From Plebeiibacterium marinum (lineage in GTDB: Bacteria; Bacteroidota; Bacteroidia; Bacteroidales; Marinilabiliaceae), in the NCBI RefSeq assembly GCF_026013615.1, contig NZ_JAPDPI010000030.1:1-64000 (forward strand): a stretch of 64,000 bases of DNA. The letters are read 5' to 3'. Position 1 is the first letter of the stretch; every line of letters begins with the position of its first letter. Shown here one piece after another: positions 1-64,000 of this stretch. Below the pieces are notes generated by a model that saw nothing but the letters and a program-made list of their open reading frames with translations, ran no database searches and was not told where the DNA came from. Both the position numbers and the translations under genes were made by a program.

Positions 1-2
1 TA

Positions 3-158
3 ACTTTGACTTTGGCTATTCTGATTCTGATATACAAAAAACAAAATAATATCGGTTACAAAACTGCTGTTAGAAGATTTAGAATTGAACTTGATAAGCT
101 GATTACCAAGATGATGATTGTGTTTTCCGGAGGTGATCCGAACCTAGTCTTTCGTTAG
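3..158 (+). CDS. possible C-terminal end of an upstream gene (partial)
   Basis: One frame stays open from the left edge to a TAG at 156-158, giving about 51 codons. It starts with a hydrophobic stretch (LAILILIY) followed by basic residues, as in a membrane-anchored protein, and ends about 57 bases before the DUF5131 gene. Genes next to DUF5131 genes are often the three-Cys-motif partner TcmP, but this tail is too short to recognise. It could also be chance open frame in AT-rich DNA. Confidence 0.3.
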   Translation, partial: TLTLAILILIYKKQNNIGYKTAVRRFRIELDKLITKMMIVFSGGDPNLVFR

Positions 159-215
159 CGAAATCATGTTCCGAACACTAAAGTACATTGCCCTTTATTA
201 AAGAGTAGAAATGTT

Positions 216-1085
216 ATGCACGATATTTGGAATCCGTGGCACGGTTGTACAAAAATAAGCGAAGGCTGTCAGTATTGTTACATGTTCTTTCTTGACAGGC
301 AACGTGATAAAGAAGGTTCTAATATCTACAAAACTAAATCAGGCTTTAATTATCCGTTACAGAAAAACAGGAACGGACAATACAAGATTAAAAGTGGTGA
401 ATTAATTCGGGTTTGCATGACTTCCGATTTCTTTTTGGAAGAAGCAGATTGCTGGCGGAATGAAGCCTGGCAAATGATGAAAATTCGCAGTGATGTTAAG
501 TTCTTTCTACTAACCAAACGCCCAGAAAGAGTTGAAAAGTGTTTGCCAAATAATTGGGACGATGGTTGGGAAAACATCTTCTTTAATGTGACCTGCGAAA
601 ATCAAAAGCGTGCCGATGAAAGAATCCCCATTCTCTTAAAATTACCCTTTAAACATAAGGGAATTATGACTGCGCCTTTAATTGGCGACATCCAAATTGA
701 AGATTATCTGAAAACCGGACAAGTTGAACAAGTGATTGCCGGAGGTGAAAATTATGATGGAGCAAGGCCTTGTAATTTTGATTGGATAAAATCTTTGCAA
801 CGTCAATGTATCAAATACAATATCTCATTCTGCTTTATCGAAACCGGAACCAATTTTATAAAAGACGGTATAGCTTACTCCATTCCAAAGAAATCAGTTC
901 AAAGCCAGATGGCATTTAAATCGGGCATGAATTACAAAGGAAAGCCCATTAACTTTATTCTAAAAGATACAATGGGATTTCCTATAGAACCTATCTACAT
1001 GTACCAACCCAAATACAAGATTAATTGCCATACTTGCGGAAGCAAGCCAATTTGCAATGGATGTTGTGATTGTGGGAGGTGTTAA
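216..1085 (+). CDS. DUF5131 (phage Gp37/Gp68-like) three-cysteine protein
   Basis: The protein is 289 residues, close to the usual family size. It opens with the family signature WNPWHGC and a cysteine cluster at C11, C18 and C21 (CX6CX2C), which resembles a radical-SAM type iron-sulfur site; no substrate is known. The middle part contains TKRPERVEKCLPNNWDDG and VIAGGENYDGARPCNFDW, both typical of DUF5131. An extra feature is a cysteine-dense tail, with seven Cys among the last 19 residues (271, 274, 280, 283, 284, 286, 289), which could hold additional metal. The family is common in phages and mobile islands, which fits the patchy gene content that follows. The ATG at 216 begins exactly at the conserved N-terminus. 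The family call is firm; the activity is not known. Confidence 0.85.
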   Translation: MHDIWNPWHGCTKISEGCQYCYMFFLDRQRDKEGSNIYKTKSGFNYPLQKNRNGQYKIKSGELIRVCMTSDFFLEEADCWRNEAWQMMKIRSDVKFFLLTKRPERVEKCLPNNWDDGWENIFFNVTCENQKRADERIPILLKLPFKHKGIMTAPLIGDIQIEDYLKTGQVEQVIAGGENYDGARPCNFDWIKSLQRQCIKYNISFCFIETGTNFIKDGIAYSIPKKSVQSQMAFKSGMNYKGKPINFILKDTMGFPIEPIYMYQPKYKINCHTCGSKPICNGCCDCGRC

Positions 1086-1095
1086 CTTGACTTTA

Positions 1096-1335
1096 CTACT
1101 TCAAATAAATCTGTTTCAAATATGTATTTAAATCCGCTGTTTTTCGTCCGATTAAATTTTCTAAAGTCGGGTCAACAAGGTTAGCATCGTTATTTTTTAT
1201 TGCCGTTGCGAACATTAATGAAACCTGTGCCAACTGTTCAGGAATATTCATTTGTTTCAATGTCTCCAAAAAGACAGCAGGTTCAGGGCTATTGTATTTG
1301 ATTGTTGTGAAATCTGGTGAAAATAAATCTATTAG
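1096..1335 (-). pseudogene. 3' remnant of an NmrA-like NAD(P)-binding oxidoreductase
   Basis: On the minus strand about 80 codons are open and read like the C-terminus of NmrA-type oxidoreductases, including FLETLKQMNIPEQLAQ and LIGRKTADLNTYLKQIY, and end at a TAG (1096-1098). There is no start codon, Rossmann N-terminus or room for one: the fragment begins directly after the TAG stop of the neighbouring AraC gene and in the same frame. It is best read as the tail of an oxidoreductase gene whose first two thirds were lost when the AraC gene was joined to it. The family assignment rests on recognition of the C-terminal pattern only. Confidence 0.6.
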
Positions 1336-2145
1336 CTAAGAAATATCCAATATGTCAGATGCATTTACCCCAAATCTTTCCTTAAATGATGTCGAAAAAT
1401 GAGAGAAATTCTCAAATCCAACATGGTAATATACATCAGATGGTTTCTGTTTTTTCTCAACTATTAAATACTTAGCTTCATCAAGACGTTTTTCCCGTAG
1501 CCATTTTTCAGGAGTTTCGTTATATGTTTTTTTGAAATCTCGTTTAAATGTCGAAAGGCTTCTTCCTGTTAACCGTGCAAATTCCTTTATTGGAATCTTG
1601 AAAGTAAAATTCTTGTTCATGTATTTTTCCAAGTCGATTTTATAGGGTTCGGTGAGGTCAAATATCATCTGCTCAAGATTTGGATGATGATTCATTAAAA
1701 GTTCAAGGGCTTCCAATGATTTAATTGATGCAACTGTACCTGTTAATTTTGAGACTTGGTTAAAATAGGGCATAAAAGATTCAAAATATGCCCTAATGAA
1801 TTTAGATTGAGTCAAATCTATATAAGGCTTTCCCTTGTATTTTTCAGTCGTTGGAATATTATGGTTTTTTGCATAATCTTGAAGCATTTCAGGTGTGAAA
1901 AATATACTTACCGACTTATAACTAAATCCTTCGTCATCAGACATTTTAATAGATTTAATCAACTCGTTCTTGCGAATCAATGCAATGTCACCAGGTTCAC
2001 CCACAACATCAAAATCTGAAAATCGTAAATGTTTTTTTCCGCTTACCATGAAACTAAGGGTAAGCTCAGGAACAATTTGGTCACTATCAAATGTTTTAGC
2101 TTTTTCATCGCTAAACATTATATTTTCAACAATCTGCGTTTTCAT
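1336..2145 (-). CDS. AraC family transcriptional regulator
   Basis: The protein is 269 residues. The C-terminal 95 residues hold two helix-turn-helix motifs of the AraC/XylS type (FARLTGRSLSTFKRDFKK, then the second helix pair ending in GFENFSHFSTSFKERFG). The N-terminal 160 residues look like a sensing and dimerisation domain of the cupin-like kind found in Bacteroidota regulators. The gene lies 26 bases downstream of an SDR gene on the same strand, so the two are probably cotranscribed, and it may control that SDR or the oxidoreductase whose remnant follows its stop codon. The final residues (NASDILDIS) are slightly atypical for the family, consistent with a rearrangement at the 3' end, but the DNA-binding domain is complete. 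Confidence 0.88.
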   Translation of the reverse strand: MKTQIVENIMFSDEKAKTFDSDQIVPELTLSFMVSGKKHLRFSDFDVVGEPGDIALIRKNELIKSIKMSDDEGFSYKSVSIFFTPEMLQDYAKNHNIPTTEKYKGKPYIDLTQSKFIRAYFESFMPYFNQVSKLTGTVASIKSLEALELLMNHHPNLEQMIFDLTEPYKIDLEKYMNKNFTFKIPIKEFARLTGRSLSTFKRDFKKTYNETPEKWLREKRLDEAKYLIVEKKQKPSDVYYHVGFENFSHFSTSFKERFGVNASDILDIS

Positions 2146-2171
2146 AATTATTTCCCAATTTATTAAAAACC

Positions 2172-2987
2172 TTAAAATTTCAATTGACTTTGAAGCATTT
2201 TATCAAATAATTTGTCTGAAAGAAGCCATCTCATAAACAAGGTTGGTTTAATTCCAAATCCTCCTGCATATCGGGTTTTTGGATTTTTAGATTCAATACC
2301 TTTTAAAATTAGTTTTGAAATAACGATTGGTTTAGATGCATTATGAACCATTTTCTTATTTGCATCAACAGTTCTTGTGATAGCTTCCTTGTATGCCGAT
2401 TTATCCGCATTTTTTACCATGCTATCTAATGCAATATGTGCAAATTCAGATTCTATTGCGCCAGGCTCAATAATGACAACATCAATCCCGAATTGTTTAA
2501 CTTCATTTCGCAATGAATCGCTCAATCCTTCAAGTGCGAATTTGCTTGAATGATACCAACTACCGTAAGGTGTTGCAAACCTGCCACCGCCAGAAGTAAT
2601 ATTGATAATTTTGCCATATTTGTTTTTACGCATTGATGGTAATACCAATTGTATCAAACGGGCAACACCAAATACATTTACCTCATATTGGTATCTTGCG
2701 GTTTCGATACTAACATCCTCAAGTGCTCCATAAGTACCAAAACCTGCATTATTTATTAGAATATCAATTCGGTTTTCAGTTTTCATAATCGATTCAACAG
2801 CATTAACTATTGAATTCTCATTTGATACATCCAAGTGGATTGGTTTGATTCCAAACGATTTAAGTTCTTCTAATTTTTCTGTCCGCCTTGCAGCGGCATA
2901 AACTTTATAGCCTTTCTCAGCTAATAATCTAGCGGTTTGGTTTCCAATACCCGATGATGCTCCAGTTAATAAAACAACCTTTTTCAT
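2172..2987 (-). CDS. SDR family NAD(P)-dependent oxidoreductase
   Basis: This is a 271-residue classical short-chain dehydrogenase. The cofactor motif TGASSGIG is at residues 8-15, the NNAG structural motif at 79-82, and the catalytic set is present as S132, Y145 and K149 (YHSSK). An AAARR sequence after the second beta strand suggests a preference for NADP(H). The reaction is oxidation or reduction of an unidentified alcohol or carbonyl; the closest subgroup by eye is the YdfG/DltE-like oxidoreductases. It is the first gene of a two-gene transcript with the AraC regulator. A -7 type box (TAATTTTG on the minus strand, 3018-3025) lies about 30 bases upstream of the start. Confidence 0.88.
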   Translation of the reverse strand: MKKVVLLTGASSGIGNQTARLLAEKGYKVYAAARRTEKLEELKSFGIKPIHLDVSNENSIVNAVESIMKTENRIDILINNAGFGTYGALEDVSIETARYQYEVNVFGVARLIQLVLPSMRKNKYGKIINITSGGGRFATPYGSWYHSSKFALEGLSDSLRNEVKQFGIDVVIIEPGAIESEFAHIALDSMVKNADKSAYKEAITRTVDANKKMVHNASKPIVISKLILKGIESKNPKTRYAGGFGIKPTLFMRWLLSDKLFDKMLQSQLKF

Positions 2988-3160
2988 AATCTCAATTTTT
3001 AAATTATTAATACATTACAAAATTAGGTACAGAACGAAAAAGATGTTTTTGTCAGCGGTTCATTAAATTTTGGTCACAGGTTCATTTTCTCAGAGGTTCT
3101 AAATATTATAATAAGTACAAGAAAGAACCATTCTTTAGGACTAGGCTATTATTACAATAA

Positions 3161-3182
3161 AAAAGCCTCAATAGAGGCTTTT
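3161..3182 (-). terminator. intrinsic terminator of the 6.2-3.2 kb minus-strand operon
   Basis: Perfect nine-base arms AAAAGCCTC and GAGGCTTTT enclose a four-base loop (AATA). Read on the minus strand the stem is followed by a T-rich run (complement of 3156-3164). It sits about 20 bases after the stop of the ricin-like gene at 3203, where an operon end is expected. Confidence 0.8.
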
Positions 3183-3202
3183 AGTAAAAATGATTTGTCA
3201 TA

Positions 3203-3730
3203 TTAAATCCACGGATTCTGCCGAATCAGTTTCCATCTTTGACTATCTGAATTATTCAATGGTTGTAAAACCAACTCAGCATCATCATCCTCAGAAGAAA
3301 TAGTGATATAAAGTTCAGTTCCTTTTAAACGGATGAAATAGGTGTCATTATCTTGTTTCAAAAACTCCCAGTACTGAAATTTACTTCCACCTAAAGATTT
3401 TTGCCATAGGCTAACACCCGGCTTGGGGTCAGAAACAGGTTCAAAAGTTTTTTGCGTGTACAGGTTTTTGAGCAAATATGTGCAGTCTTCAATCTGAATC
3501 ATCTCCCAGGTAATACACTCCCATACGTGATGGGGATAAAGGATTGTTTTAGCATTATCAGTGAAAATTGCATCATGTACACGAATATCTTTACCGGATT
3601 GGATATTCTGTAAAGCGTAAGTGTTAGCGTATTGTTTTTTCTTTTTAATGTCTTTTGTAAACCTTAAAATAAAAGGTATTGCTGCTATTACAAGCAATAC
3701 AATTGGTATGATTATTAATATCTTTTTCAT
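3203..3730 (-). CDS. membrane-anchored ricin-type beta-trefoil protein
   Basis: The protein is 175 residues when started at the ATG at 3730, which overlaps the TGA of the upstream SDR gene by the common ATGA arrangement; a longer reading frame begins 12 codons earlier but lies inside that gene. The N-terminus is one strong membrane helix (ILIIIPIVLLVIAAIPFIL). The rest carries ricin-B-like repeats with QxW signatures (QYWEF and SQRWKL) and the typical DDAELVLQPLNNSDSQRW pattern. This suggests a carbohydrate-binding or simply structural trefoil exposed outside the inner membrane. No catalytic motif is visible. It is the last gene of an AraC/oxidoreductase operon; its link to those enzymes is unclear. 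Confidence 0.7.
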   Translation of the reverse strand: MKKILIIIPIVLLVIAAIPFILRFTKDIKKKKQYANTYALQNIQSGKDIRVHDAIFTDNAKTILYPHHVWECITWEMIQIEDCTYLLKNLYTQKTFEPVSDPKPGVSLWQKSLGGSKFQYWEFLKQDNDTYFIRLKGTELYITISSEDDDAELVLQPLNNSDSQRWKLIRQNPWI

Positions 3731-4593
3731 CTGTAATCCTCCGTAGCTTTTAAACAGTAATCCCAAATAATTTGCTCGTTTTCGGGCGAATAATACTTAT
3801 CGTTTGCTTTTTCTTTTCCTTTAGGGCCAAGATACAGGTTTGAAACACCTTCCAATTCGGGTGAAGTTGCTCCCATAATGCTACCTTTTATTCCGGCTTC
3901 CATCGAGTTTGACATTAGAGCGCCCCAAATGGTATAGATAATTTTGTATTTCCATGATTTCATGGCATCACGACCAAGGCTTGATTTAACCGAGCCTGGA
4001 TGTGTTGAATTAAAGGTGACATTTTGGATACCTTGTTTTTTTGCTTCAAGTACAAAATGTCGCATTACCCAGATAATATACAATTTTGATAAACCGTAAG
4101 CCCTTGGCATAGTGTAGCTATTTTCCAGTTCAATATCAATCAAGTCAGGTTTTCCGCCCATTGCATGGGCTGCCGAAGCAACTGTAACAACCCGTGCTGA
4201 CTTGCTTTTTTTAAGAGTGTCCAACAAAAGCGTTGTTAAAAGAAAAGGAGATAGAACATTGATAACCATTGTTTTTTCGTGTCCTTCGGCAGTAAGCTCC
4301 CGTGTATCGGTAAACTGTGCTCCGGCATTATTTAAAAGTACATCGAGGCGGTCATATTTCTTCTTAATTTCCTCTGCAAAACGTTTCACATCTGCAAGTG
4401 AAAGAAAATCGGCTAAAAACATGTCGATATTATTACTGCCCGATTCTGATTTTATTTCTTCAAATGCAGTCTTTGTCTTTTTAGGGTTTCGACCGTGGAT
4501 TATAAGAGTATGTCCTTGTTTTGCAAGTGTCTTTGCGGTTTCTTTTCCGATGCCATCGGAAGCTCCTGTTACTAATATGATTTTGCTTTCCAT
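3727..4593 (-). CDS. SDR family oxidoreductase, retinol-dehydrogenase-like subgroup
   Basis: The 288-residue protein has TGASDGIG at residues 9-16, NNAG at 88-91, S140 and the catalytic pair Y166 and K170 (YGLSK). The serine-rich VTVASAAH and the HPGSVKSSL segment after the active site are typical of the RDH/WWOX-like branch of short-chain dehydrogenases. NHGRNP-like basic residues after the second strand suggest NADPH. The substrate cannot be read from the sequence; lipophilic alcohols or ketones are usual for relatives. It overlaps the ricin-like gene by four bases and follows the NAD-binding gene at 4617 by 23 bases, so translation is probably coupled within one operon led by the AraC gene at 6228. 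Confidence 0.85.
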   Translation of the reverse strand: MESKIILVTGASDGIGKETAKTLAKQGHTLIIHGRNPKKTKTAFEEIKSESGSNNIDMFLADFLSLADVKRFAEEIKKKYDRLDVLLNNAGAQFTDTRELTAEGHEKTMVINVLSPFLLTTLLLDTLKKSKSARVVTVASAAHAMGGKPDLIDIELENSYTMPRAYGLSKLYIIWVMRHFVLEAKKQGIQNVTFNSTHPGSVKSSLGRDAMKSWKYKIIYTIWGALMSNSMEAGIKGSIMGATSPELEGVSNLYLGPKGKEKANDKYYSPENEQIIWDYCLKATEDYR

Positions 4594-4616
4594 ATCTGTA
4601 TTTTTTTGATTCTGTT

Positions 4617-5279
4617 TTATGATATTTCCTTTTCAGCCATTGTCTTGATGTCTTTCACGTAAATGACACTTTGCATATAACCATGCTTCGATGCATAAAT
4701 CATAGATAAGGCCACTTGTTGCATGGTGGAAACAATATTCGGCATTACCAATTTTATAAAGGGAAGTAACCAGGAAATATATCTGTAGTATTTTTTAACT
4801 TTTGTTTGTTCTTTTGTCGCCACAATGAATCCTATTCTATAGCCAAAGGCTTGTTTAAATGGAAGTTTCATTAAATCATTTTCTGTTTTTCCTTTTATTC
4901 GTGCCCATGCCATTCGCCCTTTTTCACTACTGTCAGTTCCTCCACCACTTACATAAATAAATGACATTTGGGAGTTTGGATTTAAACACTTTGCAAAATG
5001 TAGAGTAGTTTCATAAGAAATACGCTTGTATTCTTCCTCACTAATACCAACAGAGCTAACTCCTGCACAAAAGAAACAAGCATCATAACCTTTGAGCTTC
5101 GTATCATTTTCCTTTAAGGCAAGAAAATCAGACACAATATATTCTCTTAATTTGGGGTGTTTAATTCCAATTGGTTTTCGGCTTACGCTTAACACCTCAG
5201 TTATTTGTGAAAGCTTTAAGCATTCCAGCATTATGCCTTCACCAACCATTCCTGTTGTTCCTGTAATTATAATTTTCAT
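4617..5279 (-). CDS. NAD(P)-binding Rossmann protein, epimerase/HTATIP2-like
   Basis: The likely start is the ATG at 5279, giving 220 residues that begin with the nucleotide-binding loop GTTGMVGEG at residues 7-15; the longer open frame upstream runs inside the AraC gene and is not credible. VLSVSRKP and the YVSGGGTDSSEKGR segment are typical of small atypical SDRs annotated as NAD-dependent epimerase/dehydratase or HTATIP2-like. There is no clear YxxxK, so it may be a binding or regulatory protein rather than an oxidoreductase. The C-terminal part carries hydrophobic stretches (ISWLLPFIKLVMPNIV). It lies between the AraC gene (22-base gap) and an SDR gene in one operon. Confidence 0.75.
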   Translation of the reverse strand: MKIIITGTTGMVGEGIMLECLKLSQITEVLSVSRKPIGIKHPKLREYIVSDFLALKENDTKLKGYDACFFCAGVSSVGISEEEYKRISYETTLHFAKCLNPNSQMSFIYVSGGGTDSSEKGRMAWARIKGKTENDLMKLPFKQAFGYRIGFIVATKEQTKVKKYYRYISWLLPFIKLVMPNIVSTMQQVALSMIYASKHGYMQSVIYVKDIKTMAEKEIS

Positions 5280-5301
5280 CGTAACTATTTTAGATTGTGG
5301 T

Positions 5302-6228
5302 TTAGTTAAATGATTGCCTGAATTCCATAGGCGTTGTATTCGTCTTTTTCTTAAATAACTTATTAAACGATTGTGAATATTCAAATCCTAATTGATACGC
5401 AATCTCACTAATCGACAAATTAGTAGTACTCAACAACTCTTTTGCTTTTTCAATAATATGATTCTGAATGTGCTGTTGGGTAGTTTGTCCCGTAAGGCTT
5501 TTTAGCATGTCATTTAAGTAATGAGATGATACAAAAAGTTTTTTAGCAAAGTATTGTACTGTTGGTAATTCAGAGTTTTCGGTGTTCAGAAAATGCTCGT
5601 TTAGTAATTCCTCAAACTGAACTAGCAAATCGCTTGAAGCTTTTTTACGAGTAATAAATTGACGGTTATAAAACCGATTAGAATAATTGAGTAAAAGATC
5701 GAGATGAGAGACGATTACATCCTGAGTGAAATGGTCAATGTTTAATTCTATCTCATCTTTAATGTTTTCAATGATTCCCGTAATAAGGATGTCTTCTTTG
5801 TCTGATAAATGTAAAGCTTCATTTACTGCATAAGAAAAGAAACCATATTCTTTAATCTTTTTTGCCAAAGGAAATCCCTGTATTAAATCAGGATGAAAAA
5901 CAAGCATCCAGCCATCTGGTTTTTCAATTGGTACATCCGCAGAGGATTCTTCTATTTCAAGTCTTTGACTGGGAGAAACAAATGTCATCACACCTTCATC
6001 AAAATCGTAATATTGTTGTCCGTACCTGATTTTTCCCTGACAATTCTTCTTTAAATTGACTACATAAAAATTGAAAACGACAGGTTCAGTTATTTTCACC
6101 GTAGTCATATCAACATCATCAGCATTAACTACACTAATCAAAGGGTGCGATGGTTTCTTTAGATTCAGTAAAGTATGCAGTTCTGAAATTGAATTTAGTA
6201 CCTTATATGCAATTGCTTTCATGTTCAA
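5302..6228 (-). CDS. AraC family transcriptional regulator
   Basis: This 308-residue regulator has the AraC DNA-binding domain in its last 100 residues (FAKKLFVSSHYLNDMLKSLTG and IAYQLGFEYSQSFNKLFKK). The N-terminal part contains LVFHPDL, FFSYAVNEALH and NRQFITR, a pattern shared with the AraC protein encoded at 9310-10233, so the two are paralogues. It heads a minus-strand operon of NAD-binding, SDR and ricin-like genes and is divergent from the LUD-domain gene at 6423, which it may also control. An ATG two codons downstream of the annotated start is equally possible. Confidence 0.88.
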   Translation of the reverse strand: MNMKAIAYKVLNSISELHTLLNLKKPSHPLISVVNADDVDMTTVKITEPVVFNFYVVNLKKNCQGKIRYGQQYYDFDEGVMTFVSPSQRLEIEESSADVPIEKPDGWMLVFHPDLIQGFPLAKKIKEYGFFSYAVNEALHLSDKEDILITGIIENIKDEIELNIDHFTQDVIVSHLDLLLNYSNRFYNRQFITRKKASSDLLVQFEELLNEHFLNTENSELPTVQYFAKKLFVSSHYLNDMLKSLTGQTTQQHIQNHIIEKAKELLSTTNLSISEIAYQLGFEYSQSFNKLFKKKTNTTPMEFRQSFN

Positions 6229-6391
6229 TTATTTTATAATAATTCAAATACCTTTTATAGCACATTACAAAGTACCGAAATTTAAATTACGAAAAAGTAT
6301 CCAAATCGGGGGTAGTTGTATCCAAAAATGGGCAAGTTCATTTAATTGTATTAAGTCAATCTGTAATGGATGTAGTAATTGAGGAAAGTGT

Positions 6392-6399
6392 TAGCTTTG
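6392..6399 (+). promoter_or_regulatory. -7 promoter box of the LUD-domain gene
   Basis: TAGCTTTG fits the Bacteroidota -7 consensus TANNTTTG. It lies inside the longest possible reading frame, so transcription would begin near 6405; this argues for translation from the ATG at 6423 rather than from 6366. The same box is preserved in front of the decayed copy at 8628-8635. Confidence 0.55.
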
Positions 6400-6422
6400 T
6401 TGGCTCAAAATTGAATAGCATT

Positions 6423-7073
6423 ATGGAAGAATTAAGAGATAAAGAATCAATTATTCAGAATACGCTAAAACAACTAAAAGCTAATAACTTCGAAGTTTAT
6501 TTTGCGGAGGATACTGCCAAAGCAAAAGCCATTTTTGAAAATGATATTTTGCCGAATATTAAATTCAAAAGTGCCTCTTATGCAGATTCCATAACCATGC
6601 GGGAAACCGGTGCACTGGACTTGTTACAGAATAATCAGGACATTGAATTTATTGATACTTTTTCTCCCAATGATGATTGGGATACAAGAATTATAAAACG
6701 AAAGCAGGCGTTAACTGTGGATTTGTTTCTTACCGGCACCAATGCAATCACTGAATCAGGTTATCTTGTTAATCTGGATATGATTGGAAACAGGGTAGCC
6801 CCATTAACTTTTGGCCCGGAACATGTTGTGCTTTTTATTGGAACTAATAAAATAGTAAAAGACAAAGAAGAGGCTTTTCACAGGATTAAAACCATTGCTG
6901 CTACCTTGAACGCACAACGGCATACTAATTTCAAAATACCTTGTCAAACAACAGGTGTATGTGTCGATTGTAAAAGCAAACAAAGAATCTGTAATAGTTG
7001 GGTTATCACCGAAAAATCATTTCCCAAACACAGGATCAAAGTTATTCTTATCAATCAGGATTTGGGGTATTGA
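6423..7073 (+). CDS. LUD-domain (LutC/YkgG, DUF162) protein
   Basis: Started at 6423 the protein is 216 residues, the usual length of single-domain LUD proteins. The family pattern is visible throughout: FKSASYADSITMRETG, NAITESGYLVNLDMIGNR and FGPEHVVLFIGTNKIV. The C-terminus has four cysteines in CQTTGVCVDCKSKQRIC, a conserved feature of the subfamily that may bind metal or iron-sulfur. LUD proteins of the LutABC system take part in lactate oxidation, but solitary members like this one have no proven role. It is the intact member of a tandem duplicated pair; the second copy at 8658-9307 is broken. It is divergent from the AraC gene at 5302-6228. Confidence 0.85.
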   Translation: MEELRDKESIIQNTLKQLKANNFEVYFAEDTAKAKAIFENDILPNIKFKSASYADSITMRETGALDLLQNNQDIEFIDTFSPNDDWDTRIIKRKQALTVDLFLTGTNAITESGYLVNLDMIGNRVAPLTFGPEHVVLFIGTNKIVKDKEEAFHRIKTIAATLNAQRHTNFKIPCQTTGVCVDCKSKQRICNSWVITEKSFPKHRIKVILINQDLGY

Positions 7074-7076
7074 TTT

Positions 7077-7135
7077 TAATTCAAACCCCGAAACTCACTT
7101 GGCGACATGCCTATAGTCTTTTTAAACATCCTTTT
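7077..7135 (-). pseudogene. remnant of the 3' end of an AraC gene
   Basis: On the minus strand this stretch encodes FKKTIGMSPSEFRGLN and a stop, matching the last residues of the AraC gene at 9310 (FKKSVGMSPSEYRELN). At the DNA level it aligns base for base with 9308-9366, directly after the LUD stop codon in both places. No further AraC sequence is present to its right. It marks the edge of a duplicated LUD-AraC segment. Confidence 0.8.
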
Positions 7136-7157
7136 AAAAATGTATTATACTACAAAT

Positions 7158-7206
7158 AGTCGTTCGAATAAATGCAACATATAACAAAAAGTCGTTCAAA
7201 TAAATG
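7158..7206 (+). repeat. two direct repeats upstream of the AAA ATPase gene
   Basis: AGTCGTTCGAATAAATG (7158-7174) and AGTCGTTCAAATAAATG (7190-7206) differ at one position and are spaced 32 bases apart, about three helical turns. They lie just upstream of a -7 type box TATATTTG (7239-7246) and the ATPase start. They could be regulator sites or a footprint of the insertion that placed this gene here. Confidence 0.6.
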
Positions 7207-7275
7207 TGAATTAATTAAAAAAGACATTTGTAAAAGTGTATATTTGTATCCGCACAGATATGAAAAATAGTGGAT

Positions 7276-8583
7276 ATGGAAAGGACTGCAATAAATAATC
7301 TTTATGATTGGAAAAAAAATGAAAATAGAAAACCTTTAATCATAAGAGGTGCTCGTCAGGTAGGAAAGACCTGGCTGATGAAAGAATTTGGCAGGAAAGA
7401 ATATGCTCAGACAGCATACGTGAATTTTGAGAGTTCAAAAATTCTAAAGGATCTGTTTTCTGAAGATTACAATATAACACGAATAGTTAATGCAATTCAG
7501 ATTGAAACAGGAGTACAAATTAATGCAAACGACACCTTAATAATATTGGATGAAATTCAGGAAGCTAAAGGTGGTATAGCTTCATTAAAATATTTCTATG
7601 AAAATACTCCGGAATATCATATAATAGCAGCGGGGTCTTTATTAGGTGTTTCACTCCATCAGCACACCTCCTTTCCTGTTGGAAAAGTTGATTTTTTAGA
7701 CTTGTATCCTTTAAGTTTTCCAGAGTATTTAAAGGCTTTGAATCAAGAGCCTTTGTTGAAACTGATTGAATCTCAGGATTGGGGTTTGATACGGAATTTT
7801 AAAACAAAATTCACTGAACTATTAAGACAATATTATTTTACAGGAGGAATGCCGGAAGTGGTATTGTCCTTTAAGCAAAATATGGATTACACGGAAGTCA
7901 GAAAGATTCAGAAGAATATTTTATTGGCCTATGAGCAGGACTTCTCAAAACATGCTCCTGTTGAGATCGTTCCCCGAATCAGAATGCTTTGGAATTCAAC
8001 CTTGGCACAATTGGCAAAAGAAAACAAAAAATTTATATACAGTGCTATTAAGAAAGGTGCAAGAGCAAAAGATTTTGAGCTGCCGCTATCATGGCTAACC
8101 GATAGTGGACTGATTTATAAGGTGAATAGAATAAACAAAGCAGGTATGCCGCTTAAAGCTTATGAGGATATGAATGCCTTTAAAATATTTATCGTTGATG
8201 TTGGATTACTTGCTGCCATTGGCAACCTTGATGTAAAAACCTTACTTGATGGGAATAGCATTTTTGAAGAATTCAATGGTGCATTAACAGAGCAATTTGT
8301 ATTGCAACAATTAAAAACCATACCTGATATTCCGATATATTATTGGTCAGCAGAAAAAGCAAATGCTGAAATTGATTTTGTGATTCAACACCTGAACAAA
8401 ATTGTTCCAATTGAGGTAAAAGCTGCTGAGAATCTACAGGCTAAAAGTTTAAAATCATTCAAACAGCGATTTCCGGAATCCGTTGCTATAAGAACCTCAA
8501 TGTCTGATTTCCGGAAAGAAGATTGGCTGACAAACACCCCGCTGTATGCAATAAATTATCTAATGAAGATTACGGGAATTTAG
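7276..8583 (+). CDS. AAA_14/DUF4143 family ATPase
   Basis: From the ATG at 7276 (a GTG two codons earlier is also open) the protein is 435 residues. It has a Walker A loop GARQVGKT at residues 25-32, a Walker B strand LIILDEIQ near residue 90, and a C-terminal DUF4143 nuclease-like domain containing YYWSAEKANAEIDFVI and VPIEVKAAE, which resembles the PD-(D/E)XK fold. These proteins are frequent, often multicopy, accessory genes in Bacteroidota; their role is unsettled, with mobility or defence suggested. It stands alone, between the two halves of a duplicated LUD-AraC module, as if inserted there. Confidence 0.88.
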   Translation: MERTAINNLYDWKKNENRKPLIIRGARQVGKTWLMKEFGRKEYAQTAYVNFESSKILKDLFSEDYNITRIVNAIQIETGVQINANDTLIILDEIQEAKGGIASLKYFYENTPEYHIIAAGSLLGVSLHQHTSFPVGKVDFLDLYPLSFPEYLKALNQEPLLKLIESQDWGLIRNFKTKFTELLRQYYFTGGMPEVVLSFKQNMDYTEVRKIQKNILLAYEQDFSKHAPVEIVPRIRMLWNSTLAQLAKENKKFIYSAIKKGARAKDFELPLSWLTDSGLIYKVNRINKAGMPLKAYEDMNAFKIFIVDVGLLAAIGNLDVKTLLDGNSIFEEFNGALTEQFVLQQLKTIPDIPIYYWSAEKANAEIDFVIQHLNKIVPIEVKAAENLQAKSLKSFKQRFPESVAIRTSMSDFRKEDWLTNTPLYAINYLMKITGI

Positions 8584-8627
8584 TGCTTTGTAGAAAATTT
8601 GAAATGGTATAGTAACTGCGGGAACTG

Positions 8628-8635
8628 TAGCTTTG
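8628..8635 (+). promoter_or_regulatory. relic -7 box in front of the decayed LUD copy
   Basis: TAGCTTTG here matches exactly the box before the intact LUD gene (6392-6399), showing that the duplicated segment included the promoter. Confidence 0.45.
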
Positions 8636-8657
8636 CGATCAAAAGGAGAAAAGTAAT

Positions 8658-9307
8658 ATAGCAAGATTTGAGGATAAAGCATCGTGCATTCAGTAAACAA
8701 TACAAAACCTTAAAGCTAATAATTTCGAAGTTTATTTTGCGGAGGATACTACCAAAGCAAAGGCTATTTTTGAAAATGATATTTTGTCAAATATTGAATT
8801 CAAAAGTGCCTCTTATGCAGGTTCCATAACCATGCGGGCAACCGGTCCTTTGGATTTATTGCAGAATAATCAGAACATTGAATTTATTGATATTTTTTCT
8901 CACAATGATGATTGGGATACAAGGATTATAAGACGTAGCAGGCACCAACGATTGACTCGTTTCTTACCGGTACCAATGCAATCACTGAGTCAGGTTATCT
9001 TGTAAACCTGGATATGGTAGGCAATAGGGTAGCACCATTGGCTTTGGGGCCGGAGCATGTTGTACTGTTTATTGGGACTAATAAGATCGTGAAAGACACA
9101 CCAGAAGCTTTTCATCGTATTAAAACCATAGCTGCTCCGTTGAATGCCAAGCGTCATACAAACTTCAAAATTCCTTGTCAAACAACTAGCATTTGCCATG
9201 ATTGTAAAAGCAATCAAAGAATCTGTAATAGTTGGGTTATCACCGAAAAATCATTTCCAAAACACAGGATCAAGATTATTCTTATCAATCAGGAATTGGG
9301 GTATTGA
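8658..9307 (+). pseudogene. decayed second copy of the LUD-domain gene
   Basis: The sequence is collinear with the LUD gene at 6423-7073 and nearly identical near its 3' end. Three lesions are visible. The start codon is ATA (8658-8660) where the intact copy has ATG. An in-frame TAA lies at 8694-8696. One base is missing near 8936 (CGTAGCAGG against CGAAAGCAGG), which shifts the frame, so the protein continues in another frame from about 8940 to 9304. The cysteine motif at the C-terminus survives (CQTTSICHDCKSNQRIC). It should not make a working protein unless internally restarted at 9014. Confidence 0.88.
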
Positions 9308-9309
9308 TT

Positions 9310-10233
9310 CTAATTCAATTCCCGGTACTCACTTGGCGACATGCCTACACTCTTTTTAAACATCCTCGTAAAATGCTGAGGATATTTAAAGCCTAATTCG
9401 AAGGCAATCTCACTAATAGTTTTTGTTATATCCAACACTTTCTCTTTGGCTAAAGAAATTAATTTCAGATGAATATAATCCAAGGCAGTCTGACCTGTTT
9501 CTTTTTTAACCAAATCTCCAAAATAATTTGTTGAAAGGTGTAGTTCCCGGGCTATTAAGGTAACAGATGGCAAGCCTATGTTTTGTGGCTTTTCCGAACG
9601 GAAATAATCGTTTAAATATCGTTCAAACTGCTCAATTATCCCTTTGTTTGTGTTTTCTCTGGTAATAAACTGTCGGTCATAAAATCGCATACTGTAATCC
9701 AGTAACATTTGAATACTGTTTATTATCAGTTTTTTACTATGCTTATCTATTCGCTCATTAATTTCATATCCGATTTTTGCAAAGCTTTCAAAAACAAGAC
9801 TTCTTTCACGTTGCGAGACATGTAAAGCTTCGTTCGATTCATAAGAAAAGAAAGAATAATCATGCATTATTTTACTAAGGGAAGAACTAAGCAATAAATC
9901 AGGATGAAAAATCAGAACCCATCCGGTTTTACTGTTCTCCTGCTCACTACGTTTAATCTTTACTACTTGTCCCGGAGATATAAATAATAAAGTGCCTTCT
10001 TTATAATCATATTTATTACGACCATATTCTACTTTGCCACAATCTCCCTCTTTAAAATAGATTGCATAAATACCGAAATATAGATGAGAATATTTATCCC
10101 ATTCTTTCCTGTCAGTGTTCTTATGGCTTTGAAGTTGTGAAAAGTCAATAATATTTACCAGCGGATGTAAAGTTTCTACTTCTACCATCTTATTGTAATC
10201 ATCTACTGTTTCAATTCTGTAAATAGCACTCAT
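9310..10233 (-). CDS. AraC family transcriptional regulator
   Basis: This is a complete 307-residue AraC regulator with the two helix-turn-helix units at the C-terminus (IARELHLSTNYFGDLVKKETG and IAFELGFKYPQHFTRMFKK) and a final MSPSEYRELN. Its N-terminal region shares FHPDL, FFSYESNEALH and DRQFITRE with the AraC protein at 5302-6228, so it belongs to the same local paralogue group. It converges on the decayed LUD copy, with two bases between the stop codons. A truncated copy of its 3' end lies at 7077-7135 after the intact LUD gene. Confidence 0.88.
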   Translation of the reverse strand: MSAIYRIETVDDYNKMVEVETLHPLVNIIDFSQLQSHKNTDRKEWDKYSHLYFGIYAIYFKEGDCGKVEYGRNKYDYKEGTLLFISPGQVVKIKRSEQENSKTGWVLIFHPDLLLSSSLSKIMHDYSFFSYESNEALHVSQRERSLVFESFAKIGYEINERIDKHSKKLIINSIQMLLDYSMRFYDRQFITRENTNKGIIEQFERYLNDYFRSEKPQNIGLPSVTLIARELHLSTNYFGDLVKKETGQTALDYIHLKLISLAKEKVLDITKTISEIAFELGFKYPQHFTRMFKKSVGMSPSEYRELN

Positions 10234-10402
10234 AACTATTCGCTTTTATTATTTACTACAAATATAAGTGTTTGGAGATTAATTTATTATCAACTAATAG
10301 CGTAACAGTGAATATGGTATGTAATACTGTGTTTTGTATAAACCATAGATACCAAATGATTACCAATTTTGCATCGAAGTAATTCAAACAATAATTTAAG
10401 AA

Positions 10403-10975
10403 ATGGAAAGAAGAGATTTATATGAACGACTAAAGAATGGTGAACCATTAAGTATGTATAATCCTGATTTTGCACCTGCAATTTTAGATATGGAATCATC
10501 AAGAAAGGTTATCCATAGAATTAATAATGAGTTTCATAAGTTAGAAGATTTACCTCCGTTGTTTGCTGAACTAATAGGCAAATCGTTTGAAGAAGGTACA
10601 GCTATAATGCCTCCATTTTATATTGACATGGGTAAAAACATTAAGATTGGTAAACAAGTTTTTATTAATCACAATTGTACATGTATGACAGCGGGGAGCA
10701 TAACAATTGATGACCGCGTGATGATTGGGCCACAAGTAACACTTTTAACTGCAAATCACGATTTCGATGACCACAATACGCTTATCTGCAAACCAATTCG
10801 TATTAAAGAAAATGTATGGATTGGTGCTTGTGCTACTATTTTACCTGGGATTACAATTGGTGAGAATTCTGTAGTTGCAGGAGGTTCGGTGGTTACAAAA
10901 GATGTGGAACCGAATGTAATTGTTGGAGGTAATCCAGCAAGAGTAATCAAACGGCTTAATAAAACAGAAATATAA
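10403..10975 (+). CDS. sugar O-acetyltransferase (maltose/galactoside acetyltransferase type)
   Basis: The 190-residue protein starts with the Mac N-terminal region (MERRDLYERLKNGEPLSM) and continues with hexapeptide repeats forming a left-handed beta helix (for example IKIGKQVFINHNCTC and ITIGENSVVAGGSVVTKDV). The catalytic histidine is H119 in LLTANHDFD. Members transfer an acetyl group from acetyl-CoA to the 6-hydroxyl of hexoses or similar acceptors in the cytoplasm; the acceptor here is unknown. The gene is 16 bases upstream of an NTF2-like gene and probably shares its transcript. Confidence 0.88.
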   Translation: MERRDLYERLKNGEPLSMYNPDFAPAILDMESSRKVIHRINNEFHKLEDLPPLFAELIGKSFEEGTAIMPPFYIDMGKNIKIGKQVFINHNCTCMTAGSITIDDRVMIGPQVTLLTANHDFDDHNTLICKPIRIKENVWIGACATILPGITIGENSVVAGGSVVTKDVEPNVIVGGNPARVIKRLNKTEI

Positions 10976-10991
10976 TCTTAAATACATTACC

Positions 10992-11516
10992 ATGAAGAAA
11001 ATAGTTTTCGCATTATCGATTATGATATTATTTACAAACTTAAAGGCACAAACAATGCAAAATACCAAAGAATTATCGGATAGAATTCAGGTGATTGAAG
11101 ACAAAATGTCCATAAAAAATTTAGTTGATACTTTTTCTGTATTAGCTGACCAAAAAGAAACCCAAAAACAAACCTTGCTATTTACAGAAAATGCTTCCGT
11201 AGAATCACGTGTAAATGGACAACCAGGAATGACTTTAACAGGCCGGAAGCAAATTGGCGATGCCTTTAGTTCGTACCTGAGTCTTTTCGAAACTGTTTAC
11301 CACATTAATGGTCAACAAACTATCGAGCTAAAAGAGAATACTGCTTCTGCAACTTCTTATTGCATGGTTATATTAATAGGTATGGAAGATGGTAAAAAAA
11401 TAAAGACAACCATGGGAGTATATTATTACGATGAGTTTGTTAAGGAGAACGGTTGCTGGTTGATTACAAAACGCACATCTAACTTTATTTGGCAGGAAAA
11501 AGAAGAAGTTGAGTGA
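10992..11516 (+). CDS. secreted SnoaL/NTF2-like protein
   Basis: The 174-residue protein has a signal peptide (MKKIVFALSIMILFTNLKAQ) and a mature part of about 150 residues that follows the SnoaL-like polyketide-cyclase/NTF2 fold: an N-terminal helix pair (IEDKMSIKNLVDTFSVLAD), then a beta sheet with FTENASVESRV, ASATSYCMVIL and GCWLITKRTSNFIW. Such proteins can be small hydrolases or isomerases, or ligand binders; no activity can be assigned. Export to the periplasm is suggested by the signal peptide. It is the second gene of a pair with the acetyltransferase. Confidence 0.75.
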   Translation: MKKIVFALSIMILFTNLKAQTMQNTKELSDRIQVIEDKMSIKNLVDTFSVLADQKETQKQTLLFTENASVESRVNGQPGMTLTGRKQIGDAFSSYLSLFETVYHINGQQTIELKENTASATSYCMVILIGMEDGKKIKTTMGVYYYDEFVKENGCWLITKRTSNFIWQEKEEVE

Positions 11517-11572
11517 TCTTGTATCCCTTCTCTAAAATATAATTATGTGCTTTTTGAAGGAAAGATTTAAAT

Positions 11573-11614
11573 ACAAAATCTCCAAGTGACTCTACTATTC
11601 ACCGGAGATTTTGT
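11573..11614. terminator. stem-loop between convergent transcription units
   Basis: Eleven-base perfect arms ACAAAATCTCC (11573-11583) and GGAGATTTTGT (11604-11614) enclose a 20-base loop, inside which GTGA and TCAC can pair further. It lies between the NTF2-like gene on the plus strand and the aldo/keto reductase remnant on the minus strand and may stop transcription from both sides, although no long T run follows. Confidence 0.65.
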
Positions 11615-11652
11615 GTCATCCCCGGCACAACAAAGTTTCTCTCATTTTTTTA

Positions 11653-12180
11653 TCAAAAATCAACCTTATCAGGATGCAAACCTGAACCTCCACAATATTC
11701 CATTGCATTGATTGTTTGCATATCTTCTACTGTGATTTCAAAGTCGTCAATAGCTAAGTTTTCAACAATACGGCTTGGAGTTATTGATTTTGGTAGCGGT
11801 AATACATCATTTTGCAAAACCCATCAAATACATATTTGGGCTACTGATTTATTGTATTTTGCAGCGGTGGCTTTTAGTGTTTCATTATCCAACATTTTTC
11901 CGGTTCCTAAAAGACTCCATGCTTCAACCAGTATATTATTGTCTTTGCAAAACGAAACACATTCCTGTTGCATAAATCCGGGATGGAACTCAATTTGATT
12001 TATGGATGGTCGAATAGTAGCAGTTTCCATTAATGCTTCTAAATGGTGAGGTAAGAAATTACTTACACCTATTGACTTTATTTTACCTTCTTTATAAAGT
12101 TCTTCTATTGCTCTCCAAGTTTCGTTATTAATTTCTTTAGAAATGGGGCTTTTAATTGTAAAAATAGTCCTTTAAAAGGT
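11653..12180 (-). pseudogene. aldo/keto reductase pseudogene
   Basis: The minus strand encodes the C-terminal 60 percent of an aldo/keto reductase: WRAIEELYKEGKIKSIGVSN, the INQIEFHPGF strand, ILVEAWSLLGTGKML, the QICI-WVLQ motif and the PLPKSITPSRIVENL cofactor-binding segment, ending at a TGA (11653-11655). Two faults are clear. A TGA at 11824-11826 replaces the arginine codon (CGA in relatives) of the expected QICIRWVLQ. The N-terminal TIM-barrel half with the catalytic Asp, Tyr and Lys is absent, and the reading ends abruptly near 12175 in unrelated DNA. It is not expected to make an enzyme. Confidence 0.88.
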
Positions 12181-12408
12181 TCTCCGTTTTTTGATGGTCT
12201 TTTGAATTTGCGCAACATGTGGTTACGTTTTAGAAAAAACGAATCGCCCTTTTCTTAAACGTTATTTTTTTGAGATAGTATTGTAAAATGATGAGCATAC
12301 TTAAGATTTAACTCATAAGTAAATTTACTACAGTTTTATTTTCAGGTACTTTCTCTTTTAACTTTGATATGCGTTAACCAGGTCTGTTCTTTTAGTGATT
12401 TTTCAATT
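12181..12408. other. gene-free AT-rich stretch
   Basis: No credible gene is seen between the broken end of the aldo/keto reductase remnant and the dispersed repeat. The minus strand just left of 12240 reads FKRPSKNGEPFKGLFL in a short open frame, which could be a trace of the element that truncated the reductase, but it is not recognised. Confidence 0.4.
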
Positions 12409-12547
12409 ACATTAGTTCGTTAAATTTTTATAATGTGCTGATTCTAAATGCATTGAATAATTTATGGCAAAATTATTATCTTATTGATTTTAAGCGAATT
12501 GTAAATCAGTCTAATGTCTATTATCTAATATCTAACGATCTATTGAA
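12409..12547 (+). repeat. dispersed 139-bp intergenic repeat, copy 1
   Basis: These 139 bases match the reverse complement of 59570-59708 over their full length with about seven mismatches and no gaps. The ends are imperfect inverted repeats: ATTAGTTCGTTAAAT at the left and, read from the other strand, AATAGATCGTTAGAT at the right, 12 of 15 positions equal. It has no reading frame of note. It ends about 20 bases before the promoter of the DUF169 gene. Confidence 0.9.
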
Positions 12548-12564
12548 TTAACAATAATATTTAT

Positions 12565-12608
12565 TTGACATGACAATTAAAATAAATATATTTGTCACAA
12601 CAAATATA
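12565..12608 (+). promoter_or_regulatory. promoter and MarR-type operator of the DUF169-marR operon
   Basis: A -33 box TTTG (12565-12568) and a -7 box TATATTTG (12588-12595) are 19 bases apart, a good match to the Bacteroidota promoter. The -7 box forms the left arm of a perfect 21-base palindrome TATATTTGT-CAC-ACAAATATA (12588-12608). Binding there would cover the -7 box and start site, so repression by the MarR protein encoded in the operon is likely. Confidence 0.75.
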
Positions 12609-12619
12609 AAAACGTAGAT

Positions 12620-13336
12620 ATGGATATAAATTATTTCATTCAGAACTTTAGGAATGCTTTTGGCGATTATGAATTACCTATAGCTATTTGGTATTCAGAT
12701 AGACCCAAGGTAGAAGTATCAAAAACAAGAGGTTGTTATATTAAAGACTTAAAACCGGCTAGAAAAGGCCAAATTTTAAGTTTATCTGTGGATGCCATTG
12801 CATGTCCGGGAGGAAAAGTATATAGTGGCTTCACGTCAGTTCCACCATTTCTTCCGGGATTTGTCTCTGATAAAGAACGGTATAAAGATACACCTGAAAT
12901 GGTTATTGACTTTATTACAGAATTAAACATGCCATCAAAAGAAGGTAAGTACATTAATTTTGCATCAATTAACAACCTTGATAGCTTTGAAGGCCTGGAG
13001 GGAATTATCTTTTTTGCATCTCCAGATGTTATGACAGGATTAATTTCATGGACTTTAATGGATACAAATAAACCGGATGCTGTTTCAGTTCCTTTCGCAT
13101 CAGGATGTAGTGCCATAGTTGCTCAAACTGTTGTAGAAAACAGAGATGAAGGTCACAGGTCATTTTTAGGCTTATTTGATCCGTCAGTAAGGCCACAAGT
13201 TGAAGCAAATATATTAAGTTTGTCAGTTCCGATGAGTCGCTTTAAAGAGATGTATTACACATTGGAAAAATCATGTTTGAAAGGCACTCATGCATGGAAT
13301 AAAGTAAAAGAAAGAATTTTACAAGATGGAAATTAA
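12620..13336 (+). CDS. DUF169 family protein
   Basis: The protein is 238 residues and follows the DUF169 pattern: IAIWYSDRPK, SVDAIACPGGKVYSGF, a central EGIIFFASPDVMTGLISW and VPFASGCSAIVAQTVVE, with conserved cysteines in ACPGG and ASGCSA. Family members occur in bacteria and archaea and have no established reaction; the conserved cysteines suggest a metal or redox site. The gene overlaps the following MarR gene by 11 bases, so the two are translationally coupled and the protein is probably what the regulator controls. No signal peptide is seen, so it should be cytoplasmic. Confidence 0.8.
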   Translation: MDINYFIQNFRNAFGDYELPIAIWYSDRPKVEVSKTRGCYIKDLKPARKGQILSLSVDAIACPGGKVYSGFTSVPPFLPGFVSDKERYKDTPEMVIDFITELNMPSKEGKYINFASINNLDSFEGLEGIIFFASPDVMTGLISWTLMDTNKPDAVSVPFASGCSAIVAQTVVENRDEGHRSFLGLFDPSVRPQVEANILSLSVPMSRFKEMYYTLEKSCLKGTHAWNKVKERILQDGN

Positions 13337-13769
13337 ATTAGAGAATTCCGTAAATCATAGAATAGCAACACTTGCCGTACTTTTAAAGCGGCAGGTGTTT
13401 AGGATAATCGCTGATAATCAATTAGAAATTACACCAGATCAATGGGTTATAATGTACTATTTATGGGAAGAGAATGGGCTAACAGTTGGTGATTTAGCTA
13501 AAAAATCGAAAAAGGATTTTGCTAATGTTACGAGGATAATTGAAAAGCTTTGTAAATTAGGATATGTATCAAAAAGGAAAAGCCTAGAAGATAGTAGAAG
13601 TGTTCTTATTTTTATTCTTCCCAAAGCAGAGGAAATAAAAGAAAAAATTTATGCTTGTTGGCAACAATCTATTAGTATTGCAACCAATGGAATAACAGAT
13701 TCTGAACAGGCTACAATTCTTGCTCTAATAGAAAAAATGGAAAACAATATTTTAACTTATATGGAATAA
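13326..13769 (+). CDS. MarR family transcriptional regulator
   Basis: The 147-residue protein has the winged helix-turn-helix of MarR: ITPDQWVIMYYLWEENGLTVGDLAKKS, the recognition helix KDFANVTRIIEKL and a wing GYVSKRKSLEDSRSVLIFI. Members bind short palindromes as dimers and usually repress their own operon until a small aromatic or oxidised ligand is bound. Its gene overlaps the DUF169 gene, and a 21-base palindrome sits on the shared promoter, so self-regulation is the simple reading. Confidence 0.88.
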   Translation: MEIKLENSVNHRIATLAVLLKRQVFRIIADNQLEITPDQWVIMYYLWEENGLTVGDLAKKSKKDFANVTRIIEKLCKLGYVSKRKSLEDSRSVLIFILPKAEEIKEKIYACWQQSISIATNGITDSEQATILALIEKMENNILTYME

Positions 13770-13772
13770 CTC

Positions 13773-13796
13773 CCTGTTGTATTGGTATACAACAGG
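13773..13796 (+). terminator. intrinsic terminator of the DUF169-marR operon
   Basis: Ten-base perfect arms CCTGTTGTAT and ATACAACAGG enclose TGGT, followed by AAGCTTTATTT. It begins three bases after the marR stop codon. Confidence 0.75.
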
Positions 13797-13895
13797 AAGC
13801 TTTATTTGCCTTATGCTTTAGACATTGTCTTGATTAGCAAGCTGTTTGAGCTTTTGCTAGAATATAAGAACTTGATTATATATTGTAGTTATCCA

Positions 13896-15053
13896 TTATT
13901 TCTTCATAAACTTATCAGTAAGCCATTTTCTTACTGGTACATCATATAATTTATATAAAGCATAAGCCAAAATCACACTTACCACGAGTACTGATATTGA
14001 TATAAATATCATGGTTGTTTTTCCAGATGGTGACGTATTAATAAAGTCCTGGTTTTTATCAATCCATGCCATATACATATAAATAAAAGGATAGTGAATT
14101 ATGTATAGGGGATAGGATATATCACCAAGAAAGCGACTTATTTTAGATGACATTTTACCTTTGGTTTCGCCACTGGCACCAATATAAACTACCAACGGAA
14201 ATACTAATATTATAGATAATGAATCGTAAAGGCCATTCAGCCAAACTTGTTCAGAATTTCCGACTCTTGGTATGGAGAATATAACAACAAGTATTAAACT
14301 GCTCCAGAAGAATGCATTCTTGTATTGTCCTGGTTTTACAACTCTGGATAATAATAATCCTGCTAAAAATGGATAAAGAAGTCTTGTAAAACCAATTCTA
14401 AGTTGAGTGGCATCAATTGACCATCCGCCAATTACATCTCCATGAGGACTGGTAACAGCCAGGTGAATTAAAGCAGCTCCGGCAATAAATACGAATATCG
14501 CCAAAACCTTATTCGAGAGCTTCCTGATAAATAAAGCATAAAAAATATTACCAACATATTCAAAAAACAACGACCATGCCGGGCCGTTCAAGGGGTGCAT
14601 TTCTGTCCATCCCCTAATATCCATCGAATGGCCAACCGGAATTAAAGTAAAACCAATTACCATCACCAATAACATCTTCCAAACCGGAGTTTCAGATATT
14701 ACCGGGAAGAAACTACTATCCTGAAAATAGAAAGTTACTGCACCAATAATCATCCCTACAATAATCATTGGGTGCAGACGAATTAATCGTCGTTTAAAAA
14801 AGCCACCGAGTGTCATCTTTTGCCAACGGTCGTCGTAGGCATAACCAATAACAAAACCTGACAAAACAAAGAAGAAATCTACAGCCAAATAACCGTGGTT
14901 GATAATCTGTTTAGAGTGGTCGCCCCCGGTAAATGTTTCAAGGATATGAAAAGCTACAACTATAATTGCTGCAACACCACGTAAACCATCTAATATCGGG
15001 TAGTGTTTTTTTGAGTCGGAAAAACCGGATTGATTACTATTGCTAAGGCTCAT
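13896..15053 (-). CDS. acyltransferase 3 family membrane protein (OafA/YrhL type)
   Basis: The 385-residue protein has the acyltransferase-3 start ILDGLRGVAAIIVVAFHILE, with the conserved histidine in FHILE, followed by the LAVDFFFVLSGFVIGY signature and FFKRRLIRLHPMI, which carries the conserved arginine and histidine residues. About ten membrane helices follow to a charged C-terminus. Such enzymes use a cytoplasmic acyl-CoA to acetylate or acylate cell-surface sugars. No polysaccharide genes are nearby, so the target is unknown. It is a single gene facing away from the VOC gene, with a divergent copy of the dispersed repeat upstream of it. Confidence 0.88.
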   Translation of the reverse strand: MSLSNSNQSGFSDSKKHYPILDGLRGVAAIIVVAFHILETFTGGDHSKQIINHGYLAVDFFFVLSGFVIGYAYDDRWQKMTLGGFFKRRLIRLHPMIIVGMIIGAVTFYFQDSSFFPVISETPVWKMLLVMVIGFTLIPVGHSMDIRGWTEMHPLNGPAWSLFFEYVGNIFYALFIRKLSNKVLAIFVFIAGAALIHLAVTSPHGDVIGGWSIDATQLRIGFTRLLYPFLAGLLLSRVVKPGQYKNAFFWSSLILVVIFSIPRVGNSEQVWLNGLYDSLSIILVFPLVVYIGASGETKGKMSSKISRFLGDISYPLYIIHYPFIYMYMAWIDKNQDFINTSPSGKTTMIFISISVLVVSVILAYALYKLYDVPVRKWLTDKFMKK

Positions 15054-15101
15054 ATTATGTATTTATTAAAGTTTATTATTTGAGTGTAATTAATTTCAAC
15101 A

Positions 15102-15231
15102 ATTCGTTAAAATTTATACTACACTGTAAATTAGTAGTTAAAAATCATTATTGTAAATTATTTAATTTGTAGATTCAAAACGTCTTGTAAATTAGTCTAT
15201 TGTCTCTTATCTAAAATCTAAAGATCTATTG
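15102..15231 (+). repeat. dispersed repeat, divergent third copy
   Basis: The right part (15183-15231, CTTGTAAATTAGTCTATTG onward to GATCTATTG) aligns well with the right end of the 139-bp repeat at 12409-12547. The left end shares TTCGTTAAAATTTATA with it, and the overall length is the same to within a base or two, but the centre has diverged. It fills the gap between the acyltransferase start and the VOC gene end. Confidence 0.6.
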
Positions 15232-15235
15232 TGCT

Positions 15236-15625
15236 TTATTCTGTTATTTCAATTCTATTCCATTCACTATCTTCAATAACACTCTCGTAATAGCCATCCC
15301 CGGTAATCCTGGCTTCGCTAACAATGTTATAGCCATCGCTTCTTAATTGTTCAGTTAGTTTATCCACTCTTTTTCTGTCTCCAACTGAAATTGACAGGTG
15401 AGTCAATCCCAATGATGATGCATGATTCCCTAAGAATTCCATAATGTATGGATTGTGCATTAGTTCCATCCGAGTATTTCCTTCTTCAAAAGATAGAAAA
15501 TATGATGAGAAATTCTTTTCAATATTTATGTATTTATCGCTACACTTTGCCCCAAAATACTTTAGATAAAATTTTTTGGTTTTCTCCAAATCATGTGTCC
15601 AAATTGCAATATGATCTATTTTCAT
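15236..15625 (-). CDS. VOC family (glyoxalase/dioxygenase fold) protein
   Basis: The 129-residue single-domain protein begins MKIDHIAIWTHDLEKTKKFY, with the first metal-ligand-type histidine at H5, and continues with LTHLSISV and a final GYYESVIEDSEWNRIEI carrying the usual glutamate positions of the vicinal-oxygen-chelate fold. Such proteins bind a divalent metal and act as lactoylglutathione lyase, dioxygenase or resistance proteins; which one applies cannot be told. It is divergent from the AraC gene at 15743, a possible regulator. Confidence 0.82.
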   Translation of the reverse strand: MKIDHIAIWTHDLEKTKKFYLKYFGAKCSDKYINIEKNFSSYFLSFEEGNTRMELMHNPYIMEFLGNHASSLGLTHLSISVGDRKRVDKLTEQLRSDGYNIVSEARITGDGYYESVIEDSEWNRIEITE

Positions 15626-15742
15626 TGGTAATATCTTACTGTATCTTTTAATTCATTGCAAAGAAAGGTGGTGACAATTAATAAACTTGTCTTTTATTAA
15701 AAAACTATTGTCTTATTTTTGTAATCATTCAAATTTGAGAGA

Positions 15743-16603
15743 ATGAAAAACATTGAAAAAGCAAAATATTGTCATACAGATATTGATAAAGATAAATCCT
15801 TCTTCTTTGATCATGTGCATATTGTGTGGAATGAGCAGATTTCATTTCACCAAAGTAATGATTGGGAATTGTCTTATGTTATAACAGGGAGTGGTACACG
15901 TGTTATTGGCGACAATATGGAAACCTTTTCTAAAGGAGAAATCATTTTGCTTCCTCCAAATCTGGCTCATGGTTGGTATTTTGATGAAAACGTTCATTAT
16001 AAACATGGCAAAATTGAAAATATCACTATTATTTTTCCAGATTCATTTCTTGATAAATGTGCAAATACATTTCCTGAATTACAAACTAGTGTAAAGCGCT
16101 TAAAAGAGATATCAAAAGGCATGAGTTTAAAGGGAAAGTTGTTGCCCTTGATTCAAAGACTAATGCATTCAATGATCTCCCAAAACAATATGGAGCAGTT
16201 AACTACTTTACTTCAAATCATCTCTCATATTTCTTCAGATACTGAAATGCAAATAGTTGGTTTTCGTGAAAGACAATCCCGCAAGGCAGATAAACTACAG
16301 GAAGTCCATCGTTTTATGTTAACGCATTATCAAGAAAAAATAACACTTGATGATGTAGCTAAATATGTAGGGATGAATAGTTCTTCCTTTTGCTCATTTT
16401 TTAAAAGAGAAAAAGGAATGTCATTTTTTACCGCACTAAATGAGTATAGAATTAAATGCTCATGTATAATGCTTTGCGAAACAGCCATGACGATTTCAGA
16501 AATTAGTGCAGCTGTTGGTTTTAATGACATCCCTTATTTTAACCGGACTTTTAAAAAGATGATGCGTGTTTCTCCAAAAGAATATCGATTAGATTCTATT
16601 TAG
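15743..16603 (+). CDS. AraC family regulator with cupin sensing domain
   Basis: The 286-residue protein has an N-terminal cupin barrel (VHIVWNEQISFHQSNDWELSYVI cut by a GSGTRVIGDN turn, then EIILLPPNLAHGWYF), as in sugar-responsive AraC regulators. The C-terminal 100 residues contain both helix-turn-helix units (LDDVAKYVGMNSSSFCSFFKR and ISEISAAVGFNDIPYFNRTFKK). A -7 like box TATTTTTG lies just upstream. Its target may be the divergent VOC gene. The sensing domain suggests a carbohydrate or related small ligand, but none is indicated by neighbours. Confidence 0.88.
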   Translation: MKNIEKAKYCHTDIDKDKSFFFDHVHIVWNEQISFHQSNDWELSYVITGSGTRVIGDNMETFSKGEIILLPPNLAHGWYFDENVHYKHGKIENITIIFPDSFLDKCANTFPELQTSVKRLKEISKGMSLKGKLLPLIQRLMHSMISQNNMEQLTTLLQIISHISSDTEMQIVGFRERQSRKADKLQEVHRFMLTHYQEKITLDDVAKYVGMNSSSFCSFFKREKGMSFFTALNEYRIKCSCIMLCETAMTISEISAAVGFNDIPYFNRTFKKMMRVSPKEYRLDSI

Positions 16604-16694
16604 TTCTTATTTGATAGGTTTATTTATAGAACTTCTTCTTGAATTAACTCATATTCTATTCCTTCAAAAACTTGTGATCTTTGGATGATTGAAT

Positions 16695-17210
16695 CTATAA
16701 AATCTCCATAATTCTTTTCCAGTCAGAAACCCTTTCATACGAAGAATCTGCCACGTGAACATTATGCAATTGACTAAATATTATCCTTTTACCATTAAAT
16801 GTGGAAAGATTTTTAGGATGGTCATCTATCATAATGTCGCCACTAATACTATCCTTACTGCCGCAGAAGATCATTTGTTTCCAGGTTATAAAAGGGAAGT
16901 GTTCATTTAACCATGCTTGTTTTTCATTTAAACTATTCGGGAATTCTGTTGCAGAAGATACTATTAGTACTTTGTATTTATTATTCAGATAGTTTAAACC
17001 TTCAACACTATCTTTCATTACAGGAGGTGTACGAAAAAAACCTTTACTCCTAACAAGTTTATTAAATGAAGGAAAAGCCTCCTCCTCTAATTTTCCCTCC
17101 AAACTCTGATGTGTCATTTTTAATCCTGTTTCTTTAAATTCAAGATTAATTAAATGAGAATACACATCTGCTAACACTCCATCCATGTCTACTAATAATT
17201 GCTTTTGCAT
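16695..17210 (-). CDS. 5'(3')-deoxyribonucleotidase-like HAD hydrolase
   Basis: The 171-residue protein has HAD motif I as VDMDGVLAD with nucleophile D8 and acid D10, motif II in VLIVSSATEF and the acidic motif IV as IMIDDHPKNL. The small cap and the overall arrangement match the NT5C family, which removes phosphate from deoxynucleoside monophosphates and helps keep nucleotide pools in balance. The protein lacks a signal and should be cytoplasmic. It is divergent from a DeoR regulator across a 209-base region holding several TGCGG boxes, which suggests shared control. Confidence 0.8.
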   Translation of the reverse strand: MQKQLLVDMDGVLADVYSHLINLEFKETGLKMTHQSLEGKLEEEAFPSFNKLVRSKGFFRTPPVMKDSVEGLNYLNNKYKVLIVSSATEFPNSLNEKQAWLNEHFPFITWKQMIFCGSKDSISGDIMIDDHPKNLSTFNGKRIIFSQLHNVHVADSSYERVSDWKRIMEIL

Positions 17211-17264
17211 CGTTTAAATTTTTTTTAGAAAAAAATAATTAATAACAACGAATTACTTTTTTGT

Positions 17265-17416
17265 ATATGCGGTTTCTGGTTTAAGAGTAATTGTTTCAGG
17301 CTATTTAAATTACACTCTTGCATATTACCGCATAAAACTATAAAATAACGCATCATTTATTAGATATATCAATCAAATATAGATATATTGCGGATATATG
17401 CAATTTTAAATGCGGC
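17265..17416. promoter_or_regulatory. cluster of ATGCGG boxes between HAD and DeoR genes
   Basis: The motif ATGCGGT or a close variant occurs at about 17267-17273 (plus), 17327-17333 (ACCGCAT, minus), 17347-17353 (AACGCAT, minus, weaker), 17387-17393 (TTGCGG, plus) and 17410-17416 (ATGCGGC, plus). DeoR-family proteins bind clustered short repeats, so this is a candidate set of sites for the DeoR protein encoded immediately downstream. Confidence 0.45.
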
Positions 17417-17419
17417 ATT

Positions 17420-18169
17420 ATGCTTAAAAAGGAAAGACACGATTATATTTTAAATCTTATTAATAGAGATAATCGAATCTATGTTACTTCGCTAAGTAAC
17501 GAACTTGGAATTTCAGATGATACCTTAAGACGGGATCTTACTGAATTAGACAATAAAGGCTTGTTAACAAAAGTTCATGGAGGAGCTATCGCAAAATCAG
17601 GAATATCTATCCAATTTACGGACAGGATAAATACGGCTATGGATAAAAAGCAACAAATGGCTTCAAAGGTTATTCCCCTTTTTAAAAATGGAGATGTAAT
17701 TTTATTAGATGGAGGAACATCTAATCTTGCAGTCATACGTCAATTACCCAAAGAATTAGAGTTAAGCATATTTACCAATAGTTTTCCGATTATAAACGAA
17801 TTATTTAATCATACTAACATAGAATTAAATTTTCTTGGAGGTAAGGTCTTTTCATCTTCTCAGGTAACAGTTGGTGTTACTGTCTTTCAAGCTCTACAAA
17901 CTATTAATCCGGATTGGGTTTTAGTTGGGATAAGTGATGTACATCCGGAAAAAGGATTAACATGTCCGGACAGAGATGAGGCATTAATAAAACGTGCAAT
18001 GATTGAAAGAGGAAATAAAAGGCTTATTCTTGCGGATAGTCATAAACTAAATACAGCAAGAACTTATCAGGTGGCCTCTTTGGAGGAAATCGATTATATA
18101 GTAACCGAAGACAATAAAATAGATTACATAAAAAACAACTGGCCTAAGTATTCCTATGATGTTATTTAG
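17420..18169 (+). CDS. DeoR/GlpR family transcriptional regulator
   Basis: The 249-residue protein has the N-terminal DeoR helix-turn-helix (IYVTSLSNELGISDDTLRRD followed by LDNKGLLTKVHGGA) and a C-terminal sugar-phosphate sensing domain of the DeoRC type with LLDGGTSNLAVI, IFTNSFPIINEL and the LILADSHKL signature. Members respond to phosphorylated sugars or nucleotides. The divergent nucleotidase gene and the repeated TGCGG boxes in the shared upstream region make these the probable targets, including its own promoter. Confidence 0.88.
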   Translation: MLKKERHDYILNLINRDNRIYVTSLSNELGISDDTLRRDLTELDNKGLLTKVHGGAIAKSGISIQFTDRINTAMDKKQQMASKVIPLFKNGDVILLDGGTSNLAVIRQLPKELELSIFTNSFPIINELFNHTNIELNFLGGKVFSSSQVTVGVTVFQALQTINPDWVLVGISDVHPEKGLTCPDRDEALIKRAMIERGNKRLILADSHKLNTARTYQVASLEEIDYIVTEDNKIDYIKNNWPKYSYDVI

Positions 18170-18220
18170 TCTGTTTGTTGATGTTTTGTTGGAAAATATA
18201 TTCACAAAGAGCTGATTGGT

Positions 18221-18583
18221 TTATGAAGCAGATTCAATAAATCCTCCTTTTTCCTTAACAACCAAATGCCCCCAATTATTTATAGCTTCTAAAGCCGGTA
18301 TAAATGTTTTCCCAAAATCAGTTAAACTATATATTACTTTAATAGGTGGTTTATCGCCAAACACACTACGCAAAACCAAACCGCTTTCTTCCAGCTGTTT
18401 AAGTTGCAAACTGAGTGTCATCTCCGTTATGGCTCTTATTTCTTTCTTTAATTCGTTGTAACGTTTTTCTTTATCCTTGAGGTGATATAAAATAACCGTT
18501 TTCCATTTTCCACCTACTAAATCCATCGCCAGGCTTACTGTACATGGATATGTTTTTCCGTTTAATTCAATGCTTTTTCCCAT
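18221..18583 (-). CDS. HxlR family transcriptional regulator
   Basis: The 120-residue protein is a typical HxlR winged-helix regulator: the conserved cysteine in YPCTVSLAMDLVGGKWK, then ILYHLKDKEKRYNELKKEI, ITEMTLSLQLKQLEESGLV and the wing YSLTDFGKT. HxlR proteins with this N-terminal cysteine often respond to aldehydes, quinones or disulfide stress. The gene is divergent from an SRPBCC gene, and two palindromes ACTAT-N7/8-ATAGT lie on that gene's promoter. A -33/-7 promoter for this gene is visible on the minus strand at 18622-18652. Confidence 0.9.
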   Translation of the reverse strand: MGKSIELNGKTYPCTVSLAMDLVGGKWKTVILYHLKDKEKRYNELKKEIRAITEMTLSLQLKQLEESGLVLRSVFGDKPPIKVIYSLTDFGKTFIPALEAINNWGHLVVKEKGGFIESAS

Positions 18584-18621
18584 ATCAATAACCTATCTAG
18601 TGTCAGCTAAATAAACTCGCA

Positions 18622-18652
18622 CAAATTTAGTCTTTGATAAAAAAGTGCCAAA
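18622..18652 (-). promoter_or_regulatory. promoter of the HxlR gene
   Basis: On the minus strand TTTG (18649-18652) and TAAATTTG (18622-18629) are separated by 19 bases, a full match to the Bacteroidota -33/-7 pattern. Transcription would start about 30 bases before the ATG. Confidence 0.65.
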
Positions 18653-18750
18653 GACAATGCTTTCGAAGTTTTTGAAACCAAGGAGTTTACTTATTGTAAG
18701 TGACTGTTTCAAAAATAAGAATAACGCAGTATTTGGTATTTTTTGCAAAG

Positions 18751-18821
18751 ACTATCTAATTTGATAGTTATTGCAAAGGTAAATCACTAAAGTTATTTTT
18801 GCAACTATAATAATGATAGTT
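18751..18821 (+). promoter_or_regulatory. promoter of the SRPBCC gene with two HxlR-type operators
   Basis: Two palindromes, ACTATC-TAATTT-GATAGT (18751-18768) and AACTAT-AATAATG-ATAGTT (18803-18821), flank the promoter boxes TTG (18771-18773) and TATTTTTG (18794-18801). The first touches the -33 side and the second covers the transcription start, an arrangement suited to tight repression by the divergent HxlR protein. Confidence 0.65.
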
Positions 18822-18827
18822 TAAAAT

Positions 18828-19358
18828 ATGAAACAAAATGCAATTGTATTCCCTGAAGAATACACTCCCGGAACAACAGACAATTATTGTTCAAATGAAG
18901 TAATTGTAAAAGGTTTAACAACACAGGAAGTATGGAAATATTTAGCTAATCCTTTTGCCTGGCCTGAATACTATCCAAACTCATCTAATGTTGAATTCTT
19001 AAATTCCAATGACAGGGAATTATTTGATGGTGTTCGTTTTCGTTTTAAAACATTTGGGTTCCCAATTGAAGCACAAGTAACTGAATTTGTACCTCCATGT
19101 GAAAATGAAGCAGCTCGATTGGCATGGCATGGTTGGGCTGAAGGGGACGAGGAAACACGTTTGGATGTTATCCATGCCTGGTTAATTGAAGATTTATCGG
19201 GCAATAGAGTTCGAATTCTTACACAGGAAAGCCAAATTGGAAAACCGGCACAGGAGCTTGCTAAAACAAAGCCTAACCCTATGATTAACGGACATCAGGA
19301 TTGGCTGGATGGATTGGTAAGTTATGCAAAAAACAAAAGAAACCAGAATCAACTTTGA
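18828..19358 (+). CDS. SRPBCC (START-like, polyketide cyclase/dehydrase) protein
   Basis: The 176-residue protein follows the SRPBCC pattern: VIVKGLTTQEVWKYLANPFA with the WPEYYPN segment, RFRFKTFGFPIEAQVTEFVP, a WHGWAEGDEETR strand and RVRILTQESQ. The family forms a deep hydrophobic pocket that binds lipids or aromatic compounds; some are enzymes. No catalytic residues can be named here. It is the first gene after the HxlR-controlled promoter and is followed, with one base between stop and start, by a beta-hydroxyacid-dehydrogenase-like gene, so the two probably act on the same compound. Confidence 0.8.
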   Translation: MKQNAIVFPEEYTPGTTDNYCSNEVIVKGLTTQEVWKYLANPFAWPEYYPNSSNVEFLNSNDRELFDGVRFRFKTFGFPIEAQVTEFVPPCENEAARLAWHGWAEGDEETRLDVIHAWLIEDLSGNRVRILTQESQIGKPAQELAKTKPNPMINGHQDWLDGLVSYAKNKRNQNQL

Positions 19359-19359
19359 T

Positions 19360-20226
19360 ATGAAAAACGTAAAAATAGCTTTTCTTGGACTTGGTGCAAT
19401 GGGTTCAAGAATGGCTTCTCAATTAATAAAAGCTGGATATGACTTAACGGTTTGGAATCGTACTGCAAAGACAGCTGAGGAATTTGCTAAAAATGGAGCA
19501 AAACATGCAATGACGCCCAAAGAAGCTGTGATTGATGCAGATTTTGTAATCTCTATGGTTAGAGACAATGAGGCATCAAAGGATGTTTGGTTTAATGATG
19601 AAACGGGAGCAGTTTCCGGAATGAAAAAAGGCGCTGTAGCTATTGAGAGCTCGACATTGACACCGGGTTGGATTAAAGAAATGGTTGGCATTTTTTATAA
19701 GGAAGAAATTTCGTTTTTAGAGGCTCCGGTTTCCGGTACTCGTCCGCAGGCAGATTCTGCACAGTTGATTTATTTTGTTGCAGGAGACAAAGAGGCTTTT
19801 GATATTGCAAAACCCGTATTGGAAAAAATGGGTTCAAAAATTAATTTTCTTGGAGAACCAGGTAATGCTGCTATTACAAAATTGGTAACTAATTCATTAC
19901 TGGGAATACAGGTAGCTGCTTTATCCGAACTTATAGGAGTAATTAAAAGCAACAATGCCAATGTGACTGAAATATTAAATGCAGTATCGCAAACAAGTCC
20001 ATGGGCTCCGATAAATAATTTTATTAGTTCGACCATTATTAATCAGAATTTTGCACCTCTCTTTCCTGTTGAATTAATATCAAAGGATTTCAACTATATA
20101 TCTACTATTAATGATGCGGATGAACAGATATCTCTTTTAAAACGAGTGTCTGAAATTTTTCATGCAGGTATTGATAATGGTTTAGGCGACCTGAATATGA
20201 CAGGCGTTTCCAAACTTTTTGAATAG
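19360..20226 (+). CDS. NAD(P)-dependent beta-hydroxyacid dehydrogenase family protein
   Basis: The start is taken at the ATG at 19360, directly after the upstream TGA, giving 288 residues that begin with the nucleotide-binding motif GLGAMGSRMA. The family signatures are present: SSTLTPGWIKEM, the substrate-binding segment APVSGTRPQADSAQL, and the region around the catalytic lysine, GNAAITKLVTNSLLG. This matches 3-hydroxyisobutyrate dehydrogenase and glyoxylate/succinic semialdehyde reductase relatives, which reduce small aldehydes. With an HxlR regulator next door, a role in removing reactive aldehydes is plausible but unproven. Confidence 0.85.
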   Translation: MKNVKIAFLGLGAMGSRMASQLIKAGYDLTVWNRTAKTAEEFAKNGAKHAMTPKEAVIDADFVISMVRDNEASKDVWFNDETGAVSGMKKGAVAIESSTLTPGWIKEMVGIFYKEEISFLEAPVSGTRPQADSAQLIYFVAGDKEAFDIAKPVLEKMGSKINFLGEPGNAAITKLVTNSLLGIQVAALSELIGVIKSNNANVTEILNAVSQTSPWAPINNFISSTIINQNFAPLFPVELISKDFNYISTINDADEQISLLKRVSEIFHAGIDNGLGDLNMTGVSKLFE

Positions 20227-20249
20227 TTATTATTTATTTTTGAATGTAT

Positions 20250-20279
20250 GGTTTTCTATTTCATAAAGAAGTGAAAACC
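20250..20279 (+). terminator. probable terminator after the dehydrogenase gene
   Basis: GGTTTTC (20250-20256) pairs with GAAAACC (20273-20279), with further partial pairing of TTTC and GAA inside the loop, and ACTTTTTCTC follows. It lies 24 bases after the stop codon. Confidence 0.5.
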
Positions 20280-20325
20280 TACTTTTTCTCATAGTCATTT
20301 TCACTTAGTATAAAAAAATAGAGTA

Positions 20326-20967
20326 ATGAAAGTATTAGCAATAAATGGAAGTCCTAAAAAAGAAGGAAACACATATCATGCATTAACAATGCTTGGTAAG
20401 CAATTAGAAAAGGAAAATATTGATTTTGAAATTCTGCATATTGGCAACAAGGCTATTCAAGGTTGTTTGGGGTGTGGAAAATGTTATAAAATGAAGAATA
20501 ACCAGTGTGGAATAACAACTGATATTGTAAATGAATCCATCCCCAAAATTTTGGAGGCAGACGGTATTGTACTAGGTTCTCCGGTGCATTTCTCGGGTAT
20601 ATCAGGAACAATGAAAAGCTTTTTAGACCGTGTTTGGTATGTGTCATCAAGCAATAACAATTCTTTGTTTCATCATAAAGTTGGAGCTGCAGTAGTAGCT
20701 GTGCGCCGTAGTGGAGGTTCTGCTACATTGGATAGTCTTTATCATTATTTGGCGTATTCAGAGATGATTCTGGCAACCTCAAATTATTGGAATATTATTC
20801 ATGGAACAACTCCGGCAGAAGCTGAGCAGGATACCGAAGGCGTTCAGATTATGGAAACGCTTGGTAATAACATGGCCTGGATTATGAAAATGAAAGAAGC
20901 CTCTGCTACTTTATCACTTGAGGAACCGGAAATACCAAATAAGATTATGATGAATTTTATAAGGTGA
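20326..20967 (+). CDS. NADPH-dependent FMN reductase/flavodoxin-fold oxidoreductase
   Basis: The 213-residue protein has the flavodoxin-like start LAINGSPKKEGNTYHAL, an FMN-phosphate loop, and the CLGCGKCYKM cysteine cluster typical of iron-sulfur-flavoprotein-like multimeric flavodoxins. GIVLGSPVHFSGISGTMKSF binds the flavin ring in relatives. It may pass electrons from NAD(P)H to quinones, nitro compounds or a protein partner. It precedes a NosR-like membrane protein by 71 bases and a flavin reductase-nitroreductase fusion, so a joint redox function is likely. Confidence 0.85.
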   Translation: MKVLAINGSPKKEGNTYHALTMLGKQLEKENIDFEILHIGNKAIQGCLGCGKCYKMKNNQCGITTDIVNESIPKILEADGIVLGSPVHFSGISGTMKSFLDRVWYVSSSNNNSLFHHKVGAAVVAVRRSGGSATLDSLYHYLAYSEMILATSNYWNIIHGTTPAEAEQDTEGVQIMETLGNNMAWIMKMKEASATLSLEEPEIPNKIMMNFIR

Positions 20968-21038
20968 TACTATTTTTGTATCTACTGCCAAAATCAATTG
21001 GTAATATTTCATAACGAAATCAAAAACAGAAAAAGTAA

Positions 21039-22202
21039 ATGTTCAAAAAAATACCCATTAATAGCATATACAATTGTATCGTTATTATTTTAATTGTTGT
21101 TGCAGTTGCCATTAGGGGAGGAGCTACCTTTAGATGGATGCTTCCTCAGAAAGAATTTTCTTATAGCCTTAAAGATATTCAAGTAGCATATAAGGATGCT
21201 GCAAAGGTCAAATTAAAATCAGAAGGTACCATCTCCATTCTGGATAATAACAACAATAAAATTACAAACGCCCTGTTTTCGGGCGATTTTAATGCTGAGT
21301 TTCAGGGATATGCAGGTAAAATACCTGTTTTAATATATTTTGATAACAAGCATGTAGTATCACGAGTGCAATTGCTCAAAAACGATGAGTCGCCAGAGTA
21401 CATTACCTATATTACAGAAAAAGGCTTGTTGAATACCTGGAGCAATATGCCTATTGATACTCTCCTGATTAATAAATATGTAGATGCCATAAGTGGTGCC
21501 ACCTATAGCAGTAATGCCATTATTAAAACAGTTAATAAAACACTGGGAGGTTATCTGTCGGTTCAGGCACAATATCAAAAAAACGATATAAATGGCCTAT
21601 TAAAGTCTGTCTTAACCTTAATACTTATCCTTTTATCGTTAAGTATGTTACTTAAAAAATGGTTTCGAAAATATTACTTGTATTACTTGATTCTTATTGT
21701 AATGGTTTCTGGCTTTTGGTTTAAGCAAATGTTATCGCTCGAAACCATACACACCTGGATAATGAAAGGTATGCCGTGGCAGAGCAATTGGGAATTAATA
21801 ACGGTTTTGATCATAGCTATTGCAGTGGCTCTTCTTGGGCATAAAAACTATTATTGCACCTACCTTTGCCCAATGGGAGCAATACAGATGATCGCTTCTA
21901 AAATTTCGCCCTTAAAAAAGAAAGGTTTGCAATTAAAAATATCAAAAGTAAGCCTTCGGTCAGTCTATCTTACCTTTATTTGGGTTAGTCTTATTTTTGG
22001 ATATACAGTCCCCTTGTCAGATATGGAGCCTTTTAAAGCCTTTTCGTTTACTGTGGCTTCAGATATCATGTTGATTGCAGGCGTAGTAATTGTTCTCATG
22101 TCCTTCATTTTTAACAGACCCTGGTGTCAGTTATGTCCCACCGGATGCCTTTTAAATAGCGTACCTTCATTAAAATCAAAAAAACAGAATCATGCAAAAT
22201 AA
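21039..22202 (+). CDS. FMN-binding and 4Fe-4S membrane protein, NosR/RnfG-like
   Basis: The 387-residue protein starts with a membrane helix, then an extracytoplasmic FMN-binding domain with SGATYSS at residues 152-158; in NosR/RnfG proteins the threonine of this motif carries covalent FMN. Further membrane helices occur near 190-203, 213-228, 253-267, 307-323 and 343-358. Two cysteine groups of the NapH/NosR type face the cytoplasm: C273-TYL-C277-P and C363, C366 and C370. This layout can carry electrons across the inner membrane. The 3' end overlaps the next gene by 11 bases, so this protein and the flavin reductase-nitroreductase fusion are made together. Confidence 0.82.
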   Translation: MFKKIPINSIYNCIVIILIVVAVAIRGGATFRWMLPQKEFSYSLKDIQVAYKDAAKVKLKSEGTISILDNNNNKITNALFSGDFNAEFQGYAGKIPVLIYFDNKHVVSRVQLLKNDESPEYITYITEKGLLNTWSNMPIDTLLINKYVDAISGATYSSNAIIKTVNKTLGGYLSVQAQYQKNDINGLLKSVLTLILILLSLSMLLKKWFRKYYLYYLILIVMVSGFWFKQMLSLETIHTWIMKGMPWQSNWELITVLIIAIAVALLGHKNYYCTYLCPMGAIQMIASKISPLKKKGLQLKISKVSLRSVYLTFIWVSLIFGYTVPLSDMEPFKAFSFTVASDIMLIAGVVIVLMSFIFNRPWCQLCPTGCLLNSVPSLKSKKQNHAK

Positions 22203-23487
22203 ATCCTCACTTTTAAATATTGTTTTAGCCGTTGTAGTTGTTGTTTTGGTATTTCAACTTACAAAAAGAGGAGGTGACAAAAAGCACCATCATGGCGACA
22301 GATCCACACATCATAAACCTTCACAAGAGAGGGTATCATCTGCTAACGATACAGATTATTCCGGTAATCAAAAGAAATCGGTTGGCGTAAAAGGTTATAT
22401 CATGCCCAAGCCTGCATTGGTTATAGGTTCTTATAGTAAGGAAGGAAAACCCGACATAATGACGGCAGCATGGACAGGCATAGCCAACTCTGATCCGCTT
22501 AGCATTTCGGTTTCCATTAGAGAATCGCGTATGACTTATGAAAACATACTTGCCAATGGATGTTTCACTGTAAATGTTCCTTCAGAAAGGTTTGTAGTTG
22601 AAACAGATTATGTAGGTAATATTTCAGGAAGAGATGAAGATAAATTTAAAAAGCTTGGGTTAACGCCCGTTAAGGGAGATCATGTAAATGCACCCTACAT
22701 TGGCGAATTTCCGATTGTAATTGAGTGTGAAGTAACCGATACCTTTCACCTGGGTTCGCACGTACAGTTTATAGGAAAAGTAGTTGACACCAAAGTAGAT
22801 GTTCAGTTTCTTGATGAAAATGAAGATGTGGATATTGAGAAGTTAAAGCCGGTAATTTTTGAGAAAAACTTTTATTATGGATACGGCAAAAGGCTGGCTA
22901 AACCCTTTGATGTATACAAAACTTTAATAGAGGGAAAAGAACCTCAATACAATCCACTTAGCATTACAAATGAAACCCTTGTCACTATTTTCAACAGAAA
23001 GAGTGTACGTCACTTTACCTCAGAACAAGTATCGCAAGACCAGTTAACCATGATGGTCAGAGCTGGTATGGCAGCCCCAACGGCAGTAGACAAGCGTCCA
23101 TGGGCTTTTGTCGCTATTCAGGAAAGAGAAGTGTTGGATCAATTGGCCGACATATTGCCTTATGCAAAAATGCTAAAACAAGCTACTGGTGCAATTGTTG
23201 TTTGCGGCGATCTTTCAAAGGCATTACAAGGAGATGCCCAGCCTTATTGGGTACAGGATTGCTCCGCTGCAACCCAGAATATTTTATTGGCTGCCGAAAG
23301 CATGGGGCTGGGTGCTGTATGGACAGGAGTTCATCCTATCAAAGACAGAGAGAAAGACGTTCAACAAGCATTGAATATCCCATCCGATAAAATTCCGTTG
23401 AGTGTAATTGCCATTGGTTATCCAACCGGGGAAGATAAACCCAAAGACAAATGGGATGAAACCAATTTGCATTGGAATAAATGGTGA
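22192..23487 (+). CDS. membrane-anchored flavin reductase-nitroreductase fusion
   Basis: The 431-residue protein has three parts. Residues 8-22 form an N-terminal membrane anchor (IVLAVVVVVLVF) followed by a His-rich linker (KKHHHGDRSTHH). Residues 65-225 are a flavin-reductase-like FMN-binding split barrel (KPALVIGSYSKEGKPDIMTA, SVSIRESRMTYENI, GCFTVNVPSE). Residues about 255-431 are a nitroreductase domain (NRKSVRHFTSEQ, MAAPTAVDKRPWAF, AAESMGLGAVWTGVHP). Both domains bind FMN in their families. The anchor, and the overlap with the NosR-like gene, suggest a membrane redox complex. Whether the enzymatic part is periplasmic or cytoplasmic is unclear; no twin-arginine signal is seen. Confidence 0.85.
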   Translation: MQNKSSLLNIVLAVVVVVLVFQLTKRGGDKKHHHGDRSTHHKPSQERVSSANDTDYSGNQKKSVGVKGYIMPKPALVIGSYSKEGKPDIMTAAWTGIANSDPLSISVSIRESRMTYENILANGCFTVNVPSERFVVETDYVGNISGRDEDKFKKLGLTPVKGDHVNAPYIGEFPIVIECEVTDTFHLGSHVQFIGKVVDTKVDVQFLDENEDVDIEKLKPVIFEKNFYYGYGKRLAKPFDVYKTLIEGKEPQYNPLSITNETLVTIFNRKSVRHFTSEQVSQDQLTMMVRAGMAAPTAVDKRPWAFVAIQEREVLDQLADILPYAKMLKQATGAIVVCGDLSKALQGDAQPYWVQDCSAATQNILLAAESMGLGAVWTGVHPIKDREKDVQQALNIPSDKIPLSVIAIGYPTGEDKPKDKWDETNLHWNKW

Positions 23488-23560
23488 TACACCTGATAAA
23501 AAGGGCACCCAAAAGTAAAAATCCCTAATTTTTGGTATTTAAATGCCGAACCATTCTTTG

Positions 23561-23568
23561 TAGTTTTG
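23561..23568 (+). promoter_or_regulatory. -7 box of the cation efflux gene
   Basis: TAGTTTTG fits TANNTTTG and lies 22 bases upstream of the start at 23591. No clear -33 box is present at the usual distance. Confidence 0.4.
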
Positions 23569-23590
23569 TGTTTCTATCTAAAATACAAGT

Positions 23591-24244
23591 ATGGAAAACC
23601 ATCAGCACGAGAAAAAAACACTTTGGGTAGTTCTGCTTACTGCCGTCACCATGGTAGTTGAAATTATTTATGGCTTAACCACCAATTCCATGGCTTTATT
23701 GGCAGACGGCATACACATGGGTTCGCATGTTTTAGCCATTGGCTTGAGTTGGTTAGCCTATGTTATTGTTAGAAAAGTATCAAAGAGCGAAAAATTTAAC
23801 GGAAGCTCTAATAAAATACTCTCTCTTTCGGGATATAACAGTGGTCTGTTTTTATTAATATTTGCTATTGTTATCATGGTAGAGGCGGTAGATCGTTTTT
23901 TTAACCCTGCTGAAATTGTATATAAAGAAGCAATATTAGTCGCTGTAATAGGCCTGTTGGTTAATATAGCCAGTGCCTTTCTTTTACATCACGATCATGA
24001 GCACTCCGACCACAATATAAAAGCCGCATATTTGCATGTAATAGCAGATGCGTTAACCAGCTTGTCGGCAATTGTAGGGTTGATTGCTGCCATGGTTTGG
24101 GATATACCGTTTATTGATACTATAGCCGCTATTATCAGTTCCCTGGTTATTATAAAATGGTCTGTTGGATTATTAAAAGACTCCGGATCTGTGCTATTGG
24201 ATATAAATAACAGCACAGAGCATAGTCACGGACATCAACATTGA
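23591..24244 (+). CDS. cation diffusion facilitator family transporter
   Basis: The 217-residue protein has the CDF pattern of transmembrane metal sites: SMALLADGIHMGSHVL in helix 2, a His-rich loop HHDHEHSDHN, and HVIADALTSLSAIVG in helix 5, with the paired H/D motifs that bind the transported ion. It ends soon after the last helix with an EHSHGHQH tail and lacks the usual C-terminal cytoplasmic domain, as in DmeF/CzcD short forms. It should export zinc, cobalt or nickel in exchange for protons across the inner membrane. It stands alone, downstream of the redox cluster. Confidence 0.85.
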   Translation: MENHQHEKKTLWVVLLTAVTMVVEIIYGLTTNSMALLADGIHMGSHVLAIGLSWLAYVIVRKVSKSEKFNGSSNKILSLSGYNSGLFLLIFAIVIMVEAVDRFFNPAEIVYKEAILVAVIGLLVNIASAFLLHHDHEHSDHNIKAAYLHVIADALTSLSAIVGLIAAMVWDIPFIDTIAAIISSLVIIKWSVGLLKDSGSVLLDINNSTEHSHGHQH

Positions 24245-24390
24245 TTATAGTTTTAACACATGATATAATATTTGATTAACTTCAGTATAGGTTTGTTCAC
24301 ATTCTATAATAATATTTGTTTTAAATTCCTTGATATATCTGCGATTGGGATGTGTAATGTAAAAAAAAATATAAAAAAAGTTTAATTTTA

Positions 24391-24422
24391 TTTGGTGTTT
24401 AAACGTTTAAACTATATATTTG
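24391..24422 (+). promoter_or_regulatory. promoter of the LacI gene with a perfect operator
   Basis: The -33 box TTTG (24391-24394) and the -7 box TATATTTG (24415-24422) are 20 bases apart. Between them lies the perfect 16-base palindrome GTTTAAACGTTTAAAC (24397-24412). A LacI dimer bound there would block polymerase, so autoregulation is expected. Confidence 0.8.
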
Positions 24423-24459
24423 TGATGTTATTTAATCATTTTAGCATAAGATCATAGCA

Positions 24460-25458
24460 ATGAAAAAGAAACCATCATTAAAAGATATAGCTTCAAAAGT
24501 TGGCGTTTCAACTGCACTGGTATCTTATGTGCTTAATGGAAAGATGGAAGGGCGCATAAGCAAAGAGGTGGCAAGCCGTATTAAGGAAGTTGCCAAAGAA
24601 TTGAATTACCGACCTAACCAGATTGCTCGAAGTTTAAAAACAAACAAAACAAACTCAATAGGATTGCTTCTGGCAGATATCTCAAACCCGTTTTCATCGC
24701 AAATTGCCCGTATTATTGAAAATGAAGCAGATAGGATGGGATATGCAGTAATTATTGGTAGTTCGGATGAGGATATAGAAAAATCAGAAAAGATAATTGA
24801 TGTATTCTTAAATCGTCAGGTTGATGGTTTGATTTTATCATTACCTGATAATTCAGAACATATTGTGTCAAATTTGAAATCGAAGGACATTCCTTTTGTT
24901 TTGTTAGATAGATATTTTCCGGGCATTCCAACAAATACAGTAGCTGTTGATAATTATTCTGCCTCTGAAGATGTAGTGAAACACTTAATGGAAAAAAAAT
25001 ATAAGAATGTGGGCATTGTATCATATGACACTTCTTTAGTTCATTTAAATGAACGCTTACGTGGTGCTACAGAACAACTTAATGGTCATAGTAAGGTAGG
25101 TAAAGTCCGACTTGGGCACATTCAGGAAGATGTTGAGTCATCAATTGATTCTTTTCTGAAATCTGAACCATCTGTTGATGCTATCTTTTTTACATCTAAC
25201 CTTTTAACTATTTCAGGGTTAAAGTATTTAAATAGTAAGGAAGTTATTATACCTCGCGATTTAGGAGTAATTGCTTTTGATAAGACTGATGCTTTTGACC
25301 TGTTTTATACATCGATCACGTATGTTAATCAACCTCTTCCTCAATTGGGTAAAGAAGCTGTAAGACTGATTATTCAGGCCATATCTGATAATAAAAAGAA
25401 AGAACAGATATTCCTGTCAGCAGAACTCATCGTTCGGGATTCAACTTCCCGAAAATAA
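24460..25458 (+). CDS. LacI family transcriptional regulator
   Basis: The 332-residue protein has the LacI helix-turn-helix and hinge (SLKDIASKVGVSTALVSYVL, then NYRPNQIARSLKT) and a periplasmic-binding-protein-like sensor domain (SIGLLLADISNPFSS, FVLLDRYFP and GVIAFDKTDAFDLFYTSITY). The ligand is probably a sugar or sugar phosphate of the operon that follows. Copies of its presumed operator, GTTTAAACGWTTAARC, lie on its own promoter and twice upstream of the kinase gene at 25621. Confidence 0.92.
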   Translation: MKKKPSLKDIASKVGVSTALVSYVLNGKMEGRISKEVASRIKEVAKELNYRPNQIARSLKTNKTNSIGLLLADISNPFSSQIARIIENEADRMGYAVIIGSSDEDIEKSEKIIDVFLNRQVDGLILSLPDNSEHIVSNLKSKDIPFVLLDRYFPGIPTNTVAVDNYSASEDVVKHLMEKKYKNVGIVSYDTSLVHLNERLRGATEQLNGHSKVGKVRLGHIQEDVESSIDSFLKSEPSVDAIFFTSNLLTISGLKYLNSKEVIIPRDLGVIAFDKTDAFDLFYTSITYVNQPLPQLGKEAVRLIIQAISDNKKKEQIFLSAELIVRDSTSRK

Positions 25459-25473
25459 TTTTTTTGATTATAG

Positions 25474-25594
25474 GTTTAAACGATTAAGCAAGAAATAATC
25501 AAAAGTGAAAAACAGAAACTCCGGCCAATAGTGCGCGCTGTTCAGGACATCAGGTTCTGAAAATTTTTTACGAACGCTGTTTAAACGATTAAAC
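25474..25594 (+). promoter_or_regulatory. two LacI-type operators upstream of the ketose operon
   Basis: GTTTAAACGATTAAGC (25474-25489) and GTTTAAACGATTAAAC (25579-25594) match the operator at 24397-24412 at 14 and 15 of 16 positions. They are 105 bases apart centre to centre, close to ten helical turns, which would allow looping. The second lies 26 bases before the kinase start codon. Confidence 0.8.
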
Positions 25595-25620
25595 TATTTC
25601 AACAATAAAAATTTATCAAA

Positions 25621-26529
25621 ATGAATTCATCCAATTTTAGAAAAAACAAAGTAGTATGTTACGGGGAAGTACTATGGGATATATTCCCAAACCAGACAAA
25701 ACCTGGTGGGGCTCCAATGAATGTTGCTTACCACTTAAATAAGTTTGGTGTTGAAAGCAAAATGATCAGTAGGGTGGGAACCGACCAATTGGGAAAAGAC
25801 CTGTTGAATATTCTTAACGGATGGGGTGTTTCCATTAACAATTGCCAAATTGATGATGTTAATCAAACAGGTGTTGTTAACGCAATAGCCGGAGAGGATC
25901 ATGAAATGAGTTATGTTATAAAAGCTGATGCAGCCTGGGATCATATTGATTTTATGAATCATCATGTTGAAGAAGTTAAAAGTGCTGATGCATTTGTTTT
26001 TGGAACACTAAGTACCAGGAGCCAAAAATCAAGAGAAACCCTATATAAATTACTGGAACAAGCTTCATATAAAGTTTTTGATATAAATCTGCGACCACCC
26101 TTTTATTCTAAAGAAATTATTGAGCATCTGCTTAATGAGTGCAATCTTTTAAAATTAAATCAATCAGAACTTCAGTTACTTAATTCCTGGTTTTGCAAAG
26201 AAAAGCTGGATGAAAAAAGTAGTGTGCGTTTTCTTCAATCCCGGTATAATATTAATGAAGTTATTGTTACCAAAGGGAGTAGTGGTGCCACTTATTACGA
26301 TATGGAAACGGAGTGTTCATTCCCTGCAAACAAAGTAAAAGTCAAAGATACAGTCGGAAGTGGAGATTCTTTTCTTGCTGCTTTCCTAGCCAAAAAGATC
26401 CAGAATGAACCCGTTGAAACCGGAATGTACTACGCTACTGCTCTTGGTGCCTTTGTTACATCTCAGGAAGGTGCATGCCCTGATTACCAAATTGAATACT
26501 TGGATCAATTGGCTATTAGTGAAATGTAA
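25621..26529 (+). CDS. PfkB family carbohydrate kinase, fructokinase-like
   Basis: The 302-residue protein has the fructokinase-type N-terminal signature GEVLWDIFP followed by PGGAPMNVAYHL, and the PfkB C-terminal signature VKDTVGSGDSFLAAF with the catalytic aspartate in GSGDS. It should phosphorylate a ketohexose, most simply fructose to fructose 6-phosphate, using ATP in the cytoplasm. It is the first structural gene after two LacI-type operators, and is followed by a FucP-type transporter, a LamB-like porin and a ketose 3-epimerase, so it probably performs the last step that delivers the sugar to glycolysis. Confidence 0.88.
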   Translation: MNSSNFRKNKVVCYGEVLWDIFPNQTKPGGAPMNVAYHLNKFGVESKMISRVGTDQLGKDLLNILNGWGVSINNCQIDDVNQTGVVNAIAGEDHEMSYVIKADAAWDHIDFMNHHVEEVKSADAFVFGTLSTRSQKSRETLYKLLEQASYKVFDINLRPPFYSKEIIEHLLNECNLLKLNQSELQLLNSWFCKEKLDEKSSVRFLQSRYNINEVIVTKGSSGATYYDMETECSFPANKVKVKDTVGSGDSFLAAFLAKKIQNEPVETGMYYATALGAFVTSQEGACPDYQIEYLDQLAISEM

Positions 26530-26560
26530 AAAAAATCTTTTGAATTAATATTTGTCAGCT

Positions 26561-27934
26561 ATGAAAAATAATAACTACAACACAAAAAGTATTTCTAAAA
26601 AAAATCTTTTTCCTTTTATATTAGTGACCTTATTGTTCGGACTTTGGGGATTTGCAAATGCGGTTACAGATCCTATGGTTCAAGCCTTTAAAAAGGTATT
26701 GGAATTGTCAAACTCCCAGGCTGCATGGGTGCAAATGGCCTTTTATGGTGGGTATTTTTGTATGGCTCTACCGGCATCAATGTTTATGAAAAAATACTCT
26801 TATAAAGTTGGTATTTTAATTGGTTTGGGACTTTATGCAACAGGGGCATTGTTATTTTATCCTGCAGCCATAACTGAACAATTCTGGTTCTTTTGTTTGG
26901 GTTTATATGTTTTAACCTTTGGTCTGGCTTTTCTTGAAACAGCTGCCAATCCTTATGTTTTATCATTAGGGAGCAAAGAAACTGCAACAAGGCGTTTAAA
27001 TTTAGCTCAATCATTTAATCCAATTGGTTTGCTTGGAGGATTGTTAATTGCGCAACAATTTGTTCTAAAAAATTTAAAATCGGATGATATTCAAAACTTT
27101 TCCAGTTTAGACGAAGCTTCTAAAGTTTTAATAAAAACTACTGATTTAATGACTATTCGCGACCCTTATGTAATATTAGGTTTAGTTATTTTAGGCATCT
27201 TTGTTTTATTCCTGATCAACAAAATTCCAGAATCAAAGAACTCAGAGAAATCAAGCTCAGAAAATATAGGACAGGCGTTAAAGGCCTTAATAAAAAATAA
27301 AAAATACGTCTCCGGAGTCATGGCGCAAACCTTATACATTGGTGCCCAAATTATGTGCTGGACTTATATTTACCATTATGCCGAAGCGGGAAATATTGAT
27401 AATGTGACTGCTGGTTACTACCAATTTGCTGCATTTGTGTTGTTTACTGTTGGAAGAGGAGTTGGAACCTTTTTGCTAAAATACGTTAGTGAAGGAAAGT
27501 TGCTTTCGCTTTTCGGTATGGGCGCAGCTGCAAGTATGGTTGGAGCTATTCTTTTAAATAATGTGATAGGACTTAATTTTATTGTTCTGGCCTCATTCTT
27601 TATGTCGATAATGTATCCTACAATTTTTGGAACCGCTTTAAGTGGGTTAACAGAAGAGGAATCAAAAATTGGTTCGGCAGGATTGGTAATGGGGATCGTA
27701 GGCGGAGCATTAATGCCTAAGCTTCAAGGTTCTATTATTGATATATCCGGTAGTGGAGTAGCCGATATTCAAATAATGGGAGTCTCAGAAGTAAACTTCT
27801 CATTTCTGTTGCCTTTAATCTGCTTTGCTTATGTTTCATGGTATGGATTATCGGTTTCAAGGAAAAAGTACTCAATTCAGTCTTTCTTAAAACCCAAAGC
27901 ACAAGAGACCTTAAGTTATAATTGTGAAATCTAA
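26561..27934 (+). CDS. FucP-type sugar:H+ symporter (MFS)
   Basis: The ATG at 26561 gives 457 residues; a TTG three codons earlier is also open but less likely. The sequence shows twelve membrane helices and FucP/glucose-galactose transporter landmarks: LFGLWGFANAVTDPM in helix 1, GYFCMALPASMFMKKYSYK after helix 2, and the conserved ETAANPY motif with NLAQSFNPIG in helices 4-5. These are proton symporters in the inner membrane. Relatives are linked to fructokinase in Bacteroides fructan loci, which agrees with the kinase upstream. It lies in the LacI-controlled operon. Confidence 0.9.
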   Translation: MKNNNYNTKSISKKNLFPFILVTLLFGLWGFANAVTDPMVQAFKKVLELSNSQAAWVQMAFYGGYFCMALPASMFMKKYSYKVGILIGLGLYATGALLFYPAAITEQFWFFCLGLYVLTFGLAFLETAANPYVLSLGSKETATRRLNLAQSFNPIGLLGGLLIAQQFVLKNLKSDDIQNFSSLDEASKVLIKTTDLMTIRDPYVILGLVILGIFVLFLINKIPESKNSEKSSSENIGQALKALIKNKKYVSGVMAQTLYIGAQIMCWTYIYHYAEAGNIDNVTAGYYQFAAFVLFTVGRGVGTFLLKYVSEGKLLSLFGMGAAASMVGAILLNNVIGLNFIVLASFFMSIMYPTIFGTALSGLTEEESKIGSAGLVMGIVGGALMPKLQGSIIDISGSGVADIQIMGVSEVNFSFLLPLICFAYVSWYGLSVSRKKYSIQSFLKPKAQETLSYNCEI

Positions 27935-27948
27935 AAGCCTTTAAGAAA

Positions 27949-29340
27949 ATGAAATCTACAAGAAAATATATCAGTATAGTAGCTATTATTTTTATTAGCT
28001 CAATTATGACAGCTCAGGTTGTTATTACGAATACAAATTTTTCGATGGGAACCACCGGAAGGATCGGTATAGGGATGTCTCCTAATGGAGAAGGAATGCA
28101 ATGGAAACCTTTAAATCTTTCGGGGCAGGGATCGCTTGCCGGTAGGATGGAACAGTATGATTATATGGATTTATTACCTGCTATTCATTTTACTCCAAAA
28201 AGTGAGAACGATGATACTACCAATGTAACCATGCAGGTTCGTTTAGGTATGTACTCTCAAAACGGACAGTTTATGGGGAATGTGAGCTCTCGTTCTCCTC
28301 AGGGGTTAACATTTATTTTACCTGAAACCTATGTTGAAGCCAAAAATATTATGGGTAGTGATTGGTCGGCCTGGGCAGGTGTAAGGTTTAGACGATATGA
28401 TGATATCCATATTTGCGATTATTTTTATTTTGATGACCATTCTGCACAAGGGGCCGGGGTTAGCTACAAAGACACCGAATTTGCGATCTATATGCCGTCT
28501 TCATCTGATTCTTCAGGAGTTTACCCTTATAATTATCAGGTAACAGTTAAGGGGGCTACTAACCCGGCTATTCGTCAGAGAATGGTATTTGTAGGGGAGC
28601 ATACAATGAAGTTAAAAGGAGGAAACTCCCTTAAATTACTCGGCGAGTATCATTATGTGGCAGAAAACTCAAAAGATGTGGATTATTCGTATCCTTCAGA
28701 CTGGGGATGGGTATTGGGTGCCAAATTAAATTCTCCGCTAAAAACCAAGGTTGAAGGTTCTTTTAATCAGTTTTCAGTTCGATATGGAGCTGGCATTGCC
28801 AATGGCGGGGATAATGGAAATACCTGGACATGGGCAACCTATGGGGCTCCTGATCAAAATGGTAAATATACCAATGCGTATTCTGTAACAATGGTTGAGC
28901 ACTTCCTGTTAAATTTACACAAAAATTTTAGTCTGAATGGATATGGTATCTTTACCAATAGTAAAGGAGGTTCTTCAAGCAATAATAAAGCGCTGTTTTA
29001 TGATAAGAGTGAAATCTATAATAGAAAAACTGATTTTGTTGTGGGGGCGCGTTCGTTGTATTATGTCAAAAACTGGCTGCATTTAATTAATGAAGTTCAT
29101 TATGCAACACGTAAAGATGGTAATAATCCAACCGCTTCTATGTTGAAATTCTCTTTTGCACCAACTATTGTGCCTTTAGGAAAAAAGAATGCATGGTGCC
29201 GACCTCATATCCGTCTTGTTATGTCGGCTGCGAAATACAATGATTATGCAAAAGATAATCAGTATTCGCCTTATCTTCAGCTGAACAATAAAAGCTGGGG
29301 TACTTATATCGGTATTAAAACCGAAATGTGGTTATTCTAA
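27949..29340 (+). CDS. LamB-like carbohydrate porin
   Basis: The 463-residue protein has a signal peptide ending at MTAQ and a mature beta-barrel sequence. Several positions match maltoporin: WSAWAGVRFRRYDDIHICDY with YFYFDDHSAQGAG immediately after, a GLTFILPETYVEAKN strand pair, and a C-terminal barrel ending in KTEMWLF with aromatic terminal phenylalanine. It would let a sugar cross the outer membrane by facilitated diffusion. Bacteroidota normally use SusC/SusD pairs for this, and none is encoded here. It lies 14 bases after the transporter gene and is part of the same operon. The family call rests on motif similarity and barrel-like composition. Confidence 0.72.
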   Translation: MKSTRKYISIVAIIFISSIMTAQVVITNTNFSMGTTGRIGIGMSPNGEGMQWKPLNLSGQGSLAGRMEQYDYMDLLPAIHFTPKSENDDTTNVTMQVRLGMYSQNGQFMGNVSSRSPQGLTFILPETYVEAKNIMGSDWSAWAGVRFRRYDDIHICDYFYFDDHSAQGAGVSYKDTEFAIYMPSSSDSSGVYPYNYQVTVKGATNPAIRQRMVFVGEHTMKLKGGNSLKLLGEYHYVAENSKDVDYSYPSDWGWVLGAKLNSPLKTKVEGSFNQFSVRYGAGIANGGDNGNTWTWATYGAPDQNGKYTNAYSVTMVEHFLLNLHKNFSLNGYGIFTNSKGGSSSNNKALFYDKSEIYNRKTDFVVGARSLYYVKNWLHLINEVHYATRKDGNNPTASMLKFSFAPTIVPLGKKNAWCRPHIRLVMSAAKYNDYAKDNQYSPYLQLNNKSWGTYIGIKTEMWLF

Positions 29341-29365
29341 TTATTTACACTAAAATTGATTTATC

Positions 29366-30214
29366 ATGCCAACATTTGGAACTTCATACTTGTCATTTAT
29401 CCCTTACTGGACTCCAGAAGGAGGTGAATATTCCATAAGAAAAACTGCAGAATACGGGTTTGATATGCTTGAAATCAGTTTGCCATCAAACCTGGAGTTT
29501 AATGCAAAAAAAGTTAGAAAACAATTAAGTAACAACGGAATTGAAGCACGGTGCAGTCTGAACTTGCCTGCAGACAGCCATATGCCGCTTTATCCTGAAA
29601 AGGCCTTAGCGTTAATAAAATCAGCTATTGATATTGTATCTGAAATGGGAGGGGACTTTCTAGGTGGTGTATTGCACTCAGCCATTGGGAGTTTTACAGG
29701 TACCCCCTGTACAATAAATGAACGGGAAACAGTTAAACAAGTATTTACAGAATTGGCAAACTATGCAAAAGATCACCGCATTACAATAGCTCCTGAACCT
29801 ATCAATCGTTATGAGAGTTATGTATTTACAGCTGCCGACGAGGTGTTGGATATGATTGAGGAAATTGATTTGCCAAACATAGGACTACATATAGATACTT
29901 TCCATATGAACATTGAAGAAACAAACCTGTATGATCCAATCATCAGGGCAGGAGATAAATTAAAACATACCCACATTACAGAAAGTGACAGGGGCATGAC
30001 AGGAGAGGGAAACGTAAACTGGGATGATTTTTTTAAGGCATTATCTGAGATTAACTACCAAGGTCCACTGGTACTTGAAAATTTCTCATCCGAAATTAAA
30101 GAGCTTGTAGGACCAACCTCCTTATGGCGACCTTCAAAATACAACTCTGAAGATTTGGCAAAAGGAAGTTTGCAATTTATGAAGAATATGGTAAACAAAT
30201 GGTATAATACATAA
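29366..30214 (+). CDS. ketose 3-epimerase-like TIM-barrel protein
   Basis: The 282-residue protein belongs to the AP-endonuclease-2-like sugar isomerase/epimerase fold. The metal and substrate residues of D-tagatose/D-allulose 3-epimerases are in place: EPINRYE (first catalytic Glu), LHIDTFHMNIEE (Asp and His), HTHITESDRGMTGEGNVNW and the final LVLENF (second catalytic Glu). These Mn/Co enzymes invert C3 of ketohexoses. Together with a fructokinase and a transporter in one LacI-regulated operon, it suggests conversion of a rare ketose to fructose. Hydroxypyruvate isomerase is a less likely alternative. Confidence 0.82.
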   Translation: MPTFGTSYLSFIPYWTPEGGEYSIRKTAEYGFDMLEISLPSNLEFNAKKVRKQLSNNGIEARCSLNLPADSHMPLYPEKALALIKSAIDIVSEMGGDFLGGVLHSAIGSFTGTPCTINERETVKQVFTELANYAKDHRITIAPEPINRYESYVFTAADEVLDMIEEIDLPNIGLHIDTFHMNIEETNLYDPIIRAGDKLKHTHITESDRGMTGEGNVNWDDFFKALSEINYQGPLVLENFSSEIKELVGPTSLWRPSKYNSEDLAKGSLQFMKNMVNKWYNT

Positions 30215-30247
30215 TAATACCATATTGTTATAGGTGGAATCATATGA

Positions 30248-30278
30248 AAACTCCCGGTTTTACATTAACCGGGAGTTT
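30248..30278. terminator. bidirectional terminator after the ketose operon
   Basis: Twelve-base perfect arms AAACTCCCGGTT (30248-30259) and AACCGGGAGTTT (30267-30278) enclose a seven-base loop, with TTAATTTTTTA a little downstream. It sits between the epimerase stop and the convergent stop of the ATP-grasp gene and can serve both strands. Confidence 0.85.
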
Positions 30279-30284
30279 GTTGTA

Positions 30285-32429
30285 TTAATTTTTTAGTAGT
30301 AAAGCTAAAAGTAATGCTCGCTCTGTTATACTATGGCGGATAATCCTTTCATTATCTGAGGGAAGGTATTCTCCAACTGGTCCAAGTCCATCAATTATAG
30401 GTAAATCCTTTTTTATGTGACAGATGTCTGCAGAACTCCATCTGTGTTCTTCAGTGATTCGGACATCAATCTTCTTAGCCAATTCGCAGATTTGATTAAA
30501 TAATTGGGTAGATTTTTCAGAGGCAGAAAGTGCGGGTCTCTTCAAACCACCTTCTATCTTCATCTGATAAATTTTACTTCTTTTTTGCGTAGACAGAATC
30601 TTCTTTATTTTCATCTCTATCTCGTCAAGTACTTCTGGTGAATTGTAGCGTACGCTAATACCGGCGGTACCATATGCATATCGTTTAAAAATATTACTCT
30701 TAAATTCTATGTCAAAAGGAGCTATAATATTGTTGCTGTCGTTGTAAGAAATATCGGTAATAGCAGCAAGTGTTTTATTAAAATTCATAGCTGTATTTGA
30801 AACATGTTCAGGATTGTCCTTTTTTAACATCTTTGTATCAAGGCGATAAAGTGCAGATCCGGAGCGGGATAAGATAAGTCCTCCGCTTTTTGATGAGCCG
30901 CTTAATGAAATCACAGATTGGGCAATTTCCGCTTTTTGCTGGATAATAGATTTGGAATACCTACCATCAATAGAAGAGTCTGTTACTAATAAAATCCCTA
31001 TTTTTAATTTTTTCAAACTCCTTGAAAACTTTAGTGCCTGAAGAGCTGAGATTAAAATAGCAATACCACCTTTATTTTCCCAGATACCTGTTCCTTCCAA
31101 ATATTGTTCATGTTCCTGGAAGTTTTCGTGTTTAGCTAATTTTATTCTGGTATCTATGGGTTGTACAATTAAATAATCCACCTCCTGATTAAATGAATTG
31201 GAAAAATATAATATGTTTCCAACTTCAAGTTGAGGGTATATTTCCTGCGTAAAACCCATTTGGCTTAATTCAGAACTAATTAATCCGGAACAATAATTTA
31301 CTCCTTCAACATTCCTTACGTATGTATCGGTATCAACCATCTGTTTTAGAAGTTTTTCCGTTCGTTGCTGCCTGGTTTTTATAAAAGTCCGCATTCGCGA
31401 TGTTTGACTTGTCTTTGATTTTGACTTGTTATTGTCTCCCTGTGGCAGGGCATTGGTAAAATAGCGAACAGATGCCACATCAAGCATCTTGTTTACAAGT
31501 CCCTCAAAGTTATATCCGGCAACCTTTGCTGCAGTGGGATAGGAGCCTGATTCTCCAAGGCTGGCCATGGAGTTTATTTCTAACAGGTAAATGTTCTCGT
31601 CTTCATCCAACCGGATATCAACACGGGCAAAATCCCTTAGGTTTAATGCATTAAAGGCATCTATACTGATTTGCTGCATTTTTTCTGCTAATTCGGGGCT
31701 GATATGTGCAGGACAAACTTTCTTTTTGGGTTTATGCTTTTTATCATCAACAGTTTGTATGGCATCCGGATCTCCCTCCAAGTCAATTTCCAGTACGGGG
31801 AAAGATTCAACCGGGGAATTCCCAATGAGCCCCACACAAAATTCACGTCCCCTTATAAATTGCTCAACCAGAGCTTGTTGGTCAAATTCTGTAACAATAT
31901 AATGTACGGCCTCTCTTAAATCTTCCTGATTGTATACTACCTTTAAGCCAAATGAAACACTTTCCATTTTTGGTTTTACAATTACCGGAAATTTTACAGT
32001 CGACATGTCCTCTTCATGATTGTTGAATACCCAAAAATCCGGTGTGGGAAGGTTGTTGTTTTTCCAGATAATCTTAGTCAATACTTTGTCTAACGCCAGC
32101 GCATGACCAGATGGTGAAGAGCCGACATAAGGTAGTCCTAGCATTTCTAACATACTAGGAATGTGTGTATAACGGGATTCGCCCTGGATTCCATAAGCCA
32201 TATTGAATATCATGCCCATTTGTTCGCCTTCATTTACCCTGGGCATAAAATTTTCAAGTCTTTCTATAATCTGTTTGTTTCCATCTAAAATGGCCACATT
32301 GTGTCCTGCTTTTTCCAGACTTTCAGCCACTCTTTTTACGGTTTTTTCGTTATAGAACTCTTTGTTCTGCATTCCAAAGGTGTTGATCACACCACTTATG
32401 TCTTTATTATATATTAATGCAACTTTCAT
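30285..32429 (-). CDS. ATP-grasp ligase fused to a degenerate M20-like domain
   Basis: The 714-residue protein has two parts. Residues about 1-320 are a D-Ala-D-Ala-ligase-like ATP-grasp enzyme: AYGIQGESRYTHIPSMLEML, VGSSPSGHALALDKVLTK, PVIVKPKMESVSFG, and the metal-binding YLLEINSMASLGESGSYP. Such enzymes join a carboxylate to an amine through an acyl phosphate. Residues about 350-714 align with carboxypeptidase-G2-type M20 peptidases, but the metal ligands are replaced: HxD reads PID (424-426), ADMKGG reads WENKGG (450-455), the EE pair is SS (485-486), and the final HS is PS (690-691). The domain is probably a binding module rather than a peptidase. It overlaps the MscS gene by four bases and is in one operon with a glutamine amidotransferase gene. 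Confidence 0.85.
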   Translation of the reverse strand: MKVALIYNKDISGVINTFGMQNKEFYNEKTVKRVAESLEKAGHNVAILDGNKQIIERLENFMPRVNEGEQMGMIFNMAYGIQGESRYTHIPSMLEMLGLPYVGSSPSGHALALDKVLTKIIWKNNNLPTPDFWVFNNHEEDMSTVKFPVIVKPKMESVSFGLKVVYNQEDLREAVHYIVTEFDQQALVEQFIRGREFCVGLIGNSPVESFPVLEIDLEGDPDAIQTVDDKKHKPKKKVCPAHISPELAEKMQQISIDAFNALNLRDFARVDIRLDEDENIYLLEINSMASLGESGSYPTAAKVAGYNFEGLVNKMLDVASVRYFTNALPQGDNNKSKSKTSQTSRMRTFIKTRQQRTEKLLKQMVDTDTYVRNVEGVNYCSGLISSELSQMGFTQEIYPQLEVGNILYFSNSFNQEVDYLIVQPIDTRIKLAKHENFQEHEQYLEGTGIWENKGGIAILISALQALKFSRSLKKLKIGILLVTDSSIDGRYSKSIIQQKAEIAQSVISLSGSSKSGGLILSRSGSALYRLDTKMLKKDNPEHVSNTAMNFNKTLAAITDISYNDSNNIIAPFDIEFKSNIFKRYAYGTAGISVRYNSPEVLDEIEMKIKKILSTQKRSKIYQMKIEGGLKRPALSASEKSTQLFNQICELAKKIDVRITEEHRWSSADICHIKKDLPIIDGLGPVGEYLPSDNERIIRHSITERALLLALLLKN

Positions 32430-33268
32430 TGTGTAATTTGTTTTGAATGTTTATTAACTATGGTTCTGTGTGGGTAAGGTATTTCAATGCCTACCTGATC
32501 GAATCGTTTTTTTACGGATTCATTCATGTCACAGTTTAGTACAAAAGCATCATCATTGTTTTTTGCCCATATATATGCCCGTATGGTTACAGAGTATTCT
32601 CCCAGGCGGATAACTCGTGTAAGTGCCATCGGTTTATTTACCTTCTTATCTTCTTCAGAGCGATTATCATATATTAAAGGGTGGTTAACAGCCTCTTCGT
32701 ATATGATTTTTTTTGCAAGTTCAATATCTGATTCATAGCTTATGTCAAATTCTACAAATTTTTTAATTTTCTCCTCTATTATATTGCTGTTTATAATTGT
32801 GGCTTCACTTATTATTGAATTAGGAATAATTATACGGCGGTTTTCATAGTTCCTTATGATGGTGTGACGTAAGGTTATTTCTTCGACAATACCTTTGTCA
32901 ATACCATTAATCTCAATCACATCGTTCACCCTAAAAGGGCGAAATATCAGAATAAAAATACCGCTTATAATATTGCTAAACGCTTTTTGCGAAGCAAAAC
33001 CTATAATTGCCGCCAAAACCCCGGCTCCTGCAAATAATGCTTTGCTTACAGTTTTTAGTGATGGGGTTATGTAAAAAATCGCTATAAGTCCTGCTGTATA
33101 TATTAAAAAGCTAATTGAGTTTTTTAGAAATGAAAAGTTGGTGGGATCAACATTAACTTTTAATGATTTCCGTTTGATAAACAAACCCAAAAACTTCCGG
33201 ATGATAAATGATGATAAATAAACCGCAACAATAATAATTGCCACTTGAAGCCAATACTGCCAATCCAT
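32426..33268 (-). CDS. MscS family mechanosensitive ion channel
   Basis: The 280-residue protein has three N-terminal membrane helices; the third is the glycine/alanine-rich pore helix GAGVLAAIIGFASQKAFSNIISG, followed by the beta domain FRPFRVNDVIEINGIDKGIVEEI and the IIIPNSIISEATIIN segment typical of MscS. It opens under membrane tension and releases solutes during osmotic downshift. Its gene is tightly packed between a glutamine amidotransferase gene (one base apart) and the ATP-grasp fusion (four-base overlap), which is an unusual setting; the channel may pass or sense the product of these enzymes. Confidence 0.9.
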   Translation of the reverse strand: MDWQYWLQVAIIIVAVYLSSFIIRKFLGLFIKRKSLKVNVDPTNFSFLKNSISFLIYTAGLIAIFYITPSLKTVSKALFAGAGVLAAIIGFASQKAFSNIISGIFILIFRPFRVNDVIEINGIDKGIVEEITLRHTIIRNYENRRIIIPNSIISEATIINSNIIEEKIKKFVEFDISYESDIELAKKIIYEEAVNHPLIYDNRSEEDKKVNKPMALTRVIRLGEYSVTIRAYIWAKNNDDAFVLNCDMNESVKKRFDQVGIEIPYPHRTIVNKHSKQITQ

Positions 33269-33269
33269 A

Positions 33270-33845
33270 TTATAAAATATTACAAATCTTTAAAAAGTTT
33301 TTAACCATAACCATACCATCTTCTCCCGATACTTCCGGATGTGATTGGAATCCATAAATGGGCTTTGATTTATGGCGGATAATCTCATTTGAGCAGGTGT
33401 CGGAAATGGCCAGACTATCAAAGGAAGAAGGGAGTTCTGAAACATGAAAAGAATGCCTTTTTACTAAAGATACTTCAGATTTCTTTAATCCTTCAAAAAT
33501 AGGGTCTTCCTGGTTTGTTATGGTAATGATTTCTTTTTTACTGTGATACTCAGGAAGCTTTTTAATTCTGCCCCTGTAACTTACCGCAATGATTTCGTGT
33601 CCGAGACAGAAACCTAGAACCGGTACGTCAAAATTCATCAGCGCGACAAAATTTGAGGTTAAATTTAATGGCTCATATGGATTGCCTTTCCCTCCGGATA
33701 AAATGATTCCTTTAATCTGTGTTTTTGCAGATAAAGTAATTGGTTGGTTGTGATCAAAAAATACATAATCAAAATCTTGCTCTGAAAGAAACTGACGTTT
33801 GAATTTCTTTATGAAAGCACTTTGGTTGTCAATGATTAATAGCAT
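33270..33845 (-). CDS. class I glutamine amidotransferase (GATase1) protein
   Basis: The 191-residue stand-alone protein has the full class I triad: nucleophile C80 in LGFCLGHE, and H169 and E171 in GFQSHPEVS. The oxyanion segment SGGKG is at residues 50-54. It resembles the GATase half of GMP synthase and anthranilate synthase component II but has no partner domain. It should hydrolyse glutamine and hand ammonia to an acceptor enzyme. The ATP-grasp ligase in the same operon is the obvious acceptor, giving a possible amidation reaction. It is the first gene of a three-gene minus-strand operon. Confidence 0.85.
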   Translation of the reverse strand: MLLIIDNQSAFIKKFKRQFLSEQDFDYVFFDHNQPITLSAKTQIKGIILSGGKGNPYEPLNLTSNFVALMNFDVPVLGFCLGHEIIAVSYRGRIKKLPEYHSKKEIITITNQEDPIFEGLKKSEVSLVKRHSFHVSELPSSFDSLAISDTCSNEIIRHKSKPIYGFQSHPEVSGEDGMVMVKNFLKICNIL

Positions 33846-34105
33846 CTTATAGAATTATGATAAAAACTTGTTGAATCAAAATGTAATTGAATAATGTTAA
33901 ACTATTCTTAAATCAAAAATAAAGTAAAAAAACATACCAATTGGAGAAATTATAGGTAAAAACACGAATAATTATGTTTTTTTATTGTGTTTAAAAATTG
34001 ATGGGATACAACTATTGTATACAGCCTATATATTACTTTTATATGACGTAATAATGCCTTTATAAAAGAAAACCTTAGCTTTGTCAGCCTAAAAAATTAA
34101 TTGCC
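33846..34105. promoter_or_regulatory. divergent promoter region, with -7 box for the Cys-rich gene
   Basis: This AT-rich gap separates the minus-strand GATase operon from the plus-strand redox pair. A -7 box TAGCTTTG is at 34076-34083, 22 bases before the start at 34106. No clear -33 box or palindrome was found. Confidence 0.4.
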
Positions 34106-34381
34106 ATGAAGTCTGTAATTGAAACGGAAAACTATAAGTTTGTACAAAACAGGAAGTGTGAATTCTTTCCATGCCACAAAATAAAAAATGAAGATGATTT
34201 TAATTGCTTGTTTTGCTTTTGCCCTTTGTATATGCTAAAAGACAAATGTGGAGGTAACTTTAAATATACCAATGGCAAAAAGGATTGTAGCGATTGTAAA
34301 ATCCCTCATTCTAAAGGTGCTTATGAACATGTTATGAGTAAGATGGATCTTGTGATGGAGATAGGTAGTAAAAGGGATTAA
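34106..34381 (+). CDS. cysteine-rich small domain protein
   Basis: The 91-residue protein matches the small metal-binding family known as cysteine-rich small domain: CEFFPCHKI, CLFCFCPLYMLKDKCGG and KDCSDCKIPHSKGAY. It has nine cysteines and two conserved histidines, enough for two metal sites, and could bind zinc or an iron-sulfur cluster. Family members are often near corrinoid or redox enzymes, and their task is not known. It is 31 bases upstream of a ferredoxin-nitroreductase gene and presumably shares its transcript, which points to a helper role in cluster or flavin redox chemistry. Confidence 0.8.
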   Translation: MKSVIETENYKFVQNRKCEFFPCHKIKNEDDFNCLFCFCPLYMLKDKCGGNFKYTNGKKDCSDCKIPHSKGAYEHVMSKMDLVMEIGSKRD

Positions 34382-34412
34382 TTTATAGCGTAAATTTTTA
34401 AGAATTATTATA

Positions 34413-35240
34413 ATGATAGATTTTAAGGTTGATAAAGGCAAATGTACGCATTGTGGTAAATGTAGTTCTGATTGTCCGGTATTGATTATAGATAGCAAAA
34501 CTGAATTTCCTGAGATTAAAGAAGGAAAAGAGCAAAACTGTTTAAAATGCCAACACTGTCTGGCTGTTTGTCCTGAAGGTGCCATTTCAATTTGGGGTAA
34601 GCAACCTGGCGATAGTATTCCTGTTGGTTCACCTATTCCCAAGTCTGAAGAGTTGGAAAACCTGATGCAGATGCGTCGTTCCACCCGAAAGTTTACCAAG
34701 AAAGAAATTGATAAAGAATTAATTCATCATCTTGTTGCTAAAGCTTCATATGCACCTACCGGTAAAAATGAAAATGCAGTTCAGTTTACTGTGGTTGATA
34801 ACAAGGACGATATGGCCAAGCTCAGGAACTTGGCCTACGATACGCTTAAACAAGTTTTTGAAGAAGGGCGGTTTCCCGAAAAATATTTATTCTTAAATAA
34901 TTTCAGAGAAGTATGGGAAAAGAAGCAGATTGACGTAATATTTAGAAATGCTCCACATTTTATACTTGTTTCAGCCCCTCATAGCGGAACAGAGCCTCAT
35001 ATTGATTGCTCCATAGCATTAACATATTTTGATTTATTGGCCAGTGCTAATGGAATAGGGACTTTATGGGATGGCTTTGCTAAATATGTTTTTGAAGATG
35101 TAGCACCCGAATTAAAGAAGGTTATAAATATACCTGATGATCATGAAATAGTAGCTTCCATGATATTTGGAAAGTCTGCCATTAAATATTCACGGTCTAT
35201 TCAAAATAATGAGCCGGCAATAAAACGGATTAGCTTATAA
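34413..35240 (+). CDS. nitroreductase with N-terminal ferredoxin domain
   Basis: The 275-residue protein starts with two 4Fe-4S binding motifs, CTHCGKCSSDCP (residues 11-22) and CLKCQHCLAVCP, and continues as a nitroreductase from about residue 85 (LMQMRRSTRKFTKKEI, AKASYAPTGKNENAVQFTVV, ASANGIGTLWDGFAKYV). The ferredoxin part can feed electrons to the FMN of the nitroreductase part. Substrates of this fused type are mostly unknown; reduction of nitroaromatics, quinones or enones is likely. It is cotranscribed with the Cys-rich protein. Confidence 0.88.
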   Translation: MIDFKVDKGKCTHCGKCSSDCPVLIIDSKTEFPEIKEGKEQNCLKCQHCLAVCPEGAISIWGKQPGDSIPVGSPIPKSEELENLMQMRRSTRKFTKKEIDKELIHHLVAKASYAPTGKNENAVQFTVVDNKDDMAKLRNLAYDTLKQVFEEGRFPEKYLFLNNFREVWEKKQIDVIFRNAPHFILVSAPHSGTEPHIDCSIALTYFDLLASANGIGTLWDGFAKYVFEDVAPELKKVINIPDDHEIVASMIFGKSAIKYSRSIQNNEPAIKRISL

Positions 35241-35270
35241 AAGCTAAGGTAAAAAGAAAACGTATTAAGC

Positions 35271-35336
35271 CCATATTCCTTACTTTCAGTATTCTATTAC
35301 TTCTTATAGAAAAGGTTATTGAAAGTAAGGAATAGG
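35271..35336. other. long hairpin in the nitroreductase-tonB gap
   Basis: TATTCCTTACTTTCA (35274-35288) and TGAAAGTAAGGAATA (35320-35334) are perfect 15-base arms; the flanking CC and GG can pair across one bulged base, and TTCTAT and ATAGAA pair inside the loop. It may end the nitroreductase transcript or be an RNA element. The rest of the 35241-35550 gap shows no gene. Confidence 0.6.
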
Positions 35337-35550
35337 TTTAGTATTAACAGTTTGGGCATAAAAAAAAGAGCATTTATTAAAACCTTTTATCAATAATTTC
35401 GTATAAACATTTAAAATAGAATAAAGTATGGAGTTAGTGCTTGTAATCTCCTGATAGCACGGATGTTTCTCCAATTTTAATATATGCTGAACTCCGGGTT
35501 ATACAGGTTATATCATTTGATTATATTTTAACCGGTAAATACTTAGAGTT

Positions 35551-36264
35551 ATGAAAGCTCGTAAAACCAACCACGCAGATTTAGAACACAAACGTTCATT
35601 ATTCTTCGAACTGGGCCTGTTGTTTACCATGGCTGTTGTGTTATTCTCAATGGAATTGAATTTTAAAGAAAAAGGGGCCGAATTATCAATTGTTGAATTT
35701 GAGGAGGTTGCAGAAGAAGAAATGATTCCTATTACACGTCAGGAACATTTAATTCCTCCACCACCAGCCCCTCCGGCAAAGGTTTATGATGTAATTAATA
35801 TTGTGGAAAATGATATTGAATTAGATGAAGAGTTGCTCATATTAGATAGTGAAACCGACCAGGATGAAATTATTGAAACTACAGAGGTGGTTGATTTTGA
35901 AATGGAAGAGGAAGTTTCGGAGATGCCTGTCTTTATGGTGGTGGAAGAAATGCCAATATTCAGGCCTGATATCTGTAAAACAACCCAGGAAGGTAATGTG
36001 GAATTGATGAAGTACATTTCTGCAGCAATCAGGTATCCTGTTATTGCTGCAGAGAATGGGGTACAGGGAAGGGTCTATTTATCTTTTGTAGTTTCTCCCA
36101 AAGGAACTGTTTCTAATATTATCGTTACACGGGGAGTCCACCCGGAATTAGACAAGGAGGCTGTTAGGGTGGTGGAATCACTGCCTCTGTTCTCACCTGG
36201 AAAACAGAGAGGAAAACCCGTGCGGGTTCAATACTCCATACCAATTAATTTTGTACTGAATTAA
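35551..36264 (+). CDS. TonB family energy transducer
   Basis: The 237-residue protein has one N-terminal membrane helix (LGLLFTMAVVLFSMEL), a proline-rich PPPPAPP stretch, a long acidic periplasmic linker (about residues 80-140), and a C-terminal TonB domain: IRYPVIAAENGVQGRVYLSF, VSPKGTVSNIIVTRGVHPEL and GKPVRVQYSIPINF. It should couple the proton motive force, with ExbBD, to outer-membrane receptors. No exbBD or receptor gene is adjacent, so it is an orphan copy, as is common in this phylum. Confidence 0.9.
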   Translation: MKARKTNHADLEHKRSLFFELGLLFTMAVVLFSMELNFKEKGAELSIVEFEEVAEEEMIPITRQEHLIPPPPAPPAKVYDVINIVENDIELDEELLILDSETDQDEIIETTEVVDFEMEEEVSEMPVFMVVEEMPIFRPDICKTTQEGNVELMKYISAAIRYPVIAAENGVQGRVYLSFVVSPKGTVSNIIVTRGVHPELDKEAVRVVESLPLFSPGKQRGKPVRVQYSIPINFVLN

Positions 36265-36297
36265 TATCTTATGGATTGTTAAACAATAGAAGAAAAG

Positions 36298-36316
36298 CAG
36301 GCTATTGATTAGCCTG
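36298..36316. terminator. short stem-loop between tonB-like and MATE genes
   Basis: CAGGCTA and TAGCCTG enclose a five-base loop (TTGAT) between two convergent genes. No strong T run follows, so it is a weaker candidate. Confidence 0.5.
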
Positions 36317-36326
36317 GTGTTTAATG

Positions 36327-37670
36327 TTAATCGGTTGTGTGTTTAATAATCCCCTTCTTTTTCCAGGCTCCTGTCAGGTAATAAATAAGTGAACCTATCA
36401 TCCCGGCACTCCAACCTGCAGGGATGGCCCACCATATTCCATTTACTCCAAAGTGGTTTGAGAATAATATAGCCAGGGGGATACGGATCACCCATAAACT
36501 CATCAGTGAAATAAACATGGGAATTAATGTGGCTCCGGCCCCTCTTAAAACGCCATGGATTATAAACATAGTTGAAAACACCATATAAAAGGAACTTACA
36601 ATAATCAAATAGTTCTTTCCATGGTTTATAACCACTTCACTAGATGAAAACAATGACATCAGGTTCCCCGCAAAGAAATAAGCCATTACCATCACTAAAA
36701 ATGAAATTGACCAAGCCATATAGAGGGAGGCTCTCAGACCTTTCTTTATCCTTTCAATTTTATTGGCTCCCAGGTTTTGTCCCACAAAGGCTGATAACGC
36801 CGAGGCCAGGTTAAGGGCAGGGAGGGCTGCTAAAGAATCTATTCTGCCGGCAGCAGTAAAGGCTGCTAATACATTAGAATCAAAATTGTTTACAATGCGA
36901 ATTAAGGCCATTATGCCTAAGGCAACAAATGTTTGTTGAAAGGCTGTAGGTAAACCTATATTGATGTTTTGCCTGAATATTTTTGTGTCGAAAACCCATT
37001 TTCGGAGGTTAAATGATATGATATGTTGCTGCTTCTGTAAATAATATATGGCTCTTGCAAAAGCAATAAACTGTGAAATAACAGTGGCAAAGGCAACAGA
37101 TTTAATGCCCCATTTAAATACTACAACAAATAAAATATCAAGGGTAATATTGGTTATAGTGGCAAATATTAAAAAACGAAGAGGGGTTTTGGAATCTCCC
37201 AATCCCCGTAAAATGGAGGTGGTTCCATTAAATCCAAAAAATGCTACCATACCAGTCATATAAGTAGTAAAATAGTCAACCGACTGGGGTAATACATCTT
37301 CACTAACGTTGAGCAAACGGAAAATTTCTTCGGCAAAAGTAATGCCTACAAACATGGTAACAACGCTGGCAAACATTAAAAATATATAGATGGTGGTTAT
37401 AGCTCTTTTTACTTCGGTTAATTTTTTCGCGCCAAAATACTGTGAAATTACTATGGTGGCCCCGCTTCCAATACCAATTACAAAAGCAATTAATGTGTAA
37501 AAAATAGGGAAGGAGGCTCCTACAGCTGCCAGGGCCTGATCTCCTAAAAAACGACCTACAATAGCACTGTCTATTACATTATACAACTGCTGAAACAGGT
37601 TTCCAAGCACCATGGGCATAGCAAAATTAAAAATCAATTTTGCTTCATTTCCTGTAGTAAGGTCTTTCAT
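36327..37670 (-). CDS. MATE family efflux transporter
   Basis: The 447-residue protein has twelve membrane helices and the MATE pattern: a first helix with NFAMPMVLGNLFQQLYNVID, the SAIVGRFLGDQALAAVGASF loop, and a repeat of the same pattern in the second half (NINIGLPTAFQQTFVALGIM). By subgroup it looks like the DinF/NorM-like exporters of Bacteroidota that expel drugs or cationic compounds with sodium or proton gradients. It is a single gene convergent with the TonB-like gene; the substrate is not predictable. Confidence 0.9.
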   Translation of the reverse strand: MKDLTTGNEAKLIFNFAMPMVLGNLFQQLYNVIDSAIVGRFLGDQALAAVGASFPIFYTLIAFVIGIGSGATIVISQYFGAKKLTEVKRAITTIYIFLMFASVVTMFVGITFAEEIFRLLNVSEDVLPQSVDYFTTYMTGMVAFFGFNGTTSILRGLGDSKTPLRFLIFATITNITLDILFVVVFKWGIKSVAFATVISQFIAFARAIYYLQKQQHIISFNLRKWVFDTKIFRQNINIGLPTAFQQTFVALGIMALIRIVNNFDSNVLAAFTAAGRIDSLAALPALNLASALSAFVGQNLGANKIERIKKGLRASLYMAWSISFLVMVMAYFFAGNLMSLFSSSEVVINHGKNYLIIVSSFYMVFSTMFIIHGVLRGAGATLIPMFISLMSLWVIRIPLAILFSNHFGVNGIWWAIPAGWSAGMIGSLIYYLTGAWKKKGIIKHTTD

Positions 37671-37773
37671 TAATGGGAGTGTAAATGTTTATAAACTATA
37701 ATTGTTTTTAATGTTAATAGTTCATTGATGATGTAAGGCACAAAGCAACACAATATATCATGAATAATCAAAA

Positions 37774-37800
37774 AACGCCCCTACAAAATGTAGAGGCGTT
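37774..37800 (-). terminator. intrinsic terminator of the DUF5020-NCS2 operon
   Basis: AACGCCCCTAC and GTAGAGGCGTT form an eleven-base stem with one mismatch around AAAAT. On the minus strand it ends in a T run (complement of 37770-37775). It lies about 70 bases after the permease stop codon. Confidence 0.8.
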
Positions 37801-37870
37801 CATATATTTTAGGATATAAATATTATCTCAACAAATAAAGTTGTTAAGTATTTTAATCTTATCCAGATGT

Positions 37871-39163
37871 TTACATTAAAAATTTTAAAATAAACAGAAC
37901 AGCAAGGAAATAACTTACAATAGAGATTTCTTTGTGTCTTCCTGATAATAATTTTAAAATTACAAAAGCCAGCATACCAAATACAATACCTTCTGCAATA
38001 CTGTATGCTAAAGGCATCATAATAACAGTTAAAAATACTGGAATGGATTCAGTATAATCTTCAAGGTTTACTTTCAATATAGGAGAAAGCATAAATGAAC
38101 CTACAATAATTAATGCCGGAGCTGTTGCTGCATCCGGAACCATTAAAAACAATGGAGAAAGAAACAGCGCAATTAAAAACATACCAGCAACCGTTAATGA
38201 AGTAAGGCCGGTTCTACCACCTTCTGCAACTCCTGAGGCACTTTCTACATAAGTAGTAACAGTCGAAGTTCCTAATGCAGCTCCCACAGTTGTACCAATG
38301 GCATCAGCAAATAAAGCTTGTTTCACTCTTGGTAATTTTCCGTCCTTATCCAACATGTTTGCTTTGGAAGATACTCCAATTAAAGTACCAACTGTATCAA
38401 ACATATCTACAAATAAAAATGTAAATAATACTACTAACATTTTCATTGAAAATATTTCGTGGAAATCGAATTGGAATGCAATAGAACTAACGCTTGGTGG
38501 GGTAGATATTAATGAGGTATCAGGAAGTTTGGTAACGCCCATTGGAATACCTAAAACAGTAGCTGCGAATATTCCTATTAATAATGCACCTTTTACTTTT
38601 AAAGCAAGTAAAACTCCAATGATAACCAATCCAAATACCATTACTAAAACAGTTGGTTCTTTCATGCTTCCTAAACCAACCAATACAGCGTCGTTATTTA
38701 CGATTAAACCGGCATGTTGCATTCCAATAAAAGCAATAAATAAACCAATACCTGCAGAAATAGCATGTTTCATGTTGGTAGGTATAGAGTTTACAATAAG
38801 CTCCCGGATATTAAACACGGTTAATACAAGGAAGATAATACCTTCAAGAAAAACCGCAGTTAAAGCAAATTGCCAGCTACAATCCATTCCAATACAAACA
38901 GAAAATGCAAAAAAAGCATTTAATCCCATTCCTGGCGCCAATGCAAAAGGAAGCTTAGCCCATAAGGCCATAACTAGTGTTCCTACAATTGCAGAGATTG
39001 CGGTTGCAGAAAAAACAGCATTGATATCCATTCCCGTTTTTGAAAGAATATCAGGGTTTACAGCCAAAATATAGGCCATTGTCATAAATGTGGTAATACC
39101 AGCAATTACTTCTGTTTTTACCGTTGTTTTATTTTCTTTTAGTTTAAAGAATTTTTCTAACAT
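37871..39163 (-). CDS. NCS2 family nucleobase permease (AzgA-like)
   Basis: From the ATG at 39163 the protein is 430 residues (a TTG two codons earlier is open too). It has about twelve to fourteen membrane helices with AzgA/PbuG landmarks: EVIAGITTFMTMAYILAVNP, a central LPFALAPGMGLNAFFAF and a later VDMFDTVGTLIGVSSK. The family imports adenine, guanine and hypoxanthine with protons. It follows by 11 bases a DUF5020 outer-membrane protein that resembles the nucleoside channel Tsx, so together they may form an outer-plus-inner membrane route for purines. Confidence 0.9.
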   Translation of the reverse strand: MLEKFFKLKENKTTVKTEVIAGITTFMTMAYILAVNPDILSKTGMDINAVFSATAISAIVGTLVMALWAKLPFALAPGMGLNAFFAFSVCIGMDCSWQFALTAVFLEGIIFLVLTVFNIRELIVNSIPTNMKHAISAGIGLFIAFIGMQHAGLIVNNDAVLVGLGSMKEPTVLVMVFGLVIIGVLLALKVKGALLIGIFAATVLGIPMGVTKLPDTSLISTPPSVSSIAFQFDFHEIFSMKMLVVLFTFLFVDMFDTVGTLIGVSSKANMLDKDGKLPRVKQALFADAIGTTVGAALGTSTVTTYVESASGVAEGGRTGLTSLTVAGMFLIALFLSPLFLMVPDAATAPALIIVGSFMLSPILKVNLEDYTESIPVFLTVIMMPLAYSIAEGIVFGMLAFVILKLLSGRHKEISIVSYFLAVLFILKFLM

Positions 39164-39174
39164 AATCAACTATT

Positions 39175-39840
39175 TTAGAATGTCCACTTAACAGCTAAAG
39201 TTGGATTTACAACAAATTTGTCGTCTGCAAAATTGCTACTTAACTCAACCTCTCCTCCAAAAGAAAAATGTTCCATCGCATTCCACCAAATCTGGGGTTC
39301 TGTTAAAAATCTATAATCTGTTCCCCAGAACATTTCTTCTTTCCAAAAATCAGCAAATCCTGTAAATGATAATTTTCTTTCGAAGAAATGCAAACCCCAG
39401 ACTGCTGTCAATTGAAAAGAAGCATCTTCTTTATCTTTAATATATTTATAATTTGCTTGCAGAGATAATACTTTTGAAAAATCTGCATTGTTAAAAGTAT
39501 ATTGAGCTCCAACTAACCATGCATTTTCGATTTGAAATAATGTAGATCCACCACTGTTGAATTCTATACGAGGCTCAAACTTTTGGTTTTCATTCCATTT
39601 AAAGCTTCTTGCAATTTCCCAGTAAGATAAAGATACTCCGTTATCTACGCCGCTAATATCACTTCCATAGTCTAAATCAATAAAAAAGAATGTGCTACCC
39701 ATTTTGTCGGGCTTAAACATTTCCATTGTGGTTGTAAACATTTTTCTGTCTTCCCCAAAATCGTAGTGCAGCTGTACATTTTGTGCTGATGCTAGCCTTC
39801 CTAGCATAATTAGCATTGTAAATACTAATACTTTTTTCAT
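39175..39840 (-). CDS. DUF5020 family outer-membrane protein (Tsx-like)
   Basis: The 221-residue protein has a signal peptide (MKKVLVFTMLIMLGRLASAQ) and a mature part of alternating aromatic beta strands that ends in VKWTF, typical for barrel insertion. The sequence fits DUF5020: LHYDFGEDRKMFTTTMEMF, FFFIDLDYGS and YWEIARSFKW, which is similar in layout to the nucleoside-specific porin Tsx. The adjacent NCS2 permease supports a role in nucleobase or nucleoside uptake across the outer membrane. This function is inferred from context. Confidence 0.78.
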   Translation of the reverse strand: MKKVLVFTMLIMLGRLASAQNVQLHYDFGEDRKMFTTTMEMFKPDKMGSTFFFIDLDYGSDISGVDNGVSLSYWEIARSFKWNENQKFEPRIEFNSGGSTLFQIENAWLVGAQYTFNNADFSKVLSLQANYKYIKDKEDASFQLTAVWGLHFFERKLSFTGFADFWKEEMFWGTDYRFLTEPQIWWNAMEHFSFGGEVELSSNFADDKFVVNPTLAVKWTF

Positions 39841-39986
39841 TTTGATAATTGTTTAATTGAGTAATTAAGTGCCCAAAATTAAAGAAAAATTAGTTTTAGC
39901 AAAACATTAGGCGCTGGTTTCCGATTGTTTTAGCTAAACTCCAAATTTGGGAATGGAAATTGTAGGGCAGAGGGAGTTTTTTAATG

Positions 39987-40015
39987 TTTGTCCGAAACAT
40001 TTTTTTCTATCTTTG
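39987..40015 (+). promoter_or_regulatory. promoter just upstream of the putative porin gene
   Basis: TTTG (39987-39990) and TATCTTTG (40008-40015) are 17 bases apart. Transcription would start around 40020, at or next to the ATG at 40019/40022, so the message may have almost no leader. Confidence 0.5.
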
Positions 40016-40018
40016 CCG

Positions 40019-42085
40019 ATGATGAATACGAGAATATTATATATACTTATTTACTTACTATTAAGCGGAGGAGTCTTTGCACAGCAAGGAAGGCCTGAAA
40101 GAAGAGGTTCAATGCCCGGAGCAGGGGAGCATGAGCATATGCACCAAGCAGGTACACTTGTTGATTTGCACGACAGGATTTGGTCGTGGAAAATGGTTGA
40201 TGATTATACTTTTGTTGATACTGTAATTGTAGATACCATTACTTCCGGTTTTCATAACTATGATCCCGTATTTAAAGAAAGCTATTCAAATATTTATTTA
40301 GGGAACAAGGGTAGTGCTTATAAATCCAACTTGTTGAGCCATGGGTCTGATTTTAATGAGTTTATCTTTTTGAATTCGTTGGAAAAGCATTTTGTTCAAC
40401 CCCGGGATATACAATATTTTAATACCAAGGTTCCTTATACTAACCTTACGTATATAAACGCAGGTCCGGGCAGACGTTCTGAAGAAAATTTTACAGGTTT
40501 TTTTACGCAAAACATAAACAAGGACTGGAATCTCGGTATCAGATATAACCTGGTATCAAGTGTTGGTTTATACGAAGCTCAACAGGTGGATAACAGAAAT
40601 TTTAATCTGTATTCCAGCTATCACAGCAATAAATACTCAATGCATGCAGTATTTACCTTTAACAGGGCCCAACATTATGAAAATGGCGGTTTGGAAGATG
40701 ATGACCATACCATTATAACCGACGATGATACATATGATGACTATACTCGGGCTGAAGATATACCTGTTAAATATATGTCGGCCATAAATAAAATTGAAAA
40801 CTATCAAATGTTCTACAACCACTCGTTGGGCATAGGTAAAATAAAACTAAACAGGCCGGTTACCGATAGTATAGAAAGTGAAAGCCAGTTTGAAGAAGAT
40901 TATGAACTTCCGGTAAGTACTGTATTTCATAGTTTACATGCAGGGATGTACAAAAGGGTTTACAAAATAGATGGGTTGGATAAGTATTTTGATGATAACA
41001 ATCAGTTGCCTTTGTACGATACGGTATATGTGGATGATCTGGAAACAAGGGATTCTACAAGATATTCATTCGTTAAAAACACTTTTCAAATTAAATTTAA
41101 TGAAGAAGCAAATTCCTTATTGAAATTTGGATTAAGGGCTTTTATTAGTAATGAGGTTAAGTTTTATAAATACGAATCGGAACAAGATTCTATATTTAAC
41201 AAGGATAAAACCAGCTATACATTAAAATATAATAGTAACGACACAACCCTTGTTACTACCTATATTGGAGGACAGGTATTTAAAAATTTAGGAGATAATT
41301 TTTGGTGGAATGCAGGTGGAAAGCTTTATATTCAGGGATATAGGCTGGGAGATTTGGAATTGCAGGGGAATATAAATTCACTATATAAAATATTTAAGGA
41401 TACTGCCGGGATATATGCAAGAGGTAAACTGTTGCTGAGGAGTGCCGAATTTTTAGAAGAGAATTATTATTCAAATCATTTTAAATGGAGCGAAAACTTT
41501 AAACAGGAAAAAATTGTAAATCTGGAAGCCGGGATTAAAATACCAACCAGAAACTTTAAATTATCCTGGGAATCAAAGGTGTTTACTGATTATATTTATT
41601 GGAATAATAAGGCTTTGCCAGAGCAGTCGGATGATGTAGTTAGTGCATTTCAAATATCCTTAAATAAGGATTTTGAGTTAGGCGCATTCCATAGTGACAA
41701 TAGGTTGGCGTATCAGTATACTTCTGATGAAAAGGTGTACCCCTTACCTGAATTTGCCGGATACAGCTCTAATTATTTTAATTTTTATCTGGCAAAGAGG
41801 GTGTTGCAAGTGCAGGTTGGGGTTGATGTAAGATATCATACCGCATATTATGCACCCGCCTATATGCCGGCTACAGGACAATTTTATAACAAAAATGAAG
41901 TTAAAGTAGGAGACTATCCATTTTTAGATGCCTTCTTAAATTTTCACTTAAAAAGAGCCAGGATTTTTGTAAAGCTTGATCATTTTAATCAAAGTTTTAT
42001 GGATCGGAACTATTTTCTTACACAAGGCTATCCCAATGCTCCAATGCGCATAAAATGGGGTGTTTCATGGAACTTTTACGACTAA
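40019..42085 (+). CDS. putative porin, large outer-membrane beta-barrel
   Basis: The start is placed at the double ATG 40019/40022, because the signal peptide (ILYILIYLLLSGGVFAQ) begins there and a promoter overlaps the longer upstream frame. The resulting protein of about 688 residues fits the Bacteroidota putative-porin family (Porin_10): ITSGFHNYDPVF, SYSNIYLGNKGSAYKSNL, YTNLTYINAGPGRRSEENF and NWNLGIRY-like strands, and it ends with the barrel-type IKWGVSWNFYD. A short histidine-containing linker (GEHEHMHQ) follows the signal. It is probably a general channel of the outer membrane; its solute is unknown. The gene stands alone, 93 bases before the MltF-like gene. Confidence 0.82.
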   Translation: MMNTRILYILIYLLLSGGVFAQQGRPERRGSMPGAGEHEHMHQAGTLVDLHDRIWSWKMVDDYTFVDTVIVDTITSGFHNYDPVFKESYSNIYLGNKGSAYKSNLLSHGSDFNEFIFLNSLEKHFVQPRDIQYFNTKVPYTNLTYINAGPGRRSEENFTGFFTQNINKDWNLGIRYNLVSSVGLYEAQQVDNRNFNLYSSYHSNKYSMHAVFTFNRAQHYENGGLEDDDHTIITDDDTYDDYTRAEDIPVKYMSAINKIENYQMFYNHSLGIGKIKLNRPVTDSIESESQFEEDYELPVSTVFHSLHAGMYKRVYKIDGLDKYFDDNNQLPLYDTVYVDDLETRDSTRYSFVKNTFQIKFNEEANSLLKFGLRAFISNEVKFYKYESEQDSIFNKDKTSYTLKYNSNDTTLVTTYIGGQVFKNLGDNFWWNAGGKLYIQGYRLGDLELQGNINSLYKIFKDTAGIYARGKLLLRSAEFLEENYYSNHFKWSENFKQEKIVNLEAGIKIPTRNFKLSWESKVFTDYIYWNNKALPEQSDDVVSAFQISLNKDFELGAFHSDNRLAYQYTSDEKVYPLPEFAGYSSNYFNFYLAKRVLQVQVGVDVRYHTAYYAPAYMPATGQFYNKNEVKVGDYPFLDAFLNFHLKRARIFVKLDHFNQSFMDRNYFLTQGYPNAPMRIKWGVSWNFYD

Positions 42086-42178
42086 AATCAAGTATAAGAT
42101 TATTGTGGTTCGTCAATTACTTTTGTGCAGAACTATAATTGATTATATATTTGTGGGCTAAAAGTTAAATACTTACTT

Positions 42179-43600
42179 ATGAGAGTTGTAGCAGGAGTTA
42201 TTACACTTTTACTAATGTTATTGGTTTCATGTGATGAACCATCAGGTAAAAAAGTGGTCAATAACATAGAAGAAGAAGTAGCATTTGATTTGGATGAAAT
42301 CCATAAACGAGGTCGGCTGATTGTTGTTACAGATTATAATTCTACCAATTATTTTATTTATAAAGGTACTCCCATGGGGTACCAGCTTGAATTGCTGAAT
42401 GAGTTCTGCAACAACCTTGGGGTGAAGCTTGAAGTGATTGTTAGTAACGATGTAGAAAAGAACATTAACGATTTGCGTAGTGGCAAAATTGACCTGATAG
42501 CACAAAACCTTGCAGTTACCAGGGAACGAGGCAGGAAAATACAGTTTACAGAGCCTCATACCTATTCACGCCAGGTCCTGGTTCAGAGGATCGAAGATAA
42601 AGATCAGGAGAAAGCCAGAACCGGATTCAATGATTTGATTAGGAATCAACTGGATTTAGCAGGTAAAACCATTTATGTACAAAAAGGATCATCATATGTT
42701 ACCCGTCTGAACAATTTATCAGATGAAATAGGGGATAGCATAAATGTAGTAGAGATACCTGATTATGAAGCAGAACAATTAATAGGTTTGGTTGCTGAGG
42801 GAGAAATATCATACACTATTTGTGATGAGATTTTAGCTCGTGTAAACAAAAACTATTACGAAAATATCGATATTGAAACCCCCATTAGTTTTCCCCAAAA
42901 AATGGCTTGGGGAGTGCGGAAATCATCTAAAGATTTACTTCAGGTTATCAATAACTGGCTGATCAGGTTTACCAAATCAGCCAAGTATAATATCATTTAT
43001 AAAAAATACTTTCTCAACCGTCGTTCTACCCATATTGTAGATGCCGGGTATAATTCATTAAAGGGGGGACTGGTTTCTGAATTCGACGATATTATTAAAA
43101 AAGAAAGTGAAAATATTGACTGGGACTGGAAGTTGATAGCTGCCCTGATTTATCAGGAATCCAGGTTCCTTCCCGAAATTAAAAGTTGGGCGGGGGCACA
43201 GGGCTTAATGCAGTTGATGCCTGCGACGGCCCAAAAGTTTGGTGTAAATAACATTACTTCGCCACAGGAAAATATTAGGGGAGGCATCAAATTTATAAAG
43301 TGGCTTGATAAAAGAATGGCTTTAAGGGTGGACAACCCCGAGGAAAGGCTGAAGTTTGTTTTGGCTTCATATAATGTGGGTTTAGGCCATGTACTGGATG
43401 CCATGAGACTGGCAGAGAAAAATGGCAAAGATCCCAAGGTATGGGAGGGTAATGTAGATTATTATCTTTTAAATAAATCTCAGCCTAAATATTTTAATGA
43501 TCCGGTTGTTGAATTCGGTTATTGCAGGGGGAAAGAGCCTTATTTATATGTTAATGAGATTCTTGAACGTTATGAGCATTATAAAAATCTGATGGAGTAA
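42179..43600 (+). CDS. MltF-like lipoprotein lytic transglycosylase
   Basis: The 473-residue protein has a lipoprotein signal ending in LLVSC (Cys19), so it should be anchored in a membrane. Residues about 45-280 are a periplasmic solute-binding-type domain (RGRLIVVTDYNSTNYFIYKG, LRSGKIDLIAQNLAVTRERG). Residues about 300-460 are a lytic transglycosylase domain with the catalytic glutamate in ALIYQESRF and GAQGLMQLMPATAQKFG, plus ASYNVGLGHV. This is the MltF layout: it cleaves peptidoglycan, with the binding domain regulating activity. The 3' end overlaps the convergent Nudix gene by 50 bases. Confidence 0.9.
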   Translation: MRVVAGVITLLLMLLVSCDEPSGKKVVNNIEEEVAFDLDEIHKRGRLIVVTDYNSTNYFIYKGTPMGYQLELLNEFCNNLGVKLEVIVSNDVEKNINDLRSGKIDLIAQNLAVTRERGRKIQFTEPHTYSRQVLVQRIEDKDQEKARTGFNDLIRNQLDLAGKTIYVQKGSSYVTRLNNLSDEIGDSINVVEIPDYEAEQLIGLVAEGEISYTICDEILARVNKNYYENIDIETPISFPQKMAWGVRKSSKDLLQVINNWLIRFTKSAKYNIIYKKYFLNRRSTHIVDAGYNSLKGGLVSEFDDIIKKESENIDWDWKLIAALIYQESRFLPEIKSWAGAQGLMQLMPATAQKFGVNNITSPQENIRGGIKFIKWLDKRMALRVDNPEERLKFVLASYNVGLGHVLDAMRLAEKNGKDPKVWEGNVDYYLLNKSQPKYFNDPVVEFGYCRGKEPYLYVNEILERYEHYKNLME

Positions 43601-44228
43601 TATTATAGCCCGAATTGGCAATAACTTCTTTAAATTCGCTTATAATCATTGCTGTGGCCCCCCATATTTTATTGTTTTCAATATTAAAATATGGTGCAAT
43701 TATGTGATGTCCGTTTTTTTCTTTTTCAAAAACAGAAACTGTTTCTGGCTGTAAAAGATCATATAAATCAGCTTCAATAACTGCTTGTACCTCAAATGGG
43801 TCGGGAGTAAATGTTGGTGTTTGCGATAAGTAGCCAATAAAAGGGTGAACCACAAAGTTGCTGTTGGGAATGTAAATTTCACTTAACCTCCCCAAAAGGT
43901 TCATCCGGGAAATATCAATTCCTATTTCTTCATAAGTTTCGCGTAAGGCAGTATACGAAATATCTGGATCGTTTGGTTCTGCTTTGCCTCCGGGAAGGCT
44001 TACCTGACCGCTATGTGCACCATCATATTCAGGTCGTAAAATAAAAGGTATGTGTAAAGAACCGTTTTTAGGATATATAAGGATTAGAACGGCACTGGCC
44101 TTGGCTATTTCTTTATCAGGCATTACAGATCCTGTAAACCTTGTATTGGGAGCCATTATTTTATGGGCCTTTTCTCCAGGCAATTCACTTTTTAGCTGCT
44201 CCTTTAATATTTCAATAAACTTTGTCAT
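43551..44228 (-). CDS. Nudix hydrolase, probable coenzyme A pyrophosphatase
   Basis: The protein is 225 residues from the second ATG. The Nudix box reads GGKAEPNDPDISYTALRETY followed by EEIGI, with the metal-binding REXXEE core, and is preceded by the LPGG and RPEYDGAHSGQVSLP features typical of CoA pyrophosphatases (NudL/COG0494 CoAse type). It would cut CoA or other nucleoside diphosphate derivatives. The last 50 bases lie antisense to the end of the MltF-like gene, so the two transcripts overlap. Confidence 0.85.
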   Translation of the reverse strand: MTKFIEILKEQLKSELPGEKAHKIMAPNTRFTGSVMPDKEIAKASAVLILIYPKNGSLHIPFILRPEYDGAHSGQVSLPGGKAEPNDPDISYTALRETYEEIGIDISRMNLLGRLSEIYIPNSNFVVHPFIGYLSQTPTFTPDPFEVQAVIEADLYDLLQPETVSVFEKEKNGHHIIAPYFNIENNKIWGATAMIISEFKEVIANSGYNITPSDFYNAHNVQESH

Positions 44229-44314
44229 CATATCGATCCCTTTGCATGTTTTAATTTAGTAAATCTTTACTAAAGTTGGATTTCAAAACAAAGATAAATT
44301 CCTTAAAAAGCAAA

Positions 44315-44342
44315 AAAAATGCTGGACGTTTCCAGCATTTTT
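44315..44342. terminator. bidirectional intrinsic terminator
   Basis: AAAAATGCTGGA (44315-44326) and TCCAGCATTTTT (44331-44342) form a perfect 12-base stem around CGTT with A and T runs on either side. It would end the minus-strand permease transcript. The rest of 44232-44611 shows no gene. Confidence 0.85.
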
Positions 44343-44611
44343 CTCATTGTCTTGTCTTTAATTTAAACCTTTTGTATAAATACGCATAAGGTAAAACCAA
44401 AAGTGTGCCAAAAAATGTAATTATATAAACTTAATATTTTAAATAGCACTATATGTTTGTATTATAGATATATACGTATGGAAATATTTTACGCTGTATT
44501 TTATTAGCTTAATTTGAGGTAATTGGCATATTGTTCATTTTCGTACATTCCATGTTCGTAGCTGTACAATATTATCCGAAGCTATATAAGGTATATTTAG
44601 CAGATGAATGA

Positions 44612-45856
44612 TCAATCAAACCTGATTGCTTCAACCGGAGTGATTCTTGTAATTAAATATGAAGGACCTATCATCATTAAATAGGAGATAATAATGGTTG
44701 CTATATTTAAATAAACAATAGGTAAGGGTTGAATAAAAACAGGAACTGAATCAAGATAGTAGTTATCAGGATCTAGATGGATAATTCCGAATTGATGCTG
44801 AAGGATACAAATAGCAATGCCTATAATATTGCCCCATATCATGCCTTTGGCAATAATGAAGGTGGCCAGGTATATAAAAACCTTTCTGATATTCCAATTC
44901 TGTTTGCCCAGAGCTTTTAATATACCAATCATAGAGGTTCGTTCCAATATAATTATCAGCAACCCGGATATCATATTAAACCCGGCCACCAAAATAATCA
45001 GTATAAGAATTACAGTAACATTCATGTCCAGCATATCAAGCCACCCCATAATTTGGGGTTGTTGTTGGTTTATTGTGGTTGAGCGTAATAACCCGCCATC
45101 CGGAGATATTCTGGAAGCTGCCAACAGGTCAATTTGTTGAGATAAAGGAGCAATCAAGTCAAAGCCATCCAGAGTAATTTCATATCCTGTTATTTGATTT
45201 TCGTTCCAGTTGTTTAGCTTAATAATGTGCCGGATATCTGCAAACACATAAAGCTTGTCAAACTCAGGTAGATGTGAATCATATATGGCAGAGATCCGGA
45301 AGTTTCGGGGCCTTATCTTTTCCTGAAAAAAATAAGTGGGTACCCGGTCGCCAACTTTCAATTTTAGTAGTTTTGCCAGGGTTGAAGATATGATGATATC
45401 ATTTGAGGTTGTAGACTGGTAAATATCGGGCCTTTCTCCCTCAATAATAATAGAATTAAAAAAGTTCCAATCAAAGTCGGTGCCCATTCCTTTTATTATG
45501 ATTCCCTGGATATTTTCAGTTGTTTTTATAAGGCCCGGTTTTGTTGCAAACTCCTGAACTCTGGTTACTCCCTCAATTTGTGATATTTGGTTTACAAATA
45601 CCGAATCTCTTTCAATAGGGTTGGTTTCAAGAGATGTATTGTAGTCGTAGTTAATGATTTGGAAATGAGAGCTGAATCCGACTATTTTATTACGAATTTC
45701 CCTTTTAAACCCGGTTCCTATCCCTAAAGATAATATCATAACCACCATTCCGATTGTAACACCTAATGTGGCAACTTTAATTACAGGGCCGGCCAGTTTT
45801 TTACCAGTAACTTCTCCTTTTCGGATTTTATTAGCGATATAGAGGTTTAAATTCAA
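44612..45856 (-). CDS. FtsX/LolC-E family ABC transporter permease
   Basis: The 414-residue protein has one N-terminal membrane helix (VIKVATLGVTIGMVVMILSL), a large periplasmic domain of about 220 residues, and three C-terminal helices (VILILIILVAGFNMISGLLI, then two more), ending in ITPVEAIRFD. This is the layout of LolC/LolE, which release lipoproteins from the inner membrane with the LolD ATPase. The N-terminal IANKIRKGEVTGKK stretch is typical for Bacteroidota members. No ATPase gene is next to it. The region just upstream is the six-copy tandem array. Confidence 0.85.
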   Translation of the reverse strand: MNLNLYIANKIRKGEVTGKKLAGPVIKVATLGVTIGMVVMILSLGIGTGFKREIRNKIVGFSSHFQIINYDYNTSLETNPIERDSVFVNQISQIEGVTRVQEFATKPGLIKTTENIQGIIIKGMGTDFDWNFFNSIIIEGERPDIYQSTTSNDIIISSTLAKLLKLKVGDRVPTYFFQEKIRPRNFRISAIYDSHLPEFDKLYVFADIRHIIKLNNWNENQITGYEITLDGFDLIAPLSQQIDLLAASRISPDGGLLRSTTINQQQPQIMGWLDMLDMNVTVILILIILVAGFNMISGLLIIILERTSMIGILKALGKQNWNIRKVFIYLATFIIAKGMIWGNIIGIAICILQHQFGIIHLDPDNYYLDSVPVFIQPLPIVYLNIATIIISYLMMIGPSYLITRITPVEAIRFD

Positions 45857-45945
45857 TGTATATGATTTAAATTTTCCAGAATATTAAAACCCAAATATAG
45901 TTCAAAAGTATTTTATCACACAGAGGAACTTACAGATTGTTGTGG

Positions 45946-46822
45946 AATAGCTGATAGCTGATAGGACGGCTACGCCTTTAGGACGCTGCGCTTTAGCTTG
46001 TTTTTTTGCTACCAATACATCTTTTTTTTCAGGAACAGCATTTCTCAGGATCCGATCTTTATAACCATCTTGCAAATAAGATCGGATCCGTATTGAATAG
46101 CTGATAGCTAATAGGACGGCTGCGCCTTTAGGACGCTACGCTTTAGCTTAATTACTTGCAACTAAAACATCTTTTGCACAGGAATTGTATTTTCCAGATC
46201 TGGATCCGATCTTTATAAGCGCCTTTCAAATAAGATCGGATCCGTATAATATAGCTAATAGGACGGCTACGCCTTTAGGACGCTGCGCTTTAGCTTAATT
46301 GCTTGCTACCAATACATCTTTTTTCAGGAACAGCATTTCTCTGGATCCGATCTTTATAAGCACCTTGTAAATAAGATCGGATCCGTATAATATAGCTGAT
46401 AGCCAATAGGACGGCTACGCCTTTAGGACGATGCGCTTTAGCTTTAATTCTTGCTACTAATACATCTTTTTTTCAGGGACAGCATTTTCCGGATCCGATC
46501 TTTATAAGCACCTTTCAAATAAGATCTGATCCGTATGACGATAGCTATTAGCCAATAGGACGGCTACGCTTTAGCTTTATTACTTGCTACTAAAACATCT
46601 TTTTTTCAGGAACATCATTTCTCTGGATCCGATCTTTATAAGCGCTTTGTGAATAAGATCGGATCCGTATTGAATAGCTGATAGCTAATAGGACGGCTAC
46701 GCCTTTAGGACGCTGCGCTTTAGCTTAATTGCTTGCTACTACAACACCTTTGCTCAGGAACAGCATTTTCCGGATCTGGATCAGATCTTTATAAGCGCTT
46801 TGTAAATAAGATCGGATCCGTA
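45946..46822. repeat. six-copy tandem array of about 148-bp units with BamHI-palindrome hairpins
   Basis: The marker ATAGGACGGC occurs at 45961, 46111, 46258, 46406, 46555 and 46688, giving steps of 150, 147, 148, 149 and 133 bases. Each unit has a head (TAGGACGGCTACGCCTTTAG, then the near-copy GGACGCTGCGCTTTAG), a T-rich middle with CAGGAACAGCATTT, and a hairpin made of GGATCCGATCTT and AAGATCGGATCC around an 18-base loop (for example 46048-46059 with 46078-46089). Unit 5 lacks one of the two GGACG half-repeats, which explains the short last step. No reading frame is kept between units. It lies between the aminotransferase 3' end and the permease gene start. Confidence 0.92.
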
Positions 46823-46942
46823 GGAGAAGGCTGCTCTCCGCTCTCACCCCTCTGCTCTTTGCACTTCGCACTTCGCCCTATTGCTACTTTTATCAATATA
46901 CTCTTTATTACAAATACATTTACCACACAACTTCGCAGTTCA

Positions 46943-48142
46943 TTATTGCTTTCTTCCCGGATAAACCTCAAGTGCTTTTTCTATAACAATTAAAGCTTTC
47001 TTCAGGTCTTCTTCATTTAGCACATAGGCAATACGCACTTCATCTTTGCCTAAATATCTGCTGCTGTAAAAACCTGATCCGGGAGCCATCATTACAGTTT
47101 GGTTTTCATAGCTGAATTCTCCTAATATCCATGCACAAAAATGGTCGGAATCTTCAACGGGGAGTTTTGCCATGGTATAAAAAGCCCCTTTGGGAACCAT
47201 TGATTTTACTCCTGGAATTTTATTAAGTCCCTCAACCAATACATTCCTCCTGCCCAGGTATTCATTATATACTGTCTGCGTATATTCTTCAGAGGCATCT
47301 AATGAGGCACACGCAGCAATCTGCCCCAATAAAGGCGGACTTAATCTTGCCTGGGCATACTTCATTGCAGCATCAATTACCTGTTTGTTCCGGCTTACTA
47401 AAGCCCCAACCCTGATACCACATTCACTGTACCGTTTGCTTACCGAATCAATTAAAACCACATTGTCATCAAGACCTTCAAGGTTTAATGCTGAAATATG
47501 GGTGTAATCATCATAACAGAATTCCCTGTATACTTCATCCGACAATAAGTATAGATCGTGTTTTAAAACTATTTCACGAAGCTGATTCAGTTCTTCCTCT
47601 GAATACAAATACCCGGTAGGGTTATTCGGGTTACAGATAAATATCCCTTTTGTTTTTGATGTTATAAGTTTCTCAAATTCTTCGATAGGAGGCAAGGCAA
47701 AACCCTCTTCAAATTTTGAAGTAATAGGTTTGATATTTATGCCCATGGCAGTGGCAAATCCGCTGTAATTGGCATAAAAAGGTTCCGGAATAATAATCTC
47801 ATCACCAGGATTAAAACAACAGAAGAAAGCAAACATAAAAGCTTCAGAGCCTCCTGTTGTTACCATGATTTCATCCTTTTTTACGTCAATATCAAACTTT
47901 GCGTAATATTTAACAAGTTTTTCCCTGTATTCGATTAATCCGGCAGAGTGGCTGTACTCTAATATGTCCCGGTCTAAATTTTTAATCGCGTCAATGGCCA
48001 CCTTTGGAGTAAGAATATCTGGTTGTCCGATATTTAAATGGTAAACATTGATTCCCCTTTCTTTTGCATCATCTGCAATAGGAACGAGTTTACGAATTGG
48101 CGAAGAAGGCATATCAATCCCTCTTTTTGAAATAGATGGCAT
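46943..48142 (-). CDS. class I/II PLP-dependent aminotransferase
   Basis: The 399-residue protein is a fold-type I aminotransferase of the aspartate type. It has YHLNIGQPDILTP near the N-terminus, the PNNPTGYLYS loop with the substrate-contact Asn, DEVYREF with the Asp that binds the pyridine nitrogen, and the PLP-binding lysine in SVSKRYSECGIRVG. The ending shows EVRIAYVLNEEDL, with the carboxylate-binding Arg. It should interconvert an amino acid and 2-oxoacid in the cytoplasm; the donor is not clear (aspartate or an aromatic/branched amino acid). It is a single gene, divergent from the DUF5686 gene. Confidence 0.88.
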   Translation of the reverse strand: MPSISKRGIDMPSSPIRKLVPIADDAKERGINVYHLNIGQPDILTPKVAIDAIKNLDRDILEYSHSAGLIEYREKLVKYYAKFDIDVKKDEIMVTTGGSEAFMFAFFCCFNPGDEIIIPEPFYANYSGFATAMGINIKPITSKFEEGFALPPIEEFEKLITSKTKGIFICNPNNPTGYLYSEEELNQLREIVLKHDLYLLSDEVYREFCYDDYTHISALNLEGLDDNVVLIDSVSKRYSECGIRVGALVSRNKQVIDAAMKYAQARLSPPLLGQIAACASLDASEEYTQTVYNEYLGRRNVLVEGLNKIPGVKSMVPKGAFYTMAKLPVEDSDHFCAWILGEFSYENQTVMMAPGSGFYSSRYLGKDEVRIAYVLNEEDLKKALIVIEKALEVYPGRKQ

Positions 48143-48290
48143 AATATTAAGTGTTAAATTTCAAAGTGAATGCAAAAATAAGAAAAACCTGTTATTTGTC
48201 ACATTTTTAGAGTTAATAATCAGGCGTTGTTTATAATTAGTGTTTATATTAGTTTTACAATAGAATTATTAATTGTATTCTTAAATTTTC

Positions 48291-50954
48291 ATGGAACCTG
48301 ATTTCAAAAGAAAACTTTATAGTATAATCGTTATAATAGTATTGGTTGTTCCTGCATTCAATGCGCAAGTTCTTACGGGTGTTGTGTCTTCAGCCAAGGG
48401 AGAAACCATTCCTTTTGCATCAATTTATATTAAGGAATTAACTACCGGAACTACAACAAATCTAGATGGGGAGTATAGCCTTTCCCTGACTCCGGGCACA
48501 TATAAAGTTTCATTTCAGGCTCTTGGTTTTGCAAGGGTAATTGAAATAATTTCAATAAATGAGGCTGATGTTGTTAAAAATATTACCCTAAAACAACAGG
48601 ATTACCAAATTAAAGAGGTAAGGGTGTATTCAGGCAAAGAAGATCCCGCCTATGGTATTATGCGTAAGGCAATTAGTTTGGCTCCGTATTTTTTGCGACA
48701 AGTAAAGCATTATAAGGCTAATGTGTATTTAAAAGGCGGTTTTGATATGAATAAAGTACCCCGGCTATTCCGTAAACAATTAAAGGAAGAAGGTATTGTT
48801 CAGGGAAACACCTATTTAACCGAGTCGATTAATGAAATAACATTCAATTCACCCAACCGTTTTGTACACCATCAAATTTCCAAGCGGTCAACTATCCCAA
48901 ACAATAGTGAAGATGAAGTGTTGGGGTATCTTAATTACAGCTTTTACGATTCTGATAGTGACCTGGCAATTTCGCCTTTGTCGCGAAAAGCATTTTCTTT
49001 TTATAAGTACCGATACGAAGGTTTTTTTCAGCAGGGGGAGTATTATATCAACAAGATAAAAGTAACCCCTAAAAGAAAAAATCAACAACTCTTTGATGGC
49101 TATATCTACATAGTAGATCAGTTATGGAATTTACATTCGGTTGATTTGGTAAACGAACAGTTTTTTGGAAAGGTAAGGGTGCGTCAGGTGCAGGAAGAAG
49201 TAAAAGGAAAAGCCTGGTTACCGGTCAGCCACCAATTTGATGTGGATGTACAAACCTTTGGTTTTAACGTAACTGCCAATTATGGTGGATCGGTTAAATA
49301 CGAAGAAGTAAACCTGGATCATGAATTGCCGGTGCCTACTTCCTTAAAAAATGCTTACGCCGAAATATTTCCGGAAGAAGAGGAGCAAGAGGTTGAAAAA
49401 TCAGCTGATACAGGTGTTTTAAATAAAAACCAGCAAAAAATAGAATCGTTGCTTAAAAAGGAAGACTTGAGCAACCGGGAGATGTTGAAACTTTCGCGTT
49501 TGATGGAAAAAGAAAACCAAAGTCTGGAGCAGAAGGCGAGGGGGTTAAAACTGGAATCGCTGGATAGTACTTACAAAATTATCAGGGATACCATTGATGC
49601 CGACAGTATTGATTGGAATAAAATCAGGCCTATACCTCTTAGTAAAAAAGAAGTACAGAGTTTTGGGATTCAGGATTCGCTTACCCTGGCTTTGGCAGGA
49701 ATGGATAAGGACAGTGTGGAAGTGAAAAAGGAAAAATCAAACAAGGCCAGGATTGTTGGGGGTGTTTTAGGAGGGAAGAAATATACATTGAGGGATTCAT
49801 CAGGTATAATCACGCTCCGGCATTATGGATTAATCAACCTGAATTCTATTGGGTTTAATGCCGTTGACGGTTGGCAGTTGTTGCAACGCTTCAATATCAG
49901 GTATTATTTGCCCAATAAATGCGAGAGCCGCTTAAATCTGTATCCCGAATTGAAATATTCGTTAGGGCGTAACAAATTTAACTGGAAGCTTGGCTCAGTT
50001 TTTAATTATGAGCACATAAAACATACCGCCTTTTACTTAAATGCCGGTCAGTGGAGCCAGGATTTTAACACAGAAACAGGAATATCCAATTTTGCCAATA
50101 CCGTGTCTTCACTTCTGTTTAAGGAGAATTACATGAGGCTCTATCAGGATAATTACTTTCAAATGGGCATAAAAACAGACCTGGCCAATGGATTGGTTTT
50201 CGATATAAATGGAAAATATCAGAACATAGACAAACTCGAAAATTCCTCAAATTATGCATTCGCCTATCCAAAGAGAAATTATTACGATAATAACGATATT
50301 GAAGGGCTGTCCAATCCTGATGCGCTAAATGGCAGAAAGAGTTTTTATATTGAATCAACCCTGAGGTATACACCAAATTATTATTACAGGGTAGATGGTG
50401 GGAAAAAGAGAATGATTTATTCTGATTATCCCACATTAACCTTAAAATATAAACAGGGGATACAAGGGGTGTTGAATTCCTCTTCGAAGTATCAGATGCT
50501 TGAATTTGGTGTGGATCAGGATTTGGAATGGAATTTTATGTATGGTTTGAACTATAATGTAAAAGCCGGATATTATTTTGACAATTCAGCCATGCATTTT
50601 TCAAACTATACGCATTTTAATACAAGCGAAATACCGGTTTCTTTAAAGGATTGGAAACAAAACTACAATCTTTTGGATGATTACCGACACAGCACAAATC
50701 GATGGTTTGTTGAAGGGCACCTATGTTATTCTACTCCATATTTACTGGTTAAAAACCTTCCTTTTTTACAAGATAAGCTATGGACTGAAAATGTTTATCT
50801 ACACCATCTGACCCGGCCTGATTTCAGGAATTACAATGAAATAGGATACGGAATTTCCCAGATTTTCATGATGATGAACGTTGGCGTTTTTGCCGGATTT
50901 CATGAATTTGAATTTGAGGAAGTGGGGTTTAAGGTTAGTTTGAATTTGGATTAG
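48291..50954 (+). CDS. DUF5686 outer-membrane protein with carboxypeptidase-like domain
   Basis: The 887-residue protein has a signal peptide (IIVIIVLVVPAFNAQ), a carboxypeptidase-regulatory-like beta sandwich at about residues 27-115 (LTGVVSSAKGETIPFASIYI, TTTNLDGEYSLSLTPGTYKV), a DUF5686 region with YGIMRKAISLAPYFLRQVKH and LWNLHSVDLVNEQFFGKVRV, a charged coiled stretch near 380-430 and a C-terminal barrel ending in VSLNLD. This is a standard Bacteroidota outer-membrane family, similar in layout to TonB-dependent receptors without the plug. Its role is unknown. Confidence 0.88.
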   Translation: MEPDFKRKLYSIIVIIVLVVPAFNAQVLTGVVSSAKGETIPFASIYIKELTTGTTTNLDGEYSLSLTPGTYKVSFQALGFARVIEIISINEADVVKNITLKQQDYQIKEVRVYSGKEDPAYGIMRKAISLAPYFLRQVKHYKANVYLKGGFDMNKVPRLFRKQLKEEGIVQGNTYLTESINEITFNSPNRFVHHQISKRSTIPNNSEDEVLGYLNYSFYDSDSDLAISPLSRKAFSFYKYRYEGFFQQGEYYINKIKVTPKRKNQQLFDGYIYIVDQLWNLHSVDLVNEQFFGKVRVRQVQEEVKGKAWLPVSHQFDVDVQTFGFNVTANYGGSVKYEEVNLDHELPVPTSLKNAYAEIFPEEEEQEVEKSADTGVLNKNQQKIESLLKKEDLSNREMLKLSRLMEKENQSLEQKARGLKLESLDSTYKIIRDTIDADSIDWNKIRPIPLSKKEVQSFGIQDSLTLALAGMDKDSVEVKKEKSNKARIVGGVLGGKKYTLRDSSGIITLRHYGLINLNSIGFNAVDGWQLLQRFNIRYYLPNKCESRLNLYPELKYSLGRNKFNWKLGSVFNYEHIKHTAFYLNAGQWSQDFNTETGISNFANTVSSLLFKENYMRLYQDNYFQMGIKTDLANGLVFDINGKYQNIDKLENSSNYAFAYPKRNYYDNNDIEGLSNPDALNGRKSFYIESTLRYTPNYYYRVDGGKKRMIYSDYPTLTLKYKQGIQGVLNSSSKYQMLEFGVDQDLEWNFMYGLNYNVKAGYYFDNSAMHFSNYTHFNTSEIPVSLKDWKQNYNLLDDYRHSTNRWFVEGHLCYSTPYLLVKNLPFLQDKLWTENVYLHHLTRPDFRNYNEIGYGISQIFMMMNVGVFAGFHEFEFEEVGFKVSLNLD

Positions 50955-51608
50955 TATCTACTTTAGAATATAAGTAGAAGCAAGGAATTTTAAATGCATA
51001 TTCAAGCACCCTTTTCCTACTCTTCTTTTATTCACCTGTGATACAAGCTCGCAATTTCCCACAATTTTATCACAGGATTAATGCAGGTTCTTCGCACCCT
51101 TATGGCAATAAACCAGCGATGAGTCTGTGTTGCACCTGTGTTAAAGGGCGAACGTGAACCATAGATGGGCCATAGCAAACCCGAAGCTGATGCATTGAAA
51201 GTGCATGCCAATGCATAGGTTATGCGAAGAAAGTGCGAAGAAATGCGAAGAATATGTGTAGAAATGCGAAGACAGAGCGAAGAAAACACACAAAAAGTAC
51301 AAAAAACACCAAAATTGGAATTCAAAATAGTCGTTTTTGGTAAAAAGTGGAATCCTAAGCCATTATGGGGGTATAAAAAAATCAAAACCAAAACACTCCG
51401 AAATTACTAACCGCTAATTGTCAATATATTACGACCTAAAAAAGTTACAGTAAAATTACTGTTATTTTTTTATAGTTCTATTCAATGTAATTTAGCACTA
51501 AACGATAAAGATAGGAAAAGCATGGGTATATCAGCTTATTCTCTTTGGATAACCAAATGACCGGTAAACTTTTTCATAAAACCAACAGTCTTTTCCCCAT
51601 GAAGTAAA
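50955..51608. other. gene-free stretch with GCGAAGA and ATGCAT repeats
   Basis: No credible gene is seen. At 51222-51290 the unit GCGAAGA recurs five times with steps of mostly 11 or 12 bases (ATGCGAAGAAAGTGCGAAGA is typical), preceded by three ATGCAT-like words between 51190 and 51217. Short reading frames across it are a by-product of the repeat. The last 60 bases resemble the sequence just before the second intron tail at 53256. Confidence 0.6.
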
Positions 51609-51731
51609 GAACCGCCGTATACTGTCTGTTCCAATATTTTCGGGAAGACCCGTACGTACTTTTTATGAATAAAAAGTCGTGGTGTGAGAGGCTCTCCGAT
51701 AGGCTATTGGCCTATCGGCAGTCTACTCGAT
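51609..51731 (+). mobile_element. group II intron 3' fragment (domains V-VI)
   Basis: The segment runs from GAACCGCCGTATAC through GACCCGTACGTAC and GTGGTGTGAGAGG to TCTACTCGAT, which is the order and wording of group II intron domains V and VI. Domain VI forms the hairpin CCGATAGG/CCTATCGG, and the bulged-A region is in CTACTCGAT. No intron 5' half or reverse transcriptase lies upstream. Two small insertions interrupt domain V, one of them TTTTTATGAATAAAAA, and both are shared with the second copy at 53256-53376. Confidence 0.75.
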
Positions 51732-51752
51732 TAGCCCCTGTACTTCTTATTT

Positions 51753-52043
51753 CTAGAGTTCTATTTGAATCTTCACCTTTCCACCTAATCCTTTTTCTAC
51801 AATGTCATATAGAGTCTTTAAAGTCAAGTTGCTGCTATTATTTTCTACACGAGAGATATATGTTCTTTTTTTGCCTACCCGTTCTGCAAGTTCTGTCTGC
51901 GTTAAATGTTTTTCTTCTCTTGCTTGACGCAATAAAAGTCCAATTTTAAAGGCTTCAAAATCACGTTCTAGTTCGTCTCGTCTTTCTGTTCCTTTTTTAC
52001 CGTATACATTGTCTTTAATTTCTGACCAACTTTTCGTTTTCAT
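51753..52043 (-). CDS. XRE-family antitoxin (HigA-like)
   Basis: From the ATG at 52043 the protein is 96 residues; the longer open frame extends into the toxin gene. The C-terminal half is a Cro/CI helix-turn-helix (LLLRQAREEKHLTQTELAER, then KRTYISRVENNSSNLTLKTL), and the N-terminal half (MKTKSWSEIKDNVYGKKGTE) is the typical region that wraps the toxin. It should neutralise the RelE-like toxin encoded one base upstream and repress their common promoter. The pair lies between two group II intron relics. Confidence 0.88.
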   Translation of the reverse strand: MKTKSWSEIKDNVYGKKGTERRDELERDFEAFKIGLLLRQAREEKHLTQTELAERVGKKRTYISRVENNSSNLTLKTLYDIVEKGLGGKVKIQIEL

Positions 52044-52044
52044 G

Positions 52045-52395
52045 TTATTTGCCCTTTCTTTTTTCTTCAAAATACTCATTCATTAGCTTTTTTGCTTTTT
52101 CAATTTCTTTCTTTGGTGTTTTCTGTGTTTTCTTTTGAAATCCATTTAATAAAATCACCAATTTTCCTTTATCAAAAAAACAAAAGACTCTCCAAATATC
52201 CGAAGCTAACTTTATTCGTGCTTCGTAGAGTCCATCAGTTCCCGCAATTGCTTTAAGGTACTGTATTGGTATCCTTTCATAGGTCTCAATTATTTCAATG
52301 ACTTTGAATATCTTGTCTTGAACTTTAACTGTTTGTCGTTTCAAGAAGTCCTCAAAATAGTCCTTATATGCAATTACTTCTCTTACTCTATTCAT
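52045..52395 (-). CDS. RelE/HigB-like toxin (phage-derived Gp49-like family)
   Basis: The 116-residue protein fits the HigB/Gp49-like branch of the RelE superfamily: DYFEDFLKRQTVKVQDKIFK, GTDGLYEARIKLASDIWRVF and FFDKGKLVILLNGFQKKTQK, with the C-terminal helix EIEKAKKLMNEYFEEK. These toxins cut mRNA on the ribosome. The toxin gene comes first and the antitoxin second, as in higBA operons, with one base between stop and start. The system can stabilise a mobile segment or serve as phage defence. Confidence 0.88.
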   Translation of the reverse strand: MNRVREVIAYKDYFEDFLKRQTVKVQDKIFKVIEIIETYERIPIQYLKAIAGTDGLYEARIKLASDIWRVFCFFDKGKLVILLNGFQKKTQKTPKKEIEKAKKLMNEYFEEKRKGK

Positions 52396-52508
52396 ACAGC
52401 AAAGGTAACTTTAAAGTTACACAAAACCAAACATTAACTGATAGTAGAAAATTTGTTTGAATTAATATTCTATTGTACGATATGCAAATGTATAGGGGCT
52501 AACGTTGA

Positions 52509-52617
52509 GTGTATGGTGTCGTAAGGGTTTGCGGGCTTCAAACCTATCAAGTTACCACCCAAAACTGAAGCGGTTGACACCGCTCGAAAACCTCTGAAAC
52601 CCTTATGCACTATACAC
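52509..52617. repeat. 109-bp imperfect inverted repeat with inner hairpin
   Basis: GTGTATGGTGTCGTAAGGGT (52509 on) pairs with ACCCTTATGCACTATACAC (ending at 52617) with few mismatches. Inside the loop, AGCGGT-TGAC-ACCGCT (52569-52584) forms a perfect second hairpin. The layout resembles a folded recombination site or a structured RNA. It lies between the toxin gene and the intron relic and has no reading frame of note. Confidence 0.6.
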
Positions 52618-52730
52618 ATTGTGTGTGCCCTGCATGAGCAGCAGTACACCCACACCCAAAGTTCTTGAAAAAGTTTAAAAATACAACTAATCTTCAAGAA
52701 ACAATGGGTTGTGGGTCACTTTTTATCCAG

Positions 52731-53376
52731 AGGGTGCCCTGTCTGACGTCAGGCAGGAAGTCCCGTCACGGGCGGAGGTAACGCTTCGAACCATTAGCAA
52801 GTGACGCTTTTTGCTACTGCAAAAACGTAGTGGTTACCGGTGACGGTAGCAGTGAAGCCTGCCTGTTGCACGAGCAGACAGGGCAACCGTCTTAGATACA
52901 GTATATGGTCCCGATAAAGAATAACTAGATTTTGCTTGACAAAATCCTAGTATTTCTAAATCGGGAGAAGAAACCAGAAAGAAAGAGGAAGAACCTGATT
53001 AGGCTAGGCGTCGATAATGGTATGGCTTACGCCTGGAGTAGAAGCCGAATTGAGGAACGAAATCACGAATGCAAAAAATAATCAACTTATTATGAGTAAT
53101 GGGTGGATGGGCAATAGCTCAGAGTCCTATATTGGGTACTACTATCACAGTAGAACGCCTACAGAAAAGAGGGTACATTCCACTTGCCGAAATTTACAAG
53201 CAAATGCATTCTTCATTAACAACTTCTGGTAATACTTTATTTCCCATGGTGTAGGGAACCGCCGTATACTGCCTGTCCCGATATTATCGGGAAGACCCGT
53301 ACGTAGTTTTTATGAATAAAAAGTCGTGGTGTGAATGGTCCGCCGTAAGGCTATTGGCCTATCGGCAGTCTACGAT
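52731..53376 (+). mobile_element. ORF-less group II intron relic
   Basis: The 3' part (53256-53376) repeats the domain V-VI sequence found at 51609-51731, ending in GGCAGTCTACGAT. The 5' part starts with GGTGCCCTGTCTGACGTCAG and is a GC-rich, hairpin-dense stretch, unlike its neighbours, consistent with intron domain I: CCTGTCTGAC/GTCAGGCAGG, CCCGTCACGGG, and CCCGAT/ATCGGG around an inner CTAG-TTTTG/CAAAA-CTAG stem. No reverse transcriptase gene is left; the only open frame is about 70 codons. The exact 5' boundary is a guess. Confidence 0.65.
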
Positions 53377-53387
53377 TGGCGGCTGGC
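53376..53387 (+). repeat. TTGGCGG boundary repeat 1
   Basis: TTGGCGGCTGGC directly follows the intron end and faces into the HEPN gene segment. It is one of four copies of TTGGCGGYWRGC that bracket the next two genes. Confidence 0.6.
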
Positions 53388-53401
53388 ATTTCTCATTTGG
53401 G

Positions 53402-54757
53402 TTAATATCTAATTTTCTCTTCTCCTTCTCCTGACCATAGTTTGCCAGAACAGCGATTATAGTATTTGCCCTTATATTTCAAGATAGATAAAATCGAATA
53501 TTCAATATAATGCAAGGACAATTGTTGAGCTTCATACTTTATGGTATTGTTAATACTAGTTAGTTTTTTCCTCTTTTCCTCTTGAGAGTGAATAATTGCA
53601 TTTCTAATTTGAACAAACGCTTCAATTCCATCAACTATTTCTCTATTATCGTTTACAAATGTCTGTAAAGCTTCAGGTACCGCTGTTTTGCAATTAACCT
53701 GAGATAGTAACAATCGTATTTTATTTGATGCAGATATATTCTCCCCGTCCTTGCCAATTAACAACTTCTTTTTTTCTATAACTAACCAGTTATATATTAA
53801 TTCCAAAGCCACTTGAGACATAATAATCGAGCCTTCTATGTATCCAGAATTATTATTGGATTCGACATACCAATGAACTGCTGAGATTAAAAAATCCTTA
53901 TCAATTGGGTCTTTCCAAAGTTGACTAAATACTTGCCAAAGTTCATTGAAGCCTCCAATTGAAAGTTTTGGACTCCATGAAACTATACTTTTATATTGGT
54001 CAACATTATAACTTGTAAAGTCCGTCCAGAGCACATCATTTTCATGAATTCCTTGCAGAAACAATGGAGCGCATCTTCTGCCGTTTAAAAATGTAAGAAA
54101 AACTGAGAAGCAATGAATTAATTCTTGTAATTCATCATGAGAAATGCTCCCATTCTTTTTTGTTAATTCACCTGCATATAAAATTGCGTAACCTCCTTTA
54201 TGAGCCAACTCTTCATTTAGTTTTTTAAATGTTAGAGATTTATCAATAATTATTAAATAATCTTCATTTTCAAATACTAAACGGCTTTTACTCAATTGAA
54301 CACTACCTTCTTTATTTTCTGATTTGACGGAACTACCGAGAAAATCTTTGAGGTTTGGAATTGCAAAATTTACTTTTGTAACAGAAATGGTTTTATCTCC
54401 TAAGACAGATTCAGAATGAAGCGAGCCTGAAATATTTGGATTCTGCCCAATAGAAATGTTTTGCAATAAAGCTTTACCAAAACTTAAACCACTTATAAGT
54501 AAGTCATAAGATTCATTGCTATCAAATGCATTGATTATACTGTCTGTGGAATTAATTATTACCCCTTCGAATTTAATATCCTGCTGAGGAAACCAGTCAA
54601 AATAAACTCTTCCTGTTAATGTTAAACTCCGTTCTTTTTGATTTAACGTAAAATCACCTTCATGAATAAGTATTGGTTCATTTGGGTGTTCCATTACATA
54701 ACTCGTCTTAATAATATCTGGAGTATTCTTAAATATTTCGGATATTTTCTCATTCAT
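53402..54757 (-). CDS. ApeA-like protein with C-terminal HEPN domain
   Basis: The start is set at the ATG at 54757, giving 451 residues; an ATG 33 codons earlier begins inside boundary-repeat DNA. The N-terminal half has an all-beta pattern (LTGRVYFDWFPQQDIKFEGV, DLLISGLSFGKALLQNIS) like the ApeA N-terminal domain. The C-terminal part is helical and ends with the HEPN RNase motif RX4H, seen as RNAIIH at residues 385-390 after FVQ. ApeA-type proteins with this motif protect cells against phage by abortive infection. Both the position in an accessory island beside a toxin-antitoxin pair and the flanking repeats fit a defence gene. The family link is by pattern only, and the protein is shorter than the well-known members. 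Confidence 0.62.
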   Translation of the reverse strand: MNEKISEIFKNTPDIIKTSYVMEHPNEPILIHEGDFTLNQKERSLTLTGRVYFDWFPQQDIKFEGVIINSTDSIINAFDSNESYDLLISGLSFGKALLQNISIGQNPNISGSLHSESVLGDKTISVTKVNFAIPNLKDFLGSSVKSENKEGSVQLSKSRLVFENEDYLIIIDKSLTFKKLNEELAHKGGYAILYAGELTKKNGSISHDELQELIHCFSVFLTFLNGRRCAPLFLQGIHENDVLWTDFTSYNVDQYKSIVSWSPKLSIGGFNELWQVFSQLWKDPIDKDFLISAVHWYVESNNNSGYIEGSIIMSQVALELIYNWLVIEKKKLLIGKDGENISASNKIRLLLSQVNCKTAVPEALQTFVNDNREIVDGIEAFVQIRNAIIHSQEEKRKKLTSINNTIKYEAQQLSLHYIEYSILSILKYKGKYYNRCSGKLWSGEGEEKIRY

Positions 54758-54787
54758 ATTATAATCAATTCTTACAGTATGTATTTT

Positions 54788-54799
54788 GCTTGCCGCCAA
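54788..54799 (-). repeat. TTGGCGG boundary repeat 2
   Basis: GCTTGCCGCCAA is TTGGCGGCAAGC on the minus strand. Further out it continues as CGCCATACGCTTCATCTAGT on that strand, which matches the flank of repeat 3 (CGCCATATGTTTATACTAGT). Confidence 0.6.
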
Positions 54800-54980
54800 C
54801 GGTTGACTAGATGAAGCGTATGGCGATTTAACCAACCAAACTTCCCAAAACTCCACTGAGCCAAATCTTTTATTTGATTTTATCTTGTTTTTTCTAAATC
54901 CAAATCAAAGATTTAGCGGTGTTTGATTGCCCTGCTTGACTTTCCAGAATTCACTAACGCCATATGTTTATACTAGTGTG
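54800..54980. other. spacer between two bracketed genes
   Basis: No gene is seen. It holds the outer halves of boundary repeats 2 and 3 and a hairpin CTAAATC-CAAATCAAA-GATTTAG (54893-54915). Confidence 0.5.
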
Positions 54981-54992
54981 TTGGCGGTTGGC
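54981..54992 (+). repeat. TTGGCGG boundary repeat 3
   Basis: TTGGCGGTTGGC faces into the lipoprotein gene segment. It is preceded by CGCCATATGTTTATACTAGT, a conserved extension shared with repeat 2. Confidence 0.6.
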
Positions 54993-55095
54993 TATTCAAC
55001 AGGATTTCTGGTTTCTATTTTGCAAAAAATAGGAATTTCTGCTTCGTATTCTAACTTTGAAAATCCTCAATTAGCACTTCTTTTTTCTGAATCTG

Positions 55096-56277
55096 TTATT
55101 GTGTAAACTCTTTCTTAACTGGTTTCTTATAAGTTATTATGTCTGCTGATGATTGAATATATGTATCAATATGTTTCAATTTTAGTTCATAAACTACTAA
55201 ATAATCATTATCAATCATATCGGGATGAAACAAACGTGTGGTAGTTCCTGTTGCCCAATCATCAATTACGTAATGGTTGTCAAGAATTGATACATAGTTA
55301 TCGTCAAGAATTCCAGAGCCACCTAAAACAGTTGAATAATTACTCAACCACTCTACTTTAAATACTTCATTTTCTTCTGATATGTAAATAATATTCAGGC
55401 TATCAATTAATAATAATACATCCTCTTCTATATCCTTATCAAATCCCCCACTATGAAAGTATCCCCCATTGTCATTTATTAATAAGTTATTTATTCTTAT
55501 TACATCTTTGGTATTCAAGTAATTGTTATACAAAATACGAAGCGTCTCTAATGAATAGTTTGTTAATTTCTCTTTTTTAAGCAATTGCTTCTTTATACCT
55601 TCTATATTTTGATATTTTTGGAGCGTGGAGTCTGTAGGTAAATAATAAAATGAATTTAGACAATTAGAAAGTTGAACATCCTGTGTCCAATTTGGCAAAG
55701 TTGTTTTAATATACATAGAATCCCTCAAGTTCTGAGATGAAAGCCCTCTTTTTGTTAAAATTGTATCCAATTTTCCTTTTTGGGCTATTATTTTATCATT
55801 AATACTTAGGCTGTAAAAGAGTTCAATCTCATTTTTATCTTGGATTTTTAATATATCCAAACAATTAACATCGTTTCCAGTTCCAGAAATCACTTCAAGA
55901 GTGTCTATTTTAGTTGGTATTAAACTTACTATTAATTCAGTTGGGTACTGATCAAAATAGTAATATTCTTTTTCATTCTGTACTATATAGGGAATCGAAA
56001 GATATCTATTTATAGATCTAAAATTGCTATACGGATAGTAAGTATGTAATATGTAATCATTTATTGGATATTTAATCGTATGTGTTTCGATATTAGAGGG
56101 CTTATTTATTAATGTGTCACTTTTAATATTCTTTAAAATGGAGTCATTTACATTATTAGAACTTGACTCTATTTCTTTTGTTATATTTTTTGAAACTTTT
56201 CCTGTCTTATGTGAATTTTGTTGACAAGATAGGAGCAACAAAAAACTAGCAATAAATAAGAAACTAATGTATTTCAT
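55096..56277 (-). CDS. hypothetical lipoprotein
   Basis: The 393-residue protein has a lipoprotein signal (FLFIASFLLLLSCQQ, lipid-modified Cys18), then a low-complexity Ser/Asn/Lys linker to about residue 65, and a folded part with no domain that can be recognised. Aromatic-rich strands such as DYILHTYYPYSNF and EYYYFDQYP, and two acidic stretches (DKDIEEDVLLLID, DDWATGTTTRLFHPD), are notable. It is likely attached to a membrane facing the periplasm or surface. The gene is very AT-rich and is framed by inverted TTGGCGG repeats, which suggests transfer as a unit. An immunity or defence role is possible but not shown. Confidence 0.7.
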   Translation of the reverse strand: MKYISFLFIASFLLLLSCQQNSHKTGKVSKNITKEIESSSNNVNDSILKNIKSDTLINKPSNIETHTIKYPINDYILHTYYPYSNFRSINRYLSIPYIVQNEKEYYYFDQYPTELIVSLIPTKIDTLEVISGTGNDVNCLDILKIQDKNEIELFYSLSINDKIIAQKGKLDTILTKRGLSSQNLRDSMYIKTTLPNWTQDVQLSNCLNSFYYLPTDSTLQKYQNIEGIKKQLLKKEKLTNYSLETLRILYNNYLNTKDVIRINNLLINDNGGYFHSGGFDKDIEEDVLLLIDSLNIIYISEENEVFKVEWLSNYSTVLGGSGILDDNYVSILDNHYVIDDWATGTTTRLFHPDMIDNDYLVVYELKLKHIDTYIQSSADIITYKKPVKKEFTQ

Positions 56278-56320
56278 TTTTTTATTTTAAAATATTGAAT
56301 ATTTGTATTAGGCGGCTTAA

Positions 56321-56332
56321 GCTTACCGCCAA
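56321..56332 (-). repeat. TTGGCGG boundary repeat 4
   Basis: GCTTACCGCCAA is TTGGCGGTAAGC on the minus strand. With GGCGGCTTAAG just before it (56311) it can fold as GGCGG...CCGCC. It closes the segment of the lipoprotein gene. Confidence 0.55.
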
Positions 56333-56918
56333 TATTTCGCTAAACCCATTAGCTTTATATATATTATATGCAAGGATAATTGCCTTTGTAACTAATTGAT
56401 TTAACGAACATATATATGTTTTGTATATATTTGGTTATTAAAATTTAAGTTAAAAAGGTATGCTTGTTTTTTAATACAATCAGTTCCATTAGTGCTCTTT
56501 ATTATTGGTGTTATTGAACATTGTAATAGTTACTGATATTAAATGTTTTTTAAGGCTAACAAAGGTAATAAATGATTTTAAATAGCATTGCTTTAAACTA
56601 TAAAGTATCCAGTGTTGCTAAATTCATTGCTTAACAAGCAATTTGAAATGGTTTATAACATGTATTGCAATCGCTTTGGTACATAAATCAATCGACAATG
56701 ATCAATCAGTAATGATCAATCATCGATGGTACAAAGAAGAACTTTGTGTTTCGCAATAGATAACTTTCGAATTAATCAGGCTACGTTTCTTATTTTTTTT
56801 ATTTTTGCACTTCAATTAAAAATTGTAAATATAACTAGGTAATTAGTCGGTTGATTTATAGGGGTATGCATTGAGTATACTTTGTTGGTTGGCTTTTATC
56901 TTTAATCATTATATAAAA
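56333..56918. promoter_or_regulatory. long leader region upstream of valS
   Basis: No gene is seen. A 12-base direct repeat AATGATCAATCA occurs at 56697-56708 and 56711-56722, 14 bases apart, and contains the palindrome TGATCA. A -7 box TATTTTTG lies at 56800-56807, about 110 bases before the valS start. There is no T-box-like tRNA-binding leader that I can recognise. Confidence 0.45.
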
Positions 56919-59546
56919 ATGGAATTAGCAAGTACGTATAATCCTGCCGAAACGGAGGACAAGTGGTATAAGTATTGGATGGACCAGAAATTTTTTCATT
57001 CTGAACCGGATGAAAGAGAGCCATATACAGTCGTCATTCCGCCACCGAATGTTACCGGAGTATTGCATATGGGTCATATGTTGAATAATACGATACAGGA
57101 TATTTTGATACGAAGAGCCCGCATGATGGGTAAAAATGCTTGCTGGGTTCCGGGAACCGACCACGCTTCAATTGCAACTGAAGCAAAAGTGGTAAACAAG
57201 TTAAAAACAGAAGGTATCGATAAGGCAGATTTGTCGAGGGATGAGTTTTTGAAACATGCCTGGGACTGGACGGAGAAGCACGGGGGTATAATTTTGGAAC
57301 AGCTGAAAAAACTTGGTGCCTCATGTGATTGGGACAGAACCTGTTTTACTTTGGATGAAACCCGTAGTGAGGCAGTTATTGATACTTTTATAAAACTATA
57401 TGAAAAAGGATTGATTTACCGCGGGATTCGCATGGTAAACTGGGATCCTGATGCATTAACAGCAGTTTCGGATGAAGAAGTAGTGTACAAAGAAGTTCAC
57501 TCCAAATTATATTATCTTTTATATAAAATTGAAGGTGAAGAAGGACATGTAACTATTGCAACAACACGTCCTGAAACTATTTTAGGTGATACAGCAGTTT
57601 GTATTAATCCAAACGATGAGCGCTTTAAGCATTTAAAAGGGAAAAGGGTATTGGTTCCGTTGATTAACCGTTCAATTCCGATTATAGAGGATGAATATGT
57701 TGATATGGAGTTTGGTACCGGATGTTTAAAAATTACTCCGGCTCATGATATCAATGACTACGAAATAGGAATGCGCCACAATTTAGAAAGTATCGATATT
57801 TTAAATGATGATGGTACTTTAAGCGAGGCTGCAGGTATGTTTGTGGGTAAGGATCGTTTTGTTGTTCGCGATGAAATAGTTCCTGAGTTACAAAAATCAG
57901 GGAGCCTTTTAAAATTAGAGGATTACGATAATAAGGTGGGTTGCTCAGAAAGAACAGGTGCTGTAATTGAGCCTAAGCTTTCGACTCAGTGGTTTTTGAA
58001 AATGACCGATATGGCAAAGGTTGCTTTGGATGCCGTTATGACTGACGAGGTACAATTTCACCCTCCAAAATTTAAAAATGTTTACCGCCACTGGATGGAA
58101 AACGTGAAAGACTGGTGTATTTCGCGTCAGTTGTACTGGGGGCACCGTATTCCTGTTTATTATTTTGGTAACGGGGATTTTGTTGTGGCAAAAAGCATTG
58201 AAGAAGCCTTAAAACTTGCCAGGGAAAAGTCGGGTAATCCGGAGTTGACAGCTAAAGATTTAAAACAGGAAGAAGATGTATTGGATACATGGGCATCTTC
58301 GTGGTTATGGCCGATATCTGTTTTTGATGGCTTTAATCCGGATAAAGACGAAATAGACTACTATTACCCAACAAGCGATTTGGTAACCGGGCATGATATT
58401 ATCTTTTTCTGGGTGGCACGTATGATTATGGCCGGATATGAGTTTAAAGGAGCTTTACCGTTTAAGAATGTTTACTTTACCGGAATGGTTCGCGATAAGC
58501 AAGGCCGTAAAATGAGTAAGCAGCTGGGCAATTCACCCGATCCGTTGGATTTGATTGCCAAATTTGGTGCAGACGGTGTTCGTGTGGGTATGTTGCTTTG
58601 TTCGCCTGCCGGTGGAGATTTGTTGTTTGATGAAAGTTTAACGGAACAAGGAAGAAACTTCTCAAATAAAATTTGGAATGCCTTCCGTTTGGTAAAAGGG
58701 TGGACTGTAGATGAGTCGATTGCGCAACCGGAAAGCGCTGCCAAAGGCATTGAATGGTTTGCTCAAAAGCTGAACCAGACTATTAATACTGTAGATGATC
58801 ATTTCAGCAAGTTCCGTATTTCGGATGCATTAATGTCGGTATATACACTGTTCAGGGATGATTTCTCATCATGGTATTTAGAAATTGTAAAGCCAGGTTA
58901 TCAGCAGCCAATAGATGGAGTTACCTATAAAGCTACAATAGCGAATTTTGATAAGATATTGAGACTGCTTCATCCGTTTATGCCATTTATTTCGGAAGAG
59001 ATATGGCAACTTTTAGAAGAAAGAAAAGAAGGGGATAGCATAATGGTTTCTGACATGCCAAAAGTAACAGAAGTGGACGAAAAGCTATTGGCTTCGTTTG
59101 AATTAACGCAGGAAGCTGTTGCAGGCGTTAGGAATATCCGTAAACAAAAGAATATTCCTAACAAAGATGTCATCTTGTTGAGTATATTGGATAATACAGG
59201 AAATTACGACAAGAATTTTGATGCCGTATTGGCAAAGCTGGCTAATGCCGATAAAGTTGAGTTTGTAACAGATAAAGTGGCAGGGGCGTTGTCGTTTATG
59301 GTAAAAGCTAATGAGTATTTTATCCCAATGGGTGATTTGGTTGATGTAGAGGCTGAAATTGCACGTTTGGAAGAAGATCTTAAATACCAGCAGGGTTTCC
59401 TTAATTCTGTAATGAAAAAGCTAAGCAATGAGCGCTTTGTGAATAATGCCCCTGAAAAGGTTGTGGCTATTGAAAAGCAAAAACAGGCTGATGCTGAAGC
59501 AAAAATTAAAGCTTTACAGGAAAGTATTGCTAATATGAAAGGGTAG
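56919..59546 (+). CDS. valS: valine-tRNA ligase
   Basis: Started at the ATG at 56919 ([20 protein letters not shown]) the enzyme is 875 residues, the usual size; 16 codons upstream are open but not conserved. The class I signature HIGH appears as HMGH in [13 protein letters not shown], and KMSKS as KMSKQ in [13 protein letters not shown]. The editing domain ([19 protein letters not shown]) and the C-terminal coiled-coil tRNA-binding arm ([20 protein letters not shown]) are both present. It charges tRNA-Val with valine using ATP in the cytoplasm. It is a single gene that ends before a strong terminator. Confidence 0.98.
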
Positions 59547-59569
59547 TTTAAAAACTACCTTCTGTATAA

Positions 59570-59708
59570 TCAATAGATCGTTAGATTTTAGATAATAGAC
59601 ATTAGACTGATTTACAATTCGCTTAAAATAAATAAGATAATAATTTTGCCATAAAATATTCAATATATTTATAATCAGCACATTATAAAAATTTAACGAG
59701 CTAATGTA
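59570..59708 (-). repeat. dispersed 139-bp intergenic repeat, copy 2
   Basis: This is the inverted, gap-free match to 12409-12547 (about 95 percent identical by eye). It lies in the valS 3' gap, right after the gene and before the terminator. Its ends form the same imperfect inverted repeat as copy 1. Confidence 0.9.
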
Positions 59709-59725
59709 TAATAATATAAATAGAG

Positions 59726-59748
59726 AAACGCCGCATAATGCGGCGTTT
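59726..59748 (+). terminator. intrinsic terminator of valS
   Basis: AAACGCCGC and GCGGCGTTT form a perfect nine-base stem around ATAAT, followed by a run of T to 59752. The symmetric flank makes it partly useful for the convergent minus-strand operon. Confidence 0.88.
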
Positions 59749-59757
59749 TTTTATTGA

Positions 59758-60714
59758 TTAAAATTCCTGATAAACCGGTATAATCTCCAGGCCTTTTGCG
59801 GTGAAGTCCTTTTTTACCTTACTAAATTGCCGGGTAAATCCTAATAAGTAGCCACCACCTCCGGAACCACATAGTTTAAGCAGATAATCATTGTTTGTTA
59901 TGCCTTTTTCCCAATACTTTATAAACTCCACGGGGATCATTTCTTTTAAATAGTTTAATTGAAATTTTGAGAGCAGTTTTAAGTTTTTATAAAAGGTATT
60001 TAAATCACCCGCCAGCAGAGATTGTATACAGTTGTTGGTTGTGGGGATCAATTCATTTTTAATTTTTGTGATATACTCGTGTTTAAGGCATTTTTTCATA
60101 AATAAGTCTACCAAAGGAGCAGTTTTGCCAACCATTTTTGTATTTACCATAAAAACGGCATCATCATGCCTGATATTTTTACGGGAGATGCCAATAGATG
60201 ATATATGGTTCTGGTTTTTAATGAACAAAGGGTGCTTTAAATAGCAGATTAAAGGGTCAATACCTGAGCTCTGTCCATGAAAATAGCTTTCGAGTATGGA
60301 AAAAGTTTCTTTTAGCACACTGGTTTCTTTGGGTGAAAGACCAGCCTTTGCCTCAATCTTATTATTGCCATATTTTTTGTAAAGGGCAGCAACAAGAGCA
60401 CCGCTACTACCCAGTCCATAGCCTTCCGGGATTGATGATTCAAAGTATAAGCCCTTTTTTATATCTTTTTTTAGCAAATTAATATCAATGAGTTCTGATG
60501 ATTTTCCATCTAGATACTCTGCATATAGTAAAAGTTGCCTGTTCGATCTTTTAGCATAATCCAGGTCTGTATATCCTGAAGTATTTATATAGTTTAAAGA
60601 ACCATTAAAGTGGGCATAGGGGATGGTTAATCCATTCGAATCAAACAGAATGGAGTATTCACCAAATAGTAAAATTTTTGAGTAGAAAACATTGTTTTTG
60701 TTTATAAATGACAT
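59758..60714 (-). CDS. mevalonate kinase (GHMP kinase family)
   Basis: The 318-residue protein has the GHMP features in order: KILLFGEYSILF near the N-terminus (residues 13-24), the ATP loop IPEGYGLGSSGALVAAL, the SSGIDPLICY segment and the C-terminal glycine loop KLCGSGGGGYLLGF. KILLFGEY and the position at the end of a mevalonate operon point to mevalonate kinase, which makes phosphomevalonate. It is the last gene, six bases after the decarboxylase gene. Specificity is inferred from the operon, since GHMP kinases are alike. Confidence 0.85.
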   Translation of the reverse strand: MSFINKNNVFYSKILLFGEYSILFDSNGLTIPYAHFNGSLNYINTSGYTDLDYAKRSNRQLLLYAEYLDGKSSELIDINLLKKDIKKGLYFESSIPEGYGLGSSGALVAALYKKYGNNKIEAKAGLSPKETSVLKETFSILESYFHGQSSGIDPLICYLKHPLFIKNQNHISSIGISRKNIRHDDAVFMVNTKMVGKTAPLVDLFMKKCLKHEYITKIKNELIPTTNNCIQSLLAGDLNTFYKNLKLLSKFQLNYLKEMIPVEFIKYWEKGITNNDYLLKLCGSGGGGYLLGFTRQFSKVKKDFTAKGLEIIPVYQEF

Positions 60715-60720
60715 GCTGTT

Positions 60721-61773
60721 TTATATTTCAATGGGACCTTTACCAATTTTATCGTAGATAACCATATTATTGGTACAATAATTTTTTAATTCCTTTTCAA
60801 TAAACTCTTCTGCTATATCCTTATCTGAATCGGGGTACAAAACATGGATATTTGGGCCTGCATCAATCGTAAAGCAAATAGATATGTTGTTTTGCTCTCT
60901 GAATAGCCTTAATTTTTGAATGATAGATAGAGAATTTGGCTCCAAAAGTGTATAGGAAGGGGTAGAGCTCATCATTAAACCATGAAGGCTTAGGGCTTCT
61001 GATTCGCATATTTCGGAAAACTTATTCCAGTCACCGTTAGATAGAGCCCCGCTAAGCTGAGAAATATTATTGTTGGCTTGCTGTATTCTGCCTTCTCTAT
61101 ACGGATGGGAGTCCATTAGCTGGTGTCCAACAGTACTGCTTATTTTTTTCTGCTGATTATTTACCACCAAAATGGCATCATTAATATGTTTAAATAGGGG
61201 ATGGGTGATATGGTTGATTTGGATTGCATAGAGGTTTGAGCTGTGCTTAAAATCAGATACTCCCCATAAGTTCCATCCTCCATATGCACTTCGGCAGGCA
61301 CTTCCAGAACCAAGCCGTGCCAATTGTGAGATGTTATGGTTTGAAAGTTCAATTCCTGTAACTTCAAGGTGTATTTTTGCCAATCCGAGTGCCAAAGCAC
61401 TGTAGCTACTTGCTGAGGATGCTATGCCCGATGAATGAGGAAAGTTATTGGAACTGTTGATTTTTAAAGAGTAATACCTTAACCAGGGAAGAAATTCCAT
61501 TACCCTTTCAAAAAATACCCGCAGCTTTCGTTCAAAATTAAGCTGTTTTTCTCCTTCAAATAAAAATTCAAAATCAATATTACCTGAATTAGAACCATAT
61601 GTATACTCTATGGCTGTTTGCGTAAAAGAGTTTTGAAGTGTAAAGCTAATTGAAGGATTAGCAGGTATCTGGATATTAGTTTTGCCCCAGTATTTAACAA
61701 TAGCAATATTCGGAAATGACTTAAAACAAACGCATCCTGATTTTGAGAGAAACGACTTTTGTGTGTTATCCAT
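60721..61773 (-). CDS. mvaD: diphosphomevalonate decarboxylase
   Basis: The 350-residue protein has the decarboxylase signature FPNIAIVKYWGK (residues 20-31), PANPSISFTLQ, the ATP-binding FPHSSGIASSASSYSALAL and SGSACRSAYGGWNLWG with conserved Ser and Arg. A FTIDAGPNIHVLY segment near the end carries the catalytic Asp. It converts mevalonate 5-diphosphate to isopentenyl diphosphate with ATP use and loss of CO2. It lies in the middle of the mevalonate operon. Confidence 0.94.
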   Translation of the reverse strand: MDNTQKSFLSKSGCVCFKSFPNIAIVKYWGKTNIQIPANPSISFTLQNSFTQTAIEYTYGSNSGNIDFEFLFEGEKQLNFERKLRVFFERVMEFLPWLRYYSLKINSSNNFPHSSGIASSASSYSALALGLAKIHLEVTGIELSNHNISQLARLGSGSACRSAYGGWNLWGVSDFKHSSNLYAIQINHITHPLFKHINDAILVVNNQQKKISSTVGHQLMDSHPYREGRIQQANNNISQLSGALSNGDWNKFSEICESEALSLHGLMMSSTPSYTLLEPNSLSIIQKLRLFREQNNISICFTIDAGPNIHVLYPDSDKDIAEEFIEKELKNYCTNNMVIYDKIGKGPIEI

Positions 61774-61852
61774 AATTACTTCCTATGCACCTTGCACCAT
61801 ATGATAAATACTGCATAAATGACAGTATAGCTATTCATTATCCCAATCAAGG

Positions 61853-62776
61853 CTATCTGATAATTAAATCATTAAAGCTAAATATGGTTTTCAGCTTTTT
61901 ATTATTAAAATATTTATTTACATATTCTGATGATTTGTCGCTTACCGCCATTATATAATCACCGCCCCATGCACCTAATGATTTAACAGAACCATTAAAG
62001 TCGCTAAAATGTTTTTGCTGTACAGGGATTTTATCTAACATTTTTGATACAATTTCTTCATGTTCCTTTATTAAATCCTGATATTCTGACAGTTTATTGC
62101 AAACTGCCATCAGGGTAGAGATTGAACTTATTCGAGAAGCATCCCTTGGGTTAATAACCTGGTTTTTATACTTGATCACATCTTGTTGTGAGTTTTTCTT
62201 TGAACCTAAATAAACAAAATAGATATGGTTCTTAAACGGTGGATTAAAGTCTGTTTTTGTAATATGGGCTTTATTATTCTGAAGCCGGAAAAACAGCGGC
62301 GAGGAGTATTGTGCGCATGCTATATCGTAACCGGAACCGGTAAATGTTTGCGACAATAACTTGTATCCATCAATTTTAAAATAGATGGCCAGGTTATTTA
62401 TTAAAGTGGAACTACTTCCAAAACCCCAATCCGGATTGAATTCCAAATGCGTTACAAATTCTTTGTTTAACAGCTCATTAATGTTCTTTTTGCATAGGTT
62501 TAAAGCTGCAATTAATATTTTCCGTAGTCTTTTTGCAAATGCTTCGTTGGTACATTCTATAATGGAAAATGTATCGTTAAATTGTACACGTTGCCATGCT
62601 CCTGCTGGTTGATAGGCGTTCCATATGATCTTATTATTACTTGTTGGGAATACATTTAATGTTTGCCCTAAACGTAATGGCAGGGCTAAAGCTTTTGCAC
62701 CCGATAAAACAAAGTATTCGCCCGAAAGCAATAGTTTTCCGTTGCTGCGACAAGAAAATTGAGGTGTATTGCTCAT
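61853..62776 (-). CDS. GYDIA-type GHMP kinase, probable phosphomevalonate kinase
   Basis: The 307-residue protein starts with SNGKLLLSGEYFVLSGAKAL and has the ATP loop DWGFGSSSTLINNLA and the family's name motif GSGYDIACA, followed later by LGAWGGDYIMAV. GYDIA kinases replace the classical phosphomevalonate kinase in many Bacteroidota. Its place between HMG-CoA reductase and mevalonate decarboxylase genes supports the phosphorylation of 5-phosphomevalonate. The gap to mvaD is 79 bases, the longest in this operon. The assignment is by context and motif. Confidence 0.8.
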   Translation of the reverse strand: MSNTPQFSCRSNGKLLLSGEYFVLSGAKALALPLRLGQTLNVFPTSNNKIIWNAYQPAGAWQRVQFNDTFSIIECTNEAFAKRLRKILIAALNLCKKNINELLNKEFVTHLEFNPDWGFGSSSTLINNLAIYFKIDGYKLLSQTFTGSGYDIACAQYSSPLFFRLQNNKAHITKTDFNPPFKNHIYFVYLGSKKNSQQDVIKYKNQVINPRDASRISSISTLMAVCNKLSEYQDLIKEHEEIVSKMLDKIPVQQKHFSDFNGSVKSLGAWGGDYIMAVSDKSSEYVNKYFNNKKLKTIFSFNDLIIR

Positions 62777-62785
62777 AATAACAGC

Positions 62786-64000
62786 TTAATTACGCAGGCT
62801 TTTTATAAATGCTTTAACCAGGGAATGACTTACCTGTTTATCTTTAAAATAGTTTTCAGCCTGTTCAATTTCATCTTGTTCAGCTCCCAGTGTTTGCAGT
62901 ATGTTAGACAGATGCATCTTCATATGCCCTTTTTGAATGCCTGAAGTAACCAGGGCAGCCACTGCCGAAAAGTTATTGGCCAGTCCTGATGCGGCGGCTA
63001 TTTGCATAAGGTCTTTAGCCGAAGGATTGCCAAGGATTTCTAATGCTATTTTGGCCATTGGATGTATGGAAGTAAGTCCGCCAATAGTACCAACAGCCAA
63101 TGGTAAACAAAGCGAAAAGCTAAAAATATCATCCTTTATTTCTGCCTGGCTCAAGGAAGCGTATTTACCATTTCTGGAAGCATAGGCATGAGCCCCTGCT
63201 TCTATGGCCCTAAAGTCATTACCCGTGGCAATAATGACAGCATCAATACCGTTCATGATTCCTTTGTTGTGCGTTACTGCACGGCTTGTGTTGCGCGTCG
63301 CAATATCTACTGCATGTTTAAACCTATTGGCAAACTCTCTTGCTGAAAAGTCAGCTGCATAGGGCTTTAATTCATCTAAGGAACACGTAACAGTGCATTC
63401 AACCAAACAATCCGGCGTGTAATTGGACAAGATTGCCATAATTATCTCTACCGATTTATTCGGATTATGAATTTGGAGTAGATGATGCAGTGAATCGCCC
63501 ATTTTTTCGAGGCATGAATTGATAAAATTAGCGCCCATGGCATCTGCTGTTTCAAAATATACATCCAGTGCGTAGGTTGTACCCGTCTTTAATTCTATCT
63601 GATCCAGGTCTATATCTCTAATGCCACCACCTCGTTTTTCCATTGATGTGGTTAGTTCCGCAACCGACTGTTTTAGTTTATCTTCAATTTGGGGCAGGAG
63701 GGTGCTTAGCTCATAAAACGACCAGTCTGCTTTAAAAAACAGCTGACCTTTTTTTAAGGTGGAAATTACTTTTGTTTTAAAGCCACCTCTTTCCGACCAG
63801 AATTTTGCCGCTTTTGCAGCAGCAGCAACAACCGAGCTTTCTTCTGTTACCATGGGCAGGTCATACCATTTACTGTTGATAACAAAGTTTGGGGCAATAC
63901 CTAAAGGCAGGTAAAAGTTCGAGATGGTATTTTCTGAAAATTGATTATAAGTTTCCTGTAATTCAGGATGATGATGGTTTATTAAGAGTTCAGTGGCATG
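62786..64000 (-). CDS. hydroxymethylglutaryl-CoA reductase, class II type (5' end missing)
   Basis: The frame is open to the right edge, so the start lies outside the window; 404 codons are seen. The N-terminal part includes ENTISNFYLPLGIAPNF and YDLPMVTEESSVVAAAAKA, the class II equivalents of the substrate-binding Glu region. The catalytic centre includes THNKGIMNGID (Lys) and ATGNDFRAIEAGAHAY (Asp region), and GTIGGLTSIHPMAK is conserved near the C-terminus. It makes mevalonate from HMG-CoA with NAD(P)H. It is the first gene in view of the mevalonate operon, with nine bases to the GYDIA kinase. Confidence 0.93.
   Translation of the reverse strand, partial: HATELLINHHHPELQETYNQFSENTISNFYLPLGIAPNFVINSKWYDLPMVTEESSVVAAAAKAAKFWSERGGFKTKVISTLKKGQLFFKADWSFYELSTLLPQIEDKLKQSVAELTTSMEKRGGGIRDIDLDQIELKTGTTYALDVYFETADAMGANFINSCLEKMGDSLHHLLQIHNPNKSVEIIMAILSNYTPDCLVECTVTCSLDELKPYAADFSAREFANRFKHAVDIATRNTSRAVTHNKGIMNGIDAVIIATGNDFRAIEAGAHAYASRNGKYASLSQAEIKDDIFSFSLCLPLAVGTIGGLTSIHPMAKIALEILGNPSAKDLMQIAAASGLANNFSAVAALVTSGIQKGHMKMHLSNILQTLGAEQDEIEQAENYFKDKQVSHSLVKAFIKSLRN

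Follow-up and report, generated by a model that had tools for sequence, protein, structure and literature searches.

What reaction might be served by a glutamine amidotransferase, an MscS channel and an ATP-grasp/M20 fusion protein encoded side by side? The question is raised by three consecutive genes in the window, a 64,000-nucleotide stretch of the Plebeiibacterium marinum contig NZ_JAPDPI010000030.1 (Table 1). We read the fusion, with its dead M20 half, and the class I amidotransferase as an undescribed ligase system, for which a reaction and a product are proposed below. The genes lie as originally predicted, exact to the base, with a one-base gap (33269) and a four-base overlap (32426-32429). 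The hairpin downstream of the fusion gene probably marks the end of the operon; with 2 terminator-like sites found versus 2.7 expected from shuffles, it is weak on number and well placed. A promoter scan of the window, based on what we take to be the Bacteroidota consensus, gave no more sites than shuffled sequences. Because matches to the -7 box were no more frequent than chance (96 versus 99), the box upstream of the amidotransferase gene is put forward for its placement.

Table 1. Features of the amidotransferase-MscS-fusion operon and its flanks (positions in the window).
Feature	Positions	Strand	Basis or placement
Class I glutamine amidotransferase-family enzyme, stand-alone, 191 aa	33270..33845	minus	ORF + Pfam
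MscS-family channel, 280 aa, optional member	32426..33268	minus	ORF + Pfam
ATP-grasp/M20 fusion, 714 aa	30285..32429	minus	ORF + Pfam
Fusion N-terminal half, ~residues 1-325, D-Ala-D-Ala-ligase-like ATP-grasp	31455..32429	minus	
Fusion C-terminal half, ~residues 345-714, M20-like domain without working catalytic site	30285..31397	minus	
Terminator-like hairpin, 12 pairs	30248..30278	.	between fusion and convergent gene ending at 30214
Possible -7 box TATTTTTG	33914..33921	minus	~70 bases before amidotransferase start

The N-terminal half of the fusion retains the ATP and metal residues of an ATP-grasp enzyme. Residues 121-316 match Pfam Dala_Dala_lig_C (1.3e-37), and the ATP- and metal-binding residues, whose presence had been set beforehand as a test, are kept in 65 or 66 of the 66 aligned proteins (K115, E189, D271 and N286 in 66; K152 and E284 in 65). 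The fold and the Lys, Glu, Asp, Glu and Asn residues binding ATP and Mg are common to the fusion and Ddl, and D-alanine ligases are the best family matches of this half, as would be expected of a second D-Ala-D-Ala-like ligase used in cell-wall modification. However, the best curated D-alanine ligase scores, among the best 25 of 68 families, fall below cut-off (PRK01372, 179 against 243 bits; TIGR01205, 167.5 against 245.65 bits). In the alignment with 1iov, DdlB S150, S281 and L282, which we take to be the residues holding the D-Ala substrates, correspond to V158, G295 and S296 of the fusion. These sub-cut-off scores and changed residues rule out an ordinary D-Ala-D-Ala ligase, from which the fusion also differs by its extra M20 half. 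The P. marinum genome already encodes its own Ddl, separate from the fusion, and the fusion occurs in archaea as well, which are not known to have a D-Ala-type cell wall. A role in cell-wall modification is thus very unlikely.

The C-terminal half is related by sequence to carboxypeptidase G2 and the M20 glutamate carboxypeptidases. Its Pfam Peptidase_M20 match (2.7e-4, 21.3 bits) lies below the cut-off of 24.6; a firmer relation is given by NCBIfam PRK07338 (3.2e-26, 91.8 bits, below the model's own cut-off of 357). Residues 354-710 match the solved carboxypeptidase G2 structure 1cg2 (3.4e-10), and of 59 members, 46 give a Pfam M20 match with an E-value no worse than 0.001. Unlike carboxypeptidase G2, the fusion lacks the catalytic Glu-Glu pair and the next Glu ligand, both absent in all 66 M20 halves when the intact M20 of locus L043 is taken as reference. 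A Glu at the first catalytic position alone is kept in 4 of 61 labelled rows, and the His residues are mostly lost in the amidotransferase clade (the first in 33/33, the last in 31/33). The loss of the Glu pair and of a metal ligand rules out an active M20 peptidase and bears out the prediction of a pseudopeptidase. The half retains conserved motifs of its own: GTGIWENKGG, SRSG and EHRWSSxDI.

The amidotransferase (Pfam GATase, 4.3e-28) forms a well-separated family, its orthologues scoring at least 315 bits and the next family at most 85. An alignment of 27 of the 32 linked orthologues, the other five being near copies, duplicates or pieces, confirms the predicted triad C80-H169-E171, which is invariant in all 27. 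By score the protein most resembles subunits of GMP synthase and anthranilate synthase (113 bits, versus 35 bits for gamma-glutamyl hydrolases), although both model scores are below the curated cut-offs (GMP synthase subunit A, 113 against 198 bits; gamma-glutamyl-CDP-amidate hydrolase, 35.1 against 250). Such synthase subunits supply ammonia, and the likeness and intact triad would suit glutamine-dependent amidation: the amidotransferase would dock on the fusion, perhaps on its dead M20 half, and pass ammonia to the acyl phosphate that the ATP-grasp half forms, yielding an amidated acid. However, the residue after the CxGH motif, a Gln in the aligned solved GMP-synthase subunit, is a Glu (E84) in place of the usual Gln in 27 of the 27 aligned amidotransferases.

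The amidotransferase and the fusion constitute a conserved unit, kept in many genomes and not associated by chance. Among the 48 loci with enough flank to be counted for linkage, 24 have the amidotransferase gene no more than 1.6 kb away from the fusion, and in 22 of these it lies upstream on the same strand. Co-occurrence in the order is strict, the amidotransferase being present in 4 of 247 genomes, all among the 5 that encode the fusion (Fisher 3e-8). The linkage expected in relatives is therefore present, and the strict co-occurrence is also what amidation would lead one to expect.

Beyond the order, a contig scan recovered 73 loci that encode the fusion, fragments of it or, in a few cases, freestanding ATP-grasp kin, with Bacteroidota and Desulfobulbaceae at one end of the range and ANME archaea and Nitrosopumilus at the other; two stretches on viral contigs matched the search pattern, neither encoding a relative. 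Outside the Bacteroidota/Desulfobulbaceae branch the fusion commonly occurs without the amidotransferase, and in archaea and others a gamma-glutamyltransferase stands in its place. In the 46 genomes that encode the whole fusion or part of it, the amidotransferase is found in 15, the gamma-glutamyltransferase in 21, both in one and neither in 11. This exclusion (Fisher 0.0003, kinship ignored) tracks clades, with only two changes on the tree, and may therefore reflect one or two historical events. The genome with both partners is the bin Ww573, which has a single fusion as far as seen, divided over two contig ends (residues 1-63 in L081, 64-704 in L058). Since the two pieces look like one split gene, two fusion copies do not explain the two partners; misbinning is possible.

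The apparent exchange leaves the fusion nearly unchanged: between partner groups there are five near-fixed differences in the whole protein, three of them in the ATP-grasp half and none at catalytic residues. It is compatible with amidation because gamma-glutamyltransferase, too, can release ammonia from glutamine, but we know of no ammonia channelling by this enzyme, and an almost unchanged ligase beside it weakens the original proposal that glutamine ammonia feeds the ligase. The 11 genomes with neither partner likewise count against amidation, which we consider unlikely.

The MscS gene product carries MS_channel_2nd (PF00924, 1.6e-18) and MS_channel_3rd (PF21082, 1.1e-7), so that its beta and C-terminal domains are present. 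In 10 of 48 loci, versus 0.28 expected, an MscS-family gene is found no farther than 1.6 kb from the fusion, and the gene order seen here recurs in loci L011, L015, L017 and L022. The association is not random, but 38 of the 48 loci have no MscS gene within this distance and the label changes nine times on the tree. MscS is thus a recurrent but optional neighbour, and of the three-gene grouping foreseen across relatives the linked pair and the MscS enrichment stand, whereas a fixed three-gene system is ruled out by the absence of MscS beside the pair in most of them. That the channel releases or senses the product is a guess.

Its enrichment is nevertheless at odds with a pathway of nitrogen or peptide salvage, in which gamma-glutamyl or N-acyl-glutamate compounds would be broken down or rebuilt for growth, with no osmotic role. 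Salvage would fit the companions of the fusion in archaea, which are of amidohydrolase type (gamma-glutamyltransferase and an N-formylglutamate amidohydrolase-like protein), and the M20 ancestry of the C-terminal half. That half is dead, however, and the conserved core is the ligase while the hydrolases vary, making salvage a rather improbable explanation.

The reading that we favour, tentatively and with considerable doubt, is that the unit is an ATP-dependent amide or peptide ligase module acting on a glutamate-like small molecule, perhaps a compatible solute. The ATP-grasp half would activate a carboxylate with ATP and join an amine to it, and the M20 half, no longer hydrolytic, would bind or dock the glutamyl substrate or product. 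Because a gamma-glutamyltransferase appears to replace, in the archaeal branch, the class I amidotransferase seen here, the bond that the partner cuts is probably a gamma-glutamyl amide bond, cleavage of which would proceed through a gamma-glutamyl-enzyme intermediate; the partner might free the product from a gamma-glutamyl intermediate, recycle it, or draw nitrogen from glutamine. The families linked at these loci (amidotransferase, gamma-glutamyltransferase, N-formylglutamate amidohydrolase and the M20 glutamate-carboxypeptidase fold) presumably all act on glutamyl compounds. Perhaps glutamate is the substrate and osmotic adaptation the role; the product would probably be a compatible solute, which an adjoining MscS may vent on hypo-osmotic shock. 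The genomes with neither partner and the resemblance of the amidotransferase to ammonia-supplying subunits speak against the ligase module.

Among 33 genomes tested that carry the fusion or a part of it, a strong ectoine synthase is present in 2, the NAGGN (N-acetylglutaminylglutamine amide) ligase (model TIGR03103, over cut-off) in 2, and neither in 29; with the thresholds applied, the P. marinum genome lacks both. The link to saline habitats comes from the titles of records and from general knowledge of where the organisms live, and caves or springs are indicated by some of these titles.

Known systems offer partial parallels. The NAGGN ligase Ngg carries an ATP-grasp domain, and the peptidase of the NAGGN operon belongs to M42, which shares a clan with M20. 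NAGGN is an osmoprotectant made by non-ribosomal glutamyl dipeptide chemistry, and its operon asnO-ngg-peptidase, like the one in the window, groups a glutamine-dependent amidotransferase with a dipeptide ligase and a protein of peptidase type (PMC8070244). The NAGGN amidotransferase is asparagine-synthetase-like, the ligase carries a fused GNAT domain and the peptidase is separate, whereas the operon in the window has a class I amidotransferase, no acetyltransferase and a ligase to which a dead M20 half is joined. Direct membership of the NAGGN system is ruled out, TIGR03103 failing to match anything in the P. marinum genome at E 1e-30. PuuA/PuuD and the gamma-glutamyl-CDP-amidate hydrolase system, which are gamma-glutamyl protect-and-release pairs, resemble the unit in pairing a ligase with a class I amidotransferase-family hydrolase, but their ligases are glutamine-synthetase-like.

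In a further parallel, L057, L062 and L043 encode KamA-family aminomutases a short way from the fusion, which is reminiscent of AblA/AblB of the N-epsilon-acetyl-beta-lysine osmolyte pathway (PMC1224877). No aminomutase was seen linked to the operon in the window, and no acetyltransferase was recognised beside the three aminomutases in the portion of their neighbours scanned. KamA-family genes occur in 43 of 48 genomes. Beta-lysine osmolyte as a general product is not supported, since KamA is linked in few loci and these three enzymes lack the Asp at the position that presumably meets the lysine side chain. Beta-glutamate from a glutamate aminomutase is a lead only; the same source reports early NMR evidence against this route in methanogens (PMC1224877).

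Judged by their listings, searches of an open-access library brought up no article describing the combination; the 2009 amidoligase survey of Iyer and colleagues, outside that library, may mention it. A bolder and somewhat unlikely reading is a compatible-solute pathway, so far undescribed, that gene transfer would have carried among marine anaerobic bacteria and methane-oxidising and ammonia-oxidising archaea. Its ligase, joined to a dead glutamate carboxypeptidase, would build a glutamate-like amide, with two unrelated gamma-glutamyl cutters as exchangeable partners; equally conjectural is the incorporation of a beta-amino acid where lineages carry a linked aminomutase. To our knowledge, little has been described of the salt-protective solutes of many marine anaerobes and ANME archaea, and the unit supplies two defined genes that are open to testing in cultured Marinilabiliaceae. 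If true, the proposal would show clearly how a peptidase fold can be retained for a different use in two domains of life, and how one step of a reaction can pass from an amidotransferase to a gamma-glutamyltransferase.

The amidotransferase, the MscS channel gene and the ATP-grasp/M20 fusion form an operon with the one-base gap and four-base overlap originally predicted; the predicted positions match the minus-strand coordinates exactly, and Pfam and NCBIfam confirm the family proposed for each gene. The M20 half of the fusion is marginal in Pfam (21.3 bits vs a cut-off of 24.6) and clear by E-value (NCBIfam, 3.2e-26; solved carboxypeptidase G2, 3.4e-10). A 12-pair hairpin (30248-30278) lies between the operon and a convergent gene, and an ordinary D-alanine-D-alanine ligase (Ddl) is encoded separately in the genome. 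On the plus strand, window positions 24460-30214 hold consecutive genes for a LacI-type regulator, a PfkB-type kinase, an MFS transporter, an outer-membrane porin-like protein and a TIM-barrel-like protein; judged by eye, this row is a sugar-use cluster with no relation to the three-gene finding.

Coordinates of the three operon genes in the window
Gene	Position	Strand	Family assignment
Amidotransferase	33270-33845	minus	Pfam and NCBIfam
MscS	32426-33268	minus	Pfam and NCBIfam
Fusion	30285-32429	minus	Pfam and NCBIfam

The fusion occurs in 5 of 247 genomes of the same order (E<=1e-40) and in 2 of 395 genomes of the phylum (E 1e-60), the window's own counted in each; one of the five, G017, has the C-terminal half only, at a contig end. 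In the draw of 247, the only other member of the genus and both further members of the family fell below the E 1e-40 threshold. Scanning contigs with a five-row alignment as query turned up 73 loci, a lower bound biased to pattern-keeping members because the scan relied on two short peptide patterns; L074 and L077-L079 hold freestanding ATP-grasp relatives only, and some other loci hold cut or broken fusions. By record title, bacterial carriers include Marinilabiliaceae, Marinifilaceae, other Bacteroidota, Melioribacteraceae, Desulfobulbaceae/Desulfocapsaceae, Syntrophomonadaceae, other Bacillota, Phycisphaerales, Acidobacteria and several candidate phyla, and archaeal carriers include ANME, other Methanosarcinales, Methanophagales, Methanomicrobiaceae, Thermoplasmata and Nitrosopumilus. 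Metagenome bins, in which misbinning is possible, account for many of these records; the fusion is also present on chromosome-level records, both unmarked as bins (NZ_CP050700, NZ_CP115913) and binned (CP070751, CP070782, CP070633).

Orthologues of the amidotransferase are sharply set off from the next family (>=315 vs <=85 bits). They occur in 4 of the 247 order genomes, all within the five fusion carriers (Fisher 3e-8, kinship ignored). As the original prediction implied, the two genes are linked in relatives: the amidotransferase is no further than 1.6 kb from the fusion in 24 of 48 loci (fusion ORF of at least 560 residues and at least 1.6 kb on each side, three duplicates and shorter flanks or fusions excluded), upstream on the same strand in 22 and downstream on the opposite strand in two. 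The L026 copy is a short piece only, and in the genome of L072 (G678:C254:3793-4856) the amidotransferase adjoins an MscS gene outside the 18-kb locus with the fusion. In a quick-method tree of 63 fusions (66 with at least 600 residues minus the duplicates L004, L006 and L008), which has some long branches, Desulfobulbaceae fusions nest within the amidotransferase-bearing Bacteroidota branch, which points to the pair having moved from one phylum to another.

Downstream of the fusion, archaea and several bacteria carry a gene of the gamma-glutamyltransferase family, in many cases separated from it by 2-9 bases or slightly overlapping it; a gene of the N-formylglutamate amidohydrolase family often comes next (families named from examples, remaining loci assigned by clustering). 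By eye, gamma-glutamyltransferases with a complete N terminus have no signal peptide there. At L073 (109-1088), the fusion ends after ~107 residues and reads directly into an N-formylglutamate amidohydrolase-like gene, through either a deletion or an assembly fault. When 48 genomes were searched for both partners and L074 and L077 were set aside, the remaining 46, with a fusion or a piece of one, comprised 15 with the amidotransferase, 21 with the gamma-glutamyltransferase (>=592 bits), one with both and 11 with neither (Fisher 0.0003, kinship ignored). The genome with both is bin Ww573, whose fusion is apparently split, with residues 1-63 at the end of one contig (L081) and 64-704 at the end of another (L058); barring a mixed bin, the exception is therefore genuine. 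Its CorA and MscS genes directly precede the N-terminal piece (L081:5938-8191), and in L058 the rest of the fusion is followed by the gamma-glutamyltransferase and an N-formylglutamate amidohydrolase-like gene; the bin also has the amidotransferase orthologue. Partner labels, some from linkage and some from whole-genome search, need only two changes on the tree, which argues that one partner replaced the other at the level of whole clades and not in numerous separate swaps.

The ATP- and metal-binding residues expected of the ATP-grasp half are present: K115, E189, D271 and N286 in 66/66 fusions and K152 and E284 in 65/66, the degenerate residues coming from a paralogue at L043. In the alignment, the DdlB positions that hold D-Ala are altered (S150 to V158, S281 to G295, L282 to S296). 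Between 33 amidotransferase- and 19 gamma-glutamyltransferase-labelled fusions there are just five near-fixed differences (90% in the former group, 75% in the latter), three of them in the ATP-grasp half (L127I, N136S, M315I) and two in the M20 half (E396Q, I672V). With so few differences and no catalytic residue among them, the ligase probably catalyses one reaction whichever partner it has. Mainly on this ground, we argue that the partner would perform a step of which both enzyme families are capable, the cutting of a gamma-glutamyl amide bond. The strongest rival, which we consider rather unlikely, is that ammonia is passed from the amidotransferase to the ligase; in its favour, the nearest relatives of the amidotransferase are synthase-bound subunits.

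Compared with the intact M20 of L043, the Glu-Glu pair and the next Glu ligand are absent from all fusions (0/66). The first His is lost in 33/33 and the last in 31/33 of the amidotransferase group, and they are kept in 15/19 and 8/19 of the gamma-glutamyltransferase group. This half carries new motifs (GTGIWENKGG, EHRWSSxDI) that show strong conservation everywhere but in Nitrosopumilus, which argues that it is selected for something other than hydrolysis. The L043 row (1358-10181) comprises a gamma-glutamyltransferase, a KamA nearest glutamate 2,3-aminomutase, the intact M20, the fusion paralogue with degenerate ATP-grasp and a normal fusion, possibly an ancestral separate-peptidase state beside the fused state. 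In Chloroflexi, L077:6623-10394 (similarly L078 and L079) holds a lysine 2,3-aminomutase-like KamA and two freestanding Ddl-like ATP-grasp genes without the M20 fusion, with a GNAT gene in L077 and L078; this is perhaps another beta-amino-acid ligase system.

The operon had been proposed as one three-gene unit. The window's order does recur in L011, L015, L017 and L022. Of 48 loci, 10 have an MscS-family gene no more than 1.6 kb from the fusion, far above the 0.28 expected when 172 MscS genes are spread over 33 genomes totalling ~145 Mb (binomial 2e-13, kinship ignored). Other arrangements are found in L025, L026, L028, L032, L033 and L035, and the MscS label changes nine times over 56 tree rows (seven short-flank rows omitted). 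The channel thus accompanies the unit repeatedly but is not required. The best explanation for its recurrence is an osmotic context common to both. Carrier habitats were taken from record titles and from the usual habitats of the groups named. In the ANME loci L046 and L055, and in L073, a gene of the DUF432 type and one for MscS come within a few kb after the fusion. In archaea the two genes overlap by a few bases (L046:13302-14860, L055:13303-14852, L073:1092-2659, L048:2990-4539; DUF432 by Pfam for L046, by clustering for the others), and DUF432 may work with the channel. Two Marinilabiliaceae loci, L025 and L028, each have four MscS-family genes (by clustering) around the fusion. A GNAT/carbon-nitrogen hydrolase fusion (L028:15369-16943, identified by Pfam for L028 only) has cluster mates in L017, L025, L032 and L070, loci with MscS and the fusion.

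The nearest known analogue is the operon for N-acetylglutaminylglutamine amide (NAGGN), in which a ligase, together with an amidotransferase and a peptidase-type protein, makes an osmoprotectant dipeptide amide (PMC8070244). Among the papers listed in searches of a mainly open-access collection, none was a description of the combination reported here. Strong ectoine synthase matches occur in 2 of 33 genomes (three more score marginally over the cut-off) and NAGGN ligase in 2 of 33 (three more partial matches fall below it); at the thresholds used, the window's genome has neither. Since the families linked to the fusion handle glutamyl compounds, and given this scarcity and the NAGGN analogy, we tentatively favour a model in which the unit would make a glutamate-like amide or peptide that probably serves as a compatible solute.
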